Positions 1 to 64,000 of a stretch of 64,000 nucleotides of DNA are shown here, piece after piece. The notes below the pieces were generated by a model. That model was not told the origin of the DNA and searched no databases. It saw only the letters and a program-made list of their open reading frames with translations. How positions within the stretch are numbered: the stretch's first letter is position 1; each line of letters starts with the position of its first letter. The translations under genes were made by a program, and so were the position numbers. The DNA comes from Alphaproteobacteria bacterium (GTDB lineage: Bacteria > Pseudomonadota > Alphaproteobacteria > Micropepsales > Micropepsaceae), in assembly GCA_019241645.1 (NCBI GenBank), contig JAFAWQ010000023.1, forward strand, positions 1 to 64,000, in the 5' to 3' direction.

Positions 1-58
1 CCTTGGGCTCTTGGCAGCGAGGGGCTAGGTTCCCACCTGCTTTTCGAAGGGGACACCC

Positions 59-1963
59 GTGAACCGTTTTCTCGCCGCCGCGAGCCTGCTTGCGCTTTGC
101 GTTATTTCCGCGCCGCCCTTAGCCGCCGACGCAGCTCCACCCGCCGCCAATGGCGCGCCGGAAACCGGTATGTGGGATTTGCGGGATCTGTATCCCACGC
201 CCGAAGCCTGGAGCGCGGCCTACACACGCGTGCGGGGCCAGGCGCAGGCGCTCGACCAATACAAAGGGACGCTCGGCAAAAGTCCTCATGCGATGCTGAA
301 AGCGCTGTCGGCCATCAGCGACGTGCAGAAGGAAGCAACCCGCCTTGCGGTCTACGCCTCGCTGAAGGCCGACGAGGATGTGCGCACCGCCGTGAATCAG
401 GAGCGTCAGCAATCCGCGCAGCAACTCGGCACCTTGATGCAGGAGAAGACAGCGTGGCTGCGGCCGGAAATCATCGGCATCGGCCAGAAGAGAGTGCTCG
501 TCTTCGAAGCGAAGTCGCCGGAGTTGAAGCGCCGCTTTGCCTTCCAGCTCGACAATGCGTTGCGCTATGCGCCGCATGTTTTGAGCCTCCAGTCGGAAGG
601 CGTGATTGCGGCGGCAGGCGATGTCTTCGCTCAGCCCAATTCCATCTACAGCCAGCTGGCGAATGGCGAACTGCCGCGGCCCGAGGTGACACTGTCTGAC
701 GGCACGAAGGTGAAGCTCGACCAGGCTGCCTACACCAAATATCGCACTGCCGCGAACCGCGCAGACCGCAAGAAGGTATTCGATACCTTCTGGCCCTCCT
801 TCAGTGCGTTCAACGGCACCTTCGGGCAAACGCTGACGACGCAGGTGCAGGAAGAAGTATTCGACGCCAAGGTACGCCACTTCCCCAATTCGTTGGCAGA
901 TGCAACTTTCGCGGACAACATGCCGGAAGCGGTGTACCGGCAGCTCGTCGCGCAAGCGAACAGAAGCCTGCCGACGCTGCACCGCTATTTGCGTCTGCGC
1001 AAGAAGGCGCTCGGCATCACCGACGACCTGCGCTACTACGACGTGTACGTCCCGATCTTCGATCTGCCGAATCCACCGAAATTTTCCGTGGCGGATTCAG
1101 AGAAGATCGCACTCGATGTCGACCAGATCTACGGGCCGGAATACCTCTCGCTGCTGAAGCAGGGTTTCGCCGGCACCTGGATGAATGTTTATCCGCATCC
1201 CGGCAAGGCCAACGGCGCCTATATGAACGGCTCAGCCTATGATGTGCATCCGTATCTGCTGTTCAACAACCATGACGATTACGAGTCGCTGTCGACCTTC
1301 GTGCACGAATGGGGACATGCCGTTCACACGCTGCTGACCACGAAGACCCAGCCATACGAAAATGCCGGCTACTCGACCTTCATCGCCGAGACGGCGTCGA
1401 TCGGCAACGAGATGCTATTGAACGACTACATGGTGGCGCATGCGAAAAACGATGCCGAAAAGGAATACTACCTGGGACAGGGCCTGGAGCTGATCCGCGG
1501 CACCTTCTTCCGCCAGACCATGTTCGCCGAATTCCAGCTGCAGTTGCACGAAGTCATCGAAAAGGGCGGCACGCTCTCCGGCGAGAAGATGACGGGCATG
1601 TATTGCGACCTGCTGAAGAAATACTATGGCGATGCACAGGGCGCGATGAAGGTTGATCCCGCCTATTGCATCGAATGGGCCTACATCCCGCATTTCTACT
1701 ACGGCTTCTATGTTTATCAGTACGCGACCTCGATGGCCGGCGCCGCGCAGTTCGCCGACGCCATCGAGCATGAGGGCGCGCCGGCGCGCGACCGCTTCAT
1801 CGCCATGCTGAAGGCCGGAGGTTCGGATTATCCATACACGCTTTACAAAAAGGCCGGCCTCGATATGGCCTCGCCGGCGCCTTACGAGGCGCTCGCCGCG
1901 CGCATGAACCGCATCATGGATCAGATCGAAGCCATCGAGGCAAAGAAGGGGAAATCGCAATGA
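59..1963 (+). CDS. pepF: Exported M3-family oligoendopeptidase F-like metallopeptidase
   Basis: Zinc peptidase that should cleave short peptides. The zinc motif HEWGH lies at residues 416-420, with E444 in FIAETAS as the likely third ligand. At 634 residues the length suits the M3/PepF family. The first 25 or so residues form a signal peptide (hydrophobic core, then small residues and Ala-Asp-Ala), so the enzyme probably acts in the periplasm, whereas most M3 enzymes are cytosolic. The start is GTG, preceded by AAGGGGA at about 46-52. Its TGA overlaps the ATG of the next gene by four bases, so the two are probably translationally coupled. Confidence 0.9.
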   Translation: MNRFLAAASLLALCVISAPPLAADAAPPAANGAPETGMWDLRDLYPTPEAWSAAYTRVRGQAQALDQYKGTLGKSPHAMLKALSAISDVQKEATRLAVYASLKADEDVRTAVNQERQQSAQQLGTLMQEKTAWLRPEIIGIGQKRVLVFEAKSPELKRRFAFQLDNALRYAPHVLSLQSEGVIAAAGDVFAQPNSIYSQLANGELPRPEVTLSDGTKVKLDQAAYTKYRTAANRADRKKVFDTFWPSFSAFNGTFGQTLTTQVQEEVFDAKVRHFPNSLADATFADNMPEAVYRQLVAQANRSLPTLHRYLRLRKKALGITDDLRYYDVYVPIFDLPNPPKFSVADSEKIALDVDQIYGPEYLSLLKQGFAGTWMNVYPHPGKANGAYMNGSAYDVHPYLLFNNHDDYESLSTFVHEWGHAVHTLLTTKTQPYENAGYSTFIAETASIGNEMLLNDYMVAHAKNDAEKEYYLGQGLELIRGTFFRQTMFAEFQLQLHEVIEKGGTLSGEKMTGMYCDLLKKYYGDAQGAMKVDPAYCIEWAYIPHFYYGFYVYQYATSMAGAAQFADAIEHEGAPARDRFIAMLKAGGSDYPYTLYKKAGLDMASPAPYEALAARMNRIMDQIEAIEAKKGKSQ

Positions 1964-4032
1964 TCAAATTTGCTGCGCTCGCATTCACGGGTTCGCTCTT
2001 CGCTTCCGGGGCCTTTGCGCAAACGCCATCGGCGCCGGCGGCGGGAACGCCGACCGAGCAGCTGGCCAAGCCCCCTGCCGACGCAAAGGTATGGGCAATC
2101 ACCTCCGGCGGCGGCGCCGCGCGGCACGGCTCGGTCTCGTTGTGGACGGCGCCGGACGGCACACACTGGTCGCGCTACAGCATGAATTTGCGCGGCTTCG
2201 TCAACGAGGTCGACGAGCAGAACCGCTTCGCGCCGGACGGCACCCTGCAAAGCATAATCATCCGCGGCCACACACCCGGCGGCGACGCTGCCGAAACCTA
2301 CGAGGTGAAAGACGGCCAGTACCGCTGGACGAGCCCGGTGGATCACGGCGAGGGCAAGGCGCGGCCGGGCCTGGAATACGTGGCCTTCGGCGGCAGCTTC
2401 GATTCCTTCAGCTTCATCATCGATGACCTGCTGAAGGCACAGGATCATTCTGTCGATCTGCTGCCGTCGGGCCGCGCACAGCTGGAACCGCTGACCACAT
2501 TGACCGTCTCGAACGGTAGCGAAACCAAAACCCTGACGGCTTACGCGCTCAACGGTATCGGTCTCTCGCCATTCCCGATCTGGATGGACGGCAACAAACT
2601 CTTCGGCATCGCCACCGTTTTGGAGTTCCTTCCCGAGGGATGGGCCAAGGTTGGTCCGCAGCTCTCGAAAGCACAGGACGAAGCGTTGGCGAAACGCGCG
2701 CCGGAACTGGTGGCGAAAATCGCACGAACGCCTGCCGGGCCTGTCGCCTTCCGCAACGTAAAACTCTACGATGCCGACGCGTGCATGTTCCGCGATGGCA
2801 TGACGGTGGTCGTGGCGAACGGGCACGTTGCCTCGGTTGCACCTGCCGCAAAGGCAAAGATTCCCGCCAATGCGGAAACGATCGACGGCACGGGCAAAAC
2901 CCTCGTCCCGGGCTTGTGGGACAATCACCAGCATTACGGCGATGACTCGACCGGTCCGCTGTTGCTCGCGTCCGGCATCACCTCAGTGCGCGATCCGGGC
3001 AACCAGATCAATGAGCTGTGGGCGCGCAAGAAGCGCATCGATGCAGGCCAGTTGCTCGGCCAGCGCATCGTGCCCTCGCTGCTGATCGACGGCGCAGGCC
3101 CATACACGGCGCAGGTGGCGGAAGTCGCGCACAACAAGGACGAAGCGCTCGCGGCCGTGCGCAAAGCCAAGCGCATGGGCTATTTCGGCATCAAGATCTA
3201 CGGCTCGATGGACCCATCATGGGTGAAGCCGATGGCTGCGCTGGCACACCAGCTGGGCTTGCGCGTCCACGGCCATATCCCGCACGGCATGCGTCCGCTG
3301 CAGGCCGCGCGCGACGGCTATGACGAGATCACGCACATGAACTTCGTCATGATGCAGGCGATGCCTGGGGACGTCGTGCAGAAGTCCAACACGGTGGCGC
3401 GCATTGCCGGCACCGGCAAATACGCGGCCGACGTCGACCTGCACTCGAAGGAAATGACCGCTTATTTCGACGAGTTGGGCAAGCGGCACATGGCAGTCGA
3501 TCCCACCCTTGTGGTCCTGGAAGGTTCGCTGGTCCCTGATCCGGGAACCATTCCCCCTTCTGATGCGCCCTATGCGGATACCCTGCCGCCGCAGCTTGTG
3601 CGCGGGCTGCTGCAGAGCGCGCTGGCGCCCGAACCGGATATGTCCCGCGAGCGCATGCGGGCGAGCTTCGCCAAGGTTCAGGCGATCGTGCCGGAGCTGG
3701 AGAAGCGCCACGTGACCATTCTCGCCGGAACCGATGGTTTCGGGTTCGAGCTGATCCACGAACTTGAGCTGTACGTGCAGGCCGGGCTCACGCCGGAGCA
3801 GGCACTGGCGACGGCAACGATCAATCCGGCGAAAGCATACCACATGGCGAAGGAGACCGGCTCGCTGGCGAAAGGCAAACTTGCCGAACTCGCGCTCATC
3901 GATGGCGATCCGCAAAAGAACATCGGCGAGCTGCGCCAGGTGGAATTGGTGATGCGCGACGGCAAGCTGATGAAGGCGGCCGACCTGCGTGCTGCCATCG
4001 GGATTACCGGCCCACCCAAACGCGCGCCGTAA
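1960..4032 (+). CDS. Exported metal-dependent amidohydrolase
   Basis: Amidohydrolase-superfamily enzyme of the imidazolonepropionase/prolidase-like type, probably hydrolysing a peptide or cyclic amide bond. A signal peptide covers about residues 1-20 (ending ASGAFA). The first 260 residues are an extra N-terminal region. The metal-binding core follows: HxH at H323/H325 in DNHQHYG, HGH at about 437-439, and the metal Asp at D592 in AGTDGFG. A typical C-terminal composite domain ends in VMRDGKLM. It overlaps the upstream exported oligopeptidase by four bases, which suggests joint periplasmic peptide breakdown. The substrate cannot be read from sequence. Confidence 0.88.
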   Translation: MIKFAALAFTGSLFASGAFAQTPSAPAAGTPTEQLAKPPADAKVWAITSGGGAARHGSVSLWTAPDGTHWSRYSMNLRGFVNEVDEQNRFAPDGTLQSIIIRGHTPGGDAAETYEVKDGQYRWTSPVDHGEGKARPGLEYVAFGGSFDSFSFIIDDLLKAQDHSVDLLPSGRAQLEPLTTLTVSNGSETKTLTAYALNGIGLSPFPIWMDGNKLFGIATVLEFLPEGWAKVGPQLSKAQDEALAKRAPELVAKIARTPAGPVAFRNVKLYDADACMFRDGMTVVVANGHVASVAPAAKAKIPANAETIDGTGKTLVPGLWDNHQHYGDDSTGPLLLASGITSVRDPGNQINELWARKKRIDAGQLLGQRIVPSLLIDGAGPYTAQVAEVAHNKDEALAAVRKAKRMGYFGIKIYGSMDPSWVKPMAALAHQLGLRVHGHIPHGMRPLQAARDGYDEITHMNFVMMQAMPGDVVQKSNTVARIAGTGKYAADVDLHSKEMTAYFDELGKRHMAVDPTLVVLEGSLVPDPGTIPPSDAPYADTLPPQLVRGLLQSALAPEPDMSRERMRASFAKVQAIVPELEKRHVTILAGTDGFGFELIHELELYVQAGLTPEQALATATINPAKAYHMAKETGSLAKGKLAELALIDGDPQKNIGELRQVELVMRDGKLMKAADLRAAIGITGPPKRAP

Positions 4033-4143
4033 GGTAGGCCGACATTGGCATTTTCTTCACGGGAGGTGCCGGAACTGTCGCGCAAAAGTTCGCGTTACAC
4101 GTTCGGTGGACTGCTGGGGCTCAACCTATTCAGGAGAAATGAG

Positions 4144-5166
4144 ATGCCCCAGGATCAGAGATACGGGCGCCGGTCTTCCCGTCACGATTGGGAAGACGAG
4201 CGCGATCGCGGCTATGGCCGTGGCGGTGAAAGCTGGCGAAACGAGTCCGGCAGCTACCGCAGCAGCCCCTACGAAAATGAACGCAGTGGGTCGCCTTATG
4301 AACACGATACCCGGCAGGACCGGGACTATCAGGGCACGCTGCGCGCGGGAAATTACGGCCGGTACGAGGACGACGATTTTGCCTCCGAACAGCGCTTTTC
4401 CGGGATGAGGTCTGGGCGAAGATATGGCGAAGAATACGGCAGCCGCGGCAGCTACAGCATGAGCGGAAGTGGCAGCCGCGGTGGTGAATCGAGCGGCCGA
4501 CGCGGCATGCGGAACTACAGCAGCGAATACGGCGACCGGTACAGCCGTGACTACGGCGGCCGTTCTGCCGGCGAGTATGGCAACTATGGCCAGGGCGGGG
4601 GGTACGAAGGCGGCGGCTTCGGCACCTACACACGCGACTACGAGCGGAACTACGGTGGCGGATCTTATGGCGGCGGCGAATACGGACGTGGCGAACGAAA
4701 CCATGGCAATCGCGAACGCGGTTGGTGGGATCGCGCCACCGATGAGGTCTCGTCATGGTTTGGGGACCACGACGCGGAGAGGCGGCGCGAGATGGACCAG
4801 CAGCATCGCGGGCGCGGGCCGAAGAATTACACCCGTTCCGACGATCGTATCCGTGAAGACGTTTCCGATCGCCTGACCGACGATCCGCTGGTCGACGCGT
4901 CGGAGATCGACGTCACAGTTCAGAGTCAGGAAGTGACGTTGACGGGCACGGTGAGCAGCCGCAACGAGCGACGGCTTGCCGAGGAAACCGTGGAATCCGT
5001 CTCCGGCGTGAAATACGTCCAGAACAATCTGCGCGTGAAGCCTCGCCAATCGGGTAACTTCGGAAGTTCTGGCAGCAGCTCGACATCTGGCGGCAGCTCC
5101 GGTTCGTCCGGCAGTGGCTCCTCGGACCTGCGCTCCTTCGGCAGCGGCGGCACCACGACGATGTAA
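4144..5166 (+). CDS. BON-domain protein with Gly/Arg/Tyr/Ser-rich disordered head
   Basis: A protein of 340 residues. Residues 1-205 or so are low complexity, rich in Gly, Arg, Ser and Tyr with repeated YG, RGG and GSYG patches. A charged linker (SWFGDHDAERRREMDQQ) leads to a BON domain at about 233-300, starting DRIREDVSDRL. A Gly-Ser tail of about 35 residues ends the protein. BON domains bind membranes or lipids and often occur in stress proteins. No signal peptide is seen. The start at 4144 follows AGGAGA at 4132-4137; an upstream in-frame start at 4045 is less likely. A good terminator follows. The BON call is secure; the role is not. Confidence 0.85.
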   Translation: MPQDQRYGRRSSRHDWEDERDRGYGRGGESWRNESGSYRSSPYENERSGSPYEHDTRQDRDYQGTLRAGNYGRYEDDDFASEQRFSGMRSGRRYGEEYGSRGSYSMSGSGSRGGESSGRRGMRNYSSEYGDRYSRDYGGRSAGEYGNYGQGGGYEGGGFGTYTRDYERNYGGGSYGGGEYGRGERNHGNRERGWWDRATDEVSSWFGDHDAERRREMDQQHRGRGPKNYTRSDDRIREDVSDRLTDDPLVDASEIDVTVQSQEVTLTGTVSSRNERRLAEETVESVSGVKYVQNNLRVKPRQSGNFGSSGSSSTSGGSSGSSGSGSSDLRSFGSGGTTTM

Positions 5167-5187
5167 CCTCGACTCGTGGTGGCATTG

Positions 5188-5216
5188 GAAAGGCGTCCCT
5201 CCGGGGCGCCTTTTCC
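5188..5216 (+). terminator. Rho-independent terminator after the BON gene
   Basis: The stem AAGGCGTCC pairs with GGGCGCCTT across a short CTCC loop and is followed by a T-rich run (TTTTCCTTT). It begins about 20 bases after the stop codon at 5166. Confidence 0.75.
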
Positions 5217-5282
5217 TTTCATGCCGTTGCGCCGCTGCGCGAATCATTCGCTAATCTGAGGAATCGATTCGCGGGGGCGAAT

Positions 5283-5543
5283 ATGTCGGCACAGATCGTC
5301 AGCCTCACCGGAACCGTCATTCCGTCAGAACCATTACCGGCCAACGAAACCCTGGTGCACGAACTGGAACGGCTGCTGCAGGCAGCCCGCGCCGGGCAGA
5401 TTGTCGGCATGGCGGGCGCCTACCAGCACCAGGACCGCGTTGTCACCTACTCCTATGCGGGTGCCATCGGCGGTTTCGGCCTCATCGGGGGCCTGGACTG
5501 TCTGAAGCAGCGGCTGGTGCAGCTATCGGTGAACCAGGGGTGA
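5283..5543 (+). CDS. Small conserved-type hypothetical protein
   Basis: An 86-residue protein with no transmembrane segment. An N-terminal Leu-rich amphipathic stretch (ETLVHELERLLQAAR) leads to a Gly-rich half (VGMAGAYQHQ, AGAIGGFGLIGG) and a short tail. It resembles small unassigned ORFs of alphaproteobacteria and their phages, but that resemblance is from memory. The ATG at 5283 has a weak GGGGGCG upstream. It is flanked by a terminator and by the DUF6496 gene. No function is proposed. Confidence 0.55.
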   Translation: MSAQIVSLTGTVIPSEPLPANETLVHELERLLQAARAGQIVGMAGAYQHQDRVVTYSYAGAIGGFGLIGGLDCLKQRLVQLSVNQG

Positions 5544-5599
5544 GTTTCATCGTTTCACAAAGGTTGGCATTCAAAAAGCAAGTTTGTGGGAGGTGAAAC

Positions 5600-5866
5600 A
5601 TGGCCAGATATTCCCGTAGCGCTGGAAGCGATGTGGAGCGCGCCATGCATAAGCGGAAGAAAGGCACGCTTAAGAGCGGAAAGGGCGGCAAGGGCGGCAA
5701 AGTGAAGAGCCGCAAGCAGGCCATCGCCATCGGACTCTCCGAGGCCCGCAAGAAGGGCAAGAAGGTGCCTTCAAAGAAATCTTCCAGCCGGAAATCTTCC
5801 AGCAAGACGAAACGGAAATCCTCGGGCACCCGCAAGCGGAAGAGTTCGCGCAAATCGAAATCGTAA
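5600..5866 (+). CDS. DUF6496 small Lys/Arg/Ser-rich basic protein
   Basis: An 88-residue, very basic protein. Residues 1-52 match the DUF6496 type: a start like MARYS, then MHKRKKGTLKSGKGG, then a conserved segment KSRKQAIAIGLSEARKKGK. The C-terminal half is a run of KKSSSRKSS and KRKSS units resembling H1-like tails. A nucleic-acid-binding role is a guess from composition only. The ribosome-binding site GGGAGG lies at about 5587-5592. It converges on the SIMPL gene, with only 31 bases between the stops. Confidence 0.75.
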   Translation: MARYSRSAGSDVERAMHKRKKGTLKSGKGGKGGKVKSRKQAIAIGLSEARKKGKKVPSKKSSSRKSSSKTKRKSSGTRKRKSSRKSKS

Positions 5867-5897
5867 TTCCGCAGGAATTGCGGTTCGGAAGGGCCCG

Positions 5898-6599
5898 CTA
5901 GCGGATTTCCCAGCTTACAGAGACGCTGGCCGAGACGGTCTCCTCCCCAGGCGCGACTGGAGTCATGGTGTCCGCTGCCATTGCCATGCGGATCATCGGC
6001 TGCGGCGGGCCGGCGGATCCGCCTTCCGAGATCTGTTGAATGGGCCCAAGCCTCACTCCAGCAGCGCGCGCCAGAGTCTCTGCCCTGGCCATCGCATCTT
6101 TCACCGCGGCCTCCCGAGCCTGCGACTGAAGGGGCTCCGCATCGCGAACTGAGAAGGCAATGTCGCCCAACGTATTGGCGCCGGAGGACACTAATGCGTC
6201 GACGGCCGCGCCGACCTTGTCGATATCATCCAGCGTGACGCTTACGGTGTTTGAAACCTGATATCCGACAACCCGCCGCGGCTGCCGCGAATCGTTCGGA
6301 TATTGCGGCTGAACCGACAGCTGCGAAGTCTGGATGGCACGCTCGGGAATCCCGAAACGATGCAGGGTATCGAACACAGCATTCATGGCGCGGGAGTTTG
6401 CCGCGAGCGCGGCGCCGGCGGTTTTCCCGTCCGTTACAACACCGGCCGAGAGCGTCGCACGGTTCGGCTTAACTTTGACCTCACCGATACCGCTGACGGT
6501 AAGAAGCCGCGGCTGCGGCGCATTTTGCGCAAGCGCGCCAGGCGCCAGCAGGAAACCCCACAGCACAATGGTTCCGGCCCGACGCATTGCTTCGCTCAT
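5898..6599 (-). CDS. SIMPL-domain (DUF541) exported protein
   Basis: A protein of 233 residues. After a signal peptide (residues about 1-25, ending GALAQ) it reads RLLTVSGIGEVKVKPNRA, the typical opening of SIMPL/DUF541 proteins (BP26/OMP28 type), and it ends with SVSVSWEIR, the usual closing strand. The family is periplasmic or outer-membrane associated and has no clear enzymatic role. The start ATG at 6599 overlaps the stop of the glucokinase gene by four bases (ATGA), so the two are co-transcribed; a second ATG lies four codons downstream. The longer upstream frame only shadows glucokinase. Confidence 0.87.
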   Translation of the reverse strand: MSEAMRRAGTIVLWGFLLAPGALAQNAPQPRLLTVSGIGEVKVKPNRATLSAGVVTDGKTAGAALAANSRAMNAVFDTLHRFGIPERAIQTSQLSVQPQYPNDSRQPRRVVGYQVSNTVSVTLDDIDKVGAAVDALVSSGANTLGDIAFSVRDAEPLQSQAREAAVKDAMARAETLARAAGVRLGPIQQISEGGSAGPPQPMIRMAMAADTMTPVAPGEETVSASVSVSWEIR

Positions 6600-7570
6600 G
6601 AGTGCTCTCCCTGAAATTCCAGGCTGGCGCAGGCCGCGCCAAGAAACGCCGCATCCTTGTCCAAAATCAGCCGCGTGGGAATCGGTTTGACGAAGTCCGC
6701 CAACCGTCCCTTGTCCTCGAACGCGGCGCGGAACCGCGAACGGATGAGATAATCCTCGATCTTCGCGGCGATGCCACCGGCGATATACACGCCGCCGCGC
6801 GCGCCATGAGCCAGCGCGAAATCCCCCGCCGCCGCGCCGTAGATGGCGCAGAACATGTCCTGCGCTGCGCGGCACGCAGGATCGCCACGTTCAGCGCCAT
6901 GTGAAATCTCCGGCGCCTCGAGGGCGGTCGGCTTGCGGCCGGCAATTTCCTCCAGCGCCGAATACAGATTTTCCAGCCCCGGCCCCGACAGCACCCGCTC
7001 CAGCGACACGTGTCCGAAGCGCTTTGACAGCACGCACAGCACCTGCAACTGCTGATCGCCAATCGGCGCGAAGCTCATATGTCCGCCTTCGCTGGCCAGC
7101 GGCACTGCGCGTCCGCGATAGCGGGCGAGACACGACACGCCGAGGCCGGTACCGGCGCCAAGAATGGTGATCGGCGCGCCTGCCAAGCCTTCACGGTCCG
7201 GCCCGATGGCACGAAAGGCGGTTGGCGGCAAACTCGTGACGGAGAAGGCGAGCGCGGCAAAATCATTGATCAGTATGGCACGGGCGAAACCGAGCGCGCG
7301 CAAATCCTCTTCCGAGAGCTCCCAGCCGCTATTGGTGAAATGCACGCGGCCTTTCGTGATCGGCCCCGCAACGGCCAGCGCCACAGCTTTGGGCTTCCTT
7401 GCGCCAATCTGCTCGACATAGGCGCGAACCGCCGCCGCGAAACTGTCGAACTTGTCAGTTTCCAGATCGCTGCGGGCCTCGATGGGGAACGGCGGTTGCG
7501 ATGTGTCCGCGATGGCGAAGCGCGCATGCGTGCCGCCCACATCCCCAACCAGAATCCGCCGATCTGCCAT
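6596..7570 (-). CDS. glk: Glucokinase
   Basis: ATP:glucose 6-phosphotransferase, entry to glycolysis, cytosolic. The protein has 324 residues, the usual length of bacterial Glk. The N-terminal phosphate loop is VGDVGGTHARFA (residues 8-19), the sugar-binding motif is NDFAALA, a central Gly loop reads GAGTGLGVS, and the C-terminal Gly motif is GGVYIAGGIAAK. The start ATG at 7570 (MADRRILVGDVGG) is chosen because the family begins just before the phosphate loop. The gene is the first of a two-gene unit with the SIMPL gene and diverges from the tRNA. Confidence 0.92.
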   Translation of the reverse strand: MADRRILVGDVGGTHARFAIADTSQPPFPIEARSDLETDKFDSFAAAVRAYVEQIGARKPKAVALAVAGPITKGRVHFTNSGWELSEEDLRALGFARAILINDFAALAFSVTSLPPTAFRAIGPDREGLAGAPITILGAGTGLGVSCLARYRGRAVPLASEGGHMSFAPIGDQQLQVLCVLSKRFGHVSLERVLSGPGLENLYSALEEIAGRKPTALEAPEISHGAERGDPACRAAQDMFCAIYGAAAGDFALAHGARGGVYIAGGIAAKIEDYLIRSRFRAAFEDKGRLADFVKPIPTRLILDKDAAFLGAACASLEFQGEHS

Positions 7571-7669
7571 CTGCGCCTGCTTCCGCCTTGAACGGCTGTC
7601 ACCCGCAATCCTGCCTATGGATTTTCGGTTCCAGCGCCAAGTCAATTCCTGCTAGGAGGCGCACTTGGT

Positions 7670-7746
7670 GGGCCTGTAGCTCAGCTGGTTAGAGCTGGCC
7701 GCTCATAACGGTCTGGTCGCAGGTTCGAGTCCTGCCGGGCCCACCA
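7670..7746 (+). tRNA. tRNA with anticodon CAT (probably tRNA-Ile2, else elongator Met)
   Basis: A complete 77-base cloverleaf with encoded CCA. The acceptor GGGCCTG pairs with CGGGCCC and the discriminator is A. The D arm is GCTCAGCTGGTTAGAGC. The anticodon arm is GGCCG-CTCATAA-CGGTC with anticodon CAT at 7704-7706, and the T arm contains GGTTCGAGTCC. It is not initiator tRNA: G1-C72 is paired and the anticodon stem lacks the three G-C pairs. The acceptor stem resembles alphaproteobacterial tRNA-Ile, which favours the lysidine-modified Ile2 species, but sequence by eye cannot exclude elongator tRNA-Met. Confidence 0.93.
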
Positions 7747-7816
7747 GCAGCATCGCCGGGGCGTCGAGAATGTGCTAGGTTTCGACGGCAGGCAGCTTGG
7801 CTGCGGAGGGGTGACA

Positions 7817-9121
7817 ATGCAATTCCGGATCGTACCCGCGCGCGTGGCAGTTGCGGCTTTGATGGTGAGTTTCGCTGCAGTGATTTTGGCCGGCAGCGCC
7901 CGGGCCGCTATCGAGCCTATGGATCATTTCCGTCTCGACGGCAAGCGCGAGATGAACCATCCCTGGGGCGTCACGGTTGATGGCGTCGGAAACGTCTACG
8001 TCGCCGACACCAACCGGCATCGCATCGTCAAGTTCATCGCCAACCGGCACCAGGCGCTGATCTTCGGAAAGTTCGGCAGCGGCGACGGCCAGCTGGCTTA
8101 TCCAATGTCGGTCGCGGTCGAGGACGATCTGTCCGGACAGCGCACGCTCGTGCATGTGGCGGACTGGGGAAATGACCGGATCGTCACCTTCGACGACGAG
8201 GGCAATTTCGTGAGATCGTTCGGATCGTTCGGCAGCGGCAATGGCCAGCTCAATCATCCCAATGGCATTGCCATCGTTCCTGGCTATCCGGGCGGCGGCA
8301 CCTATGTGACGGAAGAGCGCAACAACCGCGTGTCGGTTTTCACGCAGGACGGCCAGTTCTCCCGCACGTTCTACTGCCTTGGTTGTCCGGACAATCAGTT
8401 CAACGTTCCCGCCGGCATCGGTGTCCGGCAAGCATCGGCCGACTTGTTCGAGGTCTATGTCACCGAAACGTATGGCGGGAGGGTCGATGTCCTCAATGCC
8501 GCCGATGGGACGTGGGTGCGCAGCTTCGGAAGCGCCGGGCAACAAGCGGGCCAGCTCAATTTCCCCGATGAGATTGCCGTGGACGCAGATGGCTCGTCGT
8601 GGGTCGCGGAGAGCGGCGAGCCTTACAGAGTCTCCAAGTTTGGTCCCGCAGGCAACTATCTGCTGTCGTTTTCGCAGGCATTCAATCAGCCACACGGCGT
8701 CGCACTGGATCTTCAGGGGAAGATTTACGTCGCGAATACGACCGAAAACCAGATCGATAAATTTCGTGAGGTCGATGGAAGGCTTTTCACGCTTATTGAA
8801 CAAACGCGGGATTATTGGCTGGACACAAAAGGGGCCTGGTTTTTCCTTTCTTATAACGGCCTCGAACAATCCTGCGAAGCCATCGGCAAGGCGACCATCA
8901 TTGTGGACCAGGACGATCCGAATTCCCCGACATTCCACGTCGAAGGCGGCCCGGTCACTCTGGCACAGACGGCCGATCTCAAGATGGATCTTACGGACAA
9001 ACAGGTCGTCAAGCTTGCGAAGGCCTGGCAAAAAGGAAAGGTGAGCAAGGTTCTCGGGAACTTCAGTGCGAAGTGTCAGGACGGATTACGGCTCAAGAAA
9101 AAGGACGAGTGGTTGCAGTGA
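7817..9121 (+). CDS. Exported NHL-repeat six-bladed beta-propeller protein
   Basis: A protein of 434 residues. A signal peptide (about 1-31) ends in GSARA. Six NHL units follow, each with the pattern HPxGVxVD-xxGNVYVAD-xxNxRIxxF: about HPWGVTVDG, YPMSVAVED, HPNGIAIVP, VPAGIGVRQ, FPDEIAVDA and QPHGVALDL, with the last ending at residue 310 or so. The C-terminal 120 residues are a separate unassigned domain with two cysteines. NHL propellers are binding scaffolds, sometimes with lyase activity; no catalytic site could be identified. The start at 7817 follows GGAGGGG at 7805-7811; an in-frame ATG at 7772 would spoil the signal peptide. Confidence 0.85.
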   Translation: MQFRIVPARVAVAALMVSFAAVILAGSARAAIEPMDHFRLDGKREMNHPWGVTVDGVGNVYVADTNRHRIVKFIANRHQALIFGKFGSGDGQLAYPMSVAVEDDLSGQRTLVHVADWGNDRIVTFDDEGNFVRSFGSFGSGNGQLNHPNGIAIVPGYPGGGTYVTEERNNRVSVFTQDGQFSRTFYCLGCPDNQFNVPAGIGVRQASADLFEVYVTETYGGRVDVLNAADGTWVRSFGSAGQQAGQLNFPDEIAVDADGSSWVAESGEPYRVSKFGPAGNYLLSFSQAFNQPHGVALDLQGKIYVANTTENQIDKFREVDGRLFTLIEQTRDYWLDTKGAWFFLSYNGLEQSCEAIGKATIIVDQDDPNSPTFHVEGGPVTLAQTADLKMDLTDKQVVKLAKAWQKGKVSKVLGNFSAKCQDGLRLKKKDEWLQ

Positions 9122-9152
9122 TCTGTGAGCGGCACAACTCGGCTGGATCGCA

Positions 9153-10109
9153 TCAATTGGCCGGCGGAGCGAAGGTATAGCGCTCGATGCCGGAGTAGTC
9201 GTCGAGCTTCCAGAGCTGGATGAACTGAATCCAATTTCCCGCGCTTTTGGCATCCTCGCCGGGCACGGGATCGTCCATGCGGCGCGTGCCGATGCTCAGC
9301 ACCAGTTCGTTCTTCAGCCACAGCATTCCCTCCGGCCCGCGCGCGGCGCCGCCATGCAGAACGCGGTCTTCCTCCGTGCGATATTCTTCATGGCCGGCAC
9401 GCCAGCCATCGGCCGCAAGCTGGCTGTGCAGAGCGGATTCCGCCGCATCGAGCTCCTGCCGCGAAACCGTGTGCGCCGACAACCCGACATTTACGGATTC
9501 AATTCGCTCTGGTTCGCGCGTATAGGGCGACACGAAATAGTAGCGGCAGTTGCGGAACACCGTCTGCGTGCCTGGCACCCGATAATCGAACACGCCGCCG
9601 GCGCCGATGGAGCTGGTGATCGGTGCTCGCGCCTGAATATCGATTTTCAGACTCGATTGGCGCACCATGTCGATGAAGGTCATGCCAGGAGCCGCGACCA
9701 GTGTCCCTTCAGAGGGGCCGGGCGCCTCCGCCGGCGTTGACCCGGCCGACAAAGTGCTCAAGGCACCGTCCCGGATCGCCGCCGGGATGGCGATGGCCGA
9801 GCCAAGCGCCATCAAACCCCACAGAACAAATACAATGAGATTACGCCCGCTGATCGCCGAACGTATCACCGGCACGTCTTCATTTCCGATATGCTGTTGG
9901 AAGCCGAGCACAGCGCCGACCATCAGCGGAATCGCCGAGATCACCAGGACAGCCAGAAGCCCGATCATGATCGCCAGGATCGGAATGCGAAAGGGACCGG
10001 CATCGCGAATGACGCCGGATGCCTGCAGGATGTTCCCGCCCCAGCCGATGATCAGCAGGAGGGCGAACGACCCACCGCACAGGATAGCAAAGGTTTTGGT
10101 GCTCGGCAT
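9153..10109 (-). CDS. Hypothetical three-helix membrane protein with soluble C-terminal domain
   Basis: A protein of 318 residues. Three hydrophobic segments are visible at about 8-30, 42-68 and 90-110, followed by a soluble domain of roughly 200 residues containing a tyrosine-rich segment (NCRYYFVSPYTREPERI) and ending with KLDDYSGIERYTFAPPAN. I do not recognise the family. The start ATG follows a good AAGGGGAAACGA ribosome-binding site. It converges on the NHL gene with 31 bases between stops and diverges from the DUF1289 gene. Confidence 0.7.
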   Translation of the reverse strand: MPSTKTFAILCGGSFALLLIIGWGGNILQASGVIRDAGPFRIPILAIMIGLLAVLVISAIPLMVGAVLGFQQHIGNEDVPVIRSAISGRNLIVFVLWGLMALGSAIAIPAAIRDGALSTLSAGSTPAEAPGPSEGTLVAAPGMTFIDMVRQSSLKIDIQARAPITSSIGAGGVFDYRVPGTQTVFRNCRYYFVSPYTREPERIESVNVGLSAHTVSRQELDAAESALHSQLAADGWRAGHEEYRTEEDRVLHGGAARGPEGMLWLKNELVLSIGTRRMDDPVPGEDAKSAGNWIQFIQLWKLDDYSGIERYTFAPPAN

Positions 10110-10210
10110 TTCGTTTCCCCTTCCCCGCCGCCATCAGATTTGGGGGCGGAAGAAAACGCAACAGCGAAGGGACACTATCGCCCCCTCTCCGGACCCGATA
10201 CAGCCGAGCA

Positions 10211-10411
10211 ATGATCGAATCACCTTGCATCAAGGTCTGCACGCTGGAGGCTGAATCCGGCCTCTGCATCGGTTGCGGCCGCTCGCTCGATGAGATCGCG
10301 CGGTGGTCTTCCATGCCCGACGTTGAACGGCAGGCGATCGTGCGCGGGTTGCCGGACCGCCTTGCCGCGATGCCGCAAGCAGCGGCAATCACATCCGCGA
10401 AACAGGCCTGA
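10211..10411 (+). CDS. DUF1289 small Cys-rich protein
   Basis: A 66-residue protein with the DUF1289 signature: ESPCIKVC near the N-terminus, then GLCIGCGRSLDEIARW, giving four cysteines that could bind zinc or an iron-sulfur centre. The family is common in proteobacteria and has no settled function. The gene lies 61 bases before pepN on the same strand and may be co-transcribed with it. Its 3-prime end overlaps a spurious upstream extension of the pepN frame, which is why pepN is started at 10473. Confidence 0.85.
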   Translation: MIESPCIKVCTLEAESGLCIGCGRSLDEIARWSSMPDVERQAIVRGLPDRLAAMPQAAAITSAKQA

Positions 10412-10472
10412 CAGGATCCGTTCCCGCCGCTATACCGGTCGCCTTTATGGAACGCTCACTGCAGGATACGCC

Positions 10473-13097
10473 ATGCGAACCGACGAACCGCGCGCCATTC
10501 ACCTCAAGGATTATCGCGCGCCCGATTTCCACATTTCGAAAATCGACCTCGATTTCGTGCTGGCGCCGGAAAATACTCGCGTCACGGCCAGGATGCAGGT
10601 GAAACGAAACGGCGCGAACTCGGCGCCGCTGGTGTTGAATGGCGAGCATCTCAAGCTCGTTTCACTGCGGCTCGACGATGAAGAGCTGCCGGAAAGCCGC
10701 TACCGGGCCGATGCCGAAACGCTCACCATCGACAACTTGCCGGACGAATTCGTGCTGGACGCTATCACCGAAATCGCCCCCGCCAGCAATACGTCGCTTG
10801 AGGGGTTGTATGTCTCCAAGGGAATCTTCTGCACGCAATGCGAGGCGGAAGGCTTCCGCCGCATCACCTATTATCTCGACCGGCCGGACAATCTGGCCGT
10901 CTTCACCACGCGGATCGAAGCGGACAAGCGCCAATATCCGGTACTGTTGTCGAATGGCAATCTCGTCGAGTCGGGCGAGCTTGCAGATGGACGGCATTTC
11001 GCCAAATGGATCGATCCCTTCCCCAAGCCTTGTTATCTCTTCGCGCTTGTGGCCGGCGACCTCGGCCACATCCGCGATGAATTCGTCACCGCCAGCGGCC
11101 GCAAGGTGGACTTGCGCATCTATGTCGAGCACCGCAACGAGCAACGCGCTACATATGCGATGGACTCGCTCAAGCGGGCGATGAAATGGGACGAAGAGGC
11201 GTACGGCCGGGAATACGATCTCGACATCTTCATGATCGTGGCGGTGAGCGCCTTCAATTTCGGCGCCATGGAGAACAAGGGCCTCAACATCTTCAACGAC
11301 AAGGTCCTGCTGGCTTCTCCCGAAACCGCCACCGACGACGACTATGCACGCATCGAGGGCGTGGTGGCGCACGAGTACTTCCACAACTGGACCGGCGACC
11401 GCATCACCTGCCGCGACTGGTTTCAACTGTCGCTGAAGGAAGGACTCACCGTCTTTCGCGACGCGAGTTTCTCGGGCGACATGCGCTCGGCCGGCGTCAA
11501 GCGCATCGAGGATGTGAAGTTCCTGCGCCTGCGGCAGTTCCAGGAGGATGGCGGCCCCCTCGCCCATCCGGTGCAACCGCAAAGCTACATCACCATCGAC
11601 AATTTCTATACGGCCACTGTGTACGAGAAAGGCGCCGAAATCATCGGCATGCTCAAAACGCTGGTGGGCGACGACGGCTACAGAAAAGCCACCGATCTCT
11701 ATTTCGATCGGCACGACGGCCAGGCGGTCACCATCGAGGAATGGGTGAAGTGCTTCGAGGATGCGTGCGGGCGTGACCTTTCGCAGTTCCGGCTGTGGTA
11801 TCGGCAATCGGGCACGCCGACCATCGAGGCGAAAGGCGAGTACGATTCCGCCAACCAGAGATATGCGCTGACGCTCAAGCAGACTCTGCCGCCCACACCT
11901 GGGCAGCCGCAAAAGCAGCCCATGCAGATTCCGGTGCGGCTGGGGTTCGTCGCCAAGAGCGGGCGAACTCTGCCGCTAACCCTGGAAGGGGAAAATGCGA
12001 TCGGACCGGACGAGCGCGTGATCGAATTGAGCGTGCCGGAGCAGCGCTTCGTGTTCGTCGACGTTCCGGAAAAACCGCTTCTTTCCATCGGGCGCCGTTT
12101 CTCCGCGCCGGTGCATTTCAAAGTGCCGATGGATCGCGCTGCCCGTGCGGCATTGATGGGCCGCGACAGCGATCAGTTCAACCGCTGGGAAGCCGGCCAG
12201 GCGCTGGCAACTGAAATCCTGATCGAGATGGCGTCGGTCGCAGGTGGGCCAGCGGTGGATCGCGTGTACGTTGATGCCATTGCGGACGTCCTGGCGCGCG
12301 CAGACGAAGATCATGCCTTCGCGGCCGAAATGCTTGTGCCGCCTAGCGAAGGCGAGCTCGCACTCAAGGTACAGCCCGCCGATCCGGATGCGATTCATGC
12401 TGCGCGCAAGGCGCTGATTGGTCGCGTGGCTCAAGTGCATGCGAGCGAATTCGGCCGCATCTACGACACGCTGGAATCGCGCGATTCGTATGCCCCCGAC
12501 GCAGGATCCGCCGGCCGGCGCGCGTTGCGCAACGTCTGTTTGCGCTATCTGACGGCGGCGGAGGACGATGCAGCGGCCGAACTCGCCGAAAACCACTATC
12601 GCACGGCCACGAATATGACCGACATGGTCGCAGGGCTTGCCGCGCTTACGCGGATGGATTCACCGCGCCGAGAACAGGCGTTCACGCACTTCTATGACCG
12701 CTTTGCTAACGATCTGCTGGTGCTCGACAAGTGGATGGGCCTGCAGGCGTCCTCGCCATTGCCGCATACAATTTTACAGGTCCGCAAGCTTATGCAACAT
12801 CCGGCCTTCGACATGAAAAACCCGAACCGGGTCCGCGCTCTGATCGGCGCCTTCTCGGCCAATCACCTGCGCTTCCACGAAACCGAGGGTTCCGGCTATG
12901 CGCTGGTTGGCGAGGTCATCCGCGCGCTGGATGCCATCAATCCGCAGGTGGCCGCGCGAATGGCGGCGGCGTTCGAGAACTGGCGGCGCTACGACGAAAA
13001 GCGCCGGTCCTTGATGCGGGCCGAACTGGAGAAGACCCTGAACAAGCCGGGGCTTTCGTCCAATCTGTTCGAAGTCGCGAGCAAGATGCTTCAGTAA
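10473..13097 (+). CDS. pepN: Aminopeptidase N (M1 family)
   Basis: Zinc aminopeptidase removing N-terminal residues from peptides in the cytosol. The protein has 874 residues, matching the roughly 870 of the E. coli enzyme. The exopeptidase motif GAMEN lies at about 264-268, and the zinc motif HEYFH at 300-304 with the third ligand E323 in LKEGLTVF. The C-terminal half is the alpha-helical domain of the PepN subfamily. The ATG at 10473 gives MRTDEPRAIHLKDYRAP, the family-typical opening, with GCAGGA just upstream; the frame open from 10290 overlaps the DUF1289 gene and is not used. Confidence 0.95.
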   Translation: MRTDEPRAIHLKDYRAPDFHISKIDLDFVLAPENTRVTARMQVKRNGANSAPLVLNGEHLKLVSLRLDDEELPESRYRADAETLTIDNLPDEFVLDAITEIAPASNTSLEGLYVSKGIFCTQCEAEGFRRITYYLDRPDNLAVFTTRIEADKRQYPVLLSNGNLVESGELADGRHFAKWIDPFPKPCYLFALVAGDLGHIRDEFVTASGRKVDLRIYVEHRNEQRATYAMDSLKRAMKWDEEAYGREYDLDIFMIVAVSAFNFGAMENKGLNIFNDKVLLASPETATDDDYARIEGVVAHEYFHNWTGDRITCRDWFQLSLKEGLTVFRDASFSGDMRSAGVKRIEDVKFLRLRQFQEDGGPLAHPVQPQSYITIDNFYTATVYEKGAEIIGMLKTLVGDDGYRKATDLYFDRHDGQAVTIEEWVKCFEDACGRDLSQFRLWYRQSGTPTIEAKGEYDSANQRYALTLKQTLPPTPGQPQKQPMQIPVRLGFVAKSGRTLPLTLEGENAIGPDERVIELSVPEQRFVFVDVPEKPLLSIGRRFSAPVHFKVPMDRAARAALMGRDSDQFNRWEAGQALATEILIEMASVAGGPAVDRVYVDAIADVLARADEDHAFAAEMLVPPSEGELALKVQPADPDAIHAARKALIGRVAQVHASEFGRIYDTLESRDSYAPDAGSAGRRALRNVCLRYLTAAEDDAAAELAENHYRTATNMTDMVAGLAALTRMDSPRREQAFTHFYDRFANDLLVLDKWMGLQASSPLPHTILQVRKLMQHPAFDMKNPNRVRALIGAFSANHLRFHETEGSGYALVGEVIRALDAINPQVAARMAAAFENWRRYDEKRRSLMRAELEKTLNKPGLSSNLFEVASKMLQ

Positions 13098-13124
13098 TTC
13101 TCACGGCAGCACGAACCGGTGCCG

Positions 13125-13469
13125 TTAGGAGTTGTCTTTTCCGCGGTTCAATCCCGCGCGCTCTTGCAGTCGCATCCGCCGGCCGCTGGGCAGTTCCTGG
13201 GGCACAAGCTTGGAAAGCGCGACGGTAAAAATTGCCCACAATACGGATGCGCAGATGTGGCTGGCGACAAAATAGATGTGATCTCCCAAACCAGAATCGG
13301 GATGCGCAAAAGACGATAGGAAACCGAATGCTACGGCGATCACCGGCACCGCGATGCACAGGAGCTCAACCTTGCGGGCCCAGAACAGGATGCCCGCCAC
13401 GACACCGCCCACTCCGGCGACCGGCGCCAGCAGGCTGGCATAGATAGAGATAATGAAAAGACCGATCAT
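13125..13469 (-). CDS. Hypothetical small membrane protein
   Basis: A 114-residue protein with three likely membrane helices (about 2-30, 36-55 and 62-88) and a basic, hydrophilic tail (SGRRMRLQERAGLNRGK). The ATG at 13469 is preceded by GGGGAAGG at a spacing of five bases. It converges on pepN with 27 bases between stops. I do not recognise the family; the call rests on the ribosome-binding site and the hydrophobic pattern. Confidence 0.5.
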   Translation of the reverse strand: MIGLFIISIYASLLAPVAGVGGVVAGILFWARKVELLCIAVPVIAVAFGFLSSFAHPDSGLGDHIYFVASHICASVLWAIFTVALSKLVPQELPSGRRMRLQERAGLNRGKDNS

Positions 13470-13580
13470 TCGAGCCTTCCCCGTTGGAAAGCCGGATTAT
13501 CGCGGGAGGGTTTGCCGCCAAGTTAGAGCGAAACTTCAAATCCGAACGAAATCGCCATACTTTGTGCATCAACGATTGTT

Positions 13581-13769
13581 TTAAGTCTCCCCGTTACTGA
13601 CCTGATCTTTTGATCGCTTAAACCGCCGAACCAGAAATCCCGCGCCGATGGCGGCGAACAAAGCTATCAACGGATTTGTAATGCCAAGCCGCTTCAGTCC
13701 AGCAAGTCCCGAAGTGCTCCGATCGCCGCTCTCTTCACCAGGCTTTGTATCATCAGGAATCATCGGCAT
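13581..13769 (-). CDS. Possible small single-pass membrane protein
   Basis: A 62-residue frame with an acidic head (DDTKPGEESGD), one hydrophobic segment (NPLIALFAAIGAGFLV, about 32-47) and a basic end (RRFKRSKDQ), an arrangement that makes sense for a one-helix membrane protein. The ribosome-binding site is weak and a second ATG lies two codons in. It may be real but could be chance. It lies downstream of ccmH on the same strand, with 90 bases between. Confidence 0.35.
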   Translation of the reverse strand: MPMIPDDTKPGEESGDRSTSGLAGLKRLGITNPLIALFAAIGAGFLVRRFKRSKDQVSNGET

Positions 13770-13859
13770 CGGTGAACTCGCAAAGACAGGTCGCCCTAGC
13801 CTTGTATACCTCCGCGCGAACCTGCGGAACCCGTCATCGGACGTTATCGCCAGCGCGGG

Positions 13860-14321
13860 TTAACGGCCTTGGCCACCCAGCAACGCTGCAACCTGGTTTT
13901 CCTCTTCGGCTGAAAGGGCCTCGGCCGTTTGAGGCCGCCGACGCGAAAGATAAATTCCCGCACCCATGCCACCGGCGATGAGCACCAGTAGCGGGCCCAG
14001 CCAGAGCACCAATGTTTCCGGACGGAAAGGTGGTTGCAGAAGCACATAGGTGCCATAGCGCTTGACAAGGAAAGCCTTCGCCTGCTCGTCGCTGTCTCCC
14101 TTGAGCAGTCGCTCGCGCAGCAGCACCCGAAGATCGTGCGCCAGATCGGCGTCGGAATCGTCAATAGTCTGATTCTGACAGACCACGCAGCGCAATTCCT
14201 GGCTGATGGCGCGGGCACGGCTTTCGAGCTTCGGATCCGAAAGCTGTTCGTTGGGAAGCACGGCATGCGCGACAGTGGCCGTTATCGACAGACCAACGAC
14301 CGCAGCCGCCAGCCGGTTCAT
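13860..14321 (-). CDS. ccmH: Cytochrome c maturation protein CcmH
   Basis: Periplasm-facing thiol protein that reduces apocytochrome c or hands it to the haem ligation complex. The protein has 153 residues: signal peptide (about 1-20), the family motif LRCVVCQN with C45 and C48, a helical domain, a membrane anchor (LVLWLGPLLVLIAGGMGAGIYL) and a short cytosolic tail. The start at 14321 overlaps the ccmG stop (ATGA). No ccmI-type extension or gene follows, so the short CcmH form is used without an adjacent CcmI. Confidence 0.93.
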   Translation of the reverse strand: MNRLAAAVVGLSITATVAHAVLPNEQLSDPKLESRARAISQELRCVVCQNQTIDDSDADLAHDLRVLLRERLLKGDSDEQAKAFLVKRYGTYVLLQPPFRPETLVLWLGPLLVLIAGGMGAGIYLSRRRPQTAEALSAEEENQVAALLGGQGR

Positions 14322-14851
14322 GATTCCGCTCTCAAATGGTCCATCAGCGGCTTGATAGTGTTTGTCCAATCCTTCGGAGCGATCGGGCCGGTATGCTTGT
14401 ATCGCACCATTCCCCGCGCATCGATAACAAAGGTTTCAGGCACGCCGGTGATGCCGAGGTCTATGCCTGTGCGGCCACTTCGATCGTTGCCCGCGCGCAT
14501 GTAAGGATCGCCGTTGACGCGGAGGTAGCGGGCGCCGTCACTGGCCTTGTCTTTCCAGTCGAGGCCGTCGACAGGCACGCCTTCAGCTTTTAGCTGCAGC
14601 AGCACCGGATGCTCGACGCGGCAGGACACACACCACGATGCAAATACATTCAACAGCCGCGGTTCAGCGCGAAATTGCATCGAGGACAGACCCGCATCGT
14701 GCGGGCGGACCGCGGGAAGTACGAACGCCGGCAAAGGCTGGTTGATCAGCACTGACGGAAGTTTGGATGGATCTCGCTTCAGCCCGATCGCAAAAATCGC
14801 CACCACCGCGGCGAACAAAGCTACAGGCAACGCGAACAGAAGGCGCTTCAT
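14318..14851 (-). CDS. ccmG: Thiol:disulfide interchange protein CcmG/DsbE
   Basis: Membrane-anchored periplasmic thioredoxin-like reductant of the cytochrome c maturation pathway. The protein has 177 residues: N-terminal anchor (about 1-24), active site WCVSC with C74 and C77, and the cis-Pro loop GVPETFVID of the thioredoxin fold. It is overlapped by four bases at both ends, with ccmF upstream and ccmH downstream, so the three are one operon. The longer open frame upstream of 14851 only shadows ccmF. Confidence 0.93.
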   Translation of the reverse strand: MKRLLFALPVALFAAVVAIFAIGLKRDPSKLPSVLINQPLPAFVLPAVRPHDAGLSSMQFRAEPRLLNVFASWCVSCRVEHPVLLQLKAEGVPVDGLDWKDKASDGARYLRVNGDPYMRAGNDRSGRTGIDLGITGVPETFVIDARGMVRYKHTGPIAPKDWTNTIKPLMDHLRAES

Positions 14852-16821
14852 GCGGCACCCTGTACGGCCGCGGCGCGAAACGCCGGCGCCGCGAAGCCGA
14901 CGCGCAAGCGGCGATCCGCGAGCGACAGCATCCCGCCGAAAGCCATCAGGAATGCTCCGGCCCAAATCCAATCGACCAGTGGATGATCCCACATCCGCAC
15001 AACAATGCTGCCGTCCGGATTCTGGTCGCCAACCGAGACGTAGGTATTGCCAAGAATGCCGACACCAATGCCCGCGTCGGTCGTTTGAGTGCCGCTCACG
15101 GGATAGAACCGCCGTTGGGAGATGAGTGTCCGTTCGCCGCTGCGGCTTCCCACCTTGAAGCGCGCTTCCATCGCCTGGTAATTCGGCCCGTGCATTGGAA
15201 GAACGCTTTCCAGTCTCACCTCCTGACCCGCGAGGTCCACGCTCTGACCGGCCCGCATGTTCAGCACCTTCTCGGTCTGAAAGGCGCTGACCGCCGTAAT
15301 TCCAAGCGCCGTGACTCCAAGGCCCGCATGCGCCAGCACGAATCCGTAAGTTGCCAGCGGCGTGCTGCGCGCGAAGCGCCGCCAATCGCCGCCGCTTGTG
15401 AACCTGTAACGCCGGACAAGGACCGCCGCCGCTCCGGCAATGAGGAAAACGCCAAGCGCAATGCCACCGGCCGTCAGCACAAATTTCATGCCAAGGAACA
15501 ACACAGCAAGGAACAATGCGCCGGCCGCAAGAAGCAGCGGCAATCGCAGTCGTCCCGCAACGTTCCACCAGGCGTTGCGCTTCCAGTCGAGCATGGGTCC
15601 GAAGCTCACAAGGATGAGGAGCGGGATGAAAATAGGCACGAACGTCATTCGGTAATAAGGGGGGCCGACGGATACCGGTGCGCCCTTCACGAGATCGACG
15701 AAGACGGGATAGAACGTGCCGAGAAATACCGCCGCGGTCGCGCCCAGCAGGAAGACATTGTTCAGGGTGATGCCGCCCTCGCGCGACAGCGGCGCGAACA
15801 GGGCGCCGGTGCGCATCGCCGGGGCCCGCCAGGCGAACAGCGCCAACGCCGTTCCCGTGAGCCCGCCGATGATGCCGAGGATGTACACGCCGCGCTTCGC
15901 ATCGAGTGCGAAAGCGTGCACGCTGGTCAGCACGCCGGAGCGTACCAGGAATGTCCCGATAAGGCTCAGCGAAAACGTGAGTATCGCGAGCAATATGGTC
16001 CAGCTGACAAGCGCACCGCGCTTTTCCAGCACGAGCGAGGAATGCAGCAATGCCGTGCCCATCAGCCACGGCATCAATGAAGCGTTTTCGACAGGATCCC
16101 AGAACCACCAACCACCCCAACCCAATGTGTAATAGGCCCAGCAACTTCCTGCCGCGATGCCGACAGTAAGCGCGATCCAGGAAGCCAACACCCACGGCCG
16201 TACCCAGCGCGCCCAGGCGGCATCCACGCGGCCCTCGATCAAAGCCGCGACGGCGAACGCGAACGCCGCGGAGAACCCGACATACCCCAGATAAAGAACG
16301 GGCGGATGAAAGACGAGCCCGGGATCCTGCAGCAGCGGGTTGAGTTCGTTGCCGTCGAACGGTGCGGGATTGAGGCGCAGGAAAGGATTGGAGGTGAACA
16401 GCGAGAAGCCCAGAAAGGCCGCGCCAATCACCGCCTGCGCGGCGAGAACGCGCGCCTGCAATGTTTCACGCAGCGAAGAGCCGAACCAGGCAACGGAGGC
16501 GCCCTGCACCGCAAGGATCAGCACCCACAGGACCATCGAGCCTTCGTGATTGCCCCAGGTCGCGGCGATACGATAGATTGCGGGCTGGGCGCTGTTGCTG
16601 TGCTGAGCGACCAGGGCCACGGACAAATCGTTTTGCAGGAACGATGTCGCGAGCGCGAGAAACATCGTTCCCACGAACAGTAATTGCATCCAGGCGGCTG
16701 CTCGCGCAAGTGCCATCAACGCCGGATCGCGCCGGTGGGCGCCGGCAAACCCTGCAAACGTCTGGCACAGGCCCATGAGGAACGCGAGAATCAGCGCGAG
16801 CTGACCGATTTCTGCAACCAT
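14848..16821 (-). CDS. ccmF: Haem lyase subunit CcmF
   Basis: Polytopic inner-membrane component of the haem ligation complex. The protein has 657 residues, the normal length. The Trp-rich WWD motif is GWGGWWFWDPVENASLMPW, the N-terminal region contains the family stretch ATWGNHEGSMVLWVLIL, and many membrane helices are visible throughout. It is the first gene of ccmF-ccmG-ccmH. The haem chaperone gene ccmE, often placed just upstream of ccmF, is not here: the upstream neighbour is the S8 protease. The operon would serve the c-type cytochrome encoded at 47464-47997. Confidence 0.95.
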   Translation of the reverse strand: MVAEIGQLALILAFLMGLCQTFAGFAGAHRRDPALMALARAAAWMQLLFVGTMFLALATSFLQNDLSVALVAQHSNSAQPAIYRIAATWGNHEGSMVLWVLILAVQGASVAWFGSSLRETLQARVLAAQAVIGAAFLGFSLFTSNPFLRLNPAPFDGNELNPLLQDPGLVFHPPVLYLGYVGFSAAFAFAVAALIEGRVDAAWARWVRPWVLASWIALTVGIAAGSCWAYYTLGWGGWWFWDPVENASLMPWLMGTALLHSSLVLEKRGALVSWTILLAILTFSLSLIGTFLVRSGVLTSVHAFALDAKRGVYILGIIGGLTGTALALFAWRAPAMRTGALFAPLSREGGITLNNVFLLGATAAVFLGTFYPVFVDLVKGAPVSVGPPYYRMTFVPIFIPLLILVSFGPMLDWKRNAWWNVAGRLRLPLLLAAGALFLAVLFLGMKFVLTAGGIALGVFLIAGAAAVLVRRYRFTSGGDWRRFARSTPLATYGFVLAHAGLGVTALGITAVSAFQTEKVLNMRAGQSVDLAGQEVRLESVLPMHGPNYQAMEARFKVGSRSGERTLISQRRFYPVSGTQTTDAGIGVGILGNTYVSVGDQNPDGSIVVRMWDHPLVDWIWAGAFLMAFGGMLSLADRRLRVGFAAPAFRAAAVQGAA

Positions 16822-16936
16822 CTTCGCAAAAAGAAAAACGCAGGGACGGTTCTAGCCCGCGATGCTTCCGGGAGGAATAGGAACTCGTCGTGACTGGCGC
16901 CCCGACCTGATCGCGAACGCAATCGACCGAAATGGT

Positions 16937-16970
16937 ATTGGGGTAGCCGGCGGTTAGCGGCTACCCCAAT
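16937..16970 (-). terminator. Perfect 13-bp stem hairpin after the S8 protease
   Basis: ATTGGGGTAGCCG is followed, after an 8-base loop, by its exact complement CGGCTACCCCAAT. It starts four bases after the protease stop codon on the minus strand. There is no T tract on either side, so it may act as an mRNA 3-prime stabiliser or an atypical terminator rather than a classical one. Confidence 0.6.
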
Positions 16971-16973
16971 CGC

Positions 16974-18878
16974 CTAGCGCCGCGCGGCCACGGTCTGGCG
17001 GTGTGCAGACCGCTTGCCCTTCTTGTGCCGCCCCGCCGTGTGTTGCGCCCAGTCCAGAAGACGCTCGTAGATGTAGGACTGGAAGGGATGCTTCGCGCCG
17101 TTGACGCTTTGAGTCTTTCCGATCAGCTGCGAGCTCAACGGAATATTGAAATCCCGGTAGGTCAGGCCGACGTTCTCGTAACCGACAACGTACATCTGAC
17201 CCAACTCCCAGGTGAGGAGCGTAACCGGATTCTTCAGCGCCGCCTTGAACTGAGCGGCCGTCCAGTTCGGGTGGTTCTTGTCCAGCTTCACGTCTTTGCC
17301 GTTGTTGTACTTCATCGGCTGGAAGACGATCATGTTGTCGAAGTTCAGAGGCGACTGTGCAGCTTCCACGTTGAGCATGCCCCAGCCGTATACCGGATCG
17401 ACGCCCGGATCGCCCAAATCGGTCGCCGATTGCAGGACGATCTGGACGCTCTCGTCGGCGTATTGTTGCAGCCACGGCCAGCGCGTCTGCAACAATGCAA
17501 TCGTTCCGGTCACGAGCGGCGCCGAAAACGACGTGCCGGTCATGCGCGTGGTACCGCCCTGATTGTCTTCCACCAGCATCAACTCGCCGGGCGCGACGAT
17601 GAATCGGTATTTGAGCTTGTTCTGCTCCTGACAAATGCCGTTGACCAGAATGCACGCCTCGCCTGGCGTATTGGAGAATTGGGAAATCTGGCCGGTCGGT
17701 CCAACCGAACCCGCCATGATAATGTTGGTCGGCGCGCTGTACCCGGACGGCCAGGAGATGTCTTTCGTCTGCACCGTAGCTTCGTTACCCGCCGCTTTGA
17801 CCAGCGCGAACCCGTGCTTTTTGCTGCTCAGTGTCTCCGACGTCAGCACCGTGCCCCATTCCGAGGAAAGGGTCCAACCCGGGATTCCCAGCGAGGCATT
17901 CACCACCGTCGCCTTTTGTTTGTAGAGACGGTCGATGCCGTTGGCGACATCCTTCCAGCCGGCGGTGCCGCTGGAATCGAAAGGATTATACAAGCGTACA
18001 CTTGAGTTCGGCGCGACTCCCATAACGCCGATGTTGTCCCGCATCGCCGCCATCAGACTGGCAACCGCCGCACCGTGATCGTTCACGTAACCCTGGTAGC
18101 CGCCGACGAATTTAAGATCCTTCACGTCCGAATAGTTGCGCGCGATCGACGCATCGAGGAGACCGGCCGGCATCGTGCCGGGCCCCTGGGTCTGAACCAG
18201 TTGCGGCCCCCAATGCACTGCACCCATCCACCAGTCGACGTGGTCGATGTACGAGAAGTTCATCAGGTTGTCGTACAAGTTCATGAAAAACGCGGAGCGC
18301 TGTTCGGGTGAGATGTAGGCAAGCGATTGCTGATCGCTCGGATCGATGCCGTACTTTTCGTACATGCGCTGGACGTATTGACCGGCTTGATCCCCCCAGA
18401 ACAATACGGTGGTGGCGACGAACGCATTGAGTCCCGCCTGCACCGCTGTGTAATCGTTGGCGCCCGATGCCTGGAGGTCGTTCCATGTCGTGTTGAGCGC
18501 TCCCCATTGCGGGCCCACGAGGTTCCAATACGGAAAGACCTGCTGCAGGAACTGGTTCGCACTGAACGGGTTGATCGTTCCCCAGAACGGATCGATGTTC
18601 CCGAAGAAGGGCTGGATGGTCCCGTAGAACGGGTTGATCGTCCCCCAGAACGGCGCGATGTCGCCCCAGAACGGGCTGATCTGACCGTAGAAAGGATAGA
18701 TGCCGCCGTAGAACGGATTGATGGGACCATAGAAGGGATCGATCGGTCCTCCATCGACTCCATAGAACTGGGTGATCTGCCCACCCTGATCCTGCTGCTT
18801 GCCCGCGGCCGCCGGGCCGCTCTCCACCGCAACCATGGAGATGGCCGCAATCCCCGCCAGTAGCCACTTGCGCAACAT
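16974..18878 (-). CDS. Exported S8 (subtilisin-like) serine protease with N-terminal heptad repeat
   Basis: A protein of 634 residues. A signal peptide (about 1-25, ending GPAAA) leads to nine tandem heptads of the form GxIxPF(Y/W/F) at residues 44-106. A helical linker of about 130 residues follows, then the S8 protease domain. Catalytic candidates are Asp in GLLDAS, His in NDHGAAVAS, the oxyanion Asn in KAAGNEA and Ser in GTSFSAP. About 130 C-terminal residues end in a basic tail (HKKGKRSAHRQ). The catalytic set looks intact, so it should be an active secreted or surface protease. The role of the repeat is unknown. It lies downstream of the TPR kinase on the same strand, 121 bases away. Confidence 0.88.
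   Translation of the reverse strand: MLRKWLLAGIAAISMVAVESGPAAAGKQQDQGGQITQFYGVDGGPIDPFYGPINPFYGGIYPFYGQISPFWGDIAPFWGTINPFYGTIQPFFGNIDPFWGTINPFSANQFLQQVFPYWNLVGPQWGALNTTWNDLQASGANDYTAVQAGLNAFVATTVLFWGDQAGQYVQRMYEKYGIDPSDQQSLAYISPEQRSAFFMNLYDNLMNFSYIDHVDWWMGAVHWGPQLVQTQGPGTMPAGLLDASIARNYSDVKDLKFVGGYQGYVNDHGAAVASLMAAMRDNIGVMGVAPNSSVRLYNPFDSSGTAGWKDVANGIDRLYKQKATVVNASLGIPGWTLSSEWGTVLTSETLSSKKHGFALVKAAGNEATVQTKDISWPSGYSAPTNIIMAGSVGPTGQISQFSNTPGEACILVNGICQEQNKLKYRFIVAPGELMLVEDNQGGTTRMTGTSFSAPLVTGTIALLQTRWPWLQQYADESVQIVLQSATDLGDPGVDPVYGWGMLNVEAAQSPLNFDNMIVFQPMKYNNGKDVKLDKNHPNWTAAQFKAALKNPVTLLTWELGQMYVVGYENVGLTYRDFNIPLSSQLIGKTQSVNGAKHPFQSYIYERLLDWAQHTAGRHKKGKRSAHRQTVAARR
18561..18749 (-). repeat. Nine in-frame 21-bp repeats encoding GxIxPF(Y/W)
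   Basis: The nine units run without gaps. The pattern is Gly, any, Ile, any, Pro, Phe, aromatic; the variable positions include P/D, P/N, G/Y, Q/S, D/A, T/N, T/Q and N/D. A degenerate tenth unit (GQITQFY, residues 33-39) lies four residues upstream. The codons vary between units, so the array is under protein-level selection rather than freshly duplicated. Confidence 0.92.
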
Positions 18879-18999
18879 GATTCACCCGACTCCATTCCTG
18901 CTTTTGTGGAGATCAAGCTGACGGGTTCGCTCTTAACGGAAAGTGAAATCGGCCTTCGAATGACGGCTTTTGAAAAGGGCGATTAATTTTTCTTTGACC

Positions 19000-21198
19000 T
19001 CATGCCGCCACGGTCGTGGTTAATGACCGGGCGGGGACGTCATCGCGCATGTTGGGCAGGGGCTCCTCAATTATTCTGCTGAGCGGAAGATGAATGCGGG
19101 CGACGGTGCCGCCATGGCCGTCACTGCTGATTGTGAAAGTGCCGTCGTGCATTTCGGCCAACGCCCGCACGATGGGGAGGCCCAGGCCAACGCCGCCATG
19201 CGTGCGGGCATAGGTGTTTTCTGCCTGTCCGAACGGTTCCATTATCACATCGATTTTCTCCGCAGGAATTCCCTTCCCGTTGTCGGCGACCAACAGGTCG
19301 ACACCGTCTTCGACGGTTCGGATGTCAATTTCGATTCGGCCGTTTTCACCTGTGAACTTGATTGCATTGGAAAGCAGGTTCACAACGATCTGCCGTAAGC
19401 GGTGTTCATCGACGCGCACGAGAAGTTCGCCATGTTGCTGCGGCCGCCGGATATTCTTTCCGGCACATTTCTCCTCCAGGGCAGAGATGGCCTGATCGAC
19501 GATGTCGGCAAGCCGGATGGAACTTTCCTCCAGTGTGACGCGCCCAGCCTCGATTCGCGCCATATCCAGGATATCGTTCAGGTTTTGTAACAGGCGCCGT
19601 CCCGACTCGGCGATATCGCCGGCATACTCGCGGATCTTTTCTTGCCTGACCTGTCCGGCCACCAACAGCTCGGAAAATCCGATAATGGCGTTCAGCGGCG
19701 TACGAAGTTCATGGCTCATATTGGCAAGGAACTGACTCTTGGCGCGATTTGCCTGCTGCGCCGCCTCCATGGCGAGGCGCAGCTGGGTCTCAACTGCGCT
19801 GCGCCGTTCGATTTCGCTGTCGCGTTCTGCCAGGGTTCTTGTGAGCTCAACATTCTTTTCCGCGATCGCGTTTCGATGCCGGTTCAAGAGAGAATGCCGC
19901 CACGTGATCCAGGCAATAAGAAAGATGCCCGCGAGGACGAACGCTGCGAACACCGCGTTCTGGGTGGCTGCGCGCGACTTGCGCAGGCTGACATCGCGCT
20001 CGAGTTGTGCCGACCTCAGATGCTCGATTTCAAGCTGCTGCCGCGCAAAGTCGAAGCGCGCGCTGGTTAGAGCCAGGTTGGCGGATGCCGCCAGCGAGCG
20101 GCCGCGGTCGTCCAATCTTTTGAACGCCTCCAAATGAGCGAGCGCCAGCGGCAAATTCCCTTGGTCGCGGTATACCTTGTATGCGATCTCATGAATGTCG
20201 CGGAACGGCGCGATAGTGGTGGACAGATTCACGGCGTGAAATGCCTTGGCCAGATCCTTTGACGCCGCTTGCAGCGAACCTCGCTCATAGTCGATCTGGG
20301 CCTTGATACCCCAGACAAACGGCGTGCCGCCGATCTCGTCGTCCTTGCCCAGAAGATAAAGGGCCCTGTTGGCGGCGTGCTCCGCTTCCGCGAGATTGTG
20401 CAGCTTTGTCTGAACAGCGGCGATATTGGTCAGGATCTGAGCTTCCAGGTAATGGCTCTTGAGATCGCTGGCGATTTTCAATGCGCGGCGAAAATCCAGC
20501 AACGCCTCCCGGTACCGCGCTATTTGCAGCAGCGCGAAACCAAGATTGTTTGCGGCTGACAACGCCAATGCACGGTCATCGGGGTAGATTTGGGAGGCTT
20601 CGCGATAGTAGCGAATGGCTGCCCCGAAATCGTGTGCCTTGTCGTAGATGCGACCGAGGCCTTGCAGCGCAATCGCCTGGCTGCGGAGTTTGCCGAGTTT
20701 TTGATACGTCGCGTGGGCATCCTGGTAATTCTTCAACGACAGCGCCACGTCGCCGCGGTTCTCGGCGATTTGAGCGCGAGTGAGAGCAAGGTCGCCATCG
20801 AGTTTTGTGAGATTCTTGTCCGATGCCGCCAGTTTCGATGCCGTCATGGCGGCATTCTGCGCTTCCGCTACACGGTTGATGCGGATCAACGCCTCCGCCT
20901 CCAGCCAGAGGCTGGTGGCGCTCGCCTCGGCTTGCCGCGGTTCGCCGCGGTGACGATGTGCGATCGCTTCCGCATGGCGCGCGAATTTGAGAGCGGCGAC
21001 CGGGTCCGCCATCATCTCATGCTGCGACTTTGAAATCAGGCCATCGAAATCGCGCCAGTCATGTTCGCCCGCCGCCACTGCCGCTGTTGTCAGTAACCAG
21101 GAAAGCGCCAGCCCCACAAAGAAAGAGGTTGGCTTGCGCGAGTATGGACACGCCCGGTTCCACAGGTTTAGCCAGCCTTTTGCGCTTGCTACACGCAT
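19000..21198 (-). CDS. TPR-containing hybrid-less sensor histidine kinase
   Basis: A protein of 732 residues. An N-terminal hydrophobic segment (about 20-40) probably acts as signal or anchor. A periplasmic region of TPR-like helical repeats spans about 45-390 (for example YYREASQIYPDDRALALSAANN), a second membrane helix (VFAAFVLAGIFLIAWITW) lies near 415-432, and a coiled coil leads to the kinase. The H-box MSHELRTPLN has His496; N-box NLLSNAIKF, G1 DNGKGIP and G2 GGVGLGLPI are all present. There is no receiver domain and no response regulator nearby, so it is an orphan. The start at 21198 is uncertain: its ribosome-binding site AAGGGG sits very close. It is divergent from hpnN. Confidence 0.85.
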   Translation of the reverse strand: MRVASAKGWLNLWNRACPYSRKPTSFFVGLALSWLLTTAAVAAGEHDWRDFDGLISKSQHEMMADPVAALKFARHAEAIAHRHRGEPRQAEASATSLWLEAEALIRINRVAEAQNAAMTASKLAASDKNLTKLDGDLALTRAQIAENRGDVALSLKNYQDAHATYQKLGKLRSQAIALQGLGRIYDKAHDFGAAIRYYREASQIYPDDRALALSAANNLGFALLQIARYREALLDFRRALKIASDLKSHYLEAQILTNIAAVQTKLHNLAEAEHAANRALYLLGKDDEIGGTPFVWGIKAQIDYERGSLQAASKDLAKAFHAVNLSTTIAPFRDIHEIAYKVYRDQGNLPLALAHLEAFKRLDDRGRSLAASANLALTSARFDFARQQLEIEHLRSAQLERDVSLRKSRAATQNAVFAAFVLAGIFLIAWITWRHSLLNRHRNAIAEKNVELTRTLAERDSEIERRSAVETQLRLAMEAAQQANRAKSQFLANMSHELRTPLNAIIGFSELLVAGQVRQEKIREYAGDIAESGRRLLQNLNDILDMARIEAGRVTLEESSIRLADIVDQAISALEEKCAGKNIRRPQQHGELLVRVDEHRLRQIVVNLLSNAIKFTGENGRIEIDIRTVEDGVDLLVADNGKGIPAEKIDVIMEPFGQAENTYARTHGGVGLGLPIVRALAEMHDGTFTISSDGHGGTVARIHLPLSRIIEEPLPNMRDDVPARSLTTTVAA

Positions 21199-21260
21199 GC
21201 CCCTTAAATCGCCCCGTTCATCTTTCGGGCCGCGCGGGGCCCGATGCAAAGTCGCTTGTT

Positions 21261-21305
21261 TTACGGTAACATTATGGCCGCGAACTGCTTTACGCCCCGT
21301 AAAGC
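21261..21305. promoter_or_regulatory. Two TTAC/GTAA inverted repeats in the kinase-hpnN divergent region
   Basis: The region between the divergent starts (21199-21390) holds GCTTTAC-gcccc-GTAAAGC at 21287-21305, with perfect 7-base arms, and a shorter TTAC-g-GTAA at 21261-21269. They share half-sites but differ in spacer length. This could be an operator for a dimeric regulator; no known motif is claimed. Confidence 0.35.
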
Positions 21306-21390
21306 TTTGCCGGCGGTGGGCCGGCTCGCCCTGGGTTGACGCCCGAAGAGCAGCAGCCGAGTTTCCTTTCGCCAAGAATGACGATCGCGG

Positions 21391-23994
21391 ATGCTCGCTT
21401 CTCTTGTTTCACGCATTGTCCGGGCCTGCAGCGCTCTAGCGCTGCCGGTATGCCTTGTTGCGATCATGCTCGGTCTCGCCGCGGGGACATACGCCGTTAA
21501 CCATTTTCAAATCGACACCAACAGCGACAACCTTGTTGCGCCGGGGGCCGCCTGGAGAATCGACGAAGAGCGCTACGACCGCGCTTTTCCCCAGCAGAAC
21601 AATCTGATCGAAATCGTCGTGGACGGGGTTACGGCGGACCGCGCGGACCAGGCAGCCGGGGCGCTGGCGGCGGCACTTTCCAGGGACCGGCAGCATTTCA
21701 ATTCCGTGCGCCGTCCGGATGGCGGTCCGTTTTTCGAGCGCGAAGGCTTGCTGCTGCTGCCGCTTAAGCAGGTAAAGCAGACCACCGATGCGCTGATTAG
21801 AGCCCAACCGTTCCTTGGAGGCCTGGCAGCTGACCCCACCTTGCGCGGCGTGATGCACACCCTCGATACCACCCTGTTGGGGGTGAGCAGCAGACAGACA
21901 ACGCTCCAGAGCCTGGATCGTCCGATTATTGCATTCAATACCACGCTAGAGAACATCCTCGCACACAAGCCTGCCTATTTCGGCTGGAGCGCGATGGTGG
22001 GCGGCAACAGCGACCTCTCGCGCACGCGGCGCTTCGTCGAGGTCCAGCCGAAGCTAGACTACAACGCCCTTCTCCCCGGAGAGCGCGCGACCAAAGCCAT
22101 TCGCGCGAGCGTGCGCAAGCTGGAACTGGGGCCAAACTCCGGCGTGCGCGTGCGCCTGACCGGCCCCGTGCCGATGGCGGACGAAGAATTCGCTTCGATT
22201 GCAGATCGCGGTGTTTTTCTTGGCCTGCTGATGCTCGGGGCCACTCTGGCGATGCTATGGCTCGCGCTGCGCTCGGTACGGATGATATCGGCAGTACTCG
22301 TCACCATTGCAATCGGACTTGCGATAACCACAGCTGGCGGCTTGCTTGTCTACGGCCGCTTCAATGTCATCTCCGTCGCTTTCATCGTGCTGTTTGTGGG
22401 GCTGGGAGTCGATTTCGGAATCCAGTTCTGCGTCCGGTACCGCGCCGAGCGTCACCGCGTGGGCAATCTGCAGGAAGCGCTGGCGCACACGGGAATCTGC
22501 ACAGGACCGGGACTGACATTGGCCGCGGTGGCCGCCGCGTTGAGCTTCTACTCCTTCCTCCCCACCAGCTACGCAGGCCTTGCGGAACTGGGCCTGATCG
22601 CCGGGAGCGGAATGATCGTGACATACATGCTCAGCATCACGCTCTTGCCGGCACTTCTTCAGCTGCTGCAACCGCAGGGCGAAACCGAAGAGATCGGGTT
22701 CAGCGCGCTGAAGCCGCTGGACTCGATTCTGACCGAGAATTGCCGGAACGTATTGAAGGGTGCCACCGTGGCCGGCTTCGTCGCGCTTACGCTTGTGCCT
22801 TTCGTGCAGTTCGATTCCAATCCCCTCGACTTGCGCAATCCGTATTCCGAATCCGTGGCGACCGCTCTCGATCTGATGCATAGCCTTGAGACATCGCCGA
22901 ACACCATCAATATCCTTCGCGGCTCACGGCGGGCGGCGAAAGCATTGTCAGATCAAATCGGCAAGCTGCCATACGTCTCGCAGACGCTGACCATCGATAC
23001 GTTCGTGCCATCGGACCAGCCGGCCAAGCTTGGGATCATCCGCGATGCTGCCAGCCTTCTGGAAACCACGTTCAACCCATTTCTAGTCGCGCCGTCCCCC
23101 AACGATGTCGAGGTGATCGCCAGCTTGCGCGCGACCGCCAATTCACTGCGCGCCGCGGCCGGCCCAGCCTGGAATCCACCGGCGCAACATGCGCGAGCGC
23201 TGGCGCGCACACTCGAGCAACTCGCGGCAGCAAATCCCATACTACGCGCGCGTGCCGCCAGTGCCTTCATACCCAGACTGAAAACGCTGTTCGCGCAATT
23301 GCGCGCGGCGCTGCATCCGTCCGCCATCCGTTTCGACACCCTGCCCAAGGACCTGCTGCGCGACTGGGTTTCACCCAACGGGCAGTACCGTGTCCAGGCT
23401 TTCCCAAAAGCCCAGGACAACAAATCTCTTCGGCGTTTTACGCGGCAAGTCCGGGCCGTGGCGCCGGATGCGACCGGGACGCCGATCATCATCATGGAGT
23501 CGGCTCGGACGATCGTGTGGGCGTTCGTCGAGGCCGGTATCATTTCTATTCTTTCCATCGCTATTCTTCTGATCTTCGCGCTGCGCGCGATCGGCGACGA
23601 ATTGATGACCATGATTCCGCTGCTGCTGGCCGGCGCGCTCACATTGGCGACGTGTGTCGTGTTTGGGATTCCACTCAATTTCGCGAACATCATCGCGTTA
23701 CCCCTTTTGTTCGGCGTCGGGGTCGCCTTCGACATTTACTTCGTCATGTGGTGGCGGGACGGCGGCCGCAATCTCCTGCAGTCGCCCCTTACCCGCGCCG
23801 TGCTGATGAGCGCAGGCACGACGGGCGCGGCCTTCGGGACGCTATCGCTTTCGAGTCACCCGGGAACCGCGAGCATGGGCCTGTTGCTGATGATTTCGCT
23901 ATTCTGGATTCTGGTCTCGATGCTAATCGTGCTGCCGGCACTGCTGCATTACGTTATGCCCAACGAGGGGCTTGAACCGCGGGCGGCGGAATAG
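21391..23994 (+). CDS. hpnN: Hopanoid transporter HpnN (RND/MMPL family)
   Basis: Inner-membrane RND-type permease that moves hopanoids towards the outer membrane. The protein has 867 residues with the two-fold RND layout: a first helix near 15-35, a large periplasmic loop (opening NHFQIDTNSDNLV), a helix bundle at about 275-450 with the sequence FVGLGVDFGIQFCVRYR, a second periplasmic loop, and a C-terminal bundle from about 705 (IPLNFANIIALPLLFGVGVAF). It converges tightly on hpnM with five bases between stops, and diverges from the TPR kinase. The ribosome-binding site before the ATG is weak. Confidence 0.9.
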   Translation: MLASLVSRIVRACSALALPVCLVAIMLGLAAGTYAVNHFQIDTNSDNLVAPGAAWRIDEERYDRAFPQQNNLIEIVVDGVTADRADQAAGALAAALSRDRQHFNSVRRPDGGPFFEREGLLLLPLKQVKQTTDALIRAQPFLGGLAADPTLRGVMHTLDTTLLGVSSRQTTLQSLDRPIIAFNTTLENILAHKPAYFGWSAMVGGNSDLSRTRRFVEVQPKLDYNALLPGERATKAIRASVRKLELGPNSGVRVRLTGPVPMADEEFASIADRGVFLGLLMLGATLAMLWLALRSVRMISAVLVTIAIGLAITTAGGLLVYGRFNVISVAFIVLFVGLGVDFGIQFCVRYRAERHRVGNLQEALAHTGICTGPGLTLAAVAAALSFYSFLPTSYAGLAELGLIAGSGMIVTYMLSITLLPALLQLLQPQGETEEIGFSALKPLDSILTENCRNVLKGATVAGFVALTLVPFVQFDSNPLDLRNPYSESVATALDLMHSLETSPNTINILRGSRRAAKALSDQIGKLPYVSQTLTIDTFVPSDQPAKLGIIRDAASLLETTFNPFLVAPSPNDVEVIASLRATANSLRAAAGPAWNPPAQHARALARTLEQLAAANPILRARAASAFIPRLKTLFAQLRAALHPSAIRFDTLPKDLLRDWVSPNGQYRVQAFPKAQDNKSLRRFTRQVRAVAPDATGTPIIIMESARTIVWAFVEAGIISILSIAILLIFALRAIGDELMTMIPLLLAGALTLATCVVFGIPLNFANIIALPLLFGVGVAFDIYFVMWWRDGGRNLLQSPLTRAVLMSAGTTGAAFGTLSLSSHPGTASMGLLLMISLFWILVSMLIVLPALLHYVMPNEGLEPRAAE

Positions 23995-23999
23995 AGCCT

Positions 24000-24632
24000 T
24001 CAGCTTTTCAGCAGATTGTCGGTCAGCGCGTTCAGTTTCTCCACAAGCGCGGACGCACCACCGCTTTTCAGCGTCGAGGCGAAATCGGAGCGCCGGGTCG
24101 CAACCTCGCTGACATAGCCGTTGAGGAAAATATCCTTGATCTTCCAGCCGTGGCTGTTGCCCATCCTGTAGATGAAAGGAATGGGCGACTTGCCCGGCGA
24201 TGTCATTTGCGTGGCAACGATCTTGTCGCCGCCGCGCTCCTGTACCTGCGGGCTAGTAACGAACTGCTCGCCGCTATAGCCATCGAAATTCTTGGCGTAG
24301 TTGGCAATTGTCATGCGCCGGAACGCATCGATGATTTTTGCGCGATCGCCGGGTGACATGGAGGTCCACGACGGTCCTACAATGGTCTGAGTCATGGCCG
24401 GAAAATCGAAGGCAGCATCGACCGCTGGTTCCAGTTTCTTGTAGCGTCCCTGCACGCCCAACTCCTTGGCCTGCTTCATCGTCTCGACCAAAGTGCCATG
24501 AAAGGCATTGATCTGCCTGGCAGCGGGATCGCTTGCCGGGGCCGGAATTGCCGGCGCAGCGGATGATCCGGCGCTGGCAAGTCCGCACATTGCCAAACTG
24601 AAATAGAAGACCCGCAGACCGAAAGCACTCAT
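24000..24632 (-). CDS. hpnM: Hopanoid-associated MlaC/Ttg2D-like periplasmic protein HpnM
   Basis: Periplasmic lipid-binding protein of the toluene-tolerance Ttg2D/MlaC family, the HpnM subtype, probably a partner of HpnN. The protein has 210 residues: signal peptide (about 1-25), then the family features FDFPAMTQTIVGPSW and FIYRMGNSHGWKIKDIFLNGYVSE. The ATG follows AAAGGAG at good spacing. hpnM and hpnN are convergent here, so they are separate transcripts. Confidence 0.88.
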   Translation of the reverse strand: MSAFGLRVFYFSLAMCGLASAGSSAAPAIPAPASDPAARQINAFHGTLVETMKQAKELGVQGRYKKLEPAVDAAFDFPAMTQTIVGPSWTSMSPGDRAKIIDAFRRMTIANYAKNFDGYSGEQFVTSPQVQERGGDKIVATQMTSPGKSPIPFIYRMGNSHGWKIKDIFLNGYVSEVATRRSDFASTLKSGGASALVEKLNALTDNLLKS

Positions 24633-24886
24633 CGATGGCTCCTTTCAAAAGCCAAGCCCGTCCGGTTGGCCGGCTTTCCTAAAAACCCCCTCATGATATC
24701 CGAAGTTGCATCGGGATGGTTGCACATCGGCCGATTTGCTGAGTCAACATCTGTCCGCTTTGCAACCGGCCATAACGATCCCTGAAGGCTTTATGGGCCG
24801 CCTTTCGATGGTTGTTTTCGAAAATTCTACCTAGTCAGGTCCACCATGATTTGCTTGACGGCTCGTGTCGAGGCTAGCTGCGAGCT

Positions 24887-25795
24887 CTAGGCTTCACGCG
24901 TCAGCAGATATTTCGGCAGCGCCTGCAGAGAATTGGCTGGCGCCCCGTATGGAGCAACTATCTCCGCGGCTTGCACTGCCAAATCCTCTGCACGAGCCCG
25001 GGCCGCCTCGATGCCCACAAGCGATACCAGGGTGGCCTTTCCCTGCTTCGCATCCTTGCCAACGGCCTTGCCGGTTTTTTCCGCCGTACTCAATACGTCG
25101 AGCAGATCGTCGGTGATCTGGAACACAAGACCGAAAGCACGCGCGTATGCGCGCAACCGTTCTTCGTGCTCCCCGCCCGCTTCCGCCAGAATCGGTCCGG
25201 CCACGCAGCAGAACTCGAACAGTGCGCCAGTTTTGAGCCGCTGCAACAGAATGACTTCGTCAGCGCCGAACGCATGGGAAGGCGCTTCGATATCGATCGT
25301 CTGACCGCCGATCATGCCGAGGGTTCCGCTGGCCCTCGCCAGCTCGGCCACCAGTCTTGCGCGAACCTCCCCGGAGGGATGCGTGTCCGGGTCGGCGACG
25401 ATTTCGAAGGCGATGGTCAGTAGCGCATCCCCGGCGAGCACGGCAGTTGCTTCGTCGAAGGCCCTGTGCGTGGTCGGGCGGCCGCGCCGCAGGTCGTCGT
25501 CATCCATGCAGGGCAGATCGTCATGAACCAGCGAATAAGTGTGCACCGCCTCGATAGCCGCCGCCGCCCGGAGCGCCTGTACCGGCGCAACCCCGAACAG
25601 GCAGGCACTTTGCATCAGGAGAAACGGCCGGAGCCGCTTGCCGCCTGCAAAAATGGCATAGCGCATGGCGTCCTGCACGCGGCATTGCAGACCCCCGGGA
25701 GGCGGCAACAGCCTTTCGAGCACCGCATCGACCTGTTTGCTTCCCATCTGCAGGGCAAGTTCGAGCTCCGAAAACCCCGTTCCCGTCTGGTTCAT
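24887..25795 (-). CDS. ispA: Farnesyl diphosphate synthase (polyprenyl synthetase)
   Basis: Condenses dimethylallyl and isopentenyl diphosphates to farnesyl diphosphate, the substrate of HpnD. The protein has about 302 residues, the usual IspA length. The first Asp-rich motif is HDDLPCMDDDDLRRGRPT, the second is FQITDDLLD, and GGKRLRP and KTGALFEFC are also conserved. The start at 25795 (MNQTGTG) is preferred; an ATG at 25816 seven codons upstream is possible. It is divergent from ispH across about 110 bases, so one control region may feed both isoprenoid genes. Confidence 0.9.
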   Translation of the reverse strand: MNQTGTGFSELELALQMGSKQVDAVLERLLPPPGGLQCRVQDAMRYAIFAGGKRLRPFLLMQSACLFGVAPVQALRAAAAIEAVHTYSLVHDDLPCMDDDDLRRGRPTTHRAFDEATAVLAGDALLTIAFEIVADPDTHPSGEVRARLVAELARASGTLGMIGGQTIDIEAPSHAFGADEVILLQRLKTGALFEFCCVAGPILAEAGGEHEERLRAYARAFGLVFQITDDLLDVLSTAEKTGKAVGKDAKQGKATLVSLVGIEAARARAEDLAVQAAEIVAPYGAPANSLQALPKYLLTREA

Positions 25796-25905
25796 ATGTC
25801 CGCTGCGCTGCAACATTGCCCCCGGGCTAGGAGTTCCCTAGAACGAGGCTACTTGGCAACCTATTTTTGGGGCATCGCCGCTTTGGGCGAACGGACGGAG
25901 TCTGG

Positions 25906-26832
25906 ATGCGCGTGATTCTGGCACAACCCCGTGGCTTCTGCGCCGGTGTGGTGCGCGCGATCGATATCGTCGAGCAGGCGCTCGACCGCTACCACGCGCC
26001 CGTCTATGTCCGCCACGAGATCGTCCATAACCGGCATGTCGTGGAGGACCTGAAGAGCAAGGGCGCCCGCTTCGTGGAAGAGTTGAGCGAAGTGCCCGAC
26101 GGCGCCGTCACCGTGTTCAGCGCCCATGGCGTCCCGCGCTCGGTCATCGATGAGGCAAGCACCCGGGGGCTGCCGGTGCTGGATGCCACCTGCCCTCTTG
26201 TTTCCAAGGTCCATAATCAGGGCCGTCGCTATGTCGGTGACGGCCGCACGCTCATTCTCGTAGGCCATGCCGGACACCCGGAAGTGGAAGGCACCATGGG
26301 CCAGGTGGGAGGGCCCACCTACCTCGTGTCTTCCGAAGCCGATGTCGAAGCTTTGGAGATCCCCGAGGATACGCGCGTCGCCTATGTCACGCAGACGACC
26401 TTGAGCATCGACGACACCAAATCAGTGATCGCGGCGTTAAAACGAAAGTTCCGCGATGTGGTAGGACCGGATACATCCGACATCTGTTACGCAACGCAGA
26501 ACCGGCAGATGGCCGTGCGCGCGCTTTGCAACCATGCGGATGTGGTTTTGGTGGTTGGCGCCAAGAACAGTTCCAATTCCAACCGCCTGCGCGAAATCGG
26601 TCAGGAAAACGGTGTCCCGAGCTATCTGATCGCGGATGCGAGCGAACTCGATCCGCGCTGGCTGCATGGCAAGCAGGTGATCGGCCTCACGGCCGGCGCC
26701 TCTGCGCCTGAGAAGCTGGTATTGGAAGTGATTGAAACCTTGCGGCTGCTCGATCCTCACCTGGAAGTGCAGGAGCTGGACGGCAAGAAGGAGCACATCG
26801 CCTTCCGCCTGCCGGCCGAGCTGCGCAACTGA
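25906..26832 (+). CDS. ispH: 4-hydroxy-3-methylbut-2-enyl diphosphate reductase IspH
   Basis: Last enzyme of the MEP pathway, making isopentenyl and dimethylallyl diphosphates through an iron-sulfur cluster. The protein has 308 residues. The three cluster cysteines are in PRGFCAGV (C12), DATCPLV (about 96) and [10 protein letters not shown] (about 190). The ATG at 25906 follows GGAG at 25897-25900 and gives the family-typical start just before the first cysteine. It lies 28 bases before hpnH, so they form a two-gene unit that ties isoprenoid supply to hopanoid side-chain synthesis. Confidence 0.95.
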
Positions 26833-26848
26833 TCGTCCGTACGCGGGC

Positions 26849-26853
26849 AGGAG
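26849..26853 (+). promoter_or_regulatory. Ribosome-binding site that sets the hpnH TTG start
   Basis: AGGAG is followed by seven bases and then TTG at 26861. No ATG or GTG in frame gives the family-typical opening, so this site decides the start. Confidence 0.7.
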
Positions 26854-26860
26854 AAGCATT

Positions 26861-28009
26861 TTGGGTATTCCGTTCCGACAAGCCGCGAAGATCGGCGCTT
26901 ATGCGGTGAAACAACACCTTGCGGGGCGCAAGCGCTATCCGTTGGTGCTGATGCTGGAGCCGCTGTTCCGCTGCAATCTCGCCTGCGCCGGCTGCGGCAA
27001 GATCGATTATCCCGATGAGATCCTGAATCAGCGCCTCTCGCACGACGAGTGTATGCATGCCATCGAAGAATGTGGCGCACCGGCTGTTTCTATTGCCGGC
27101 GGCGAGCCGCTGCTGCATCGCGAGATGCCGCAAATCGTGAAGGGGTTCATCGCGCGCGACAGGTTCGTCATCCTCTGCACCAATGCTCTGCTGCTGGCCA
27201 AAAAGATCGACGACTACGAGCCACACCCCAATTTTTCCTGGTCCATCCATCTGGATGGCGACAAGGCGATGCATGACAAGAGTGTCTGTCTCGACGGCAC
27301 GTACGAGAAGGCAGTGGAAGCTATCAAGCTCGCCAAATCGCGCGGCTTTCGCACGCAGATCAACTGCACATTGTTCAACGATGCCGACCCAGAACGGACC
27401 GCGAAATTCTTCGACGAGATGACCGCGATGGGGCTCGACGGCATCACGGTGTCGCCGGGCTATGCCTACGAGCGTGCGCCAGACCAGCAGCATTTCCTGG
27501 ACCGCGAGCGTACGCGAAAGCTTTTTCGCGACATCTTCGCGCGCGGCAACGGTGGCAAGAACTGGGAGTTCACGCAGTCCGAGCTGTTCCTAGATTTCCT
27601 TGCCGGCAACCAGACCTACAAATGCTCGCCTTGGAGCATGCCGCTCCGCTGCGTCTTCGGCTGGCAAAAGCCGTGCTACCTGCTTGGCGAAGGCTATGCG
27701 AAGAGCTTCAGGGAACTGATGGACGACACGGACTGGGACAAATACGGCGTCGGCAATTACGAGAAATGTGCCAACTGCATGGTGCATTGCGGGTTCGAAG
27801 GCACGGCGGTGGCGGATTCCATCAACCATCCGTGGAAGATGATCCCGATCGGAATTCGTGGCGTGAAAACCGAAGGGCCAATGGCGCCGGATATTTCGCT
27901 GTCCAATCAGCGCCCCGCGGAATTCACATTCTCACGGCATGTGGAGCACAAGCTGGTGGAAATACGGGAGGCCAAGTCCCGGCCGAAAACGCTCGAGGCC
28001 GCGGAGTAG
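26861..28009 (+). CDS. hpnH: Adenosyl-hopene transferase HpnH (radical SAM)
   Basis: Joins 5-prime-deoxyadenosine to the hopene side chain, the first step of extended C35 hopanoids. The protein has 382 residues from a TTG start. The radical-SAM cysteines are C38, C42 and C45 in FRCNLACAGCGK; SIAGGEPLLH follows, and a C-terminal segment has further cysteines (NYEKCANCMVHCG). The opening MGIPFRQAAKIGAYAVKQHL matches the family, which supports TTG at 26861 over the upstream ATG at 26732 inside ispH. It is co-directional with ispH and converges on the metzincin gene with 26 bases between stops. Confidence 0.95.
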   Translation: MGIPFRQAAKIGAYAVKQHLAGRKRYPLVLMLEPLFRCNLACAGCGKIDYPDEILNQRLSHDECMHAIEECGAPAVSIAGGEPLLHREMPQIVKGFIARDRFVILCTNALLLAKKIDDYEPHPNFSWSIHLDGDKAMHDKSVCLDGTYEKAVEAIKLAKSRGFRTQINCTLFNDADPERTAKFFDEMTAMGLDGITVSPGYAYERAPDQQHFLDRERTRKLFRDIFARGNGGKNWEFTQSELFLDFLAGNQTYKCSPWSMPLRCVFGWQKPCYLLGEGYAKSFRELMDDTDWDKYGVGNYEKCANCMVHCGFEGTAVADSINHPWKMIPIGIRGVKTEGPMAPDISLSNQRPAEFTFSRHVEHKLVEIREAKSRPKTLEAAE

Positions 28010-28035
28010 AACTCCGCACGCCTCGCCGCACGCCC

Positions 28036-29541
28036 TTAATTCGTCCGTTTCACTTTCACGATGTAGGACGAACCTTCCTGCTTCTTGACCTGCACCGACA
28101 CGTGCAGGCTGTTATTCCTGTAAGTTTGTCCAGGCAGGAACTGCGCATTGCCCAACGCATAGTCCGGCCACTCACGGCCACCGGAGTCGCAATTTTCAGC
28201 GTCCCAATCGCCCGGCGTCGCATCGATGGGTACCGCGAATCCGCTCTGTGAATTGAAATAGCAGCTCCCGCCGATCGCGCCCCGATTGAGATATACATCC
28301 TGGATGATCACGCCGTCGCCGGTCAGACCGTTCTCGTACTTCTTCCCGCCGATGCGCGCTTCGACGGACAGGTAATGCGCGCTTCCACCGGTGCAGGGCA
28401 AGCCCGCCAGACAGATCTTGACCAGCTTGATACCCTTGCGCAACGGCAAGGCATTGGCTTCGAGCTTGATTTCTTTCGTCCGCGGCGCGTCGATCACCAC
28501 CTGGTTCTCCGCCGGCAGCCAGCCGAGATAGTCCTTGTGCGGAGCGATATAACCGTCGCCCGGTTCGGTGCAGTTGATCGCCCGGTCGGCACCGTCGTTC
28601 ACTGAAAAATAGCTGCCGCACTGGATGGTCTTTGCTGCGGTGCGTTTGCTCATGATGTCCCATGGACTGTCGTAGGCGTAGTAGGTCCATCCGGAATGCG
28701 GCAGGCCGATTGAGTGGCCGAATTCATGGCTGTAGACGCTCGTTTCCTGGCCCCACGGCGGCTCCCAGGTCGCGCCATATGACTTGCCTTGATACGATGT
28801 TCCTCCGCCCCAGGCGCAGCAATCCAGATCGTTGTTGATGACGAAATTGATGTTGTCGTAGACGGACAGATTGACGCCGGCCTTCACAGCCAACGCGAAC
28901 GCATCGTTGGAAAGCGCACCCAGATTGGCGCAGGATTGATCCCAGCCGCAATTCGCATAGTAGGTTTTGGGATGAGGCAATTTCATCCAGTCGGTGACGT
29001 CCGCTTTCCATTGCAGATTGTGCCACGACGTCTTGTCGAAAAATCCGTTGATCGAGGCTGGGATGTTCTTCCCCAAATCGCCCTTCTTGGGATTTGTCAG
29101 GTCAAGGTAGAACTGCTCGCTATGCGGCTCCTGCGAATCGCCTTGATATTTTAGCAGGATGTACAGCACGCGCCGCGTTTCCGTTGCGTGATGCGACGGC
29201 GGGGCGGCGGGAGGCGCGCCGATTCGTTGCGCCTGGATCGCGGGATTGCCGTGTGCGTCCTTCGTCAACCGCCCATCGATTACGACGTGCTTGCCGAAGG
29301 AGGTAATCGCCTTGCCTTGATCAACCGGAGCAACCAGAAGCGGATATGTCTTGCCGCCATCCAGCGCGATGCTGAACCGCACGTCGCCGCCGGCAGAACC
29401 GCTGCGCGGATCACCCCACACGACATTCAAGGTTCCGCCGAATTTGCCGCCGTTTTGAGCGAAACTGGGGGCGGCTCCGAAAGCGGTCAGTGCGGCCGCA
29501 AGCGCGGCCCCTTGGAAAAGACTTGAGTAGATTTGCCTCAT
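28036..29541 (-). CDS. Exported metzincin-like zinc metalloprotease
   Basis: A protein of 501 residues. A signal peptide (about 1-28) ends in PSFAQ. The zinc site is HEFGHSIGLPH, with His272, His276 and His282, followed by a Met-turn candidate WDIMSK. Eight or more cysteines in the mature part suggest disulfides. The first 110 residues resemble a prodomain and the last 150 a beta-rich appendage. The layout fits an M6-like or related gluzincin/metzincin; the exact family is not assigned. The ATG follows GAGGGGG. It interrupts the hopanoid genes between hpnH and hpnG but shows no link to them. Confidence 0.8.
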   Translation of the reverse strand: MRQIYSSLFQGAALAAALTAFGAAPSFAQNGGKFGGTLNVVWGDPRSGSAGGDVRFSIALDGGKTYPLLVAPVDQGKAITSFGKHVVIDGRLTKDAHGNPAIQAQRIGAPPAAPPSHHATETRRVLYILLKYQGDSQEPHSEQFYLDLTNPKKGDLGKNIPASINGFFDKTSWHNLQWKADVTDWMKLPHPKTYYANCGWDQSCANLGALSNDAFALAVKAGVNLSVYDNINFVINNDLDCCAWGGGTSYQGKSYGATWEPPWGQETSVYSHEFGHSIGLPHSGWTYYAYDSPWDIMSKRTAAKTIQCGSYFSVNDGADRAINCTEPGDGYIAPHKDYLGWLPAENQVVIDAPRTKEIKLEANALPLRKGIKLVKICLAGLPCTGGSAHYLSVEARIGGKKYENGLTGDGVIIQDVYLNRGAIGGSCYFNSQSGFAVPIDATPGDWDAENCDSGGREWPDYALGNAQFLPGQTYRNNSLHVSVQVKKQEGSSYIVKVKRTN

Positions 29542-29610
29542 GGCGTCCCCCTCGGCTCGATTGCTAATGAGAAACATTATCACAAATGTAATGCTCGCGC
29601 CAGCCTGTTG

Positions 29611-30267
29611 TCATGCAGCCGGGAACCCCGACGTTGGACCGATCCGTTCAATGCAGTACGAAATAGCCTTCAGGGCCGTTTTCGTCTCATGCGCCGTGCG
29701 AAACAGCGCACGCCATTGTGATGGCTCGTCCAGCAGGGAGAGCATCACCGCCGAATAGTCGATCCGGCCGTCTTTCCTAAGCCCGAATGCAGCCGCAGGC
29801 GGTAGCGCATGATGGGCATCGTCGGACACCGCGCGCAGGACAGCGAACGGCAGTTCACGCTCGGACGCGACTCGCGCGACGATGTGCGATTCCATATCGG
29901 CGGCAAGTGCGCCGGTTGGTGCATGCAGCGCGGCTTTGGCCGCTGCCGTCAGCAGAATGGAGTCGCTTCCCGCCACGGTTCCCATCGCTGAAGAACATGC
30001 GCTTGCAAGCGTGTTGGACCATCCTTCATCCGCGCGCCAACGCTGGCCTCCAAAAACCACCTCGTTTCCGATCAGCACGGTTCCGACGGCAAGCTCAGGC
30101 GACAATGCGCCGCAGATGCCGAAGGAAAGAAGAGCGCGCGAGCCGCGCGCGATCCCAGCTTCAATCTTCGACGCCAAAGTGGAATTGTCGCTTCCGGCCA
30201 CGATCACTTCGCAGCGGCCGCGCAGCAGTTTCGCCTCGCGCTGCATACCGGTGACGGCAAGCAGCAT
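29611..30267 (-). CDS. hpnG: Hopanoid nucleoside phosphorylase HpnG
   Basis: Removes adenine from adenosyl-hopane to give the ribosyl-hopane intermediate. The protein has 218 residues and resembles the MTA/SAH nucleosidase fold: FGICGALSPELAVGTVLI near the N-terminus and GALAADMESHIVARVA around the catalytic Glu/Asp region, then VLRAVSDDAHHALPP. The ATG overlaps the hpnF stop by one base (TAATG), so translation is coupled. It is the last gene of the eleven-gene run. The longer open frame upstream only shadows hpnF. Confidence 0.9.
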   Translation of the reverse strand: MLLAVTGMQREAKLLRGRCEVIVAGSDNSTLASKIEAGIARGSRALLSFGICGALSPELAVGTVLIGNEVVFGGQRWRADEGWSNTLASACSSAMGTVAGSDSILLTAAAKAALHAPTGALAADMESHIVARVASERELPFAVLRAVSDDAHHALPPAAAFGLRKDGRIDYSAVMLSLLDEPSQWRALFRTAHETKTALKAISYCIERIGPTSGFPAA

Positions 30268-32192
30268 TACAAGCCGTACTCCACGCGGCGCGTGTTGCCG
30301 GATTTCAGATTGCGATAGCGGGCCAGTGCCCACAGCGGGAAGAATTTCGGGTAACCGTGGTACCGCAGATAAAAGACACGCGGAAATCCGCCGCCGGTGT
30401 AGTGCTGCTGCGTCCACAACCCGTCCGCGCCTTGTGTTTCCTGCAAATGCGCGATGCCCCGGACAGCCGCCGGATGATCCACCTCGCCCGCCGCCATCAG
30501 CCCCAGCAACGCCCAGGCGGTTTGCGACGCAGTGGATGGAGCGGACTCGTATCCGGTGTAGTCGAGCCGGTAGCTGTCGCAGGTTTCGCCCCACCCGCCG
30601 TCGGCATTCTGGATGGCGATCAGCCACTCCGCAGCCTTGTGCATCATCGGATGTTCCGGATCGACACCCACAGCATTCAATCCCGCCAGCGCGGACCACG
30701 TGCCGTAAATGTAGTTCACGCCCCAGCGGCCGAACCAGCTGCCATCCTTCCGCTGGACGTGCTCCAAATAGTCAATAGCCGCCTTCATATGCGCAGTGTC
30801 GGCTGACTCGCCAAGTTGGGCCAGCATTCCAAGGCAGCGCCCTGTCACATCTTCCGTCGGCGGATCGAGCAGTGCGCCGTGATCGGCAAAAGGGATGTTG
30901 TTGAGGTAATAGTAGGCGTTATCCGCATCGAAGGCGCCCCAGCCGCCATTCCTGCTTTGCAGTCCCTCGATCCATTCCCGTCCGCGCGCAATCGCCTCTG
31001 CGTTGGTTTGCTTGGCCGCGCGATCCAGCGCCATCACCACGACGGCAGTGTCGTCCAGGTCGGGATAGTGCGCGTTGTTGTACTGGAAGGCCCAGCCGCC
31101 CGGCCGCACATCCGGCCGCTCGCCAGCCCAGTCGCCCTTTACATCCCGCACCTGTAGCGGCTTCAGCCATGCAAGGCCGCGCGATACGACCGCTTCGGTT
31201 CCTTGCACCTCCATCAGGGCATGGCAGGCGAGCGCGGTATCCCACACCGGCGACACGCACGGCTGACAGTAGGCTTCGTCCTCCTTGATGACGAGGAGCT
31301 TTTCCACTGCACGCCGTGCGATGGCGCGATGCGGGTGATCGGGGGGGCAGCCGAGACAATCGAACATCATCACCGAATTGGCCATGGCCGGATAGATCGC
31401 ACCCAGGCCATCCTCCCCGTTCAGACGTTCGATGACGAACGCCTCGCATTCCTCGATTGCGCGGCGACGGAGCGCTGTGGGCCAGAATGGGTCGGCGCGC
31501 TTCAGCACCCAATCGAGCGCGCCGAAGAAAGCGGACCAGCCGCGGCTCTGGTGCGGCGCGCGCTTCGGCGCGGGCGAACCCTGCAGCACAAACAGCTCCG
31601 GAACGTGGACGTTGCGCGGATTGCGCGCGCGAGGTTTCAGCGCCTGCAGCACGAGCAGAGGCACGATAACGGTTCGCGCCCAATACGACATCTTCGACAA
31701 GTGAATGGGAAACCAGCGTGGCAGCAGTATCAATTCGGGCGGAACAGTAGGCGTGTTGGTCCACGCCGTCTCGCCGTAGAGCGCGAGCTGCATGCGGGTG
31801 AACACGTTGGCGCGGCCGGCGCCGCCGTGCTCGAGAACAGCCTCGCGTGCACGGACCATGTGCGGGGCATCGGGCGAATCGCCGATCATCTTGAGCGCGA
31901 AGTAGGCTTTCACCGTAGCGCTGATGTCGAAAGCGCCGTCGTGATAGAGGGGCCAGCCGCCATGACCTGCCTGTCCGCGGCGCAGATAGACGCCGACCTT
32001 ATGTTCCAACTCCAGATTCGGCTTCTCGCCCAGATAGTGGACGAGCAGAATGTATTCCGATGGGATCGTGGCATCGGCTTCCAGCTCGAACACCCAATGC
32101 CCATCGGCGCGCTGCTCTTTCAGCAATGCTTCCGTGGCACGCGCAATTGCCGTGTCGAGTTCGGCACGATCAATGATGAGCGCTCGATCCAT
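30267..32192 (-). CDS. hpnF: Squalene-hopene cyclase
   Basis: Membrane-associated cyclase converting squalene to hopene and hopanol (also called shc). The protein has 641 residues, the normal length. The catalytic protonation motif is D378-L-D380-D381 in YPDLDDTAVV. Several QW repeats of the terpene cyclase fold are visible (for example QNADGGWGETCDSYR and QSRNGGWGAFDADN), and YTGGGFPRVFYLRYHGYP lies near the C-terminus. It follows hpnE by nine bases and is followed by hpnG with a one-base overlap. Confidence 0.97.
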   Translation of the reverse strand: MDRALIIDRAELDTAIARATEALLKEQRADGHWVFELEADATIPSEYILLVHYLGEKPNLELEHKVGVYLRRGQAGHGGWPLYHDGAFDISATVKAYFALKMIGDSPDAPHMVRAREAVLEHGGAGRANVFTRMQLALYGETAWTNTPTVPPELILLPRWFPIHLSKMSYWARTVIVPLLVLQALKPRARNPRNVHVPELFVLQGSPAPKRAPHQSRGWSAFFGALDWVLKRADPFWPTALRRRAIEECEAFVIERLNGEDGLGAIYPAMANSVMMFDCLGCPPDHPHRAIARRAVEKLLVIKEDEAYCQPCVSPVWDTALACHALMEVQGTEAVVSRGLAWLKPLQVRDVKGDWAGERPDVRPGGWAFQYNNAHYPDLDDTAVVVMALDRAAKQTNAEAIARGREWIEGLQSRNGGWGAFDADNAYYYLNNIPFADHGALLDPPTEDVTGRCLGMLAQLGESADTAHMKAAIDYLEHVQRKDGSWFGRWGVNYIYGTWSALAGLNAVGVDPEHPMMHKAAEWLIAIQNADGGWGETCDSYRLDYTGYESAPSTASQTAWALLGLMAAGEVDHPAAVRGIAHLQETQGADGLWTQQHYTGGGFPRVFYLRYHGYPKFFPLWALARYRNLKSGNTRRVEYGL

Positions 32193-32201
32193 GGCGTGAA
32201 A

Positions 32202-33458
32202 TTACCGGTTAAGCGAGCGCAGCGCCAATTCCGCCGCGCGATTGCCGGAGCGCACGGCCCCTTCGATGGTTGCCGGCAGGCCGGTGTCGGTCCAGTCGCC
32301 GGCGAGGAACAGGTTCGTCCAGCGGGTCTCGGGCTTCGGACGGCGGTTCGCCTGCCCCGGCGTGGCGGCGAACGTGGCGCGGCGCTCCTTCACGATCTGC
32401 CAGGGTGGCAGCTGCGGCCCGGCTTTGAGCACCGTCGCCACATCAAGCCAGAGGACGTTGGCCAGATCCTCGCGATCGCGATCCACGATGGCATCGGCGC
32501 CGGACACCGTGACGGAAATACGATCCGGAAATGCGAATGCCCATTCCGCGGTCCCCCCGATAACGCCTGTCATCAATGGCGCGTTTGCCGACGGGGCAAT
32601 CGCGAAATGCGCATTCAGAATGGAGCGAAATTCCGATGGCACTGACACGTCCGGAAGCAAATCAGCAGTTACCGCCGCCGGTGTCGCAAGCACCACGCGA
32701 TCTTCCTCGGCCAACGGAATTGCGCCATCGGCAAACTCAAGCGAGGTTGCGCGCCCGTCCGCGAGTTCAATTTTTCGCAACCGTTTGCCGTATTGCAGGT
32801 TGACATCATTACGCTTGAGATAGTCCAGCGCGGGGTCGATGAACGTACTGCCGAGGTGCGGGAAAGCGATGCGCGGACGATAGGCGCGGCCGCCTTTGAG
32901 TAGTGTCTCCCGCAATACCGCGCCTGCAAGCTTGCAAGAGGCAATTTCCGGTTCGGTGTTGAGCGCCGCAAGCAGCAACGGCCGCAACAAACGCTCCCAT
33001 AGCGGACCATGGCAGTCGATGACCTGATCGATGCGCTTGTCCCCGCCCGCCAGCAGCAGCTTGCCGATATTCCCGTATTCGCCAAGGCGCGTGCCGGGCA
33101 CGCGGCGGGATTTCGAAAATATCCACCACGGTATCGATCCATCGTTCGGCGCCACAGTCCAGCGCGCGCGGCTCCGTACATCGACGAACGGAAACCGCGC
33201 CTGTTCCGGCCCGGCAAGCCGGTCTGCCGAACCAATGGTGCGAAGGTAAGCAAACGTCGCGTGATTGCCGGAGAGAATAAGATGATTGCCGTTGTCGATG
33301 ACCTGGTTGAGCACCGGATCGAGATAGGAACGGCAGCGGCCACCCGCCTGCCCCGCTCCCTCGATCAGCACCACCCGAGCTCCCTGGCTCGCAAACGCAA
33401 CGCTGGCCGAGAGGCCGGAAAGTCCTGCCCCGATAACGTAAACCTTTCCGCTGCTCAT
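32202..33458 (-). CDS. hpnE: Hydroxysqualene dehydroxylase HpnE
   Basis: FAD-dependent amine-oxidase-fold enzyme that reduces hydroxysqualene to squalene. The protein has 418 residues. The N-terminal dinucleotide fold is VYVIGAGLSGLSASVAFASQG, followed by GGRCRSY, and the C-terminal FAD segment is LFLAGDWTDTGLPATIEGAVRSG. The ATG overlaps the hpnD stop (ATGA), and the gene sits next to HpnC and HpnD, the usual squalene-making trio. Confidence 0.95.
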   Translation of the reverse strand: MSSGKVYVIGAGLSGLSASVAFASQGARVVLIEGAGQAGGRCRSYLDPVLNQVIDNGNHLILSGNHATFAYLRTIGSADRLAGPEQARFPFVDVRSRARWTVAPNDGSIPWWIFSKSRRVPGTRLGEYGNIGKLLLAGGDKRIDQVIDCHGPLWERLLRPLLLAALNTEPEIASCKLAGAVLRETLLKGGRAYRPRIAFPHLGSTFIDPALDYLKRNDVNLQYGKRLRKIELADGRATSLEFADGAIPLAEEDRVVLATPAAVTADLLPDVSVPSEFRSILNAHFAIAPSANAPLMTGVIGGTAEWAFAFPDRISVTVSGADAIVDRDREDLANVLWLDVATVLKAGPQLPPWQIVKERRATFAATPGQANRRPKPETRWTNLFLAGDWTDTGLPATIEGAVRSGNRAAELALRSLNR

Positions 33459-34312
33459 CCGATCAGGCCGTGCGCCAGCACGATGGCCGCAAGTCGCGGC
33501 TTCGACAAACTCACCCGGCGGCGTGGCGGCGCCCAGCCCCGCTTTTCCATTTCACGCAGAATCTCGGAATAGACCGCGGCCATAAGCTTCGGCGCTCGCA
33601 GGCGACCCTTGGGGCGCATGCGGAGTATGCGCGTCGCTTCGCCGAAATGCCGGTGGGCAAGGCGCGCCACCTTGCGGCAAACGGCATCGATTGCTGGATC
33701 GCGAATGGTCTGCTTCGGATCGCGTACGGCGAGGTGAGCTTCTTCGCAGTATTCTCTTGGCAAATAGAGGCGGCCCGCTTTTGCGTCCTGATCCAGATCG
33801 CGCAGGATGTTGGTGAGCTGCAGTGCGCGCCCTAAATGGTGGGCCAGCTGAAAGCCGGGCTCCTCCTCCATGCCAAATACCTTGATCGAGAGCCGTCCCA
33901 CCGCGCTCGCCACCCGCTCGCAATAGAGATCCAGCGTTTCCAGTGAAGGCGCGCGGATGTCTTGGGCAACATCCATTTCCATGCCATCGATGACGGCGAG
34001 GAAATCGTCCTTGCGCAGCCGGTAACGCTCCACGGCACCGGCGAGGAAGCCGGCGCGACCCAAAGGACCGGCGGCGTAAAGGGACTTTAGATCGGCGCGC
34101 CATGTATCGAGCGCGGCGTGGCGCTCATCGCGCGTGCCGACACCATCGTCCGCAATGTCGTCTACTGCGCGGCAGAAAGCGTAGATGGCGAACATCGCCT
34201 CGCGCTCCGGCTTCGCCATCAGCTTCATCGCGGCATAGAAAGAGCTTCCGGTGGCCCGCTGTTCGATGGCGCGGATTTCAGGCGCAGTTTCGCCAGGTGC
34301 CACTGCGCTCAT
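33455..34312 (-). CDS. hpnD: Presqualene diphosphate synthase HpnD
   Basis: Condenses two farnesyl diphosphates to presqualene diphosphate. The protein has 285 residues. Asp-rich motifs of the squalene/phytoene synthase fold are AVDDIADDG and NILRDLDQDAKAGRLYLP, with SSFYAAMKLM near the start. It overlaps hpnC upstream and hpnE downstream by four bases each. The split HpnC/HpnD/HpnE route replaces a single squalene synthase here. Confidence 0.95.
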   Translation of the reverse strand: MSAVAPGETAPEIRAIEQRATGSSFYAAMKLMAKPEREAMFAIYAFCRAVDDIADDGVGTRDERHAALDTWRADLKSLYAAGPLGRAGFLAGAVERYRLRKDDFLAVIDGMEMDVAQDIRAPSLETLDLYCERVASAVGRLSIKVFGMEEEPGFQLAHHLGRALQLTNILRDLDQDAKAGRLYLPREYCEEAHLAVRDPKQTIRDPAIDAVCRKVARLAHRHFGEATRILRMRPKGRLRAPKLMAAVYSEILREMEKRGWAPPRRRVSLSKPRLAAIVLAHGLIG

Positions 34313-35184
34313 GAAGATCTCAGCGCGAGCACGCGTTTGTCCCGCGTAAATTGCGAGCCGGCGAAGCGCGCGGTTGCGCCCATCAGAAGCGGAATGAGAT
34401 CGATTTTTCGATGATGGACCCGTTCGCTAAGTGGATCGCGATGGACCAGCTTGTTTGCCAGGTCTTCCGCCAGGCGCTGAATGATGGTGACTTCGAAGGC
34501 CAACCTCCGATCCCGGATTTGCTTCGCGAACGGCCGCGCCTTGCCCAGCAAGCCCTGTGTTCTATGGGCTAAATCGGAGAAGACGTTACGCAGGCTCGGC
34601 GATGCGCGGCCCCTGCTCAGGTCCTCCGCGCAGGCCCCGGCGGCTGTCAGCGTATCCTGAGGAATGTAGATGCGATCGAGCGCGCGGTAATCCTTTCCAC
34701 AATCCTGCAAATGATTGACGATCTGCAGCGCCGCGCAGAGGGCATCATTGGCCGTCCAGGTATCGCGGCTTTCTTCGTGGATATCCAGCACAAACCGGCC
34801 GACCGGCATGGCGGAATATCGGCAATAGTCCATCAGCTCGTCCCAGTTCGCATAGCGCAGCTTGGTCACGTCGCGGCGGAAAGCCTCGAGCAGCATCAGT
34901 CCATGTTGCGCACTTAACCCCCGCTCCTCCAGAATGTGCCGCAAGGCCAGCGCTTCCGGCGCGCTGTCGAGCTCGCCGGTCATGGTTCGGTCCATCTCCT
35001 CGAGCAGGCGGAGCTTTTCGTCGGCTGAAGCTGTCGGGTGGTCCGCCACATCGTCTGCCGCGCGCGCAAAACGGTAGAAGGCGAGAATGACAGGCCGGTG
35101 CTTTCGGCGGATTAAAATGGACGCGACCGGGAAATTTTCGTCCCGATGCTCTTTGCCGGATTGCAATTCTGCCGCCCTGCTCAT
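34309..35184 (-). CDS. hpnC: Hydroxysqualene synthase HpnC
   Basis: Converts presqualene diphosphate to hydroxysqualene. The protein has 291 residues with the phytoene synthase fold: EHRDENFPVASILI, then the first Asp motif RAADDVADHP, and the second motif variant NHLQDCGKDYRALDRIYIP, in which one Asp is replaced by Cys-Gly as expected for HpnC. It overlaps hpnB upstream and hpnD downstream by four bases each. The long open frame to 35616 is a shadow of hpnB. Confidence 0.93.
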   Translation of the reverse strand: MSRAAELQSGKEHRDENFPVASILIRRKHRPVILAFYRFARAADDVADHPTASADEKLRLLEEMDRTMTGELDSAPEALALRHILEERGLSAQHGLMLLEAFRRDVTKLRYANWDELMDYCRYSAMPVGRFVLDIHEESRDTWTANDALCAALQIVNHLQDCGKDYRALDRIYIPQDTLTAAGACAEDLSRGRASPSLRNVFSDLAHRTQGLLGKARPFAKQIRDRRLAFEVTIIQRLAEDLANKLVHRDPLSERVHHRKIDLIPLLMGATARFAGSQFTRDKRVLALRSS

Positions 35185-36314
35185 CGCGCCATCGCCTGTG
35201 CGCGACCTTTCCACATTCCGCCGCGGCCGCGCCAGTGTTGCATGGCCGAGTCGAGGGTGAATGTGCCATAGAGAACGCCGATGGCCGGCAGAGCCAGTGT
35301 CCATACCGGTGAGCGCCGATAGAAGCGCAGTATCGGCAAATAACTCAAGGCCATCGCCAACCAGACGGCAAAACCAGCGACGCGCACGAATCCCGTGCCA
35401 CAAATTGCAAGCAACACGGGCGCCGCGAATACGGCCAGCAGCCCCGCCAGCGTTCCGGCCAGTAGCACGGGTGAGTAGTTCAACTGCGCATAGGCCGAAC
35501 GCGCCACCATGCGGCGGATATCGTTCATGTCTGCATACGGCCGTATGGAGACGGAGCGGTTGGTCAAGCCCAGCCAGATCGGCCCTTGCCTTTTCATCAA
35601 CTCGCCCAAGGCACAATCATCGATCAGCGCGCTGCGAATGGTCGAGATGCCGCCGCCACGCTCAAATGCTTCACGCCTGACCAGCATGCAGCCACCGGCA
35701 GCCGCCGATGTCCTCTTCTTCGGATCGTTCACCCATGCAAACGGGTAGAGCATCTGGAAGAAATACACGAACGCTGGAACGAAAGACTTTTCGGCCGATG
35801 AGGCGCAGGACAGCCGCGCCATCAGGGAAGTAAGCACGAGGTTCCCGTGCTCCGCTCGCGAGACAAGGTGACGCAAATTATCCGGCGTGTGTGCAATATC
35901 GGCATCGGTGAACCAGAAATAGTCTGTGCCGCGCGCGTGTGTCACGCCTTGTGAAATCGCCCAAAGTTTTCCCGTCCATCCGGCGGGACGCGTGGCCGCG
36001 CGAATGACTGTGAGCTTGCCCCCGTGTTCCAGCGCGCGGGCCAATTCGCCACTGCCATCTTCGCTCTGATCGTCAACCAGGACGATTTCAAAGGATCCCG
36101 GATAATCCTGTGCCAGCAGACTGCCGATGGAGCGTTCGATCACATCCGCTTCGTTGCGCGCAGGAACAATAGCAGTCACGGCGGGCCAACATCCAGGTTC
36201 GGGCATGATTCTTCGATCATCCCGTTCGCGCGCGGCCCAAAACATTCCGCGGGCTGCCAGAAGGTAGAGCCAAATCGCCGCCGGAACGAACGCCAGCCAT
36301 GCCAACCCGTTCAT
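35181..36314 (-). CDS. hpnB: Hopanoid-associated glycosyltransferase HpnB
   Basis: Family 2-type glycosyltransferase of the hopanoid cluster. The protein has 377 residues: an N-terminal membrane helix (about 3-24), the GT-A domain from VTAIVPARNEADVIE with DDQSEDGSGEL and the DxD-like motif FTDADIAHTPDN, and three C-terminal helices from about 280. The exact sugar and lipid are unsettled for the family. It overlaps hpnA upstream and hpnC downstream by four bases each. Confidence 0.92.
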   Translation of the reverse strand: MNGLAWLAFVPAAIWLYLLAARGMFWAARERDDRRIMPEPGCWPAVTAIVPARNEADVIERSIGSLLAQDYPGSFEIVLVDDQSEDGSGELARALEHGGKLTVIRAATRPAGWTGKLWAISQGVTHARGTDYFWFTDADIAHTPDNLRHLVSRAEHGNLVLTSLMARLSCASSAEKSFVPAFVYFFQMLYPFAWVNDPKKRTSAAAGGCMLVRREAFERGGGISTIRSALIDDCALGELMKRQGPIWLGLTNRSVSIRPYADMNDIRRMVARSAYAQLNYSPVLLAGTLAGLLAVFAAPVLLAICGTGFVRVAGFAVWLAMALSYLPILRFYRRSPVWTLALPAIGVLYGTFTLDSAMQHWRGRGGMWKGRAQAMAR

Positions 36315-37303
36315 CGTACATATCCCACGGCGCGGAACCAGTTGAGCGCATCCGCCAGCGCGAGCCGCCATGGAACGGTGGAATAGCCCAACTCGCGCTT
36401 CGCTTTGACCGAGCTGAAGAACATCAACTGCCGCGACATGGTAAGCGCATCTGCGGTGATGAACGGCTCTACCCCGGTCACGCGCGCCACGGCTTCCGCG
36501 GCAAAGGCAAGCGGATAGAGCGGCCCGCGCGCGAGACGTACTCGTGGCGGCTTACGGCCAACCAGCCGGGCAATTTCGATCAGTATGTCTTTCAGCATCA
36601 CATTGTGACCGCCGAGGATATAATTCTCGCCGATGCGGCCCTTTTCCAGCGCCAGCATGTGGCCTTCGGCAACATCGTCGACATGCACGAGATTGAGGCC
36701 GGTTTCGACATAAGCCGGCATGCGCCCGTTCGCCGCTTGCACCATCATGCGGCCGGTAGGCGTCGGACGCACATCGCGCGGACCAATCGGCGTCGATGGA
36801 CTGACGATGACGGCCGGCAGGCCGGCAGCGATCATGTCTTCGACCACGCGCTCCGCCGCCACCTTGCTCTTCTTGTAGGCGCCGATTGCTGAATTTATGT
36901 CCGCGCGGTCGCTTTCATCGGCATCGCTGCCACCGCCGCGAGGCTTCAGCGCTGCCACCGAGCTTGTATACACGACCCGCTCGATTCCGGCGTCGCGCGC
37001 CGCTTCCATGACGGCGCGCGTGCCTTCGCGATTGTTGCGGATGATCTCGTCGGGATCGCGAGCCCACAGCCGGTAGTCCGCCGCTACGTGAAACAGATAG
37101 CGCGCGCCTTGCATGGCCGAAGCCAGCGAGGGGGGATCGTGAAGGTCCCCTTCGACGATTTCACAGTCAATGCAATTGACATTGACTCGCGGACTATTGG
37201 AGCGAACCAGCGCCCGCACCTGCAGGCCTCGCGCAATAGCCTTGCGAGCCACAGCTGAGCCGACGAAGCCTGACGCCCCCGTGATTAGGGCGACGTCAGT
37301 CAT
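36311..37303 (-). CDS. hpnA: Hopanoid-associated sugar epimerase/dehydratase HpnA
   Basis: Extended short-chain dehydrogenase. The protein has 330 residues with the NAD-binding motif TGASGFVGSAVARKA at residues 8-22, the downstream VAADYRLWARDP and the catalytic YKKSK with its Tyr and Lys. TSSVAAL provides the active-site Ser region. It probably modifies a sugar used by the hopanoid glycosyltransferases, as inferred for the family. The start at 37303 overlaps the hpnL stop by eight bases. Confidence 0.92.
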   Translation of the reverse strand: MTDVALITGASGFVGSAVARKAIARGLQVRALVRSNSPRVNVNCIDCEIVEGDLHDPPSLASAMQGARYLFHVAADYRLWARDPDEIIRNNREGTRAVMEAARDAGIERVVYTSSVAALKPRGGGSDADESDRADINSAIGAYKKSKVAAERVVEDMIAAGLPAVIVSPSTPIGPRDVRPTPTGRMMVQAANGRMPAYVETGLNLVHVDDVAEGHMLALEKGRIGENYILGGHNVMLKDILIEIARLVGRKPPRVRLARGPLYPLAFAAEAVARVTGVEPFITADALTMSRQLMFFSSVKAKRELGYSTVPWRLALADALNWFRAVGYVR

Positions 37304-38312
37304 AGATGCGGCCTCGCAGAGTGGGCGGGAAGAGCGCGCGCCGGCCCTCCGCGATCTGCCAGCTGAGCAGCACAGGTACCCCGAGTGCGACCTCCCGCGC
37401 ACGCTTGAGCAGCGACACGGCGATGCCGATGTCTGCCGGCAGTCCGAATAGCGGCATCATCACCGCATAGCCGGCCTCCTGCACGCCAATGGCTGCCGGA
37501 ACGAACACGGCGGCGCTTCGCGCTGCACAGAGCAGGCTCTCGATCGCGATGGCGCCCCAGAAGGATATCGGGTGTCCGATCAACGCAAGCGCGAGCCAGG
37601 TGCCGAACGCCGCGGACAGCCAGCCTGCAAAATGCAGCGCAAGTCCGGCGCCCATTCGTCCCGGCTGTCCGTGTATGCGGTTGACCGCCTGATCGAACTC
37701 GCCGGCCGCGAGTTCCGCGGCCGGGAGAAACCTGCGGGCGATTCGCTCCAGCAGCGCGAAGCCCCGGCGCTGTGCCAGAACGAAGGTCGCCACAAGAATG
37801 ATCGCAATCAAAACGCCGAGGGCGGCCGTTCGCATCATCGGCAGCGCGCGCAGACCTGGCAGCTGCACGACAAGAATGACAAGCCCGGTAAGGATAAAGG
37901 CGATCTGCGCGATCATCTCCAGCGTGATGTCCACAATGGTCGAGCCGAAGGCTTCCGAACCGGAAATGCCGCGCAGCATCACCGCGCGCGCGCCGATGAC
38001 CATGCCGCCGAATTGGGAGAACGGAAGCACGTCGCCCGCCGAATCCCGCACGGCCCGGCCCCAGCAAAATGTCGCGGCTCGCGATGGCGTTACCGGTGAC
38101 GCCAGCACGAGCCACGCCAATCCGAGGAGCGCGAAATTCGCCAGTCCGTAGACGCAGAGCAGCGCAAACCCGCTCCAGCCGACAGAGACTGCGGCGTCTA
38201 CAATGGCGTGAAAGCCGATGCGGAAGAAGAGGTATGCCGCGCCGCAAAGACCAACGAGCGCGGCAATCACGGCACCGGTTCTTACAGATCGCCTGGAAGC
38301 GCTTTCGCTCAC
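37296..38312 (-). CDS. hpnL: Hopanoid-associated membrane protein HpnL
   Basis: Polytopic membrane protein of the UPF0104/lysylphosphatidylglycerol synthase transmembrane family, the HpnL subtype. The protein has 338 residues with about seven or eight helices, including the family-typical DVLPFSQFGGMVIGARA and VPAAIGVQEAGYAVMMPLFG. It is thought to help move or modify hopanoids, but its function is not proven. It overlaps the upstream ferritin-like gene (ATGA) and hpnA. Confidence 0.88.
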   Translation of the reverse strand: MSESASRRSVRTGAVIAALVGLCGAAYLFFRIGFHAIVDAAVSVGWSGFALLCVYGLANFALLGLAWLVLASPVTPSRAATFCWGRAVRDSAGDVLPFSQFGGMVIGARAVMLRGISGSEAFGSTIVDITLEMIAQIAFILTGLVILVVQLPGLRALPMMRTAALGVLIAIILVATFVLAQRRGFALLERIARRFLPAAELAAGEFDQAVNRIHGQPGRMGAGLALHFAGWLSAAFGTWLALALIGHPISFWGAIAIESLLCAARSAAVFVPAAIGVQEAGYAVMMPLFGLPADIGIAVSLLKRAREVALGVPVLLSWQIAEGRRALFPPTLRGRIYD

Positions 38313-39205
38313 GCCCGCGCAGGCTTGCGCATTAAACGGCGAGCAAACCGCACCATTCGCGGCACGAAATTGGGCCGGAGCAGACGCGTATCGTAGATGC
38401 CAAGGCGCCGGTCATTCTCGGCGAGGCAGGTGTCCATCAGTTCCGCCACCGAAACGTCCACGCCCAGATCCTGCGCGCCGTTCACTGTGAAATTGTTGTC
38501 CTGCGGCGCGCCGCCTACATCCCTGGCGATGCCGATACGCTCCCAGATCAGGAACGCCCACACCGCCGCTATTTTCAGGGCAAACCCGGGCCGCCGCCAC
38601 AGCGGAATGTTGCGCCGGTGCCAGGCCACCCAATTCACATAGAAGAGGATGTGCCGGCCCTCCTCACGCATTACCGGCTCGAAGGTCTCGACCAATTCCT
38701 TCGGGAAGAAGCCAGAACGGCGTGCCGTTTCAAACAAACCGAAGGCAAAAAAACTATCGATGCACTCGCTGTAACCGGTGACCATGAAAGCCCATTCCGC
38801 ATCCCGTGGCACCGCATATTCAGGCTCGGGTTCCAGCTGAATTCCATATGCCTGCACCATGTTGTGCAGCACGTGCTTGTGGCGCTTCTCCTCGAACGCG
38901 TTGAGCGCAATCGCCTGGTTCAGCAGCGGGTCGGCAACGGTATCGCCATAGGTCTGCACCCGCAGCCCGGCTTTGCCTTCGGTCTGCACGGCGATATCCC
39001 AAATAGGCAACGAGGTGAGCCGCGCGAGCGCGTCCGGCTCCAGCTCAGGCCAGTCGATCACCGCGGGTTTGTACGGATCGAAGGTCGAGAGCAGCGTGAA
39101 GCAGAACAGCTTTTTATGATCTTCGCTGCCAAGACGGATGGCGCCGACCGGAGGCGCCATCATATCTTCGGACAGGTCCGGAAATGTGAGCGGCTGCAGC
39201 GTCAT
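38309..39205 (-). CDS. Ferritin-like putative di-iron protein in the hopanoid operon
   Basis: A protein of 298 residues, soluble apart from a hydrophobic helix near 210-225. Two EXXH motifs lie about 75 residues apart: E106-KR-H109 (in FEEKRHKH) and E182-GR-H185 (in MREEGRHIL). E76 and E147 are candidates for the remaining metal ligands, giving the ferritin-like di-iron pattern E...EXXH...E...EXXH. It could be an oxygen-using enzyme or a metal-binding partner; no substrate can be read. It follows hpnJ with one base between the stop and the ATG, and its stop overlaps hpnL, so it is co-translated with hopanoid genes. The usual HpnK deacetylase is not present in the window. Confidence 0.75.
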   Translation of the reverse strand: MTLQPLTFPDLSEDMMAPPVGAIRLGSEDHKKLFCFTLLSTFDPYKPAVIDWPELEPDALARLTSLPIWDIAVQTEGKAGLRVQTYGDTVADPLLNQAIALNAFEEKRHKHVLHNMVQAYGIQLEPEPEYAVPRDAEWAFMVTGYSECIDSFFAFGLFETARRSGFFPKELVETFEPVMREEGRHILFYVNWVAWHRRNIPLWRRPGFALKIAAVWAFLIWERIGIARDVGGAPQDNNFTVNGAQDLGVDVSVAELMDTCLAENDRRLGIYDTRLLRPNFVPRMVRFARRLMRKPARA

Positions 39206-39206
39206 C

Positions 39207-40634
39207 TCACGCCGCCTTGCGCCGCTCGCGCAGGAACTCGAAAAACTCCACGCCTTCGCGCAGCCGCCGCTTCATCATGTCGGTTGAGCGGACCATCTCA
39301 CCCACGATCGCTGCGATCTTTCGAGGCCGGAAATAGAACTCGCGGTAAAAGCCTTCGAGAGAATCGAAAATCTGCTTGTGCGAGAGATGCGGATAATGCA
39401 GCGGCGCAATCTGGATGCCGTGCTCTTCGACAAGCTCCGCGTTCGCCGCATCCAGCCAGCCGTTTTGCACTGCCTGATTGTAAAGGAACGTGCCCGGATA
39501 CGGCGCGGCCAACGAAACCTGGATGGTATGCGGATTGATGCGCTTGGCGAACTCGACCGTCTCGCGGATGGTCACCGTGCTTTCCCCCGGCAAGCCCAGA
39601 ATGAACGTCCCATGGATGGCGACGCCGAGCTCGTGGCAGTCCTTGGTGAAGCGCTCCGCCACTTCAACGCGCATGCCCTTCTTGATGTTGAAGAGAATCT
39701 GCTGGTTCCCGGATTCATAACCAACCAGCAGCAACCGCAGGCCGTTGTCCTTCAGGACCTCCAGCGTCCTGCGCGGAACGTTCGCCTTCGCGTTGCAGGA
39801 CCAGGTCACGCCGAGCTTGCCCAATTCCTTTGCGATCGCTTCGGCGCGCGGCAGATCATCGGTGAACGTATCGTCGTCGAAGAAGAATTCCTTCACCTGA
39901 GGGAACGCGGCTTTCGCCCAGCGGATTTCGTCGATAACATGGCCAACACTGCGGGTACGGTAGCGATGCCCGCCAACCGTTTGCGGCCACAGGCAGAAAG
40001 TGCAGCGGGATTTGCATCCCCTGCCCGTGTACAGCGAGATGTAGGGGTGTTTCAAATAACCGATGAAGTAGTCCTCGATCTGAAGATGTCGCTTGTAGAC
40101 CGGCGTCACGAACGGAAGCGCGTCCATGTTCTCGATCATCGGTCGATCGGCATTGTGCAGGATCGCACCGCGCCCGTTACGGTAGGAAATGCCGACGATA
40201 TCTTTCAATGGAATCTCGTCGGCTACGTCCTTGACGGTGAAATCGAACTCGTTGCGCGCAACGTAATCGACCATCGGCGCCTCGCGCAGCGAACCTTCCG
40301 CGTTCACCGCAACCTTTGCGCCGATCAGTCCCGCGAGCAGGTTCGGGTTGGCCTCCTTCAAGGCCGCAATCGTCGCCACATCGGATTTGAACGACGGCAC
40401 GGAGGTATGCACCACGACATGATCGAAATCCTTCGCTTGCGCCACGATTTCGGCAAGCCCGATGCGACGAGGAGGCGCATCGATCAGTTTTGAATTCTCA
40501 ATCAGCGCGGCCGGCTGCGCCAGCCAGGTGGGAAACCAGAACGATTTGATCTCGCGCTTCGCCTGATAGCGCGAGCCGGCTCCACCATCGAAGCCGTCAA
40601 AAGAGGGAGCCTGAAGAAACAGTGTCCGAAGCAT
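39207..40634 (-). CDS. hpnJ: Hopanoid biosynthesis radical SAM protein HpnJ
   Basis: B12-binding-type radical SAM enzyme, thought to contract the glucosamine ring to the cyclitol ether of composite hopanoids. The protein has 475 residues. An N-terminal cobalamin-like domain spans about 60-180; the radical-SAM cysteines are C207, C211 and C214 in GRGCKSRCTFCLWP. GYESGNQQILFNIKKG and FILGLPGES follow. Its usual co-substrate is made by HpnI plus HpnK, and HpnK is not seen here. The start ATG overlaps the hpnI stop by one base (TAATG). Confidence 0.93.
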   Translation of the reverse strand: MLRTLFLQAPSFDGFDGGAGSRYQAKREIKSFWFPTWLAQPAALIENSKLIDAPPRRIGLAEIVAQAKDFDHVVVHTSVPSFKSDVATIAALKEANPNLLAGLIGAKVAVNAEGSLREAPMVDYVARNEFDFTVKDVADEIPLKDIVGISYRNGRGAILHNADRPMIENMDALPFVTPVYKRHLQIEDYFIGYLKHPYISLYTGRGCKSRCTFCLWPQTVGGHRYRTRSVGHVIDEIRWAKAAFPQVKEFFFDDDTFTDDLPRAEAIAKELGKLGVTWSCNAKANVPRRTLEVLKDNGLRLLLVGYESGNQQILFNIKKGMRVEVAERFTKDCHELGVAIHGTFILGLPGESTVTIRETVEFAKRINPHTIQVSLAAPYPGTFLYNQAVQNGWLDAANAELVEEHGIQIAPLHYPHLSHKQIFDSLEGFYREFYFRPRKIAAIVGEMVRSTDMMKRRLREGVEFFEFLRERRKAA

Positions 40635-41776
40635 TATCCAATCACCTGCGAAATTGCCCCGCCCTTTTCGATGCGGAAACGGTCTCCCCGCCAGCTGACT
40701 TCCATACCCCCCATGAGGGAAGCCAGAAACACTGCGAACGCCAGCAAATCCCGAACTGGCATGAGCCAAAACGCGCCTGTTCGGAACCCGGCCGCCCGGT
40801 CGACCAAAAACTTAAGGAGAAAACGGCTTACCAAAACGGCTACGAGCGCCAGCATGGAAGCGCTGGAAAAGTCCAGCAGTACTGTCCCCATCAGGGCGAG
40901 CGGCAGCGTATGCGTTATCACACTTGACCAGTGACCAGCTAGGTTGACTGTGCGAATCGTGCGAGCCCATCGGAATTCGTGATTCCACAAGCTGGCAGGG
41001 CTTGCTTCGACGCAACGATGCCGGACCAAAACGGCGGCATAAGCCAGATCAAAGCCTCTGGCGCGCACGGACCGGCCAAGTTCGAAATCATCGGCCAGGC
41101 AATCGCAAAGCGATTGAAAGCCGCCGATCGCAGCAAGGGTGTCCCGCCGCAGTGCCATGGTCGCCCCAAAACAGGGGGCCGTCATGCGCATAGCCGTTCC
41201 CAGCACCGCGTTCGGCAGAAACTGATAACTGATCCCCATGGCGCCCAGCCGGGACCAGAAGGTTTCGCCCTCCCCGCTATAGAAACAGGAAACAACGCCG
41301 ACGCGCGTTGTTGTGAAAGCAGCCGCGACCGCGGAAAGCCAGTTGCGCGGCGCTACAATGTCCGCATCGGCTACCACGATGAGATCGTGCTTCGCCGCGC
41401 CCATCATGTTGATGAGATTTGAAATCTTGCGGTTAGCCCCGTGCTGCCGGGAGTCGATCACCAAGACGATCTCCCGGTTTGGAAAGCGCCTTTGCAGCCT
41501 TTCGACCACATCGCGTGCCGGATCAAGCGCGCTCTGCAATCCGCAGATCATCTGCACGGAGGCTGGGTAATCCTGCTCAAGCGCGCGCGCGAGCATTTCC
41601 TCCAGGCCCGGGGGAGCGCCATGGAGTGGCTTCAGCAAGGTCATCGGAGGACAACCCGATGGCGCCCGGGCGCGAAGCCTTCCCCTTGCCCAGACCAATA
41701 GGGCGCCCGTCAAAGTCAAGGCTGCCCCGGCGAGCGCCGCAGCAAGGGCAATCCACCCTACAATTTGCAAAGCCAA
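40634..41776 (-). CDS. hpnI: Hopanoid glycosyltransferase HpnI
   Basis: Family 2-type glycosyltransferase that adds N-acetylglucosamine to bacteriohopanetetrol. The protein has 380 residues: N-terminal helix (about 4-30), GT-A domain with MTLLKPLHGAPP, the DxD motif VVADADIVAP and the acceptor motif LADDFELGRSVRARG, HRCVEASP, the (Q/R)xxRW-type HEFRWARTIR, and C-terminal helices. It is the first gene of the minus-strand operon and starts with TTG. The next in-frame ATG is 45 codons in, within the catalytic domain, so TTG is the best choice. Confidence 0.9.
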   Translation of the reverse strand: MALQIVGWIALAAALAGAALTLTGALLVWARGRLRARAPSGCPPMTLLKPLHGAPPGLEEMLARALEQDYPASVQMICGLQSALDPARDVVERLQRRFPNREIVLVIDSRQHGANRKISNLINMMGAAKHDLIVVADADIVAPRNWLSAVAAAFTTTRVGVVSCFYSGEGETFWSRLGAMGISYQFLPNAVLGTAMRMTAPCFGATMALRRDTLAAIGGFQSLCDCLADDFELGRSVRARGFDLAYAAVLVRHRCVEASPASLWNHEFRWARTIRTVNLAGHWSSVITHTLPLALMGTVLLDFSSASMLALVAVLVSRFLLKFLVDRAAGFRTGAFWLMPVRDLLAFAVFLASLMGGMEVSWRGDRFRIEKGGAISQVIG

Positions 41777-41969
41777 AACGCCTCCCGGTCCCGTAGGGGC
41801 TCTTATGGGCGTCTACGCCCGTTGGGGCAATGCTTCTATTCATTATCGCTTGGCTAGACCGGCGGGCTGTGCTAGGTGGCGATTGGCTAGGCGACGGGTC
41901 TGTCCGCATCCATACATGTGAAAGGTCAAACATCACCTGTGGATGCTTTTCTGTGGTAGGGGTTTGAAA
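41777..41969. promoter_or_regulatory. 193-bp divergent control region, hopanoid operon / oxidase cassette
   Basis: The two divergent transcription units start here. Short repeated GGCTAG/GCTAGG elements are visible at 41852-41857, 41871-41876 and 41885-41891, the last two followed by GGCGA or GCGACG. No clear consensus promoter could be assigned by eye. Confidence 0.4.
41781..41786 (-). promoter_or_regulatory. Ribosome-binding site of the hpnI TTG start
   Basis: Read on the minus strand, GGGAGG lies four bases before TTG at 41776-41774. A second TTG two codons downstream has a ten-base spacing. Either could serve; both give essentially the same protein. Confidence 0.5.
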
Positions 41970-43580
41970 ATGGTTCGCATTATCAAGTGGTTCGTAGTGG
42001 CGGTTCTCTTTGGGATATCTGCCCCGGCTATGGCGATGGCGGCGGATATTTGCCCGAGGCCAGATGCTGGTAGCGACCTGCCGGCGCCACCGGATCTGCA
42101 CAGCAGCGGCGGAATTCTCGACGTCGACCTCAATTATTACACAAGGCTCGATTTCGCCAACCGGGTCATTTTCTGCTTCCAAACACCCTCAGGCATCGAA
42201 TCGCCGACCTTGCATGTGTTTCCGGGCGACACCATCAGGATCCATCTCACAAACAAGCTCCCGTCGATCACCAGCGGTCCGGGCGAGACGATGTCCAACA
42301 AGAGCAACAAATGCGGCGACACGCTGATGCGCCTCAGTTCGGTGAACATGCATTTCCACGGCGTCAACGCATCGCCCAAATGCCACAGCGACGAGACGAT
42401 CCACACGATCGTCAATTCCGGACAGACCTTCGACTACAACATTAAAATTCCAAAGAACGAACCGCCCGGGCTCTATTGGTATCATCCGCATGTGCACGGC
42501 ATTGCGTCTATCCACGTACAGGGTGGCGCAACCGGAGCCATAATCGTTGAGGGCATCGAAAATGTTCAGCCTGCCGTGGCGGGCCTGACCCAACGCCTGA
42601 TTGTCATCCGCGATCAGCCGCAACTGAACCCGAATCCGGACGATCCGGATCAGCCGTTCTGGGATGTCAATCTCAACTATGTGCCGGTTCCGTATCCTGC
42701 CTATCCGCCCACCGTCATACGGATGCAGCGTGGACAAAAGGAATTTTGGCGCGTCGCGGGCGCGTACGCCAACACGATTCTCGACCTGCAGGTCACCTTC
42801 GACGGCAAACCTCAGACGTTGGAAATCGTGGGCTGGGATGGCGTGCCGACAGGCTCGCAGAACGGCCACCGTCAGGGCACGCTCGTCAGCGCAAAGCATC
42901 TGCTGCTGCCGCCTTCCGGCCGTGTTGAATTCATCGTTCCGGCAGTGCCTGACGGCGTAAAAAAGGCGCTTTTTGTCACACGCACGATCGATGGCGGCCC
43001 CGCTTCCGACGTCAACAGCGCGAGACCTTTGGCGACAATGATCGCGACCGATGCGGCGGTGAAACTGCCGCGCATCCCGCTACGCTCGGGCCCGCCGAAA
43101 CCGCAGCGTTTCGAGGATGTGACGGATGCGATGGTCACGGGCAAGCGAACGCTCTACTTCCTTGAAGTGCCGGGACACAGCCAAACCGCAGGCGAGCCTG
43201 TGTTCTTCTTCATCGTCGTCGACGGACAGACGCCCCAGCTGTTCGATCCGAACAACCCGCCGGCAATCATTACAAGAAGGGGCGCGGTGGAGGATTGGAC
43301 CATTCAAAACCGGACGTTCGAATTGCACGAATTCCACATGCACCAGATTCACTTCAAGATTTTGGAGGAGAACGGCAAGAAGGTCCCGAAGGACCAGCAG
43401 CAATGGCGCGATACCTATCAGGTCGGCTACTGGGATGGTGAGAGCAAGTATCCGTACATCAAAGTGCGGATGGATTTCCGTGGCGCGGTGGTTGGTGATT
43501 TTCTCTATCACTGCCACATCCTCGATCACGAGGACGGGGGCATGATGGCGATCATCCGCGTGAAGCCGGAGAAGGGTTGA
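41970..43580 (+). CDS. Exported multicopper oxidase 1 of a tandem triplet
   Basis: A protein of 536 residues. Signal peptide (about 1-24, ending AMAMAA) of Sec type, with no twin-arginine motif. All four copper motifs are intact: HFHG (H128, H130), HPHVHG (H172-H176), HEFHMH (H453 onward) and HCHILDHEDGGMM (514 onward) with the axial Met. Four further cysteines (in ICPRP, FCFQTP, KCGDT and KCHSDE) are conserved in all three copies, suggesting two disulfides. It should oxidise a substrate or metal ion and reduce oxygen to water in the periplasm. Highly similar to the second copy. Confidence 0.9.
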   Translation: MVRIIKWFVVAVLFGISAPAMAMAADICPRPDAGSDLPAPPDLHSSGGILDVDLNYYTRLDFANRVIFCFQTPSGIESPTLHVFPGDTIRIHLTNKLPSITSGPGETMSNKSNKCGDTLMRLSSVNMHFHGVNASPKCHSDETIHTIVNSGQTFDYNIKIPKNEPPGLYWYHPHVHGIASIHVQGGATGAIIVEGIENVQPAVAGLTQRLIVIRDQPQLNPNPDDPDQPFWDVNLNYVPVPYPAYPPTVIRMQRGQKEFWRVAGAYANTILDLQVTFDGKPQTLEIVGWDGVPTGSQNGHRQGTLVSAKHLLLPPSGRVEFIVPAVPDGVKKALFVTRTIDGGPASDVNSARPLATMIATDAAVKLPRIPLRSGPPKPQRFEDVTDAMVTGKRTLYFLEVPGHSQTAGEPVFFFIVVDGQTPQLFDPNNPPAIITRRGAVEDWTIQNRTFELHEFHMHQIHFKILEENGKKVPKDQQQWRDTYQVGYWDGESKYPYIKVRMDFRGAVVGDFLYHCHILDHEDGGMMAIIRVKPEKG

Positions 43581-43618
43581 AGCGGAGCTGCGAAAACGCG
43601 GCTTCGTGGTGGGTTGAA

Positions 43619-45205
43619 ATGATTCACGCCATCAAATGGTTCGCGATAGTGGCGCTATTTGGAATCTGCGCGCCTGGGGCGGCTCTCGGCGCGGAGGTTT
43701 GTCCTCGACCAGGTCCGGCAAGCGACGTGTTGCCGCCGCCGGATTTGTACAGCAGCGGCGGAATTCTCAAGGTCGAGCTTCAGTACCTGACCAAGGTGGA
43801 CCTCGCCGGACGGACGCTCTTCTGTTTCCAGACGCCGGCCGGCGTGGAATCGCCGACTCTCCACGTTTGGCCTGGTGACACGATAAAGATTCACCTCACA
43901 AACAAACTTCCGCCAGTCACAACCGGTCCTGGAGAGACCGTGGCCAATAACAAAAACAGGTGCGGGGACGCAGTTATGCGCCTGTCATCGGTGAACATGC
44001 ATTTTCACGGCGTCAACGCATCGCCCAAATGCCACAGCGACGAGTCCATCCATACAATCGTCAATTCGGGACAGAGCTTCGATTACAACATCAAGATTCC
44101 AGCGAATGAGCCGCCGGGGCTCTACTGGTACCATCCGCATGTGCATGGCATTTCGTCACCGAGCCTCCAGGGTGGCGCGTCTGGCGTCATTATCGTTGAG
44201 GGCATCGAAAACGTTCAGCCTGCCGTGGTGGGGCTCCCTCAGCGTGTGATCATCATCCGCGATCAGCCGCTGCTGAATTCCGGCGCGCCTGACGAAGGAC
44301 CGATGCCGAACTGGGATATCAACATCAACTACGTTCCAGTTCCATTTCCGGCGTTTCCCACCGCGAAAATCCGGATGCAGCATGGCGTAAAGGAATTCTG
44401 GCGCGTGGCCAATGCGGGCGCGAACACCATTCTCGATCTGCGGGTGATCTACGACAGAGAGCCCCAAACCTTGCAAATCGTTGCCTGGGACGGGGTTGCG
44501 ACCGGCTCCCAAAATGGAAGACGGCAGGGCGTTCTTGTCAACCAGAAGCATATCCTGCTGCCGCCGTCGGGACGTGTCGAATTCATCGTACCCGCTGTGA
44601 ATCAGGGCGTGGCACAGGCTTATTTCGTCACGCGCAAGATCGACGGCGGCCCATCATCGGACACCAATCCGGCGCGGCCGATCGCCCAAATGATTGCGAC
44701 CGATTCCCCCGTTAAGCTGCCGCGATTGCCGCAACGCTCGGGCCCGCCGAAACCGCAGCGTTTCGAAGACGTGACCGATGCAATGGTCACGGGCAAGCGC
44801 ACGCTCTACTTCTACGAAGAGGGTAACGACTTCTACATCGTGGTCGACGGACAGACGCCAAAACTGTTCGATCCCAACGATCCTCCTTCAATTGTTACCC
44901 GCGAGGGCGCGGTGGAGGACTGGATCGTTCAAAACCGCACGACGGAGGTGCATGAATTTCACATCCATCAGATTCACTTCAAGGTGCTCGAGGAAAATGG
45001 CAAGACTCTGCCGAAGGCGGAGCGGCAGTGGCGCGATACCTACCAAATCCCCTACTGGGACGCGAAGAGCAAGTACCCCTATGTCAAGATGCGGATGGAC
45101 TTTCGGGGTGCGGTGGTTGGCGACTTCCTCTATCATTGCCACATCCTCGATCACGAGGATTTCGGTATGATGGCGATTATCCGCGTGAAATCGGAAAAGA
45201 ATTGA
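43619..45205 (+). CDS. Exported multicopper oxidase 2 of a tandem triplet
   Basis: A protein of 528 residues with a signal peptide (about 1-23, ending AALGA). Copper motifs are intact: HFHG, HPHVHG, HEFHIH and HCHILDHEDFGMM. The same four cysteines occur as in copies 1 and 3. The nucleotide sequence shares long identical stretches with copy 1, for example around 44008-44043 and 44739-44760, so this pair arose by the more recent duplication or by gene conversion. It starts at ATG 43619, 38 bases after the copy 1 stop; an upstream in-frame start at 43577 would lengthen the protein without adding a sensible signal. Confidence 0.9.
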   Translation: MIHAIKWFAIVALFGICAPGAALGAEVCPRPGPASDVLPPPDLYSSGGILKVELQYLTKVDLAGRTLFCFQTPAGVESPTLHVWPGDTIKIHLTNKLPPVTTGPGETVANNKNRCGDAVMRLSSVNMHFHGVNASPKCHSDESIHTIVNSGQSFDYNIKIPANEPPGLYWYHPHVHGISSPSLQGGASGVIIVEGIENVQPAVVGLPQRVIIIRDQPLLNSGAPDEGPMPNWDININYVPVPFPAFPTAKIRMQHGVKEFWRVANAGANTILDLRVIYDREPQTLQIVAWDGVATGSQNGRRQGVLVNQKHILLPPSGRVEFIVPAVNQGVAQAYFVTRKIDGGPSSDTNPARPIAQMIATDSPVKLPRLPQRSGPPKPQRFEDVTDAMVTGKRTLYFYEEGNDFYIVVDGQTPKLFDPNDPPSIVTREGAVEDWIVQNRTTEVHEFHIHQIHFKVLEENGKTLPKAERQWRDTYQIPYWDAKSKYPYVKMRMDFRGAVVGDFLYHCHILDHEDFGMMAIIRVKSEKN

Positions 45206-45250
45206 GCGGCTCGGTGTTGAGCAAGGCAACTTGGGGAAGAGGAACATAAG

Positions 45251-46873
45251 ATGACGTGGAGTGCGGGCGGGCTTGGAGCAGCCATCATTACGCTTTTGAC
45301 CTTGGCCGCCCCAAATGTGGCTACAGCGGCTGAAGTTTGCGCGCGATACAAGGCTGGTTCCGAGGTCTCCCCTCCGCCCGAGCTTTTCAGCAAGAATGGG
45401 GTCCTACATGTTGCCCTGAATTACTGGACGACCGTCGACGATGTGGGTCGGACGCTGTTCTGCTATCAGACACCGGATGGGCTGGAATCGCCGACGCTGC
45501 ATGTGCAGCCAGGAGACACAATCCAGATCGATCTCACCAATATGGTGCCGCCAGTGGGTGGCATGTCCGAAACTGTCGGCAGGAGTTCAAAGGTTTGCGG
45601 CTCCAAGACAATGACGCCGTCCTCGATCAACATGCATTTTCATGGGCTGAATATCTCGCCGAAATGCCACAGCGATGAAACCATCCGCACGCTGGTGAAC
45701 TCGGGCCAGACCTTCACCTATAAGCTCAAGATACCGGCCAACGAGCCGCCTGGCCTCTACTGGTATCATCCGCATGTGCACGAGTTCGCATCGCCGGCCG
45801 TCCAAGGCGGCGCGACCGGCGTCATCGTCGTTGACGGCATCGAAAATATTCAGCCGGCGGTCGCCGGGCTTCCACAGCGGGTGCTGGTTTTGCGCGACGA
45901 GCCGCTGCGCAACAGCATCGGCTATGTCGGGCCGGCACCCTTCTGGGATGTTTCGGTGAACTATGTGCCGGTGCCGTATCCCAATTATCCGCAACCCATC
46001 ATCAAAATGACGCAAGGGACGAAGGAGTTCTGGCGGGTCGCCAATGCTGGCGCGAATACGATCCTCGATCTGGAAGTGGACTACGACGGCCAGCCTCAGA
46101 CCTTGGAAGTTGTCGGGCTTGACGGCGTTCCGACAGGCTCGCAAGACGGAACCCGTCAGGGAAAGCTCGTCCCCAAGAAGCACATTTTGTTGCCGCCGGC
46201 CGCGCGGGTTGAGTTCATTCTGACGGCACCGACGAGTGCGGACACCAAGGCCTTTCTCATCACGCGAAACATCGAAGGCGGCCCGGCCTCGGACGTCAAT
46301 CCGCGACGTTCCATGGCGCAGATTGTGACGTCAGGAGCGGCGACCAGGCTTCCGCGGCTTCCAAAGACCACCCAGCCTCCCCGCAAGCAGCGATTTGAAG
46401 ATGCGGCCAATTTGAAGCCGGACGTAAAGCGAAAGCTCTACTTCTGGGAAACACAATTCCCAGCCGGCAAGAGATCAAAAAAGCCCGTAGAGCCACCGAA
46501 GTTCTTCATCGTCACCGAGGGGAAGGACGCGCACGTCTATAGCCCTGACGATCCGCCCGATATCATCGCCAAGAAGGGCACCATCGAGGACTGGACGATC
46601 GAGAATCATAGCCTGGAGGTGCACGATTTCCACATCCACCAGGTCCATTTCCTGGTTCTGGAGGTCAACGGCAAGAAGGTGCCGGCCGGGGAGCACCAAT
46701 GGCGGGACACCTACCAGGTGCCGTATTGGACGGGTGACGGCCCCTATCCGAGCATCAAGGTGAGAATGGATTTCCGGGGAGCGGTGGCGGGCGACTTTGT
46801 CTACCACTGTCACATTCTCGATCATGAAGACCGGGGCATGATGGCGATCATCCGTGTACTGCCGAAAGGCTAG
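45251..46873 (+). CDS. Exported multicopper oxidase 3 of a tandem triplet
   Basis: A protein of 540 residues with signal peptide (about 1-26, ending VATAA). Copper motifs are intact: HFHG, HPHVHE, HDFHIH and HCHILDHEDRGMM. It is the most diverged of the three: it lacks the Gly after HPHVH and has a charged insertion (FPAGKRSKKPVEPPK) before the third domain. The ribosome-binding site GGGGAAGAGGAA precedes the ATG. Its TAG abuts the ATG of the Sco gene with no gap, so the two are translationally linked. Confidence 0.9.
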   Translation: MTWSAGGLGAAIITLLTLAAPNVATAAEVCARYKAGSEVSPPPELFSKNGVLHVALNYWTTVDDVGRTLFCYQTPDGLESPTLHVQPGDTIQIDLTNMVPPVGGMSETVGRSSKVCGSKTMTPSSINMHFHGLNISPKCHSDETIRTLVNSGQTFTYKLKIPANEPPGLYWYHPHVHEFASPAVQGGATGVIVVDGIENIQPAVAGLPQRVLVLRDEPLRNSIGYVGPAPFWDVSVNYVPVPYPNYPQPIIKMTQGTKEFWRVANAGANTILDLEVDYDGQPQTLEVVGLDGVPTGSQDGTRQGKLVPKKHILLPPAARVEFILTAPTSADTKAFLITRNIEGGPASDVNPRRSMAQIVTSGAATRLPRLPKTTQPPRKQRFEDAANLKPDVKRKLYFWETQFPAGKRSKKPVEPPKFFIVTEGKDAHVYSPDDPPDIIAKKGTIEDWTIENHSLEVHDFHIHQVHFLVLEVNGKKVPAGEHQWRDTYQVPYWTGDGPYPSIKVRMDFRGAVAGDFVYHCHILDHEDRGMMAIIRVLPKG

Positions 46874-47464
46874 ATGGTAGGTGTGTTGAGCGTTTTTCGA
46901 CGTGGGTTTGGGCTGATTGCGTTTTTGGCTGTGCCGGTTCTGCCGGCACTGGCCGCACCTGTCATCGAGGAAACGCTGCCCGTGCCCTCCATGAGCGGGC
47001 ATTTTACCCTGCAGACGCCGGACGGCCGCACAGTCAGCGACGCCAATTTCCGCGGCAAATGGCTACTGGTCTATTTTGGCTACACGAATTGCCCCGATGT
47101 GTGCCCGACTGTGTTGAACGAGATTGGTGTGGCGTTGAACGAAATGGGGCCGCTGGCGCGAAAGATTCAACCGGTTTTCATCTCCGTCGATCCCGTTCGC
47201 GACAAAGCACCTGTTCTCAAGAAATATCTTTCGTCGTTCGATCCCCGCATTGTTGGGCTTCGTGGCGACGGAGAGGCCACCGAAGCTGCCGCGAAGTCGT
47301 TTCATGTTTATTACCGGCCGGTTTCGTTGGGTAATGCGCAATACACGATGGACCACAGCGGCTTTCTCTATTTGATCGATCCGAAGGGTAAGTTCGTGAC
47401 GCTTATCACCGGCAACCTTCCCGGCCATGGCATCGCACAAGCCTTGCGAAAACAGATAAAGTAA
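46874..47464 (+). CDS. Sco1/SenC-type copper chaperone
   Basis: Periplasmic thioredoxin-fold protein that delivers copper or reduces copper-binding cysteines. The protein has 196 residues: signal or anchor segment (about 10-28), copper-binding CPDVC (C73, C77) after FGYTN, and the partner His161 in MDHSGF. Sco proteins usually serve cytochrome oxidase; here the gene directly follows three multicopper oxidases, so it probably loads them. Its stop overlaps the cytochrome gene start by one base (TAATG). Confidence 0.92.
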   Translation: MVGVLSVFRRGFGLIAFLAVPVLPALAAPVIEETLPVPSMSGHFTLQTPDGRTVSDANFRGKWLLVYFGYTNCPDVCPTVLNEIGVALNEMGPLARKIQPVFISVDPVRDKAPVLKKYLSSFDPRIVGLRGDGEATEAAAKSFHVYYRPVSLGNAQYTMDHSGFLYLIDPKGKFVTLITGNLPGHGIAQALRKQIK

Positions 47465-47997
47465 TGCGTCTCGCGCGGGTCTTGGTTGTCTCCATTTTGA
47501 TCGCCGCGGCAACAGCGCATGCCGGGACCGCGCCTTCGCACTTTGCAGATGCGGACAACACAGTGGCTGTTCTTGAGGGACAGCAGGTTTATCGGGGCCA
47601 GTGTGCTTCCTGCCACGGTCGCAATCTGGAAGGAACGTTTCTCTGGCAGCTGCAGGACCAATATGCGCACCGGCGTGCGCCGGCACACGATGCGAGCGGC
47701 CATAGTTGGATGCATTCCGACGAAGATCTGTTTCACATAACGAAATATGGGCGGTTCCCTGGCGTGCCAAAGACGGTAAAATCGTACATGCCAGCTTTCG
47801 AGCATCGCCTTAGCGACAGTCAGATTCTCGCGGTAATGTCCTTCATCAAGGCACGATGGCCGCTTGGCATCCGCGTTTCGCAATCGATGCTCAACCCGCA
47901 TTTTCGGGGATTGCCCAAGGATGCGAACAAGGTCGCGTGGACCCTGCCGCCCACCTGCACGTCATCGTACAAGCGCTGGAAGGTGATCTCCCGCTAG
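47464..47997 (+). CDS. Exported mono-haem c-type cytochrome
   Basis: A protein of 177 residues. Signal peptide (about 1-20), haem motif C47-AS-C50-H51, and a probable axial Met109 in SYMPAF. The sequence GHSWMHSDEDLFHITKYG is reminiscent of cytochromes found beside copper genes. The C-terminal 45 residues form an extra basic extension. It is the last gene of the oxidase cassette and may pass electrons to or from the oxidases. Its stop overlaps the stop of the convergent debranching enzyme gene by four bases (CTAG). Confidence 0.9.
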   Translation: MRLARVLVVSILIAAATAHAGTAPSHFADADNTVAVLEGQQVYRGQCASCHGRNLEGTFLWQLQDQYAHRRAPAHDASGHSWMHSDEDLFHITKYGRFPGVPKTVKSYMPAFEHRLSDSQILAVMSFIKARWPLGIRVSQSMLNPHFRGLPKDANKVAWTLPPTCTSSYKRWKVISR

Positions 47998-50183
47998 TTT
48001 GCCGTAACGACGCGGATGTCGCCGGTACCACCCAGAATGTGGACCACCACATCGCGGCCATGCCGCTGCAGCAAAAGATCGATCGTGCCCGCGCCCAGGC
48101 GCAGGTGTTGGATCTGGACGTCATCGATGAAGTCCGGCAGCAGCGGCCGCTCAAACCGTACTTCGTTCTTCGCATGATCCAGATTCATGCCGAGGCATGT
48201 CTGCATCAACATCAAAGGCGCGCCGCTGGCCCAGGCCTGGGGCGCGCAGGCGACCGGGTAGAGCGTCGGACCGCTGCCGGTGCGCCGCGGAAAGCCGCAG
48301 AACAACTCCGGCAATCGCCAGTCCATGTGGCTGACGGCATCGAAGAGTCCCGTGAAGATTTTTAGAATTTCGTCCTTGAGGCCGTAGCGCGACATGCCTG
48401 CGGCGATCAGGGCATTGTCGTGAGGCCAGACCGAGCCGTTGTGATACGACATCGGGTTGTAGCGCGCCTCGCAGGCATTGAGTGTTCTCACACCCCATCC
48501 TGAAAACGCATCCCGACGCATCAGGCCGGCCGCGACGCGATGCGCGCGCGCGTGCGACACAATTCCTCCGAACAGCGCATGCCCGGCATTGGATGCCCGC
48601 ACGCGGCAGGGACACTTGTCGCCGTCAAGGGCCAGCGCATAAGTGCCGAGATCTTCGCACCAGAACACCTCTTCGAAATGGTTTCGCAATGCTTCGGCTT
48701 GTTCATCCAGCGAATGCGCCAGATCGTGATGTCCCATGGCTCGCGCCAAACGCGCCGCGTGGCGCTTGGCGGCGAAGACATAGGCCTGCACCTCGCAAAG
48801 CGCGATCGCGCCTCTCGCGAGACTGCCATCCGCATGCGAGATGCAGTCCTTTGAATCCTTCCAACCCTGATTGTTGAGGCCCTGCGGCGTCCTTTGCCGG
48901 TATTCCACAAAGCCGTCACCGTCGAAATCACCGCATTCGTCGATCCAGTTCAGCGCCGCAATGATATTCGGCCAGAGCGCAGCGATCGTCTCCTTGTCCC
49001 CAGTGCGTTCGAAATAGGCCCCGGCCAGCAAGACAAACAGCGGGGTCGAGTCGACGCTGCCGTAGTAATGCCGGAAGGGAACTTCTCCCAGCACGGCCAT
49101 TTCACCCTGCCGGATTTCGTGGAGAATTTTGCCGGGCTCGGCCTCGGAGACCTCATCCCAATCCGTTGCCTGATGAGCCGCCAGAAAACGCAGGGCGCCT
49201 TTTGCGACATTCGGATCGAGCCATAGCATTTGAAGCGCAGTGATGATTCCGTCGCGTCCGAACGCGGTCGAGAACCATGGAATTCCGGCATACGGATACA
49301 ATCCCTGCGGCGTCTCGGTGGCTAGCATGTAGAGGTCGGACACGGAACGGCAAAAGACCTTGTTGAGAAGGTTATTTGAAGTGCTGATTGCGGCGGCCTT
49401 GCTTGCCTGTCCTCTTATTTCCTTCCGCGCCCCTCTCAATGCGCTAACGAATTTCGGTCCTCCGATGCGAGCCGATGTTCCGAATCGCGTTTGCGTCACG
49501 CAGGACCAGCGTCCGCCGGCGGCAAGCTCAAGATCGAACGCGGCATGGTGCTGATCCAGCAGAGACGGGGGCGGTGAAAACTGCAGGTGGGTATAGCGAT
49601 CGATGGCATCGAGCCCCTTATAGTGAAAGATCACGTGATCGGAGCCGATCCGTTCGCCGGAGCAGGTGCCTCGCCGGGATCTCTGAATACCGCGAACCTC
49701 GAAGAGATCCGCGAAGTCCGCCGCGAACCACAGCAGAAGACGTGTGGTATGGGCGCGGGAATCAAAATTTTCCGCGGCAATGCGCTCATAACATGCGCCG
49801 TCCCACAGAAATTTCGTCCGCACGATGTGGAAAGTCTCGCGCGAAATCGCAACATCGCCATCGCGCATGATGTCTGGATTCGCCAGATCGACCGTTAGGA
49901 CCGCATTGTCATCGTGAACCGCGGAACTTAGGAGCAGCGGCCGGTATCCCTCGACGAGGAGATAACTGCCCGATAGATAGCGGGTATCCTGATGAAAGAT
50001 TCCAGCCGGGTTTCCCGCAGCATTCAATATGTCACCGTGCTGATCGAAAAGCGCGAACGTATCGCCATGTTTCAGCGTGCGAGGCCAGGATTCTTGAATG
50101 GAAGCCGTGGCGGCAATATAGAACGGCGCGGATGATTCGGTTTGCGCCGTCGCTGGAATGGCATCGGTCGGCGAATGTTCCAT
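47994..50183 (-). CDS. Glycogen-debranching-type amylo-alpha-1,6-glucosidase
   Basis: A protein of 729 residues, cytosolic, of the bacterial/archaeal glycogen debranching type. The N-terminal beta-domain (about 45-260) opens KHGDTFALFDQHGDI and has GIFHQDTRYLSG. The C-terminal (alpha/alpha)6 barrel carries IPWFSTAFGRDGIITALQ and NGSVWPHDNALIAAG, where the acid catalysts are expected. It follows the glycosyltransferase gene by 15 bases and is probably co-transcribed. The polymer substrate is not certain; similar enzymes occur in stress operons lacking other glycogen genes. Confidence 0.85.
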   Translation of the reverse strand: MEHSPTDAIPATAQTESSAPFYIAATASIQESWPRTLKHGDTFALFDQHGDILNAAGNPAGIFHQDTRYLSGSYLLVEGYRPLLLSSAVHDDNAVLTVDLANPDIMRDGDVAISRETFHIVRTKFLWDGACYERIAAENFDSRAHTTRLLLWFAADFADLFEVRGIQRSRRGTCSGERIGSDHVIFHYKGLDAIDRYTHLQFSPPPSLLDQHHAAFDLELAAGGRWSCVTQTRFGTSARIGGPKFVSALRGARKEIRGQASKAAAISTSNNLLNKVFCRSVSDLYMLATETPQGLYPYAGIPWFSTAFGRDGIITALQMLWLDPNVAKGALRFLAAHQATDWDEVSEAEPGKILHEIRQGEMAVLGEVPFRHYYGSVDSTPLFVLLAGAYFERTGDKETIAALWPNIIAALNWIDECGDFDGDGFVEYRQRTPQGLNNQGWKDSKDCISHADGSLARGAIALCEVQAYVFAAKRHAARLARAMGHHDLAHSLDEQAEALRNHFEEVFWCEDLGTYALALDGDKCPCRVRASNAGHALFGGIVSHARAHRVAAGLMRRDAFSGWGVRTLNACEARYNPMSYHNGSVWPHDNALIAAGMSRYGLKDEILKIFTGLFDAVSHMDWRLPELFCGFPRRTGSGPTLYPVACAPQAWASGAPLMLMQTCLGMNLDHAKNEVRFERPLLPDFIDDVQIQHLRLGAGTIDLLLQRHGRDVVVHILGGTGDIRVVTAN

Positions 50184-50198
50184 CGCCTCTTATTACAA

Positions 50199-51245
50199 TC
50201 AGGCCGCGGCAACAGCCAGACGGCGGCCCATAAGCCGTCCGTAAACATCCAGATATTTTGTCGTCATCTGATCGACGGTGAACCGGCGCTCAAATTGTTG
50301 CCGAATACGTTTGCGGTCCAGTGAATCAGCGCGACCAACCGCGCCGACGGCTTGCTCCACATCGTCAACCACGAAACCAGTGAGGCCATTTTCCAGAATT
50401 TCAGGAACGGAACCGCGATTGAATGCGATCACCGGAGTTCCACAGGCCATCGCCTCGATCATGACGAGCCCAAAGGGCTCAGGCCAGCAAATCGGGAACA
50501 GGACGGCCAGGGCTCCTCCAAAAAGTTCATTCTTTTGACGGTCGCCCACCTCGCCTAGGAACTCGACATATGGGCTGGACAGGCGGGGGCGTACGAATTC
50601 CTCGAAGTAGGGCCGGTCCGCAGGGTCGACTTTGGCGGCGATCTTCAGCTTGATCCGAACGCGCTCTGCGATCTCGATCGCGTGCAGAACACCCTTTTCC
50701 TCACATATGCGCCCGACGAAGGCCAGATAATCGCCCCCTCGCGGATATGCACGGTACAAGTCTGACGGCAGTCCGTGATGCACATTCCCCACCCAGTTGA
50801 CCGGAGGCATCGGCTTACGCTGGGCATGGGAGATCGAAACAAGCGGCAAATCGGCAAACGCCGAATAGAACGGATGCAAGTCCGGCAAGTCCAGGCGACC
50901 ATGCAATGTCGTCACGATGCGATCCGCCATAGCGCGAAAAGCGGGATAGTGGAAAATCTCAACGTGAAAATGAATGATATCGAAATAATCGGCTTCCGCC
51001 AGCACGCTATCCGCCAGCATCATGTTGTAGGGCTGGCAATCCCTGACGTGAGGGCTCAAGCGAAGCGCACGAGGGACCACCGGAACAAGTTGCGCGGCCG
51101 TTTGGGAGTCTCCGCTTGCGAACAATGTGACCTGATGCCCCCGAGAGACCAATTCCTCAGTCAGCCACGACACCACCCGTTCCGTGCCGCCATATAGTTT
51201 GGGGGGAACACTTTCGGCCAAGGGCGCGACCTGCGCAATTTTCAT
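50199..51245 (-). CDS. Family 4 glycosyltransferase
   Basis: A protein of 348 residues with the GT-B fold. The N-terminal half has PKLYGGTERVVSWLTEEL (donor-side loop) and the C-terminal half has the GT4 signature FGLVMIEAMACGTPVIAFNRGSVPEIL, with FPICWPEPFG before it. The acceptor is unknown. It is the first gene of a two-gene unit with the debranching enzyme and has a strong ATG context at 51245. Confidence 0.87.
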   Translation of the reverse strand: MKIAQVAPLAESVPPKLYGGTERVVSWLTEELVSRGHQVTLFASGDSQTAAQLVPVVPRALRLSPHVRDCQPYNMMLADSVLAEADYFDIIHFHVEIFHYPAFRAMADRIVTTLHGRLDLPDLHPFYSAFADLPLVSISHAQRKPMPPVNWVGNVHHGLPSDLYRAYPRGGDYLAFVGRICEEKGVLHAIEIAERVRIKLKIAAKVDPADRPYFEEFVRPRLSSPYVEFLGEVGDRQKNELFGGALAVLFPICWPEPFGLVMIEAMACGTPVIAFNRGSVPEILENGLTGFVVDDVEQAVGAVGRADSLDRKRIRQQFERRFTVDQMTTKYLDVYGRLMGRRLAVAAA

Positions 51246-51337
51246 ATGGTACCTGACGTTTGGTCTGGCGCCGTGCCGGGATTTTCGGCCGCGCCTTCCC
51301 CATAACCACCTGACCTCTCTACAGTTCCAGTACTTTT

Positions 51338-52282
51338 CTACAGGTCCAGCCTGACAACTCCGCCTTCTGGCCCCTTTGAATCAACGGCATGCACAATGCC
51401 GCAAAACTCGCATCGGGCGCGAATCTGGCCATCCGCATCGGCCAATGCATCACGATCATCCTGCGAATAGCCGCGCAGAATTGCGGCAATGCGCGCACTG
51501 TCGCAACCACAATGGAAATCGAGCGTCTCCGGCGCGTGCACGCGCACTGCGTCCTCGTGAAACAACCGCCACAACAGATCTTCCGCCGCCAGCGATGTGT
51601 CCAGCAATTCCAAATCTTCCACCGTCTCGATAAACAACGAGAGCCGTTCCCAGTCATCGTCATCGCGATGGGTGTCGGGGATCGCTTGCAACATGATGCC
51701 GCCTGCACGCCAGGCCGCGCGCCGATTGCCGGGGACATAGGCTGGTCCGGCGGCGAGCTTTATCGTGGTCGGTAGTTGCTCAGACTGCGCGAAATAACCT
51801 TCCGCGCTCGCGGCGATTCCCTCGGCCGACAGCGGAACAATTCCCTGATAGCTCTGATCTCCGAGCTTGGGCTCGATCGTAATTGCCAGCACGCCTTCGC
51901 CGGCCAGTTTTTTGAAGGCCTGGCTTTCCGCGCCAAGCGCACCGAACTTAGCTTCGTCCACCCGCGCGTAGCCGCGCAGGCCGGCATGCTGACGCTGCTC
52001 GCCAGCCCCATAATAGTCCGCCGTCAACAGTTCCATGGGACCCGCAGCCTTGGTTTGCACTGTCAGACGGCCATCCAGCTTCAAGGACGAGCCCAGCATG
52101 GCGGTAAGGACAAGCGCTTCCGCGAGCGCCCGGCCGGCCGATTCCGGCAGCTCATGGGCAGAAAGAGCACGGGCTGAAACAGAATCCAGACGCACCAGCC
52201 GCCCGCGCACGCCGATTTCTGGCATGGAGAACGGCAACACGAAGTCGGCCGGAGGTGCCGGCGTATAGCTCTCAGCGGTCAT
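51338..52282 (-). CDS. hslO: Redox-regulated chaperone Hsp33
   Basis: Chaperone activated by oxidation, cytosolic. The protein has 314 residues. The zinc-binding cysteines are at the C-terminus: CGC (in FHCGCDS) and CEFC (in RARCEFCGIV), matching the CxC...CxxC redox switch. The N-terminal substrate-binding domain is complete. There are 92 bases between it and the upstream glycosyltransferase start and 63 to the next gene; transcription from the minus strand alone is likely. Confidence 0.93.
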   Translation of the reverse strand: MTAESYTPAPPADFVLPFSMPEIGVRGRLVRLDSVSARALSAHELPESAGRALAEALVLTAMLGSSLKLDGRLTVQTKAAGPMELLTADYYGAGEQRQHAGLRGYARVDEAKFGALGAESQAFKKLAGEGVLAITIEPKLGDQSYQGIVPLSAEGIAASAEGYFAQSEQLPTTIKLAAGPAYVPGNRRAAWRAGGIMLQAIPDTHRDDDDWERLSLFIETVEDLELLDTSLAAEDLLWRLFHEDAVRVHAPETLDFHCGCDSARIAAILRGYSQDDRDALADADGQIRARCEFCGIVHAVDSKGPEGGVVRLDL

Positions 52283-52345
52283 GGATGGACGAATATGGGA
52301 TTGAATCAGCCCGGCATCAAGCTGGCTGCCGGACCAGCTTGCGAT

Positions 52346-52963
52346 CTAGTGAAACACGTAACGCGCGATGAAGTAGCCGGAGACGATAACGATCAAAAAT
52401 CCAACCATCACCCATTCGAGATATTTTTCGATGACCAGCTGCACCGGCTCGCCGAAATAATAGATTAGAGCCGCCACCCCCATGAAACGAACCGTGCGCG
52501 TTATCAGCGAAAGTATAATAAACAAGCCGAGATTCATTCCGGCAAAGCCGGAGGCAATCGTCACGATCTTGTAAGGAATGGGCGTCAGGCCCTGCAGCAC
52601 GATGAGCGCGCCGTATTTCTGGTAGGCAGCTCGGAAAGAGTCGATGTCCCCGCCCATCCCGTAGGCCCGAACCAGCCACTCGCCCACCGAATCGTATAGC
52701 CAGGAACCGATCAGGTATCCGACGATGCCGCCGGCGACCGAGAACAGCGTGCACCAACCGGCAAGTAAGAACGCCCGGCGCCGGTTCTTCAGCGCCATCG
52801 GGATCATCACGATGTCAGGCGGCATGGGAAAGAACGAGCTTTCCGCAAAGGCAATGGCCGCCATGGTTGCCCATGCGTAACGCCCTTCGGCATTGCGCAT
52901 GACCCACGCGTAAAGTCCGCGCAACGGATTCCACCGCGCGCGGGCCTGAACTCCATCGGCCAT
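52346..52963 (-). CDS. YqaA/VTT-domain inner-membrane protein
   Basis: A protein of 205 residues of the YqaA branch of the SNARE-associated (VTT, DedA-related) family. Typical features are FAESSFFPMPPDIVMIPMAL near residue 40, a helix-rich centre, and LQGLTPIPYKIVTIASGFAGM with the conserved Pro. Four or five membrane helices are visible. Function in the family is not settled; lipid scrambling or transport is proposed for relatives. The start at 52963 is preferred over 53020 because the extra 19 residues lack family features. Confidence 0.85.
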   Translation of the reverse strand: MADGVQARARWNPLRGLYAWVMRNAEGRYAWATMAAIAFAESSFFPMPPDIVMIPMALKNRRRAFLLAGWCTLFSVAGGIVGYLIGSWLYDSVGEWLVRAYGMGGDIDSFRAAYQKYGALIVLQGLTPIPYKIVTIASGFAGMNLGLFIILSLITRTVRFMGVAALIYYFGEPVQLVIEKYLEWVMVGFLIVIVSGYFIARYVFH

Positions 52964-53078
52964 TTCCGATCCAGCGCTCCTTATGTCCCTACGTACCAAA
53001 CCCTCAGCGCGCGCGTCCATGCTTGCCCATGCCTTTCCGGTTCACTACTCTTGGCGCGGTCTGGTAAAAGAATTCCGC

Positions 53079-54938
53079 ATGGCAGGCCGCAAAGGGTCCA
53101 AATCGCGCAAATCTGCCGCCAGAACGCGCAATAGCGAGCCCAGGAAAGGCCGAGGGGTCAGGAAAGTCGGAAAGAAGCCCCGCGGTAAGGTGACTGTTGA
53201 GGCGGGCAAGTTGCGTTTGGACCCGCGGCCTCGCCCGCGCAAATCCCTTCTGCGCCGCACCCGGGAAGTGATGGTCAGACTCGTCCGGCCAGCAAGCACC
53301 AGGTCAGCGAAAAGCCCTTATGACCTGGGACTCGAGCGGAATCCGGCCAATTTTCAGCCGCTAACCCCACTGACGTTTCTGGAGCGCGCGGCAAATGTGT
53401 TTCCGACGCGTCTGGCAATCGTGCATGGCGCACAGAGATTCACTTATGCGGACTTCTATGCGCGCGCGCGACGCCTCGGTTCGGCGCTGGCGCAGCGCGG
53501 CATCGGCCGCGGCGACACGGTTTCCGTTATACTCGCCAATACGCCACCGATGCTGGAAGCCCACTATGGCGTGCCGATGACAGGAGCGATCCTTAACACA
53601 CTCAACACGCGTCTGGATGCAGCCTCGCTGGCCTTCATTCTCGATCATGCGGAAACGAAGGTTCTTATTACAGACCGCGAGTTTTCAAACGTTATACGGG
53701 ATGCCTTGGGGCTGGCGAAGGTAAAGCCGCTGGTGATCGACTACGACGATGCAGAATTTCCACAAGCGGGTGATCGTATCGGCGTCGTCGGTTACGAAGA
53801 GTTTCTCAACCTAGGCGATCCCGATTTCGAATGGAAGCTACCTGCCGATGAGTGGGACGCCATATCGCTCAACTATACCTCCGGCACCACGGGCAACCCG
53901 AAAGGCGTGGTGTACCACCATCGTGGGGCCGCCTTGATGGGCTATGGCAACATTCTCGCGGCGAATATGGGGCGGCACCCAGTCTACCTGTGGACGCTGC
54001 CAATGTTCCACTGCAACGGCTGGTGCTTTCCCTGGTCGTTGTCAGTCGTCGTGGGCACCCATGTCAGTTTGCGCGGCGTGCGCGCAAAAGCGATTTACGA
54101 TGCCATCGCGGAACACAGGGTCACGCACCTTTGTGGCGCGCCAATCGTGATGTCGACGCTGATCAATGCCCCGCCAGAGGAGCGCCGGCCCTTGCCGCAC
54201 ACGGTCGAATTCATCACCGCGGCCGCGCCGCCGCCGGAAACGGTGCTGGCCAGTATGGCGGATGCCGGGTTCAACGTCACGCATGTATATGGCCTCACCG
54301 AAACCTATGGACCGGCAGTCGTCAACGAGTGGGATTCGGACTGGGAAATGCTGGAGCGCGATGCTCGCGCCACAAAAAAAGCCCGTCAGGGCGTGCGGTA
54401 TCATACGCTGGATGCCTTGCAGGTCATGGAGCCCGAAACAATGGAGCGTGTGCCCGCCGACGGCGAAACACTCGGCGAGGTCATGTTCCGGGGAAACATT
54501 GTGATGAAGGGGTATCTGAAGAATGCGGACTCGACACGCGAAGCTTTCGCGGGCGGCTGGTTTCACTCCGGCGATTTGGGTGTACAGCACCCGGATGGGT
54601 ACATTCAGCTGAAAGACCGCTCGAAGGACATCATCATCTCCGGTGGCGAGAATATTTCGTCGGTCGAACTGGAAGACGTGCTGATGAAGCATCCAGCGGT
54701 GCTATTTGCGGCGGTAGTGGCGAAGCCCCATGAAAAGTGGGGCGAAACGCCCTGCGCCTTCGTGGAGAAACGGCCGGACCAGGATCAGGTCACGCCGGAC
54801 GATCTTATCGCCTGGTGCCGCGCAAATCTTGCCCGGTACAAGTGTCCGCGCCACGTCATCTTTGCCGATATCCCGAAGACATCCACCGGTAAGATACAGA
54901 AGTTCAGGCTGCGAGAAATCGCAAAAGGCATAGGCTGA
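53079..54938 (+). CDS. Long-chain/medium-chain acyl-CoA synthetase with basic N-terminal tail
   Basis: AMP-forming fatty acid ligase of 619 residues. The adenylation core begins near residue 85 (ERNPANFQPLTPLTFLERAA). Motifs are the P-loop YTSGTTGNPKG, GLTETYGPAV, HSGDLGVQHPDGYI and C-terminal KTSTGKIQKF with the catalytic Lys. The first 80 residues are an unusual Arg/Lys/Ser-rich segment that family members lack. The start at 53079 has only a weak ribosome-binding site, so the true start could be further downstream, but the coding pattern and the continuous open frame support the tail. It diverges from the yqaA gene. Confidence 0.87.
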   Translation: MAGRKGSKSRKSAARTRNSEPRKGRGVRKVGKKPRGKVTVEAGKLRLDPRPRPRKSLLRRTREVMVRLVRPASTRSAKSPYDLGLERNPANFQPLTPLTFLERAANVFPTRLAIVHGAQRFTYADFYARARRLGSALAQRGIGRGDTVSVILANTPPMLEAHYGVPMTGAILNTLNTRLDAASLAFILDHAETKVLITDREFSNVIRDALGLAKVKPLVIDYDDAEFPQAGDRIGVVGYEEFLNLGDPDFEWKLPADEWDAISLNYTSGTTGNPKGVVYHHRGAALMGYGNILAANMGRHPVYLWTLPMFHCNGWCFPWSLSVVVGTHVSLRGVRAKAIYDAIAEHRVTHLCGAPIVMSTLINAPPEERRPLPHTVEFITAAAPPPETVLASMADAGFNVTHVYGLTETYGPAVVNEWDSDWEMLERDARATKKARQGVRYHTLDALQVMEPETMERVPADGETLGEVMFRGNIVMKGYLKNADSTREAFAGGWFHSGDLGVQHPDGYIQLKDRSKDIIISGGENISSVELEDVLMKHPAVLFAAVVAKPHEKWGETPCAFVEKRPDQDQVTPDDLIAWCRANLARYKCPRHVIFADIPKTSTGKIQKFRLREIAKGIG

Positions 54939-54964
54939 TCGCGGCAGCAGCGATCGAGCTGCGG

Positions 54965-56176
54965 CTATTCCAGGTAGAACCTCGCCGACAGCTGCACTTG
55001 GGTGTTGTTCTGCTTTGGATCGACGCCGCCGATGGCGCGCTCGTCTCGCTTGCTTTCGATCCACAAAAGCTCGCCCGTCAGCCGAACCCAGTCGTGGGGC
55101 AGCCAGCTGACCGCCGTCGTCAAGGCATGGCCGTTCTCGCTGAGCGCTGGGGAATCGCCGAACGTCGTACGGGTCTTCGTTTGGAACCAATCGCCCCGCA
55201 CCGCGAAGCGCCAATCGCCCCGCTCCCACCCGGCGAGCAGATAGGCCGAGTCGAAATCCGTTGTGCTGATGAAGCCTGCAAAGGGCACTATGGCCGTGTC
55301 GCCGGTGAGCGCCTGCGAAAGTAGGGTGAATTCATCGAACTTCCAGGAAGCCCCAACGTTCCAGAACTTCGTGCGCCAGCCGAAATCGTTGTCATGGTGT
55401 GCCGCCGGATCCGCCAAATTGTCGTACCGTTCCAGTTCAAGGTGCCACCCGGCCGCATCGTCCCAGGAGATTCCGGCATACCAGCCCGCGCGATCATCGT
55501 ACTCCTCAAAAATGGGAGTCCGTCCGGGTGGGATTTCACCAAAAAGAATGAGCGAAGAATCGGGAAGCCTGAGGTGATCGAGAAGACCGGTAGGCCGGTC
55601 GCTGAGAGTCCAGCCCCGATCGGCGACCATTACACCGGCCGGATCGTTCCAGCCGTAAGCGGCCGCCACAAGCTGCAAGGTGCCGGACGGCGTGCGCCAA
55701 TCGAGCGTTCCCTCGCCGCCAATGGTGCGCAGTTCCTCACCGAACCAGGTGTTGATCGCCGACGGCGTGATGGTCCAATAGCTGGACCAGCCCACCTCCG
55801 TGTTCTCCAGGGAAAACGGTGCGAAAAACGCGCCCCCCTTGATCGACCAGCGCCAGGCGCTTGTCGAAACCGGCCGGTAACGCAGATAGGCTTCGAGCGC
55901 ATCCACAAATGTTCGCTGCTCGGGTTCAATGCGCAGCACCGTCAGCGCGAGAAGTTCCGGCATGAGCATTACATAGCCCTGCCCGACCGCTTCGCCGAAC
56001 TGGACGCCGGAGTCGCCCTTTCCAAAGCGCGTTTTGCCAAGCCCACCTTGCAGCCACGAGGTTTCGTCGGCAGGTGATACGAGCCGGATGTCGATGTAAC
56101 CGCTCGCACCATAATCGATTTCGGCTGAGGCCGGTCCCGCCGTCACGCACAAGAGCAGCGACAGGATCCTTTTCAT
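54965..56176 (-). CDS. Putative outer-membrane beta-barrel protein
   Basis: A protein of 403 residues. Signal peptide (about 1-18, ending GPASA), then alternating hydrophobic/polar strands with many Trp and Tyr, and a C-terminal strand QVQLSARFYLE. The pattern suggests a 14- to 16-stranded porin-like barrel; no named family is recognised. It is the last gene of a three-gene operon with a cupredoxin and a histidine kinase, one base after the kinase stop. It converges on the acyl-CoA synthetase gene with 26 bases between stops. Confidence 0.75.
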   Translation of the reverse strand: MKRILSLLLCVTAGPASAEIDYGASGYIDIRLVSPADETSWLQGGLGKTRFGKGDSGVQFGEAVGQGYVMLMPELLALTVLRIEPEQRTFVDALEAYLRYRPVSTSAWRWSIKGGAFFAPFSLENTEVGWSSYWTITPSAINTWFGEELRTIGGEGTLDWRTPSGTLQLVAAAYGWNDPAGVMVADRGWTLSDRPTGLLDHLRLPDSSLILFGEIPPGRTPIFEEYDDRAGWYAGISWDDAAGWHLELERYDNLADPAAHHDNDFGWRTKFWNVGASWKFDEFTLLSQALTGDTAIVPFAGFISTTDFDSAYLLAGWERGDWRFAVRGDWFQTKTRTTFGDSPALSENGHALTTAVSWLPHDWVRLTGELLWIESKRDERAIGGVDPKQNNTQVQLSARFYLE

Positions 56177-56177
56177 G

Positions 56178-57992
56178 TCATGCCGCGCGGCTCATCGCGC
56201 TGTTCCGGACCGGCAGATGAATGGTTGCGGTCGTGCCAACGCCCAGTTCGCTCTGCAGCTGCAGGTGGCCTCCATGCAGCTCGACGATGGCTTTGGCGAA
56301 AGGAAGTCCAAGTCCTGCGCCCTGGTGCCGCCCGTCCAGCGCGGAGCGAAGCCGATGGAACGGTCGGACGACACTTGCCAACAGGTCGGGCTGAATACCG
56401 GTGCCGGTGTCGGCGACACAAATCGACAAGGATCCGTTTTCGGCGCTGCACGTCACGCGAACCTCCCCGCCGGCCGACGTAAACTTGACTGCATTGTGAA
56501 CAATGTTGGTAAACGCCCGCTTAAGGCGAATGGCGTCGCCTTCCATTTCCACGCTGCTGCTGTGAGCAGGTGCCACCATGTTCAGCTTCACACCGTTCTT
56601 TTGGGCCAACGGCCCCAGAGCCCCGGCCGCTTCCTGGAGAATTTGCGCCGGTTTGATAAGCGCGCGTGTAAGTCTCAACCGCTCGCCCTCGATTTCAGCG
56701 AGATCCAACATCCGCTCCACCAGGTCGAGGAGCTTGCCGGCGCTGTCGCGGATATCGTGAGCATAGTCCGCGTAGCGCTGATTGATCGGACCAACGATCT
56801 GATGCTCGATCATTTCACTGAAGCCGACAACCGCATTCAGCGGCGTGCGCAACTCATGACTCATGTTTGCCAGAAACTGCGATTTGGCACAGTTTGCGGA
56901 AACGGCTTCGTTTCGCGCGATTTCCGTGGTGTCGAGAGCCTGCCGAAGCGCTGCCTCGCGGTCCGCAATAGCGCGCGTCATGTGGCTCAGCGCGTCCGAG
57001 AGATGCCCGATCTCGTCCCGCTGCGGTAATCTGGGAAGGGCCGCGTAATTGCCCGAAGCAATCCGGCGGGCGGCGGCGGCAAGTGACTCGAGCGGACGCG
57101 CAGCGCCGCGCACGATCGCCAGTATGCCGATCACACCGGCGACGAGGGCCACCGCCAGCAGCGCAAGCAGGGGCAAGACCAGCGAGCGGTAGGCTGCGAG
57201 CGCTTCATCAAGCGGATAACTGATCTGCGCCACGACAGGGGCGCCCTCTGCCGCGGCCGCGAGCCTCGACACAGCGGTCAGATAATGGTGACCAAGCTCC
57301 ACGGTTTCCCTGATGACAACCTGCTGCGTCACCCGTGGAAGCGGAACGACTGCCGTGGGACCATCCAAGCCATTTCGGGACGCCGTTCGCCACCTGCCTT
57401 CGCGATCCATCGTCGCCAGCAGAAGCCCGCGTGGCTCCGCCGAGAGCGCGCGAAGGTGCACCAACAATGCATCGTCGACCGGAATGAAGGCAGCGATAAA
57501 TCCGATCGGGACGGGCGCGCGCACAGGCACGGCGACAAGCCAGTAGGCGCGTCCGTCGATTCCGGTCAGGGCGGCGGCCTGGTCGTTGGCGGCTGCGGCG
57601 GATAGCAACCCCGCAAAACGGAATCGGCCCGGTCCACTTTGCGGAGCCGCCGTATCCACTTCCAAAGATCCATCGAGCGCCACGAGCATCATCCGGCTTG
57701 CGCCGATACGCTGGCTATGATTGCGCAGCGCGGACAATTCCGTATCGTGATTGTGCTGCGCGATAGCCGCGCGCAGGGCATAGTCAAGCGATGAAGCCTT
57801 GACAGCGTCGGTCACGCGCTCGGCAAAGAACTCTAATTGACGGGTGAACACGCCCATTTCGGCCGTCAGCTCACGCTCTCCGCGCTGCACCAGACTGTGG
57901 CGCAAGTAGAGGTAGGCCATTCCAGCCGTAAGCAGCTGGACCGCAGCAAGACTTACCGCAAGAAAAAGTGCGAGTCGGGCGCGGAAGCTCAT
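56178..57992 (-). CDS. Membrane sensor histidine kinase
   Basis: A protein of 604 residues. First helix about 9-30, a periplasmic sensor domain of about 250 residues, a second helix about 280-303, a HAMP domain (RPLESLAAAARRIASGNY onward), and the H-box MSHELRTPLN with His379. N-box NIVHNAVKF, G1 DTGTGIQ and G2 GAGLGLPF are intact. No receiver domain and no response regulator gene lies nearby. It follows the cupredoxin gene by nine bases and precedes the barrel gene by one, so the sensor probably reports on what these periplasmic proteins bind. Confidence 0.9.
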   Translation of the reverse strand: MSFRARLALFLAVSLAAVQLLTAGMAYLYLRHSLVQRGERELTAEMGVFTRQLEFFAERVTDAVKASSLDYALRAAIAQHNHDTELSALRNHSQRIGASRMMLVALDGSLEVDTAAPQSGPGRFRFAGLLSAAAANDQAAALTGIDGRAYWLVAVPVRAPVPIGFIAAFIPVDDALLVHLRALSAEPRGLLLATMDREGRWRTASRNGLDGPTAVVPLPRVTQQVVIRETVELGHHYLTAVSRLAAAAEGAPVVAQISYPLDEALAAYRSLVLPLLALLAVALVAGVIGILAIVRGAARPLESLAAAARRIASGNYAALPRLPQRDEIGHLSDALSHMTRAIADREAALRQALDTTEIARNEAVSANCAKSQFLANMSHELRTPLNAVVGFSEMIEHQIVGPINQRYADYAHDIRDSAGKLLDLVERMLDLAEIEGERLRLTRALIKPAQILQEAAGALGPLAQKNGVKLNMVAPAHSSSVEMEGDAIRLKRAFTNIVHNAVKFTSAGGEVRVTCSAENGSLSICVADTGTGIQPDLLASVVRPFHRLRSALDGRHQGAGLGLPFAKAIVELHGGHLQLQSELGVGTTATIHLPVRNSAMSRAA

Positions 57993-58001
57993 CGCTGACC
58001 C

Positions 58002-58634
58002 TCAATAGCTCCCCATATGACGATGCTTCGGGGGTGGTGCGAGGAGAGGCAGCGAAAAGGCAAGCCTGCTTGCCCCCTTCACCGTCAAGGCGGCCGATGG
58101 CGCGGGATGTCCCGGCGTCAATTGCGGATGCCAGATCTCAACACGGTAGGTTCCCGGCGGTGCGTCGATGCGAGCCAGCCCATGCGCATCGCTGAGCGCG
58201 ACCCAAGGGGAATCCGTCACGAACACATACGCAATCATGTGATCGTGAATGTTGCAGCCGATCGCGACAATACCGGTTCTGTTAAAGACAATCGGTTCAG
58301 ACTTCCGTCCCTCGTCGATTTCGAAAGCGAATTGCTTCACCGGCGAGAACGAATAAACCTGATGCATTGTCGTATCGTTGTTGGTGAACGTGACCCGGCC
58401 CCCGGTCCGAACGACTGTCACCAGTGGAACAAAGGTCTCCTTGCGCTGGTCGATGATCGCCTCGACCGGCAGATGCGTGGAAGCGGCGGCAGCGCTGGTC
58501 GGCGTTAGCGATACCACCGCATTGAGGGCCGGATGGCCGTGCGAATCCGTTGTCGCGACATCAATGGTAGCGCCGCCTGCAGACGCGGTATTCAGCAGGA
58601 AGGCAACAGCTAAAACTGGCGGGATTCGCGGCAT
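58002..58634 (-). CDS. Exported cupredoxin-domain protein (methylamine-utilisation type)
   Basis: A protein of 210 residues. Signal peptide about 1-22, then a beta-rich domain with type 1 copper ligands His91 (in TTMHQVYSFS), Cys127, His130 and Met133 (in GCNIHDHM). The C-terminal part resembles a carboxypeptidase-regulatory-like beta-sandwich (GLARIDAPPGTYRVEIWHP). Such proteins are often called methylamine utilisation proteins, though no amine dehydrogenase is in the window. Start at 58634 (MPRIPP) is chosen because it gives the signal peptide; an upstream start at 58706 would not. First gene of the operon with the kinase and barrel. Confidence 0.85.
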   Translation of the reverse strand: MPRIPPVLAVAFLLNTASAGGATIDVATTDSHGHPALNAVVSLTPTSAAAASTHLPVEAIIDQRKETFVPLVTVVRTGGRVTFTNNDTTMHQVYSFSPVKQFAFEIDEGRKSEPIVFNRTGIVAIGCNIHDHMIAYVFVTDSPWVALSDAHGLARIDAPPGTYRVEIWHPQLTPGHPAPSAALTVKGASRLAFSLPLLAPPPKHRHMGSY

Positions 58635-58741
58635 GGCTAACCGTAGGTCAGAATGGTTACCCTTCGCTTTGCGACCGGTTGACAAGCGGTAAACGAACAG
58701 AGGCAAATCGCAGGCGCAGACGCCTATAGGCGAGGGATGGC

Positions 58742-60163
58742 ATGTCGTTTTGGAACAGGCGAAAGCCGGTCGACGTGGCTGCCGCCACAGACGCGGCCCA
58801 CCGGTTGAAGCCGACCCTCAGCTGGCCGCATTTGGTGGCGATGGGCGTGGGTGCCATCGTCGGCACCGGCATCTACACGCTGACCGGGATCGGGGCGGGG
58901 CTCGCCGGCCCTGCTGTCGTCCTGTCGTTCCTGCTATGCGGCGTGATCTGCGCCTGCGCCGCCTTCTGTTACGCCGAAATGGCCACGATGATACCTGCGG
59001 CTGGCAGCGCCTACACCTATACATATTCCGTGCTGGGCGAGCTGCTAGCCTGGATTGTGGGTTGGAGCCTGATTCTCGAATATACCGTCGCCGCTGCCGC
59101 TGTGGCGGTGGGATGGTCGGCGCATGTGGCCGAGTTCATTCAGGCGGCGGGCTGGAGCGTGCCCACACCGCTGCTGCACGGCGTGATGGCCGGCGGAGTC
59201 GTTGACCTCCCAGCCATCGTTATCGCGACCGGGGTCACGGCCCTGCTCATCATCGGTACGCGCGAGAGCGCCACGGTGAATCTCATCCTGGTGATCATCA
59301 AGCTGGCCGCACTGGTGCTGTTTGTCGTGCTGGCCACCGCAGCCTTCGATTCCGCGCGCTTTCATCCCTTTATGCCATACGGTTTTGCCGCGCATTTGGA
59401 CGCTGACGGAGTCAAGCGCGGCGTGCTTGCTGCCGCGGCACTGGTATTCTTTGCCTTCTATGGCTTCGATGCCGTCTCGACCGCAGCAGAGGAAACCAAA
59501 AAGCCGGAGCGCGATCTCACCATCGGCATTATCGGCTCAATGGTGCTGTGCACAACGATCTATATGGCGGTCGCCGCCTCGGCCCTTGGGGCTTCGTATT
59601 TCGGGGACTTTTCCAAGAGCGGCGCCCCGCTGGTTTACATCCTGAACGGCCTCAACCACGGCATGGCCGCGCAGGTTGTCGCCAGCGCGGCCATCATCGC
59701 GTTGCCGACTGTCATTCTGGTGCTGATGTATGGCCAGAGCCGCATCTTTTTCGTGATGGCGCGCGATGGATTGCTGCCGCCCCGCCTTGCTGCTGTAAGC
59801 CGCAAACGTGGAACGCCGGTCCTGATGACGTCGCTGACGGGCCTCGTTGTCGCCGTTCTCGCCGCAACCCTGAAGTTGGATCAGATCGCGCTGTTGGCCA
59901 ACGCCGGCACGCTCTGCGCCTTCGTTGCGGTGGCGGCGAGCATGCTCGTTCTGCGCGTGCGCGAACCCGATCGCGCGCGTGTTTTCCGCACGCCGCTGCC
60001 GTGGGTCATTGGACCAGTTTGCATTGTGGGCTGCCTCTATCTTTTCCTGAACGGGCTTCCCGCATTCACACAGTGGTGGTTCCTGTTCTGGAACGCCTGC
60101 GGCATCATCGTCTACTTCGCCTACGGCGCCTGGCGAAGCCGTCTCGCGCGCGCAGAACTCTGA
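58742..60163 (+). CDS. APC-family amino acid permease
   Basis: Inner-membrane amino acid transporter of the cationic amino acid transporter type. The protein has 473 residues and about 12 helices. The first helix has the substrate motif GVGAIVGTGIYTLTG, the TM6 region has FYGFDAVSTAAEETKKPERD, and a conserved LMYGQSRIFFVMARDGLLP is present. The substrate specificity is not certain. It diverges from the cupredoxin operon across 107 bases and is followed by the MHS transporter gene after 24 bases, so the two may be co-transcribed. Confidence 0.9.
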   Translation: MSFWNRRKPVDVAAATDAAHRLKPTLSWPHLVAMGVGAIVGTGIYTLTGIGAGLAGPAVVLSFLLCGVICACAAFCYAEMATMIPAAGSAYTYTYSVLGELLAWIVGWSLILEYTVAAAAVAVGWSAHVAEFIQAAGWSVPTPLLHGVMAGGVVDLPAIVIATGVTALLIIGTRESATVNLILVIIKLAALVLFVVLATAAFDSARFHPFMPYGFAAHLDADGVKRGVLAAAALVFFAFYGFDAVSTAAEETKKPERDLTIGIIGSMVLCTTIYMAVAASALGASYFGDFSKSGAPLVYILNGLNHGMAAQVVASAAIIALPTVILVLMYGQSRIFFVMARDGLLPPRLAAVSRKRGTPVLMTSLTGLVVAVLAATLKLDQIALLANAGTLCAFVAVAASMLVLRVREPDRARVFRTPLPWVIGPVCIVGCLYLFLNGLPAFTQWWFLFWNACGIIVYFAYGAWRSRLARAEL

Positions 60164-60187
60164 TCACATTCGAGCGAAGGACAAGCG

Positions 60188-61837
60188 ATGGCGATAGAGC
60201 CGCAAGTGGCGACCGACCGTCGTAAGATGACTCTCGTCGTTGCCGCATCATCCGCTGGCACCGTGTTCGAGTGGTACGATTTCTTCATCTATGGCTCGCT
60301 TGCCCCGATCATCGCCAGGCATTTCTTCGCCGCCGCCGGCGAGACGCAAGGCTATATTCTCACACTCCTCACCTTTGCCGCCGGCTTTTTCGCGCGCCCG
60401 TTCGGCGCCATCGTGTTTGGACGCCTCGGCGATCGCACCGGGCGCAAGCGCACGTTTCTAGTCACGATTACGGTCATGGGCACCGCAACATTCCTGGCGG
60501 GCTTATTGCCCGATGCGAATGCCATTGGGCCGGCCGCGCCGTGGCTACTCGTTAGCCTGCGCGTCGCGCAGGGCTTCGCGATCGGCGGCGAATATGGCGG
60601 CGCTGCGATCTACGTCGCCGAGCATGCGCCGCACGGAAAACGCGGCAGCGCCACCGGCTGGATTCAACTATCCGCTTCGATTGGACTTATCCTGGCGCTT
60701 GGCATCATCTTGGTTGTGCAGCGAGTGCTGGGCGATGCGGTGTTCGCGGACTGGGGCTGGCGCATTCCCTTCCTGCTTTCCGCGATTCTGCTCGGCATCT
60801 CATTGTGGATTCGGCTCAAGCTCGATGAGTCGCCGCTGTTTCAGCGCATCCGAGATGAAGGCGGCCTTGCGCACGCTCCTCTGCGCGAGGCGCTGTTCGA
60901 GCCCGCCAATCTCAAGACCATCTTGATCGTGCTGTTCGGCATCCTCACCGGACAGGGGGTCGTCTGGTATCTTGCTCAGTTCTACACGCTGTTCTTCCTG
61001 CAGCATGTGCTGAAACTCGATTTGGCGCACGCCACCACTTTCATCATGCTGATGACGGTGATCACCCTTCCCTTTTATATCTTCCTCGCCTGGCTCTCTG
61101 ATCGCATCGGCCGCAAGCCAATCATGCTGGCTGGCCTGCTTGTAACAGCAATTGCAGCCTTTCCCGTTTTTCAGATTTTGACGGAGGCTGTGAACCCAGC
61201 ACTCGCGGCTGCAGCCGAGCGCGCGCCTGCCAGGGTGATCGCAGCTCCCGCCGATTGCTCGCTCCAGTTCAACCTGACCGGCACAGCGAGCTACGTAACA
61301 TCCTGCGACATCGTCAAGGCCGCGCTCACTGCGGCTGGCGTACCATACCGCACGGAAAGCGCGCCGCCGGGCACCTTTGCGCTCTTGCATGTCGGCACAT
61401 CGGAGGTTTCGAGTCCCGACGGCCGTGATCTCAGTCCTGTTGAACTCGCGGCGGCGAAGAAAGAGTTTGGCGTCAGGCTGGACGCCGCCCTCAAAGCGGC
61501 GGGATATCCAGCGAAAGCCGATCCTGCCAAGGTTAATACAGGGCGCACGCTACTGGTTCTCGTTCTGCTCGGGCTGGCGGCCGCCGCGCTGTACGCGCCC
61601 CAGGCTGCCGCGCTTGTCGAACTGTTCCCGACCCGCATCCGCTACACGGCTTTGTCGCTGCCCTACCACGTGGGCGTCGGCTGGTTCGGCGGCTTCCTGC
61701 CGGCCACCGCTTTCGCCATCGTCGCGGCCACGGGGAACATTTACGCCGGCCTGTGGTATCCGGTAATCGTCGCGGCTGTGGGTGTCGCCGTTTCGCTTCT
61801 GCTGCTGCCGGAGACCTATCACCGTAGTATCGATTAG
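60188..61837 (+). CDS. MHS-family MFS transporter with internal soluble insertion
   Basis: A 549-residue member of the metabolite:proton symporter (ShiA/ProP-like) branch of MFS. Signature parts are SSAGTVFEWYDFFIYGSLAP, FARPFGAIVFGRLGDRTGRK and RVAQGFAIGGEYGGAAIYVAEH. Twelve helices are expected, but a soluble insertion of about 115 residues (335-450) splits the C-terminal half, with C357 and C373 as a possible disulfide pair. The substrate is unknown. Its ribosome-binding site GAAGGA precedes the ATG. Confidence 0.9.
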   Translation: MAIEPQVATDRRKMTLVVAASSAGTVFEWYDFFIYGSLAPIIARHFFAAAGETQGYILTLLTFAAGFFARPFGAIVFGRLGDRTGRKRTFLVTITVMGTATFLAGLLPDANAIGPAAPWLLVSLRVAQGFAIGGEYGGAAIYVAEHAPHGKRGSATGWIQLSASIGLILALGIILVVQRVLGDAVFADWGWRIPFLLSAILLGISLWIRLKLDESPLFQRIRDEGGLAHAPLREALFEPANLKTILIVLFGILTGQGVVWYLAQFYTLFFLQHVLKLDLAHATTFIMLMTVITLPFYIFLAWLSDRIGRKPIMLAGLLVTAIAAFPVFQILTEAVNPALAAAAERAPARVIAAPADCSLQFNLTGTASYVTSCDIVKAALTAAGVPYRTESAPPGTFALLHVGTSEVSSPDGRDLSPVELAAAKKEFGVRLDAALKAAGYPAKADPAKVNTGRTLLVLVLLGLAAAALYAPQAAALVELFPTRIRYTALSLPYHVGVGWFGGFLPATAFAIVAATGNIYAGLWYPVIVAAVGVAVSLLLLPETYHRSID

Positions 61838-61960
61838 GCTAGGAACACCGCCGTTTCGGGTGGAACTCGGCGCATAACTGTCTTGAAACGCTGATATTTC
61901 AATTTGATGCGGCGCCTTGATCCTGCCCCAAGGAACCCCGATATTACGCAGGTGATCCCG

Positions 61961-61975
61961 GCCCGGAAGCCGGGC
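61961..61975 (+). promoter_or_regulatory. Hairpin just upstream of the Bax inhibitor-1 ribosome-binding site
   Basis: GCCCGG-aag-CCGGGC forms a perfect 6-bp stem. It ends two bases before AAGGAG (61978-61983), so if transcribed it could limit ribosome access. Confidence 0.35.
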
Positions 61976-61992
61976 TAAGGAGATTTTGCCAG

Positions 61993-62736
61993 ATGGCTGA
62001 CTACAATCCACGCGTCATTACCAGCCCAACAAGCGTTGGCGTCATTGACGCCGGGCTGCGGGCCTACATGCTGCGGGTCTATAACTACATGCTTGTCGCG
62101 CTGTCCCTAACCGGTGCTGTTGCATGGGCGACCGCCACAACCTCGTTCGGCAGCCTCTTTTTTCGCCCGGTTGTTGTCGCGGGCCATGTTGTGCCGGCGA
62201 TAAGCGGTCTGGGATTGGCTGCCGTCTTCGCGCCGCTCGCGCTGGTCTTTTTCCTTGGCTTCCGACTGAACCGAATGAGCCTTGGCGCTGCGCAGCTGAC
62301 CTTCTGGGGCTATGCCGCCTTGGTCGGAATCTCTCTGGGCATTCTAGTATTCGCCTACACCGGCCAGAGCGTTGCCCAGGTATTTTTCATTACGGCTGCG
62401 GCGTTCGGTGGCCTCAGTCTTTGGGGATATACAACCCAACGCGACCTGACGGGTTTCGGATCGTTTCTCATCATGGGCGCATGGGGACTGTTGATCGCGA
62501 TGCTGGTTAATTTTTTTCTGAAATCGCCCATGATCATGTGGATGGTTTCGATAGCTGGTGTAGGGATCTTCGCGGGCCTGACCGCGTATGACACGCAGAA
62601 GATCAAGGAGATGTACGTCTCGGGTGACGACGGCACGGTGATGGGCCGGAAGGCGATCTTCGGCGCACTCAACCTTTACATCGACTTTGTGAACATGTTC
62701 CAGTTCCTACTATATCTGCTCGGCAACCGCCGCTAA
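61993..62736 (+). CDS. Bax inhibitor-1/YccA-family membrane protein
   Basis: A 247-residue, seven-helix membrane protein of the BI-1 family. Characteristic segments are LRVYNYMLVALSLTGAVAW near the N-terminus, a central FFITAAAFGGLSLWGYTTQRDLT, and C-terminal GLTAYDTQKIKEMY with the acidic residues of the pH sensor, followed by NLYIDFVNMFQFLL. Family members leak calcium or regulate protein turnover. AAGGAG precedes the ATG, and a terminator follows. Confidence 0.93.
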   Translation: MADYNPRVITSPTSVGVIDAGLRAYMLRVYNYMLVALSLTGAVAWATATTSFGSLFFRPVVVAGHVVPAISGLGLAAVFAPLALVFFLGFRLNRMSLGAAQLTFWGYAALVGISLGILVFAYTGQSVAQVFFITAAAFGGLSLWGYTTQRDLTGFGSFLIMGAWGLLIAMLVNFFLKSPMIMWMVSIAGVGIFAGLTAYDTQKIKEMYVSGDDGTVMGRKAIFGALNLYIDFVNMFQFLLYLLGNRR

Positions 62737-62761
62737 TCGCGACAAAACACCCAAAGCATAG

Positions 62762-62787
62762 AAAGGCCCCGTTTCACCGGGGCCTTT
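62762..62787. terminator. Bidirectional terminator between BI-1 and O-methyltransferase
   Basis: AAAGGCCCC pairs with GGGGCCTTT across GTTTCACC, with A and T tracts on the two sides, so it can serve both convergent genes. Confidence 0.85.
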
Positions 62788-62790
62788 TGC

Positions 62791-63450
62791 TTATCGCTTG
62801 CGCGCGAGCATCACACCGTCGCCGAGCGCCAGCATCGCCATGTCGACGCGATCGTCATCGTGGATTTTCCGGTTGAGCGCGCGAAGGGCCGCGGTGGTCT
62901 CGTCGCATTCGGAGGGATCGGCGACCTTGCCGCTCCACAGCATGTTGTCCAGAGCGATCAGGCCGCCCGCCCGCACCAGCTTCAGCGCACGCTCGTAATA
63001 AGCATCATACGATTCCTTGTCCGCGTCGATGAAGGCAAAATCGAACGCCGCTTCGCCGGTCGCAATCATGCGATCCAGTGTTTCAACCGCCGGGCCAAGT
63101 CGAAGTTCGATCTTCGCGGCAACACCAGCCTCGCCCCAATATCGGCGCGCAATATCGGTAAATTCCTTGCTGACATCGCAACAAACGACCCTGCCATCGT
63201 CGGGCATGGCCAGCGCCACGGCGAGCGCGCTGTAGCCCGTGAATGTGCCGATCTCGAGATAGCGGCTGGTGCTGATGAGTTGCGCGAGCAACGCCATAGC
63301 CGCACCCTGATCCGGACCGATCTGCATGCCGGAATGAGGGTGTTTCGCCGTTTCTTCCCGGCAGCGACGAAGCGCGGGATGTTCTCGCGCGCCGATGTCT
63401 GTGATGTACGCGAACAATTGGTCGCTCGACGGCAGCATGCGGCTCATCAT
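62791..63450 (-). CDS. Class I SAM-dependent O-methyltransferase (COMT-like)
   Basis: A 219-residue Rossmann-fold methyltransferase. SAM-binding motif I is YLEIGTFTGYSALAVALA, and the catalytic/metal region is FIDADKESYDAYYERAL followed by GGLIALDNMLWSGKV with the conserved DN pair of the catechol/caffeoyl-CoA methyltransferase type. It is a small soluble enzyme with an unknown phenolic or other hydroxyl substrate. The ATG at 63450 or the next codon at 63447 follows AAAGGA. Confidence 0.92.
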   Translation of the reverse strand: MMSRMLPSSDQLFAYITDIGAREHPALRRCREETAKHPHSGMQIGPDQGAAMALLAQLISTSRYLEIGTFTGYSALAVALAMPDDGRVVCCDVSKEFTDIARRYWGEAGVAAKIELRLGPAVETLDRMIATGEAAFDFAFIDADKESYDAYYERALKLVRAGGLIALDNMLWSGKVADPSECDETTAALRALNRKIHDDDRVDMAMLALGDGVMLARKR

Positions 63451-63615
63451 TTGTTCCTTTCGGTAGCCGACACCGTCACGAAAAGACCAAGATCGCCCCG
63501 CTTGGCAAGCGGTTTCGACAACCTATATCAACAGTGCCGGTTGGCGGCGTCGAGGTGCATCCGAAAGCGCAGCCCCCAGCCTCGCGGATCGTCTCCGTTT
63601 GCCGGCCGGCTTTCC

Positions 63616-63987
63616 CTATCTGCGGTTTTCGAAGGCGCGCCAGTTTGCCGCCATTTGGCCAAACAGGCCTCCCACTGCCCCCGTCAAAACACAGACCGCC
63701 GTTCCCACAGGAATGACCCGACTCGCCAGATCACCGAGCGCCACCGACAACGCGATGCCAAGAAACGCGCAAGCGCCCCCCACGATGGCACCGGCCGTCG
63801 CGCCCGGGAAATAGCCTTTCGCAGAGTCCATTGCGTACAGATATCCTGCAGTCGCCGATATCATCATCCCCCCGAATTCGAAGACGTGGACGATCACCCA
63901 CGGGACGAAGTGTCCTAACACGACCATCAGTAGCTGCAGGAGCGTGCCGACAATCAGGGCTCGAAGCAGAATTCTGGGCTCTATCAC
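63616..63987 (-). CDS. Hypothetical four-helix membrane protein
   Basis: A 123-residue protein with about four membrane helices and conserved-looking Gly motifs (GYFPGATAGAIVGGACAFLG and GAVGGLFGQMAANW). It starts with GTG at 63987 after AAAGG. I do not recognise the family. It is on the same strand as the O-methyltransferase, 165 bases upstream, and the start lies 13 bases from the window edge. Confidence 0.6.
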   Translation of the reverse strand: MIEPRILLRALIVGTLLQLLMVVLGHFVPWVIVHVFEFGGMMISATAGYLYAMDSAKGYFPGATAGAIVGGACAFLGIALSVALGDLASRVIPVGTAVCVLTGAVGGLFGQMAANWRAFENRR

Positions 63988-64000
63988 GGGTGGCCTTTCG

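Follow-up and report, generated by a model that had tools for sequence, protein, structure and literature searches.

A predicted di-iron carboxylate protein in a hopanoid operon as a candidate bacteriohopanepolyol side-chain hydroxylase

A reading frame for a predicted di-iron carboxylate protein (FLP) is located within a hopanoid operon of an alphaproteobacterium, which raises the question of what this protein might contribute to hopanoid synthesis. The DNA analyzed, referred to as the window, is a contiguous stretch of 64,000 nucleotides. No ferritin-like or di-iron protein was found named in hopanoid synthesis in open-licence PMC papers (in PMC5438186, the term ferritin-like occurs only within a reference title). 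According to a survey published in 2025, which covered 52 cultured strains of alphaproteobacteria, the genes behind bacteriohopanepentol and bacteriohopanehexol are unknown, with no candidate near hpn clusters (PMC12583986).

The operon and its additional gene

Genes in the window were identified using an NCBIfam profile scan, with hpnG assigned by position (Table 1), and the resulting operon order was hpnI-J-FLP-L-A-B-C-D-E-shc-G. The location of FLP inside the hopanoid operon given in the preliminary description was confirmed in window coordinates, where the hpnJ stop and the FLP ATG are spaced by 1 nt and the end of FLP shares 4 nt with the start of hpnL (GTG). Given this tight spacing, FLP is very likely co-transcribed and translationally coupled with both neighbors. 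No reductase was found among the operon genes scanned by profile, which was counted against the hydroxylase reading developed below.

Table 1. Coordinates of hopanoid genes and predicted FLP metal ligands in the window
Feature	Position	Strand	Evidence
FLP, predicted di-iron carboxylate protein	38309..39205	(-)	ORF with ATG start, 298 aa
E76 codon, predicted metal ligand, helix 69-87	38978..38980	(-)	147/147 conserved
E106xxH109 codons, first ExxH, helix 93-120	38879..38890	(-)	E 147/147, H 146/147
E147 codon, helix 136-164	38765..38767	(-)	147/147 conserved
E182xxH185 codons, second ExxH, helix 176-199	38651..38662	(-)	E 147/147, H 147/147
hpnI, BHT glucosamine glycosyltransferase	40634..41776	(-)	TIGR03472, 417.5 bits
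hpnJ, radical SAM cyclitol-ether enzyme	39207..40634	(-)	TIGR03471, 800 bits (cut-off 577.6)
hpnL, membrane protein	37296..38312	(-)	TIGR03476, 266 bits (cut-off 195.7)
hpnA	36311..37303	(-)	TIGR03466, 480 bits
hpnB, approximate start	35181..36371	(-)	TIGR03469, 517 bits
hpnC, approximate start within longer ORF	34309..35151	(-)	TIGR03464, 288 bits
hpnD	33455..34312	(-)	TIGR03465, 309 bits
hpnE	32202..33458	(-)	TIGR03467, 384 bits
shc (hpnF), squalene-hopene cyclase	30267..32192	(-)	TIGR01507, 746 bits
hpnG	29611..30270	(-)	Position after shc, shared by its counterparts in related loci
hpnH, adenosylhopane synthase	26855..28009	(+)	TIGR03470, 533 bits
hpnM	24000..24632	(-)	TIGR03481, 206 bits
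hpnN, hopanoid transporter	21391..23994	(+)	TIGR03480, 946 bits (cut-off 751.9)

Predicted metal site, fold and sequence family

In the AlphaFold model of FLP (AF2; pLDDT 91.1, pTM 0.90), six predicted ligands in the order E, ExxH, E, ExxH are located on four separate long helices. These comprise the two EXXH motifs pointed out in the preliminary description (E106xxH109 and E182xxH185) together with E76 and E147 on two other helices. Conservation was scored over 147 distinct family sequences, and because every ligand was retained in at least 146/147 of them, the ExxH motifs are not a product of chance. The predicted ligands of FLP are those of the di-iron carboxylate (ferritin-like/R2-like) superfamily.

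The top PDB structural matches of the model, using both Foldseek and VIA, were R2lox and RNR R2. All 50 matches listed by VIA were R2 or R2lox (Z 14.8-13.7 over 216-243 residues, where helical bundles alone can reach about 14). The best Foldseek E value was 2.1e-3 and the R2lox TM was about 0.4-0.5, and this weakness was counted against the hydroxylase reading. Families missing from the match lists were given no weight. The earlier label of "ferritin-like" is apt in the broad sense, with the model resembling the larger R2/R2lox type. The order of metal ligands in R2lox is that predicted in FLP, and R2lox binds a ligand similar to a fatty acid. However, R2lox and R2 shared 5-18% identity with FLP in structural alignments, FLP differs from them in its position in a hopanoid operon, and the NCBIfam R2lox model matched 1/72 FLP family members (E 0.074) and gave no match to the window FLP; judged by sequence, the window FLP does not appear to be a member of the R2lox family.

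No Pfam or NCBIfam model scored above its cut-off for the window FLP, with zero NCBIfam matches at E 0.01 and only a sub-threshold Pfam match to Rubrerythrin (PF02915; 14.6 bits, cut-off 22.8). Weak profile matches were obtained across 72 family members for AurF (21/72, best E 0.0058), Rubrerythrin (20/72 at E up to 0.1, best E 5.4e-6) and the aerobic cyclase AcsF (NCBIfam; 11/72, best E 6e-4), which are all di-iron families, and for Ferritin_2 (7/72). The sole PDB sequence match under E 0.1 was a MiaE-like hydroxylase (5ux1), in which E76 and both ExxH motifs of FLP align; the E values were 0.013-0.048, however, and E147 was aligned to a non-Glu residue. MiaE-like hydroxylases are smaller than FLP and act on other substrates. 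AurF, the p-aminobenzoate N-oxygenase (PF11583), is a soluble di-iron oxygenase, but it gave no match to the window FLP and its substrate class differs. In NCBIfam, the window FLP gave no match to AcsF, the aerobic Mg-protoporphyrin monomethyl ester cyclase, a di-iron O2-using enzyme with another substrate. Under anaerobic conditions the counterpart of AcsF is BchE, which an excerpt of PMC13142503 describes as a radical SAM enzyme dependent on cobalamin and places in one group with HpnJ. For 13 plasmid matches to FLP, the gene table (which is incomplete) listed no annotated gene under the match.

Hopanoid linkage and distribution across genomes

Related loci were examined for the best 80 of 542 FLP relatives, and are thus biased to close relatives, by using BLAST with the window's proteins. 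At least one other hpn gene was present in the fetched DNA of 70 of these 80 loci, hpnJ in 57/80 and an hpnL-like gene in 66/80; in the loci carrying both, hpnJ and FLP were separated by ≤ 1.5 kb in 44/57. FLP is therefore encoded with hopanoid genes in these relatives as well as in the window's operon, a linkage on which the preliminary description had staked its proposal. HpnJ was found above cut-off in 23 of 24 FLP-positive genomes searched, 20 of which had been chosen for a fetched locus with no hpnJ (hpnJ was located elsewhere in 19/20). In two genomes FLP lies next to hopanoid genes although HpnJ is absent: G139, and G814, in which FLP adjoins hpnN near shc-hpnG. A divergent relative (G008; 47% identity, long branch) adjoins a LysR regulator and a GMC oxidoreductase, with no hpn gene recognized in the 19.5 kb fetched around it, and was counted against the hydroxylase reading. 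In G211, the FLP reading frame is open throughout the protein. A paralogue, FLP2, forms tandems or fusions with FLP.

Except for two strains, the counts compare whole orders or genera, with shared ancestry ignored. In the order of Sphingomonas formosensis, HpnJ was present in 3/157 genomes and FLP in the same three. In the Acetobacterales sample, FLP was present in 146/200 genomes, HpnJ in 153/200 and both in 139/200. The order of Rhodoblastus contained HpnJ above cut-off in 12/297 genomes and FLP in the seed only, FLP being absent from 11/11 non-seed HpnJ genomes. The four HpnJ-positive genomes of Methylobacterium (genus g8, named from member G028) were all without FLP. In the phylum sample, FLP was rare (4/200 genomes). 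FLP was also present in a Burkholderia cenocepacia strain. An AMO search of the 200-genome phylum sample returned two genomes, one (G102) read as an ammonia oxidizer from sequence and the other in the window's class. Pentol makers outside the orders examined include type I methanotrophs (aminopentol) and Nostoc.

Several of these counts weigh against the hydroxylase reading. HpnJ was present without FLP in 14 Acetobacterales genomes and FLP without HpnJ in seven; in the phylum sample, HpnJ accompanied FLP in only 2/4 genomes, and 6/8 HpnJ-positive genomes lacked FLP (two of these, G124 and G160, belong to another class). Several FLP-positive loci (L030, L031, L042, L046, L066 and L070) were labelled Hyphomicrobiales-type, and the 19 surveyed strains counted for that order contained hardly any pentols. 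Most relatives encode FLP within the HpnI-HpnK-HpnJ cyclitol ether module or in a genome that has this module, but HpnJ without FLP and FLP without HpnJ both occur. Given that each occurs alone, FLP looks like an optional decoration rather than a step of that module.

The distribution of FLP resembles that published for bacteriohopanepentol and bacteriohopanehexol. At the strain level, two surveyed strains could be scored and both were positive, while Methylobacterium was negative at the genus level. One genome (G747) was taken as Gluconacetobacter diazotrophicus PA1 5 because a plasmid contig showed no difference across the 8,000 bases that were compared; the survey's G. diazotrophicus PA 5 is presumably this strain. 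It encodes FLP and was reported with 6% pentol plus hexol, and S. formosensis CC-Nfb-2 (L077), also FLP-positive, with 23% pentol plus hexol and 1% unsaturated hopanoids (PMC12583986). Values above 0 were reported for 13/20 Rhodospirillales (including 9/10 Acetobacteraceae), 6/8 Sphingomonadales and 1/19 Hyphomicrobiales (1%), and 0% for four Methylobacterium/Methylorubrum strains (PMC12583986, Table 3). Elsewhere in the survey, Novosphingobium rosa and Rhizomicrobium palustre combine cyclitol ether with 0-1% pentol, while Skermanella and Nitrospirillum contain 26-44% pentol. For another B. cenocepacia strain, an excerpt of PMC8560942 annotates a mass spectrometry feature as a likely BHpentol cyclitol ether. 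Set against the survey's lack of candidate genes, FLP lies inside an hpn cluster and fits the pentol/hexol distribution. A link to 22S epimers was considered and dropped, since 22S BHT was reported only in Rhodospirillales (PMC12583986), yet a Sphingomonas has FLP.

Proposed function and competing explanations

We propose, with a probability of roughly 0.6, that FLP is an O2-dependent bacteriohopanepolyol side-chain hydroxylase of the di-iron (or di-metal) carboxylate oxygenase type. The support is correlative and consists of gene position, ligand conservation, the model helices, linkage to hopanoid genes and a pentol-like distribution. In the proposed mechanism, two irons held by E76, E106/H109, E147 and E182/H185 would bind O2 and generate a high-valent oxo species in the manner of other soluble di-iron oxygenases. 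FLP would then hydroxylate the alkyl part of the side chain by inserting a single oxygen atom into an unactivated C-H bond adjoining the tetrol, presumably at C-31 and then C-30. Bacteriohopanetetrol, or its cyclitol ether, would thereby be converted to the pentol, and the hexol may be formed with FLP2. The identity of the metal, the use of O2, the electron donor and the actual substrate, whether free tetrol or cyclitol ether, are inferred. The hydroxylase reading, if correct, would supply a gene by which a set of geological biomarkers could be traced and would predict an O2 requirement for making them. More tentatively, FLP may make pentols and FLP2 hexols, the two together being oxygen-dependent hydroxylases that determine how many hydroxyls a bacteriohopanepolyol carries. 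If so, FLP/FLP2 would be the genetic marker for BHpentol and BHhexol and would tie these compounds to oxygen.

The preliminary description had offered three roles: oxidation of the hopanoid side chain, oxidation of the ring or support of HpnJ. That interpretation is partly supported: of the three, side-chain oxidation agrees best with the pentol/hexol distribution, while the other two fit badly for the reasons given below.

An unlikely alternative, though the one that fares best, is that FLP makes another oxidized hopanoid (for example, one hydroxylated on its sugar part or a 32-oxo intermediate), with the pentol only co-occurring or needing a second enzyme. This is compatible with di-iron chemistry, and the occurrence of FLP2 in tandems and fusions points to more than a single step. 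The survey favors a 32-oxo route in which a hydratase acts separately, and cites such a compound from Zymomonas (PMC12583986, section 4.1.2.6). However, direct hydroxylation of carbon is possible for a di-iron oxygenase, which would make a second enzyme unnecessary, although a hydratase may be among the recurrent unlabelled genes neighboring FLP in related loci.

Support or repair of HpnJ during its radical SAM ring contraction to the cyclitol ether is suggested by the closeness of FLP to hpnJ in the window and in the related loci, by the searched FLP-positive genomes (selected as described above) and by HpnJ in 139/146 FLP-positive Acetobacterales. This role is nonetheless improbable, because HpnJ occurs without FLP in Methylobacterium, and FLP without HpnJ in G139 and G814; the 11 HpnJ genomes other than the seed in the order of Rhodoblastus also stand against it. 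Counting atoms in the formulas makes the ring contraction an isomerization, so no net oxidation is needed. In addition, BHT cyclitol ether, the HpnJ product, is made by Methylobacterium extorquens AM1 according to an excerpt of PMC5358736, and the four HpnJ-positive genomes of its genus lacked FLP.

We regard as still less probable that FLP is a ring desaturase making delta-6 or delta-11 double bonds. Its predicted ligand set is that of acyl-ACP desaturases, and B. cenocepacia has both FLP and unsaturated hopanoids. FLP is also common in Acetobacterales, and seven surveyed acetic acid bacteria contain 49-82% unsaturated BHPs (PMC12583986, Table 3). On the other side, Afipia broomeae, placed in Hyphomicrobiales, has 43% unsaturation, and at the order level, taking its order to be that of Rhodoblastus, the seed alone among 297 sampled genomes carried FLP. 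Ring oxidation also fits badly because FLP-positive S. formosensis combines 23% pentol plus hexol with 1% unsaturation, and surveyed Sphingomonadales with pentols have 0-1% (PMC12583986).

Ferritin-like proteins are often iron-handling or stress proteins, but that FLP is one carried along with the operon, as its family's Rubrerythrin and Ferritin_2 matches might suggest, is very improbable given structural matches to R2/R2lox rather than storage proteins and its rarity and accompaniment of hopanoid genes.

The window's hopanoid operon does not contain hpnK, and replacement of HpnK by FLP was considered and dropped, since many loci carry the two side by side in one gene set. Neighboring genes were clustered with frames chosen by codon-position GC, and an HpnK gene cluster (a label resting on one scanned member) was present in 45/80 related loci, mostly directly after hpnJ.

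Operon setting and predicted di-iron site of FLP

By coordinates, the gene for FLP, a predicted di-iron carboxylate protein, lies 1 nt beyond the end of hpnJ, and its final 4 nt are shared with the beginning of hpnL. Its neighbours were named by NCBIfam as HpnI, HpnJ, HpnL, HpnA, HpnB, HpnC, HpnD, HpnE and squalene-hopene cyclase, with HpnH, HpnM and HpnN farther out in the window; the preliminary description of a gene embedded with hpnJ and hpnL in a hopanoid operon was borne out. FLP itself gave zero NCBIfam matches at E 0.01 and Rubrerythrin alone, below threshold, in Pfam. No second protein of its kind was found in its own genome at E 0.001, and no reductase was found among the operon genes scanned.

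Coordinates of FLP, the hopanoid region and adjacent features
Feature	Position	Strand	Basis
FLP	38309-39205	-	ORF, 298 aa
Hopanoid region	21391-41776	both	NCBIfam-named genes
515-aa protein between hpnH and hpnG	28036-29583	-	weak M6-metalloprotease-domain match (47 bits, cut-off 110.8)
Three successive multicopper-oxidase-like proteins (each ~540 aa), divergent from the hopanoid operon	41943-46873	+	translations, by eye
SCO1-like protein	46874-47464		translation, by eye
Cytochrome-c-like protein	47464-47997		translation, by eye

Ligand conservation was counted across 147 distinct family sequences (116 with at least 45% identity to the window FLP and 31 of the paralogue group FLP2). E76, E106, E147, E182 and H185 were invariant in all 147 and H109 was present in 146, so that both EXXH motifs (E106/H109, E182/H185) earlier noted as fitting a di-iron site were conserved in at least 146 of 147. 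An AlphaFold model from a 72-sequence input (pLDDT 91.1, pTM 0.90) placed the predicted ligands on four separate long helices. The PDB structures it matched best were those of R2lox and of the R2 protein of ribonucleotide reductase (VIA Z 14.8-13.7, among the 50 matches listed). An R2/R2lox-type fold is considered likely but not settled, because the lowest Foldseek E was just 2.1e-3 and unrelated helical bundles can score Z ~14 by VIA. Weak profile matches among 72 family members were to AurF (21), Rubrerythrin (20), AcsF (11) and Ferritin_2 (7); AurF and AcsF are di-iron enzymes that use O2.

Linkage of FLP to hopanoid genes and HpnJ

Relatives were collected by a contig search with a 5-sequence alignment, which returned at least 542 matches; the best 80 of 542 were analysed, which biases the counts to close relatives. 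Genes were called within the fetched DNA by BLAST to the window's proteins. Among these best 80 of 542, the link to hpn genes anticipated for homologues elsewhere was recovered, with at least one other hpn gene in 70 loci and hpnJ in 57 (56 on the same strand as FLP, 44 within 1.5 kb). An HpnL-like gene was present in 66, hpnI in 53, and HpnK (identity from one scanned member) as a neighbour cluster in 45. Whole genomes were searched for HpnJ for 20 of the 23 loci lacking hpnJ in fetched DNA and for 4 hpnJ-bearing ones; HpnJ exceeded the cut-off in 19/20 and 4/4, the exception being the genome of L088 (G219; below cut-off, top score 127.7 bits).

The window operon has no hpnK at the hpnJ-FLP junction (39205-39207), though hpnI and hpnJ are present. 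No HpnK over cut-off was found in its own genome (99.67% complete; top 46.3 bits vs 232.6), and two close relatives, L009 and L010, likewise showed no gene of the HpnK cluster. Elsewhere in the window's genome, a 267-aa protein with distant similarity to HpnK (C2:21737-22513; locus L089 1246-2049) may be a substitute.

For order-level counts, genomes without their own name were assigned the order of the named seed. Genomes within orders share ancestry, for which the Fisher values calculated are uncorrected. In the order of S. formosensis (n=157), HpnJ was found in 3 genomes and FLP in the same 3, seed included. FLP was common in Acetobacterales (n=200 around Lichenicoccus roseus), occurring in 146 genomes against 153 for HpnJ (139 both, 7 FLP alone, 14 HpnJ alone, 40 neither). 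In the order of Rhodoblastus (n=297), FLP was seen in the seed alone, despite HpnJ over cut-off in 12 genomes; a further genome had two partial HpnJ matches. The phylum sample (n=200) contained FLP in 4 genomes (the window's own, G039, G008, G139) and HpnJ over cut-off in 8, with both in 2.

HpnJ-like radical SAM proteins at E 1e-60 but under the HpnJ cut-off occurred in 20/200 phylum-sample genomes (e.g. G037, G069, G141), with best scores of about 208-411 bits and several copies in some. The FLP of G008 (L008) is divergent (47% identical, long branch); its neighbours are a regulator of the LysR type and an oxidoreductase of the GMC type, with no recognised hpn genes beside it, and it may have some other function.

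Proposed side-chain hydroxylation and alternatives

From its ligand motif, the type of fold predicted, its operon and its distribution, we propose that FLP is a hopanoid side-chain hydroxylase (probability roughly 0.60). Its presumed di-iron site would activate O2, with electrons from a putative donor, and would put oxygen into a C-H adjoining the tetrol, this regiochemistry and the substrate stage being likewise presumed.

Bacteriohopanepentol (BHpentol) and -hexol counts were taken from the available part of a 2025 survey of 52 cultured alphaproteobacterial strains (PMC12583986), as values above zero with n.a. rows excluded. They were 13/20 for Rhodospirillales (including 9/10 Acetobacteraceae), 6/8 for Sphingomonadales, 1/1 (1%) for Micropepsales and 1/19 (1%) for Hyphomicrobiales. 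In that part, its authors describe the pentol/hexol genes as unknown, with no candidate near the hpn clusters (PMC12583986). FLP was present in S. formosensis CC-Nfb-2 (L077; 23% pentol plus hexol, 1% unsaturation), and an FLP-FLP2 tandem in G. diazotrophicus PA1 5 (G747), which we take to be the surveyed PA 5 (6% pentol plus hexol; PMC12583986). FLP was also carried by Acetobacter aceti NBRC 14818, A. ascendens, A. oryzifermentans, Komagataeibacter medellinensis, Azotobacter beijerinckii (L073) and one B. cenocepacia strain. According to the accessible sections of the respective reports, Azotobacter vinelandii is a characterised pentol maker, a feature from B. cenocepacia K56-2 in one medium was annotated as a likely BHpentol cyclitol ether (PMC8560942), and a Rhodopila strain produces BHpentol cyclitol ether (PMC8590665). 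Pentols are predicted for the FLP loci with Hyphomicrobiales-type labels (L030, L031, L042, L046, L066, L070).

The preliminary description had offered side-chain oxidation, ring oxidation or support of HpnJ; the distribution fits pentol makers and thus the first, while the other two fit badly. Catalysis of another hopanoid oxidation is possible but unlikely. Support of HpnJ is doubtful: four of the six phylum-sample genomes with HpnJ but without FLP belonged to one genus (g8), named as Methylobacterium because G028, one of its members, has a contig identical to a plasmid of Methylobacterium bullatum, and M. extorquens AM1 produces the cyclitol ether (PMC5358736, available portion). Conversely, FLP in G139 (no HpnJ match at E 1e-60) lies immediately before an hpnA-to-hpnG operon, with FLP2 past HpnN at the opposite side, and in G814 (none at E 1e-100) it adjoins HpnN near shc-hpnG. 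FLP therefore tracks hopanoids rather than HpnJ itself. A desaturase is improbable, as surveyed Sphingomonadales with pentols, including FLP-bearing S. formosensis, had 0-1% unsaturation (PMC12583986, same part). An iron function unrelated to the hopanoid setting is very improbable.

The FLP2 paralogue

FLP2 shares 33-37% identity with the window FLP and formed a separate clade (SH-aLRT 100) in a quick tree of 72 rows, with long branches there. It directly follows FLP, in tandem, in 17/80 loci (best 80 of 542). FLP and FLP2 could possibly act as two hydroxylases, for a pentol step and then a hexol step. No FLP2 was found in the window genome at E 0.001, so pentols but few hexols would be expected there on this two-step model. 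Loci L016-L019, L024 and L088 have open frames of 527-581 aa that look like FLP/FLP2 fusions, the first half being FLP-like and the second FLP2-like; long frames were also present in L041, L057 and L072.
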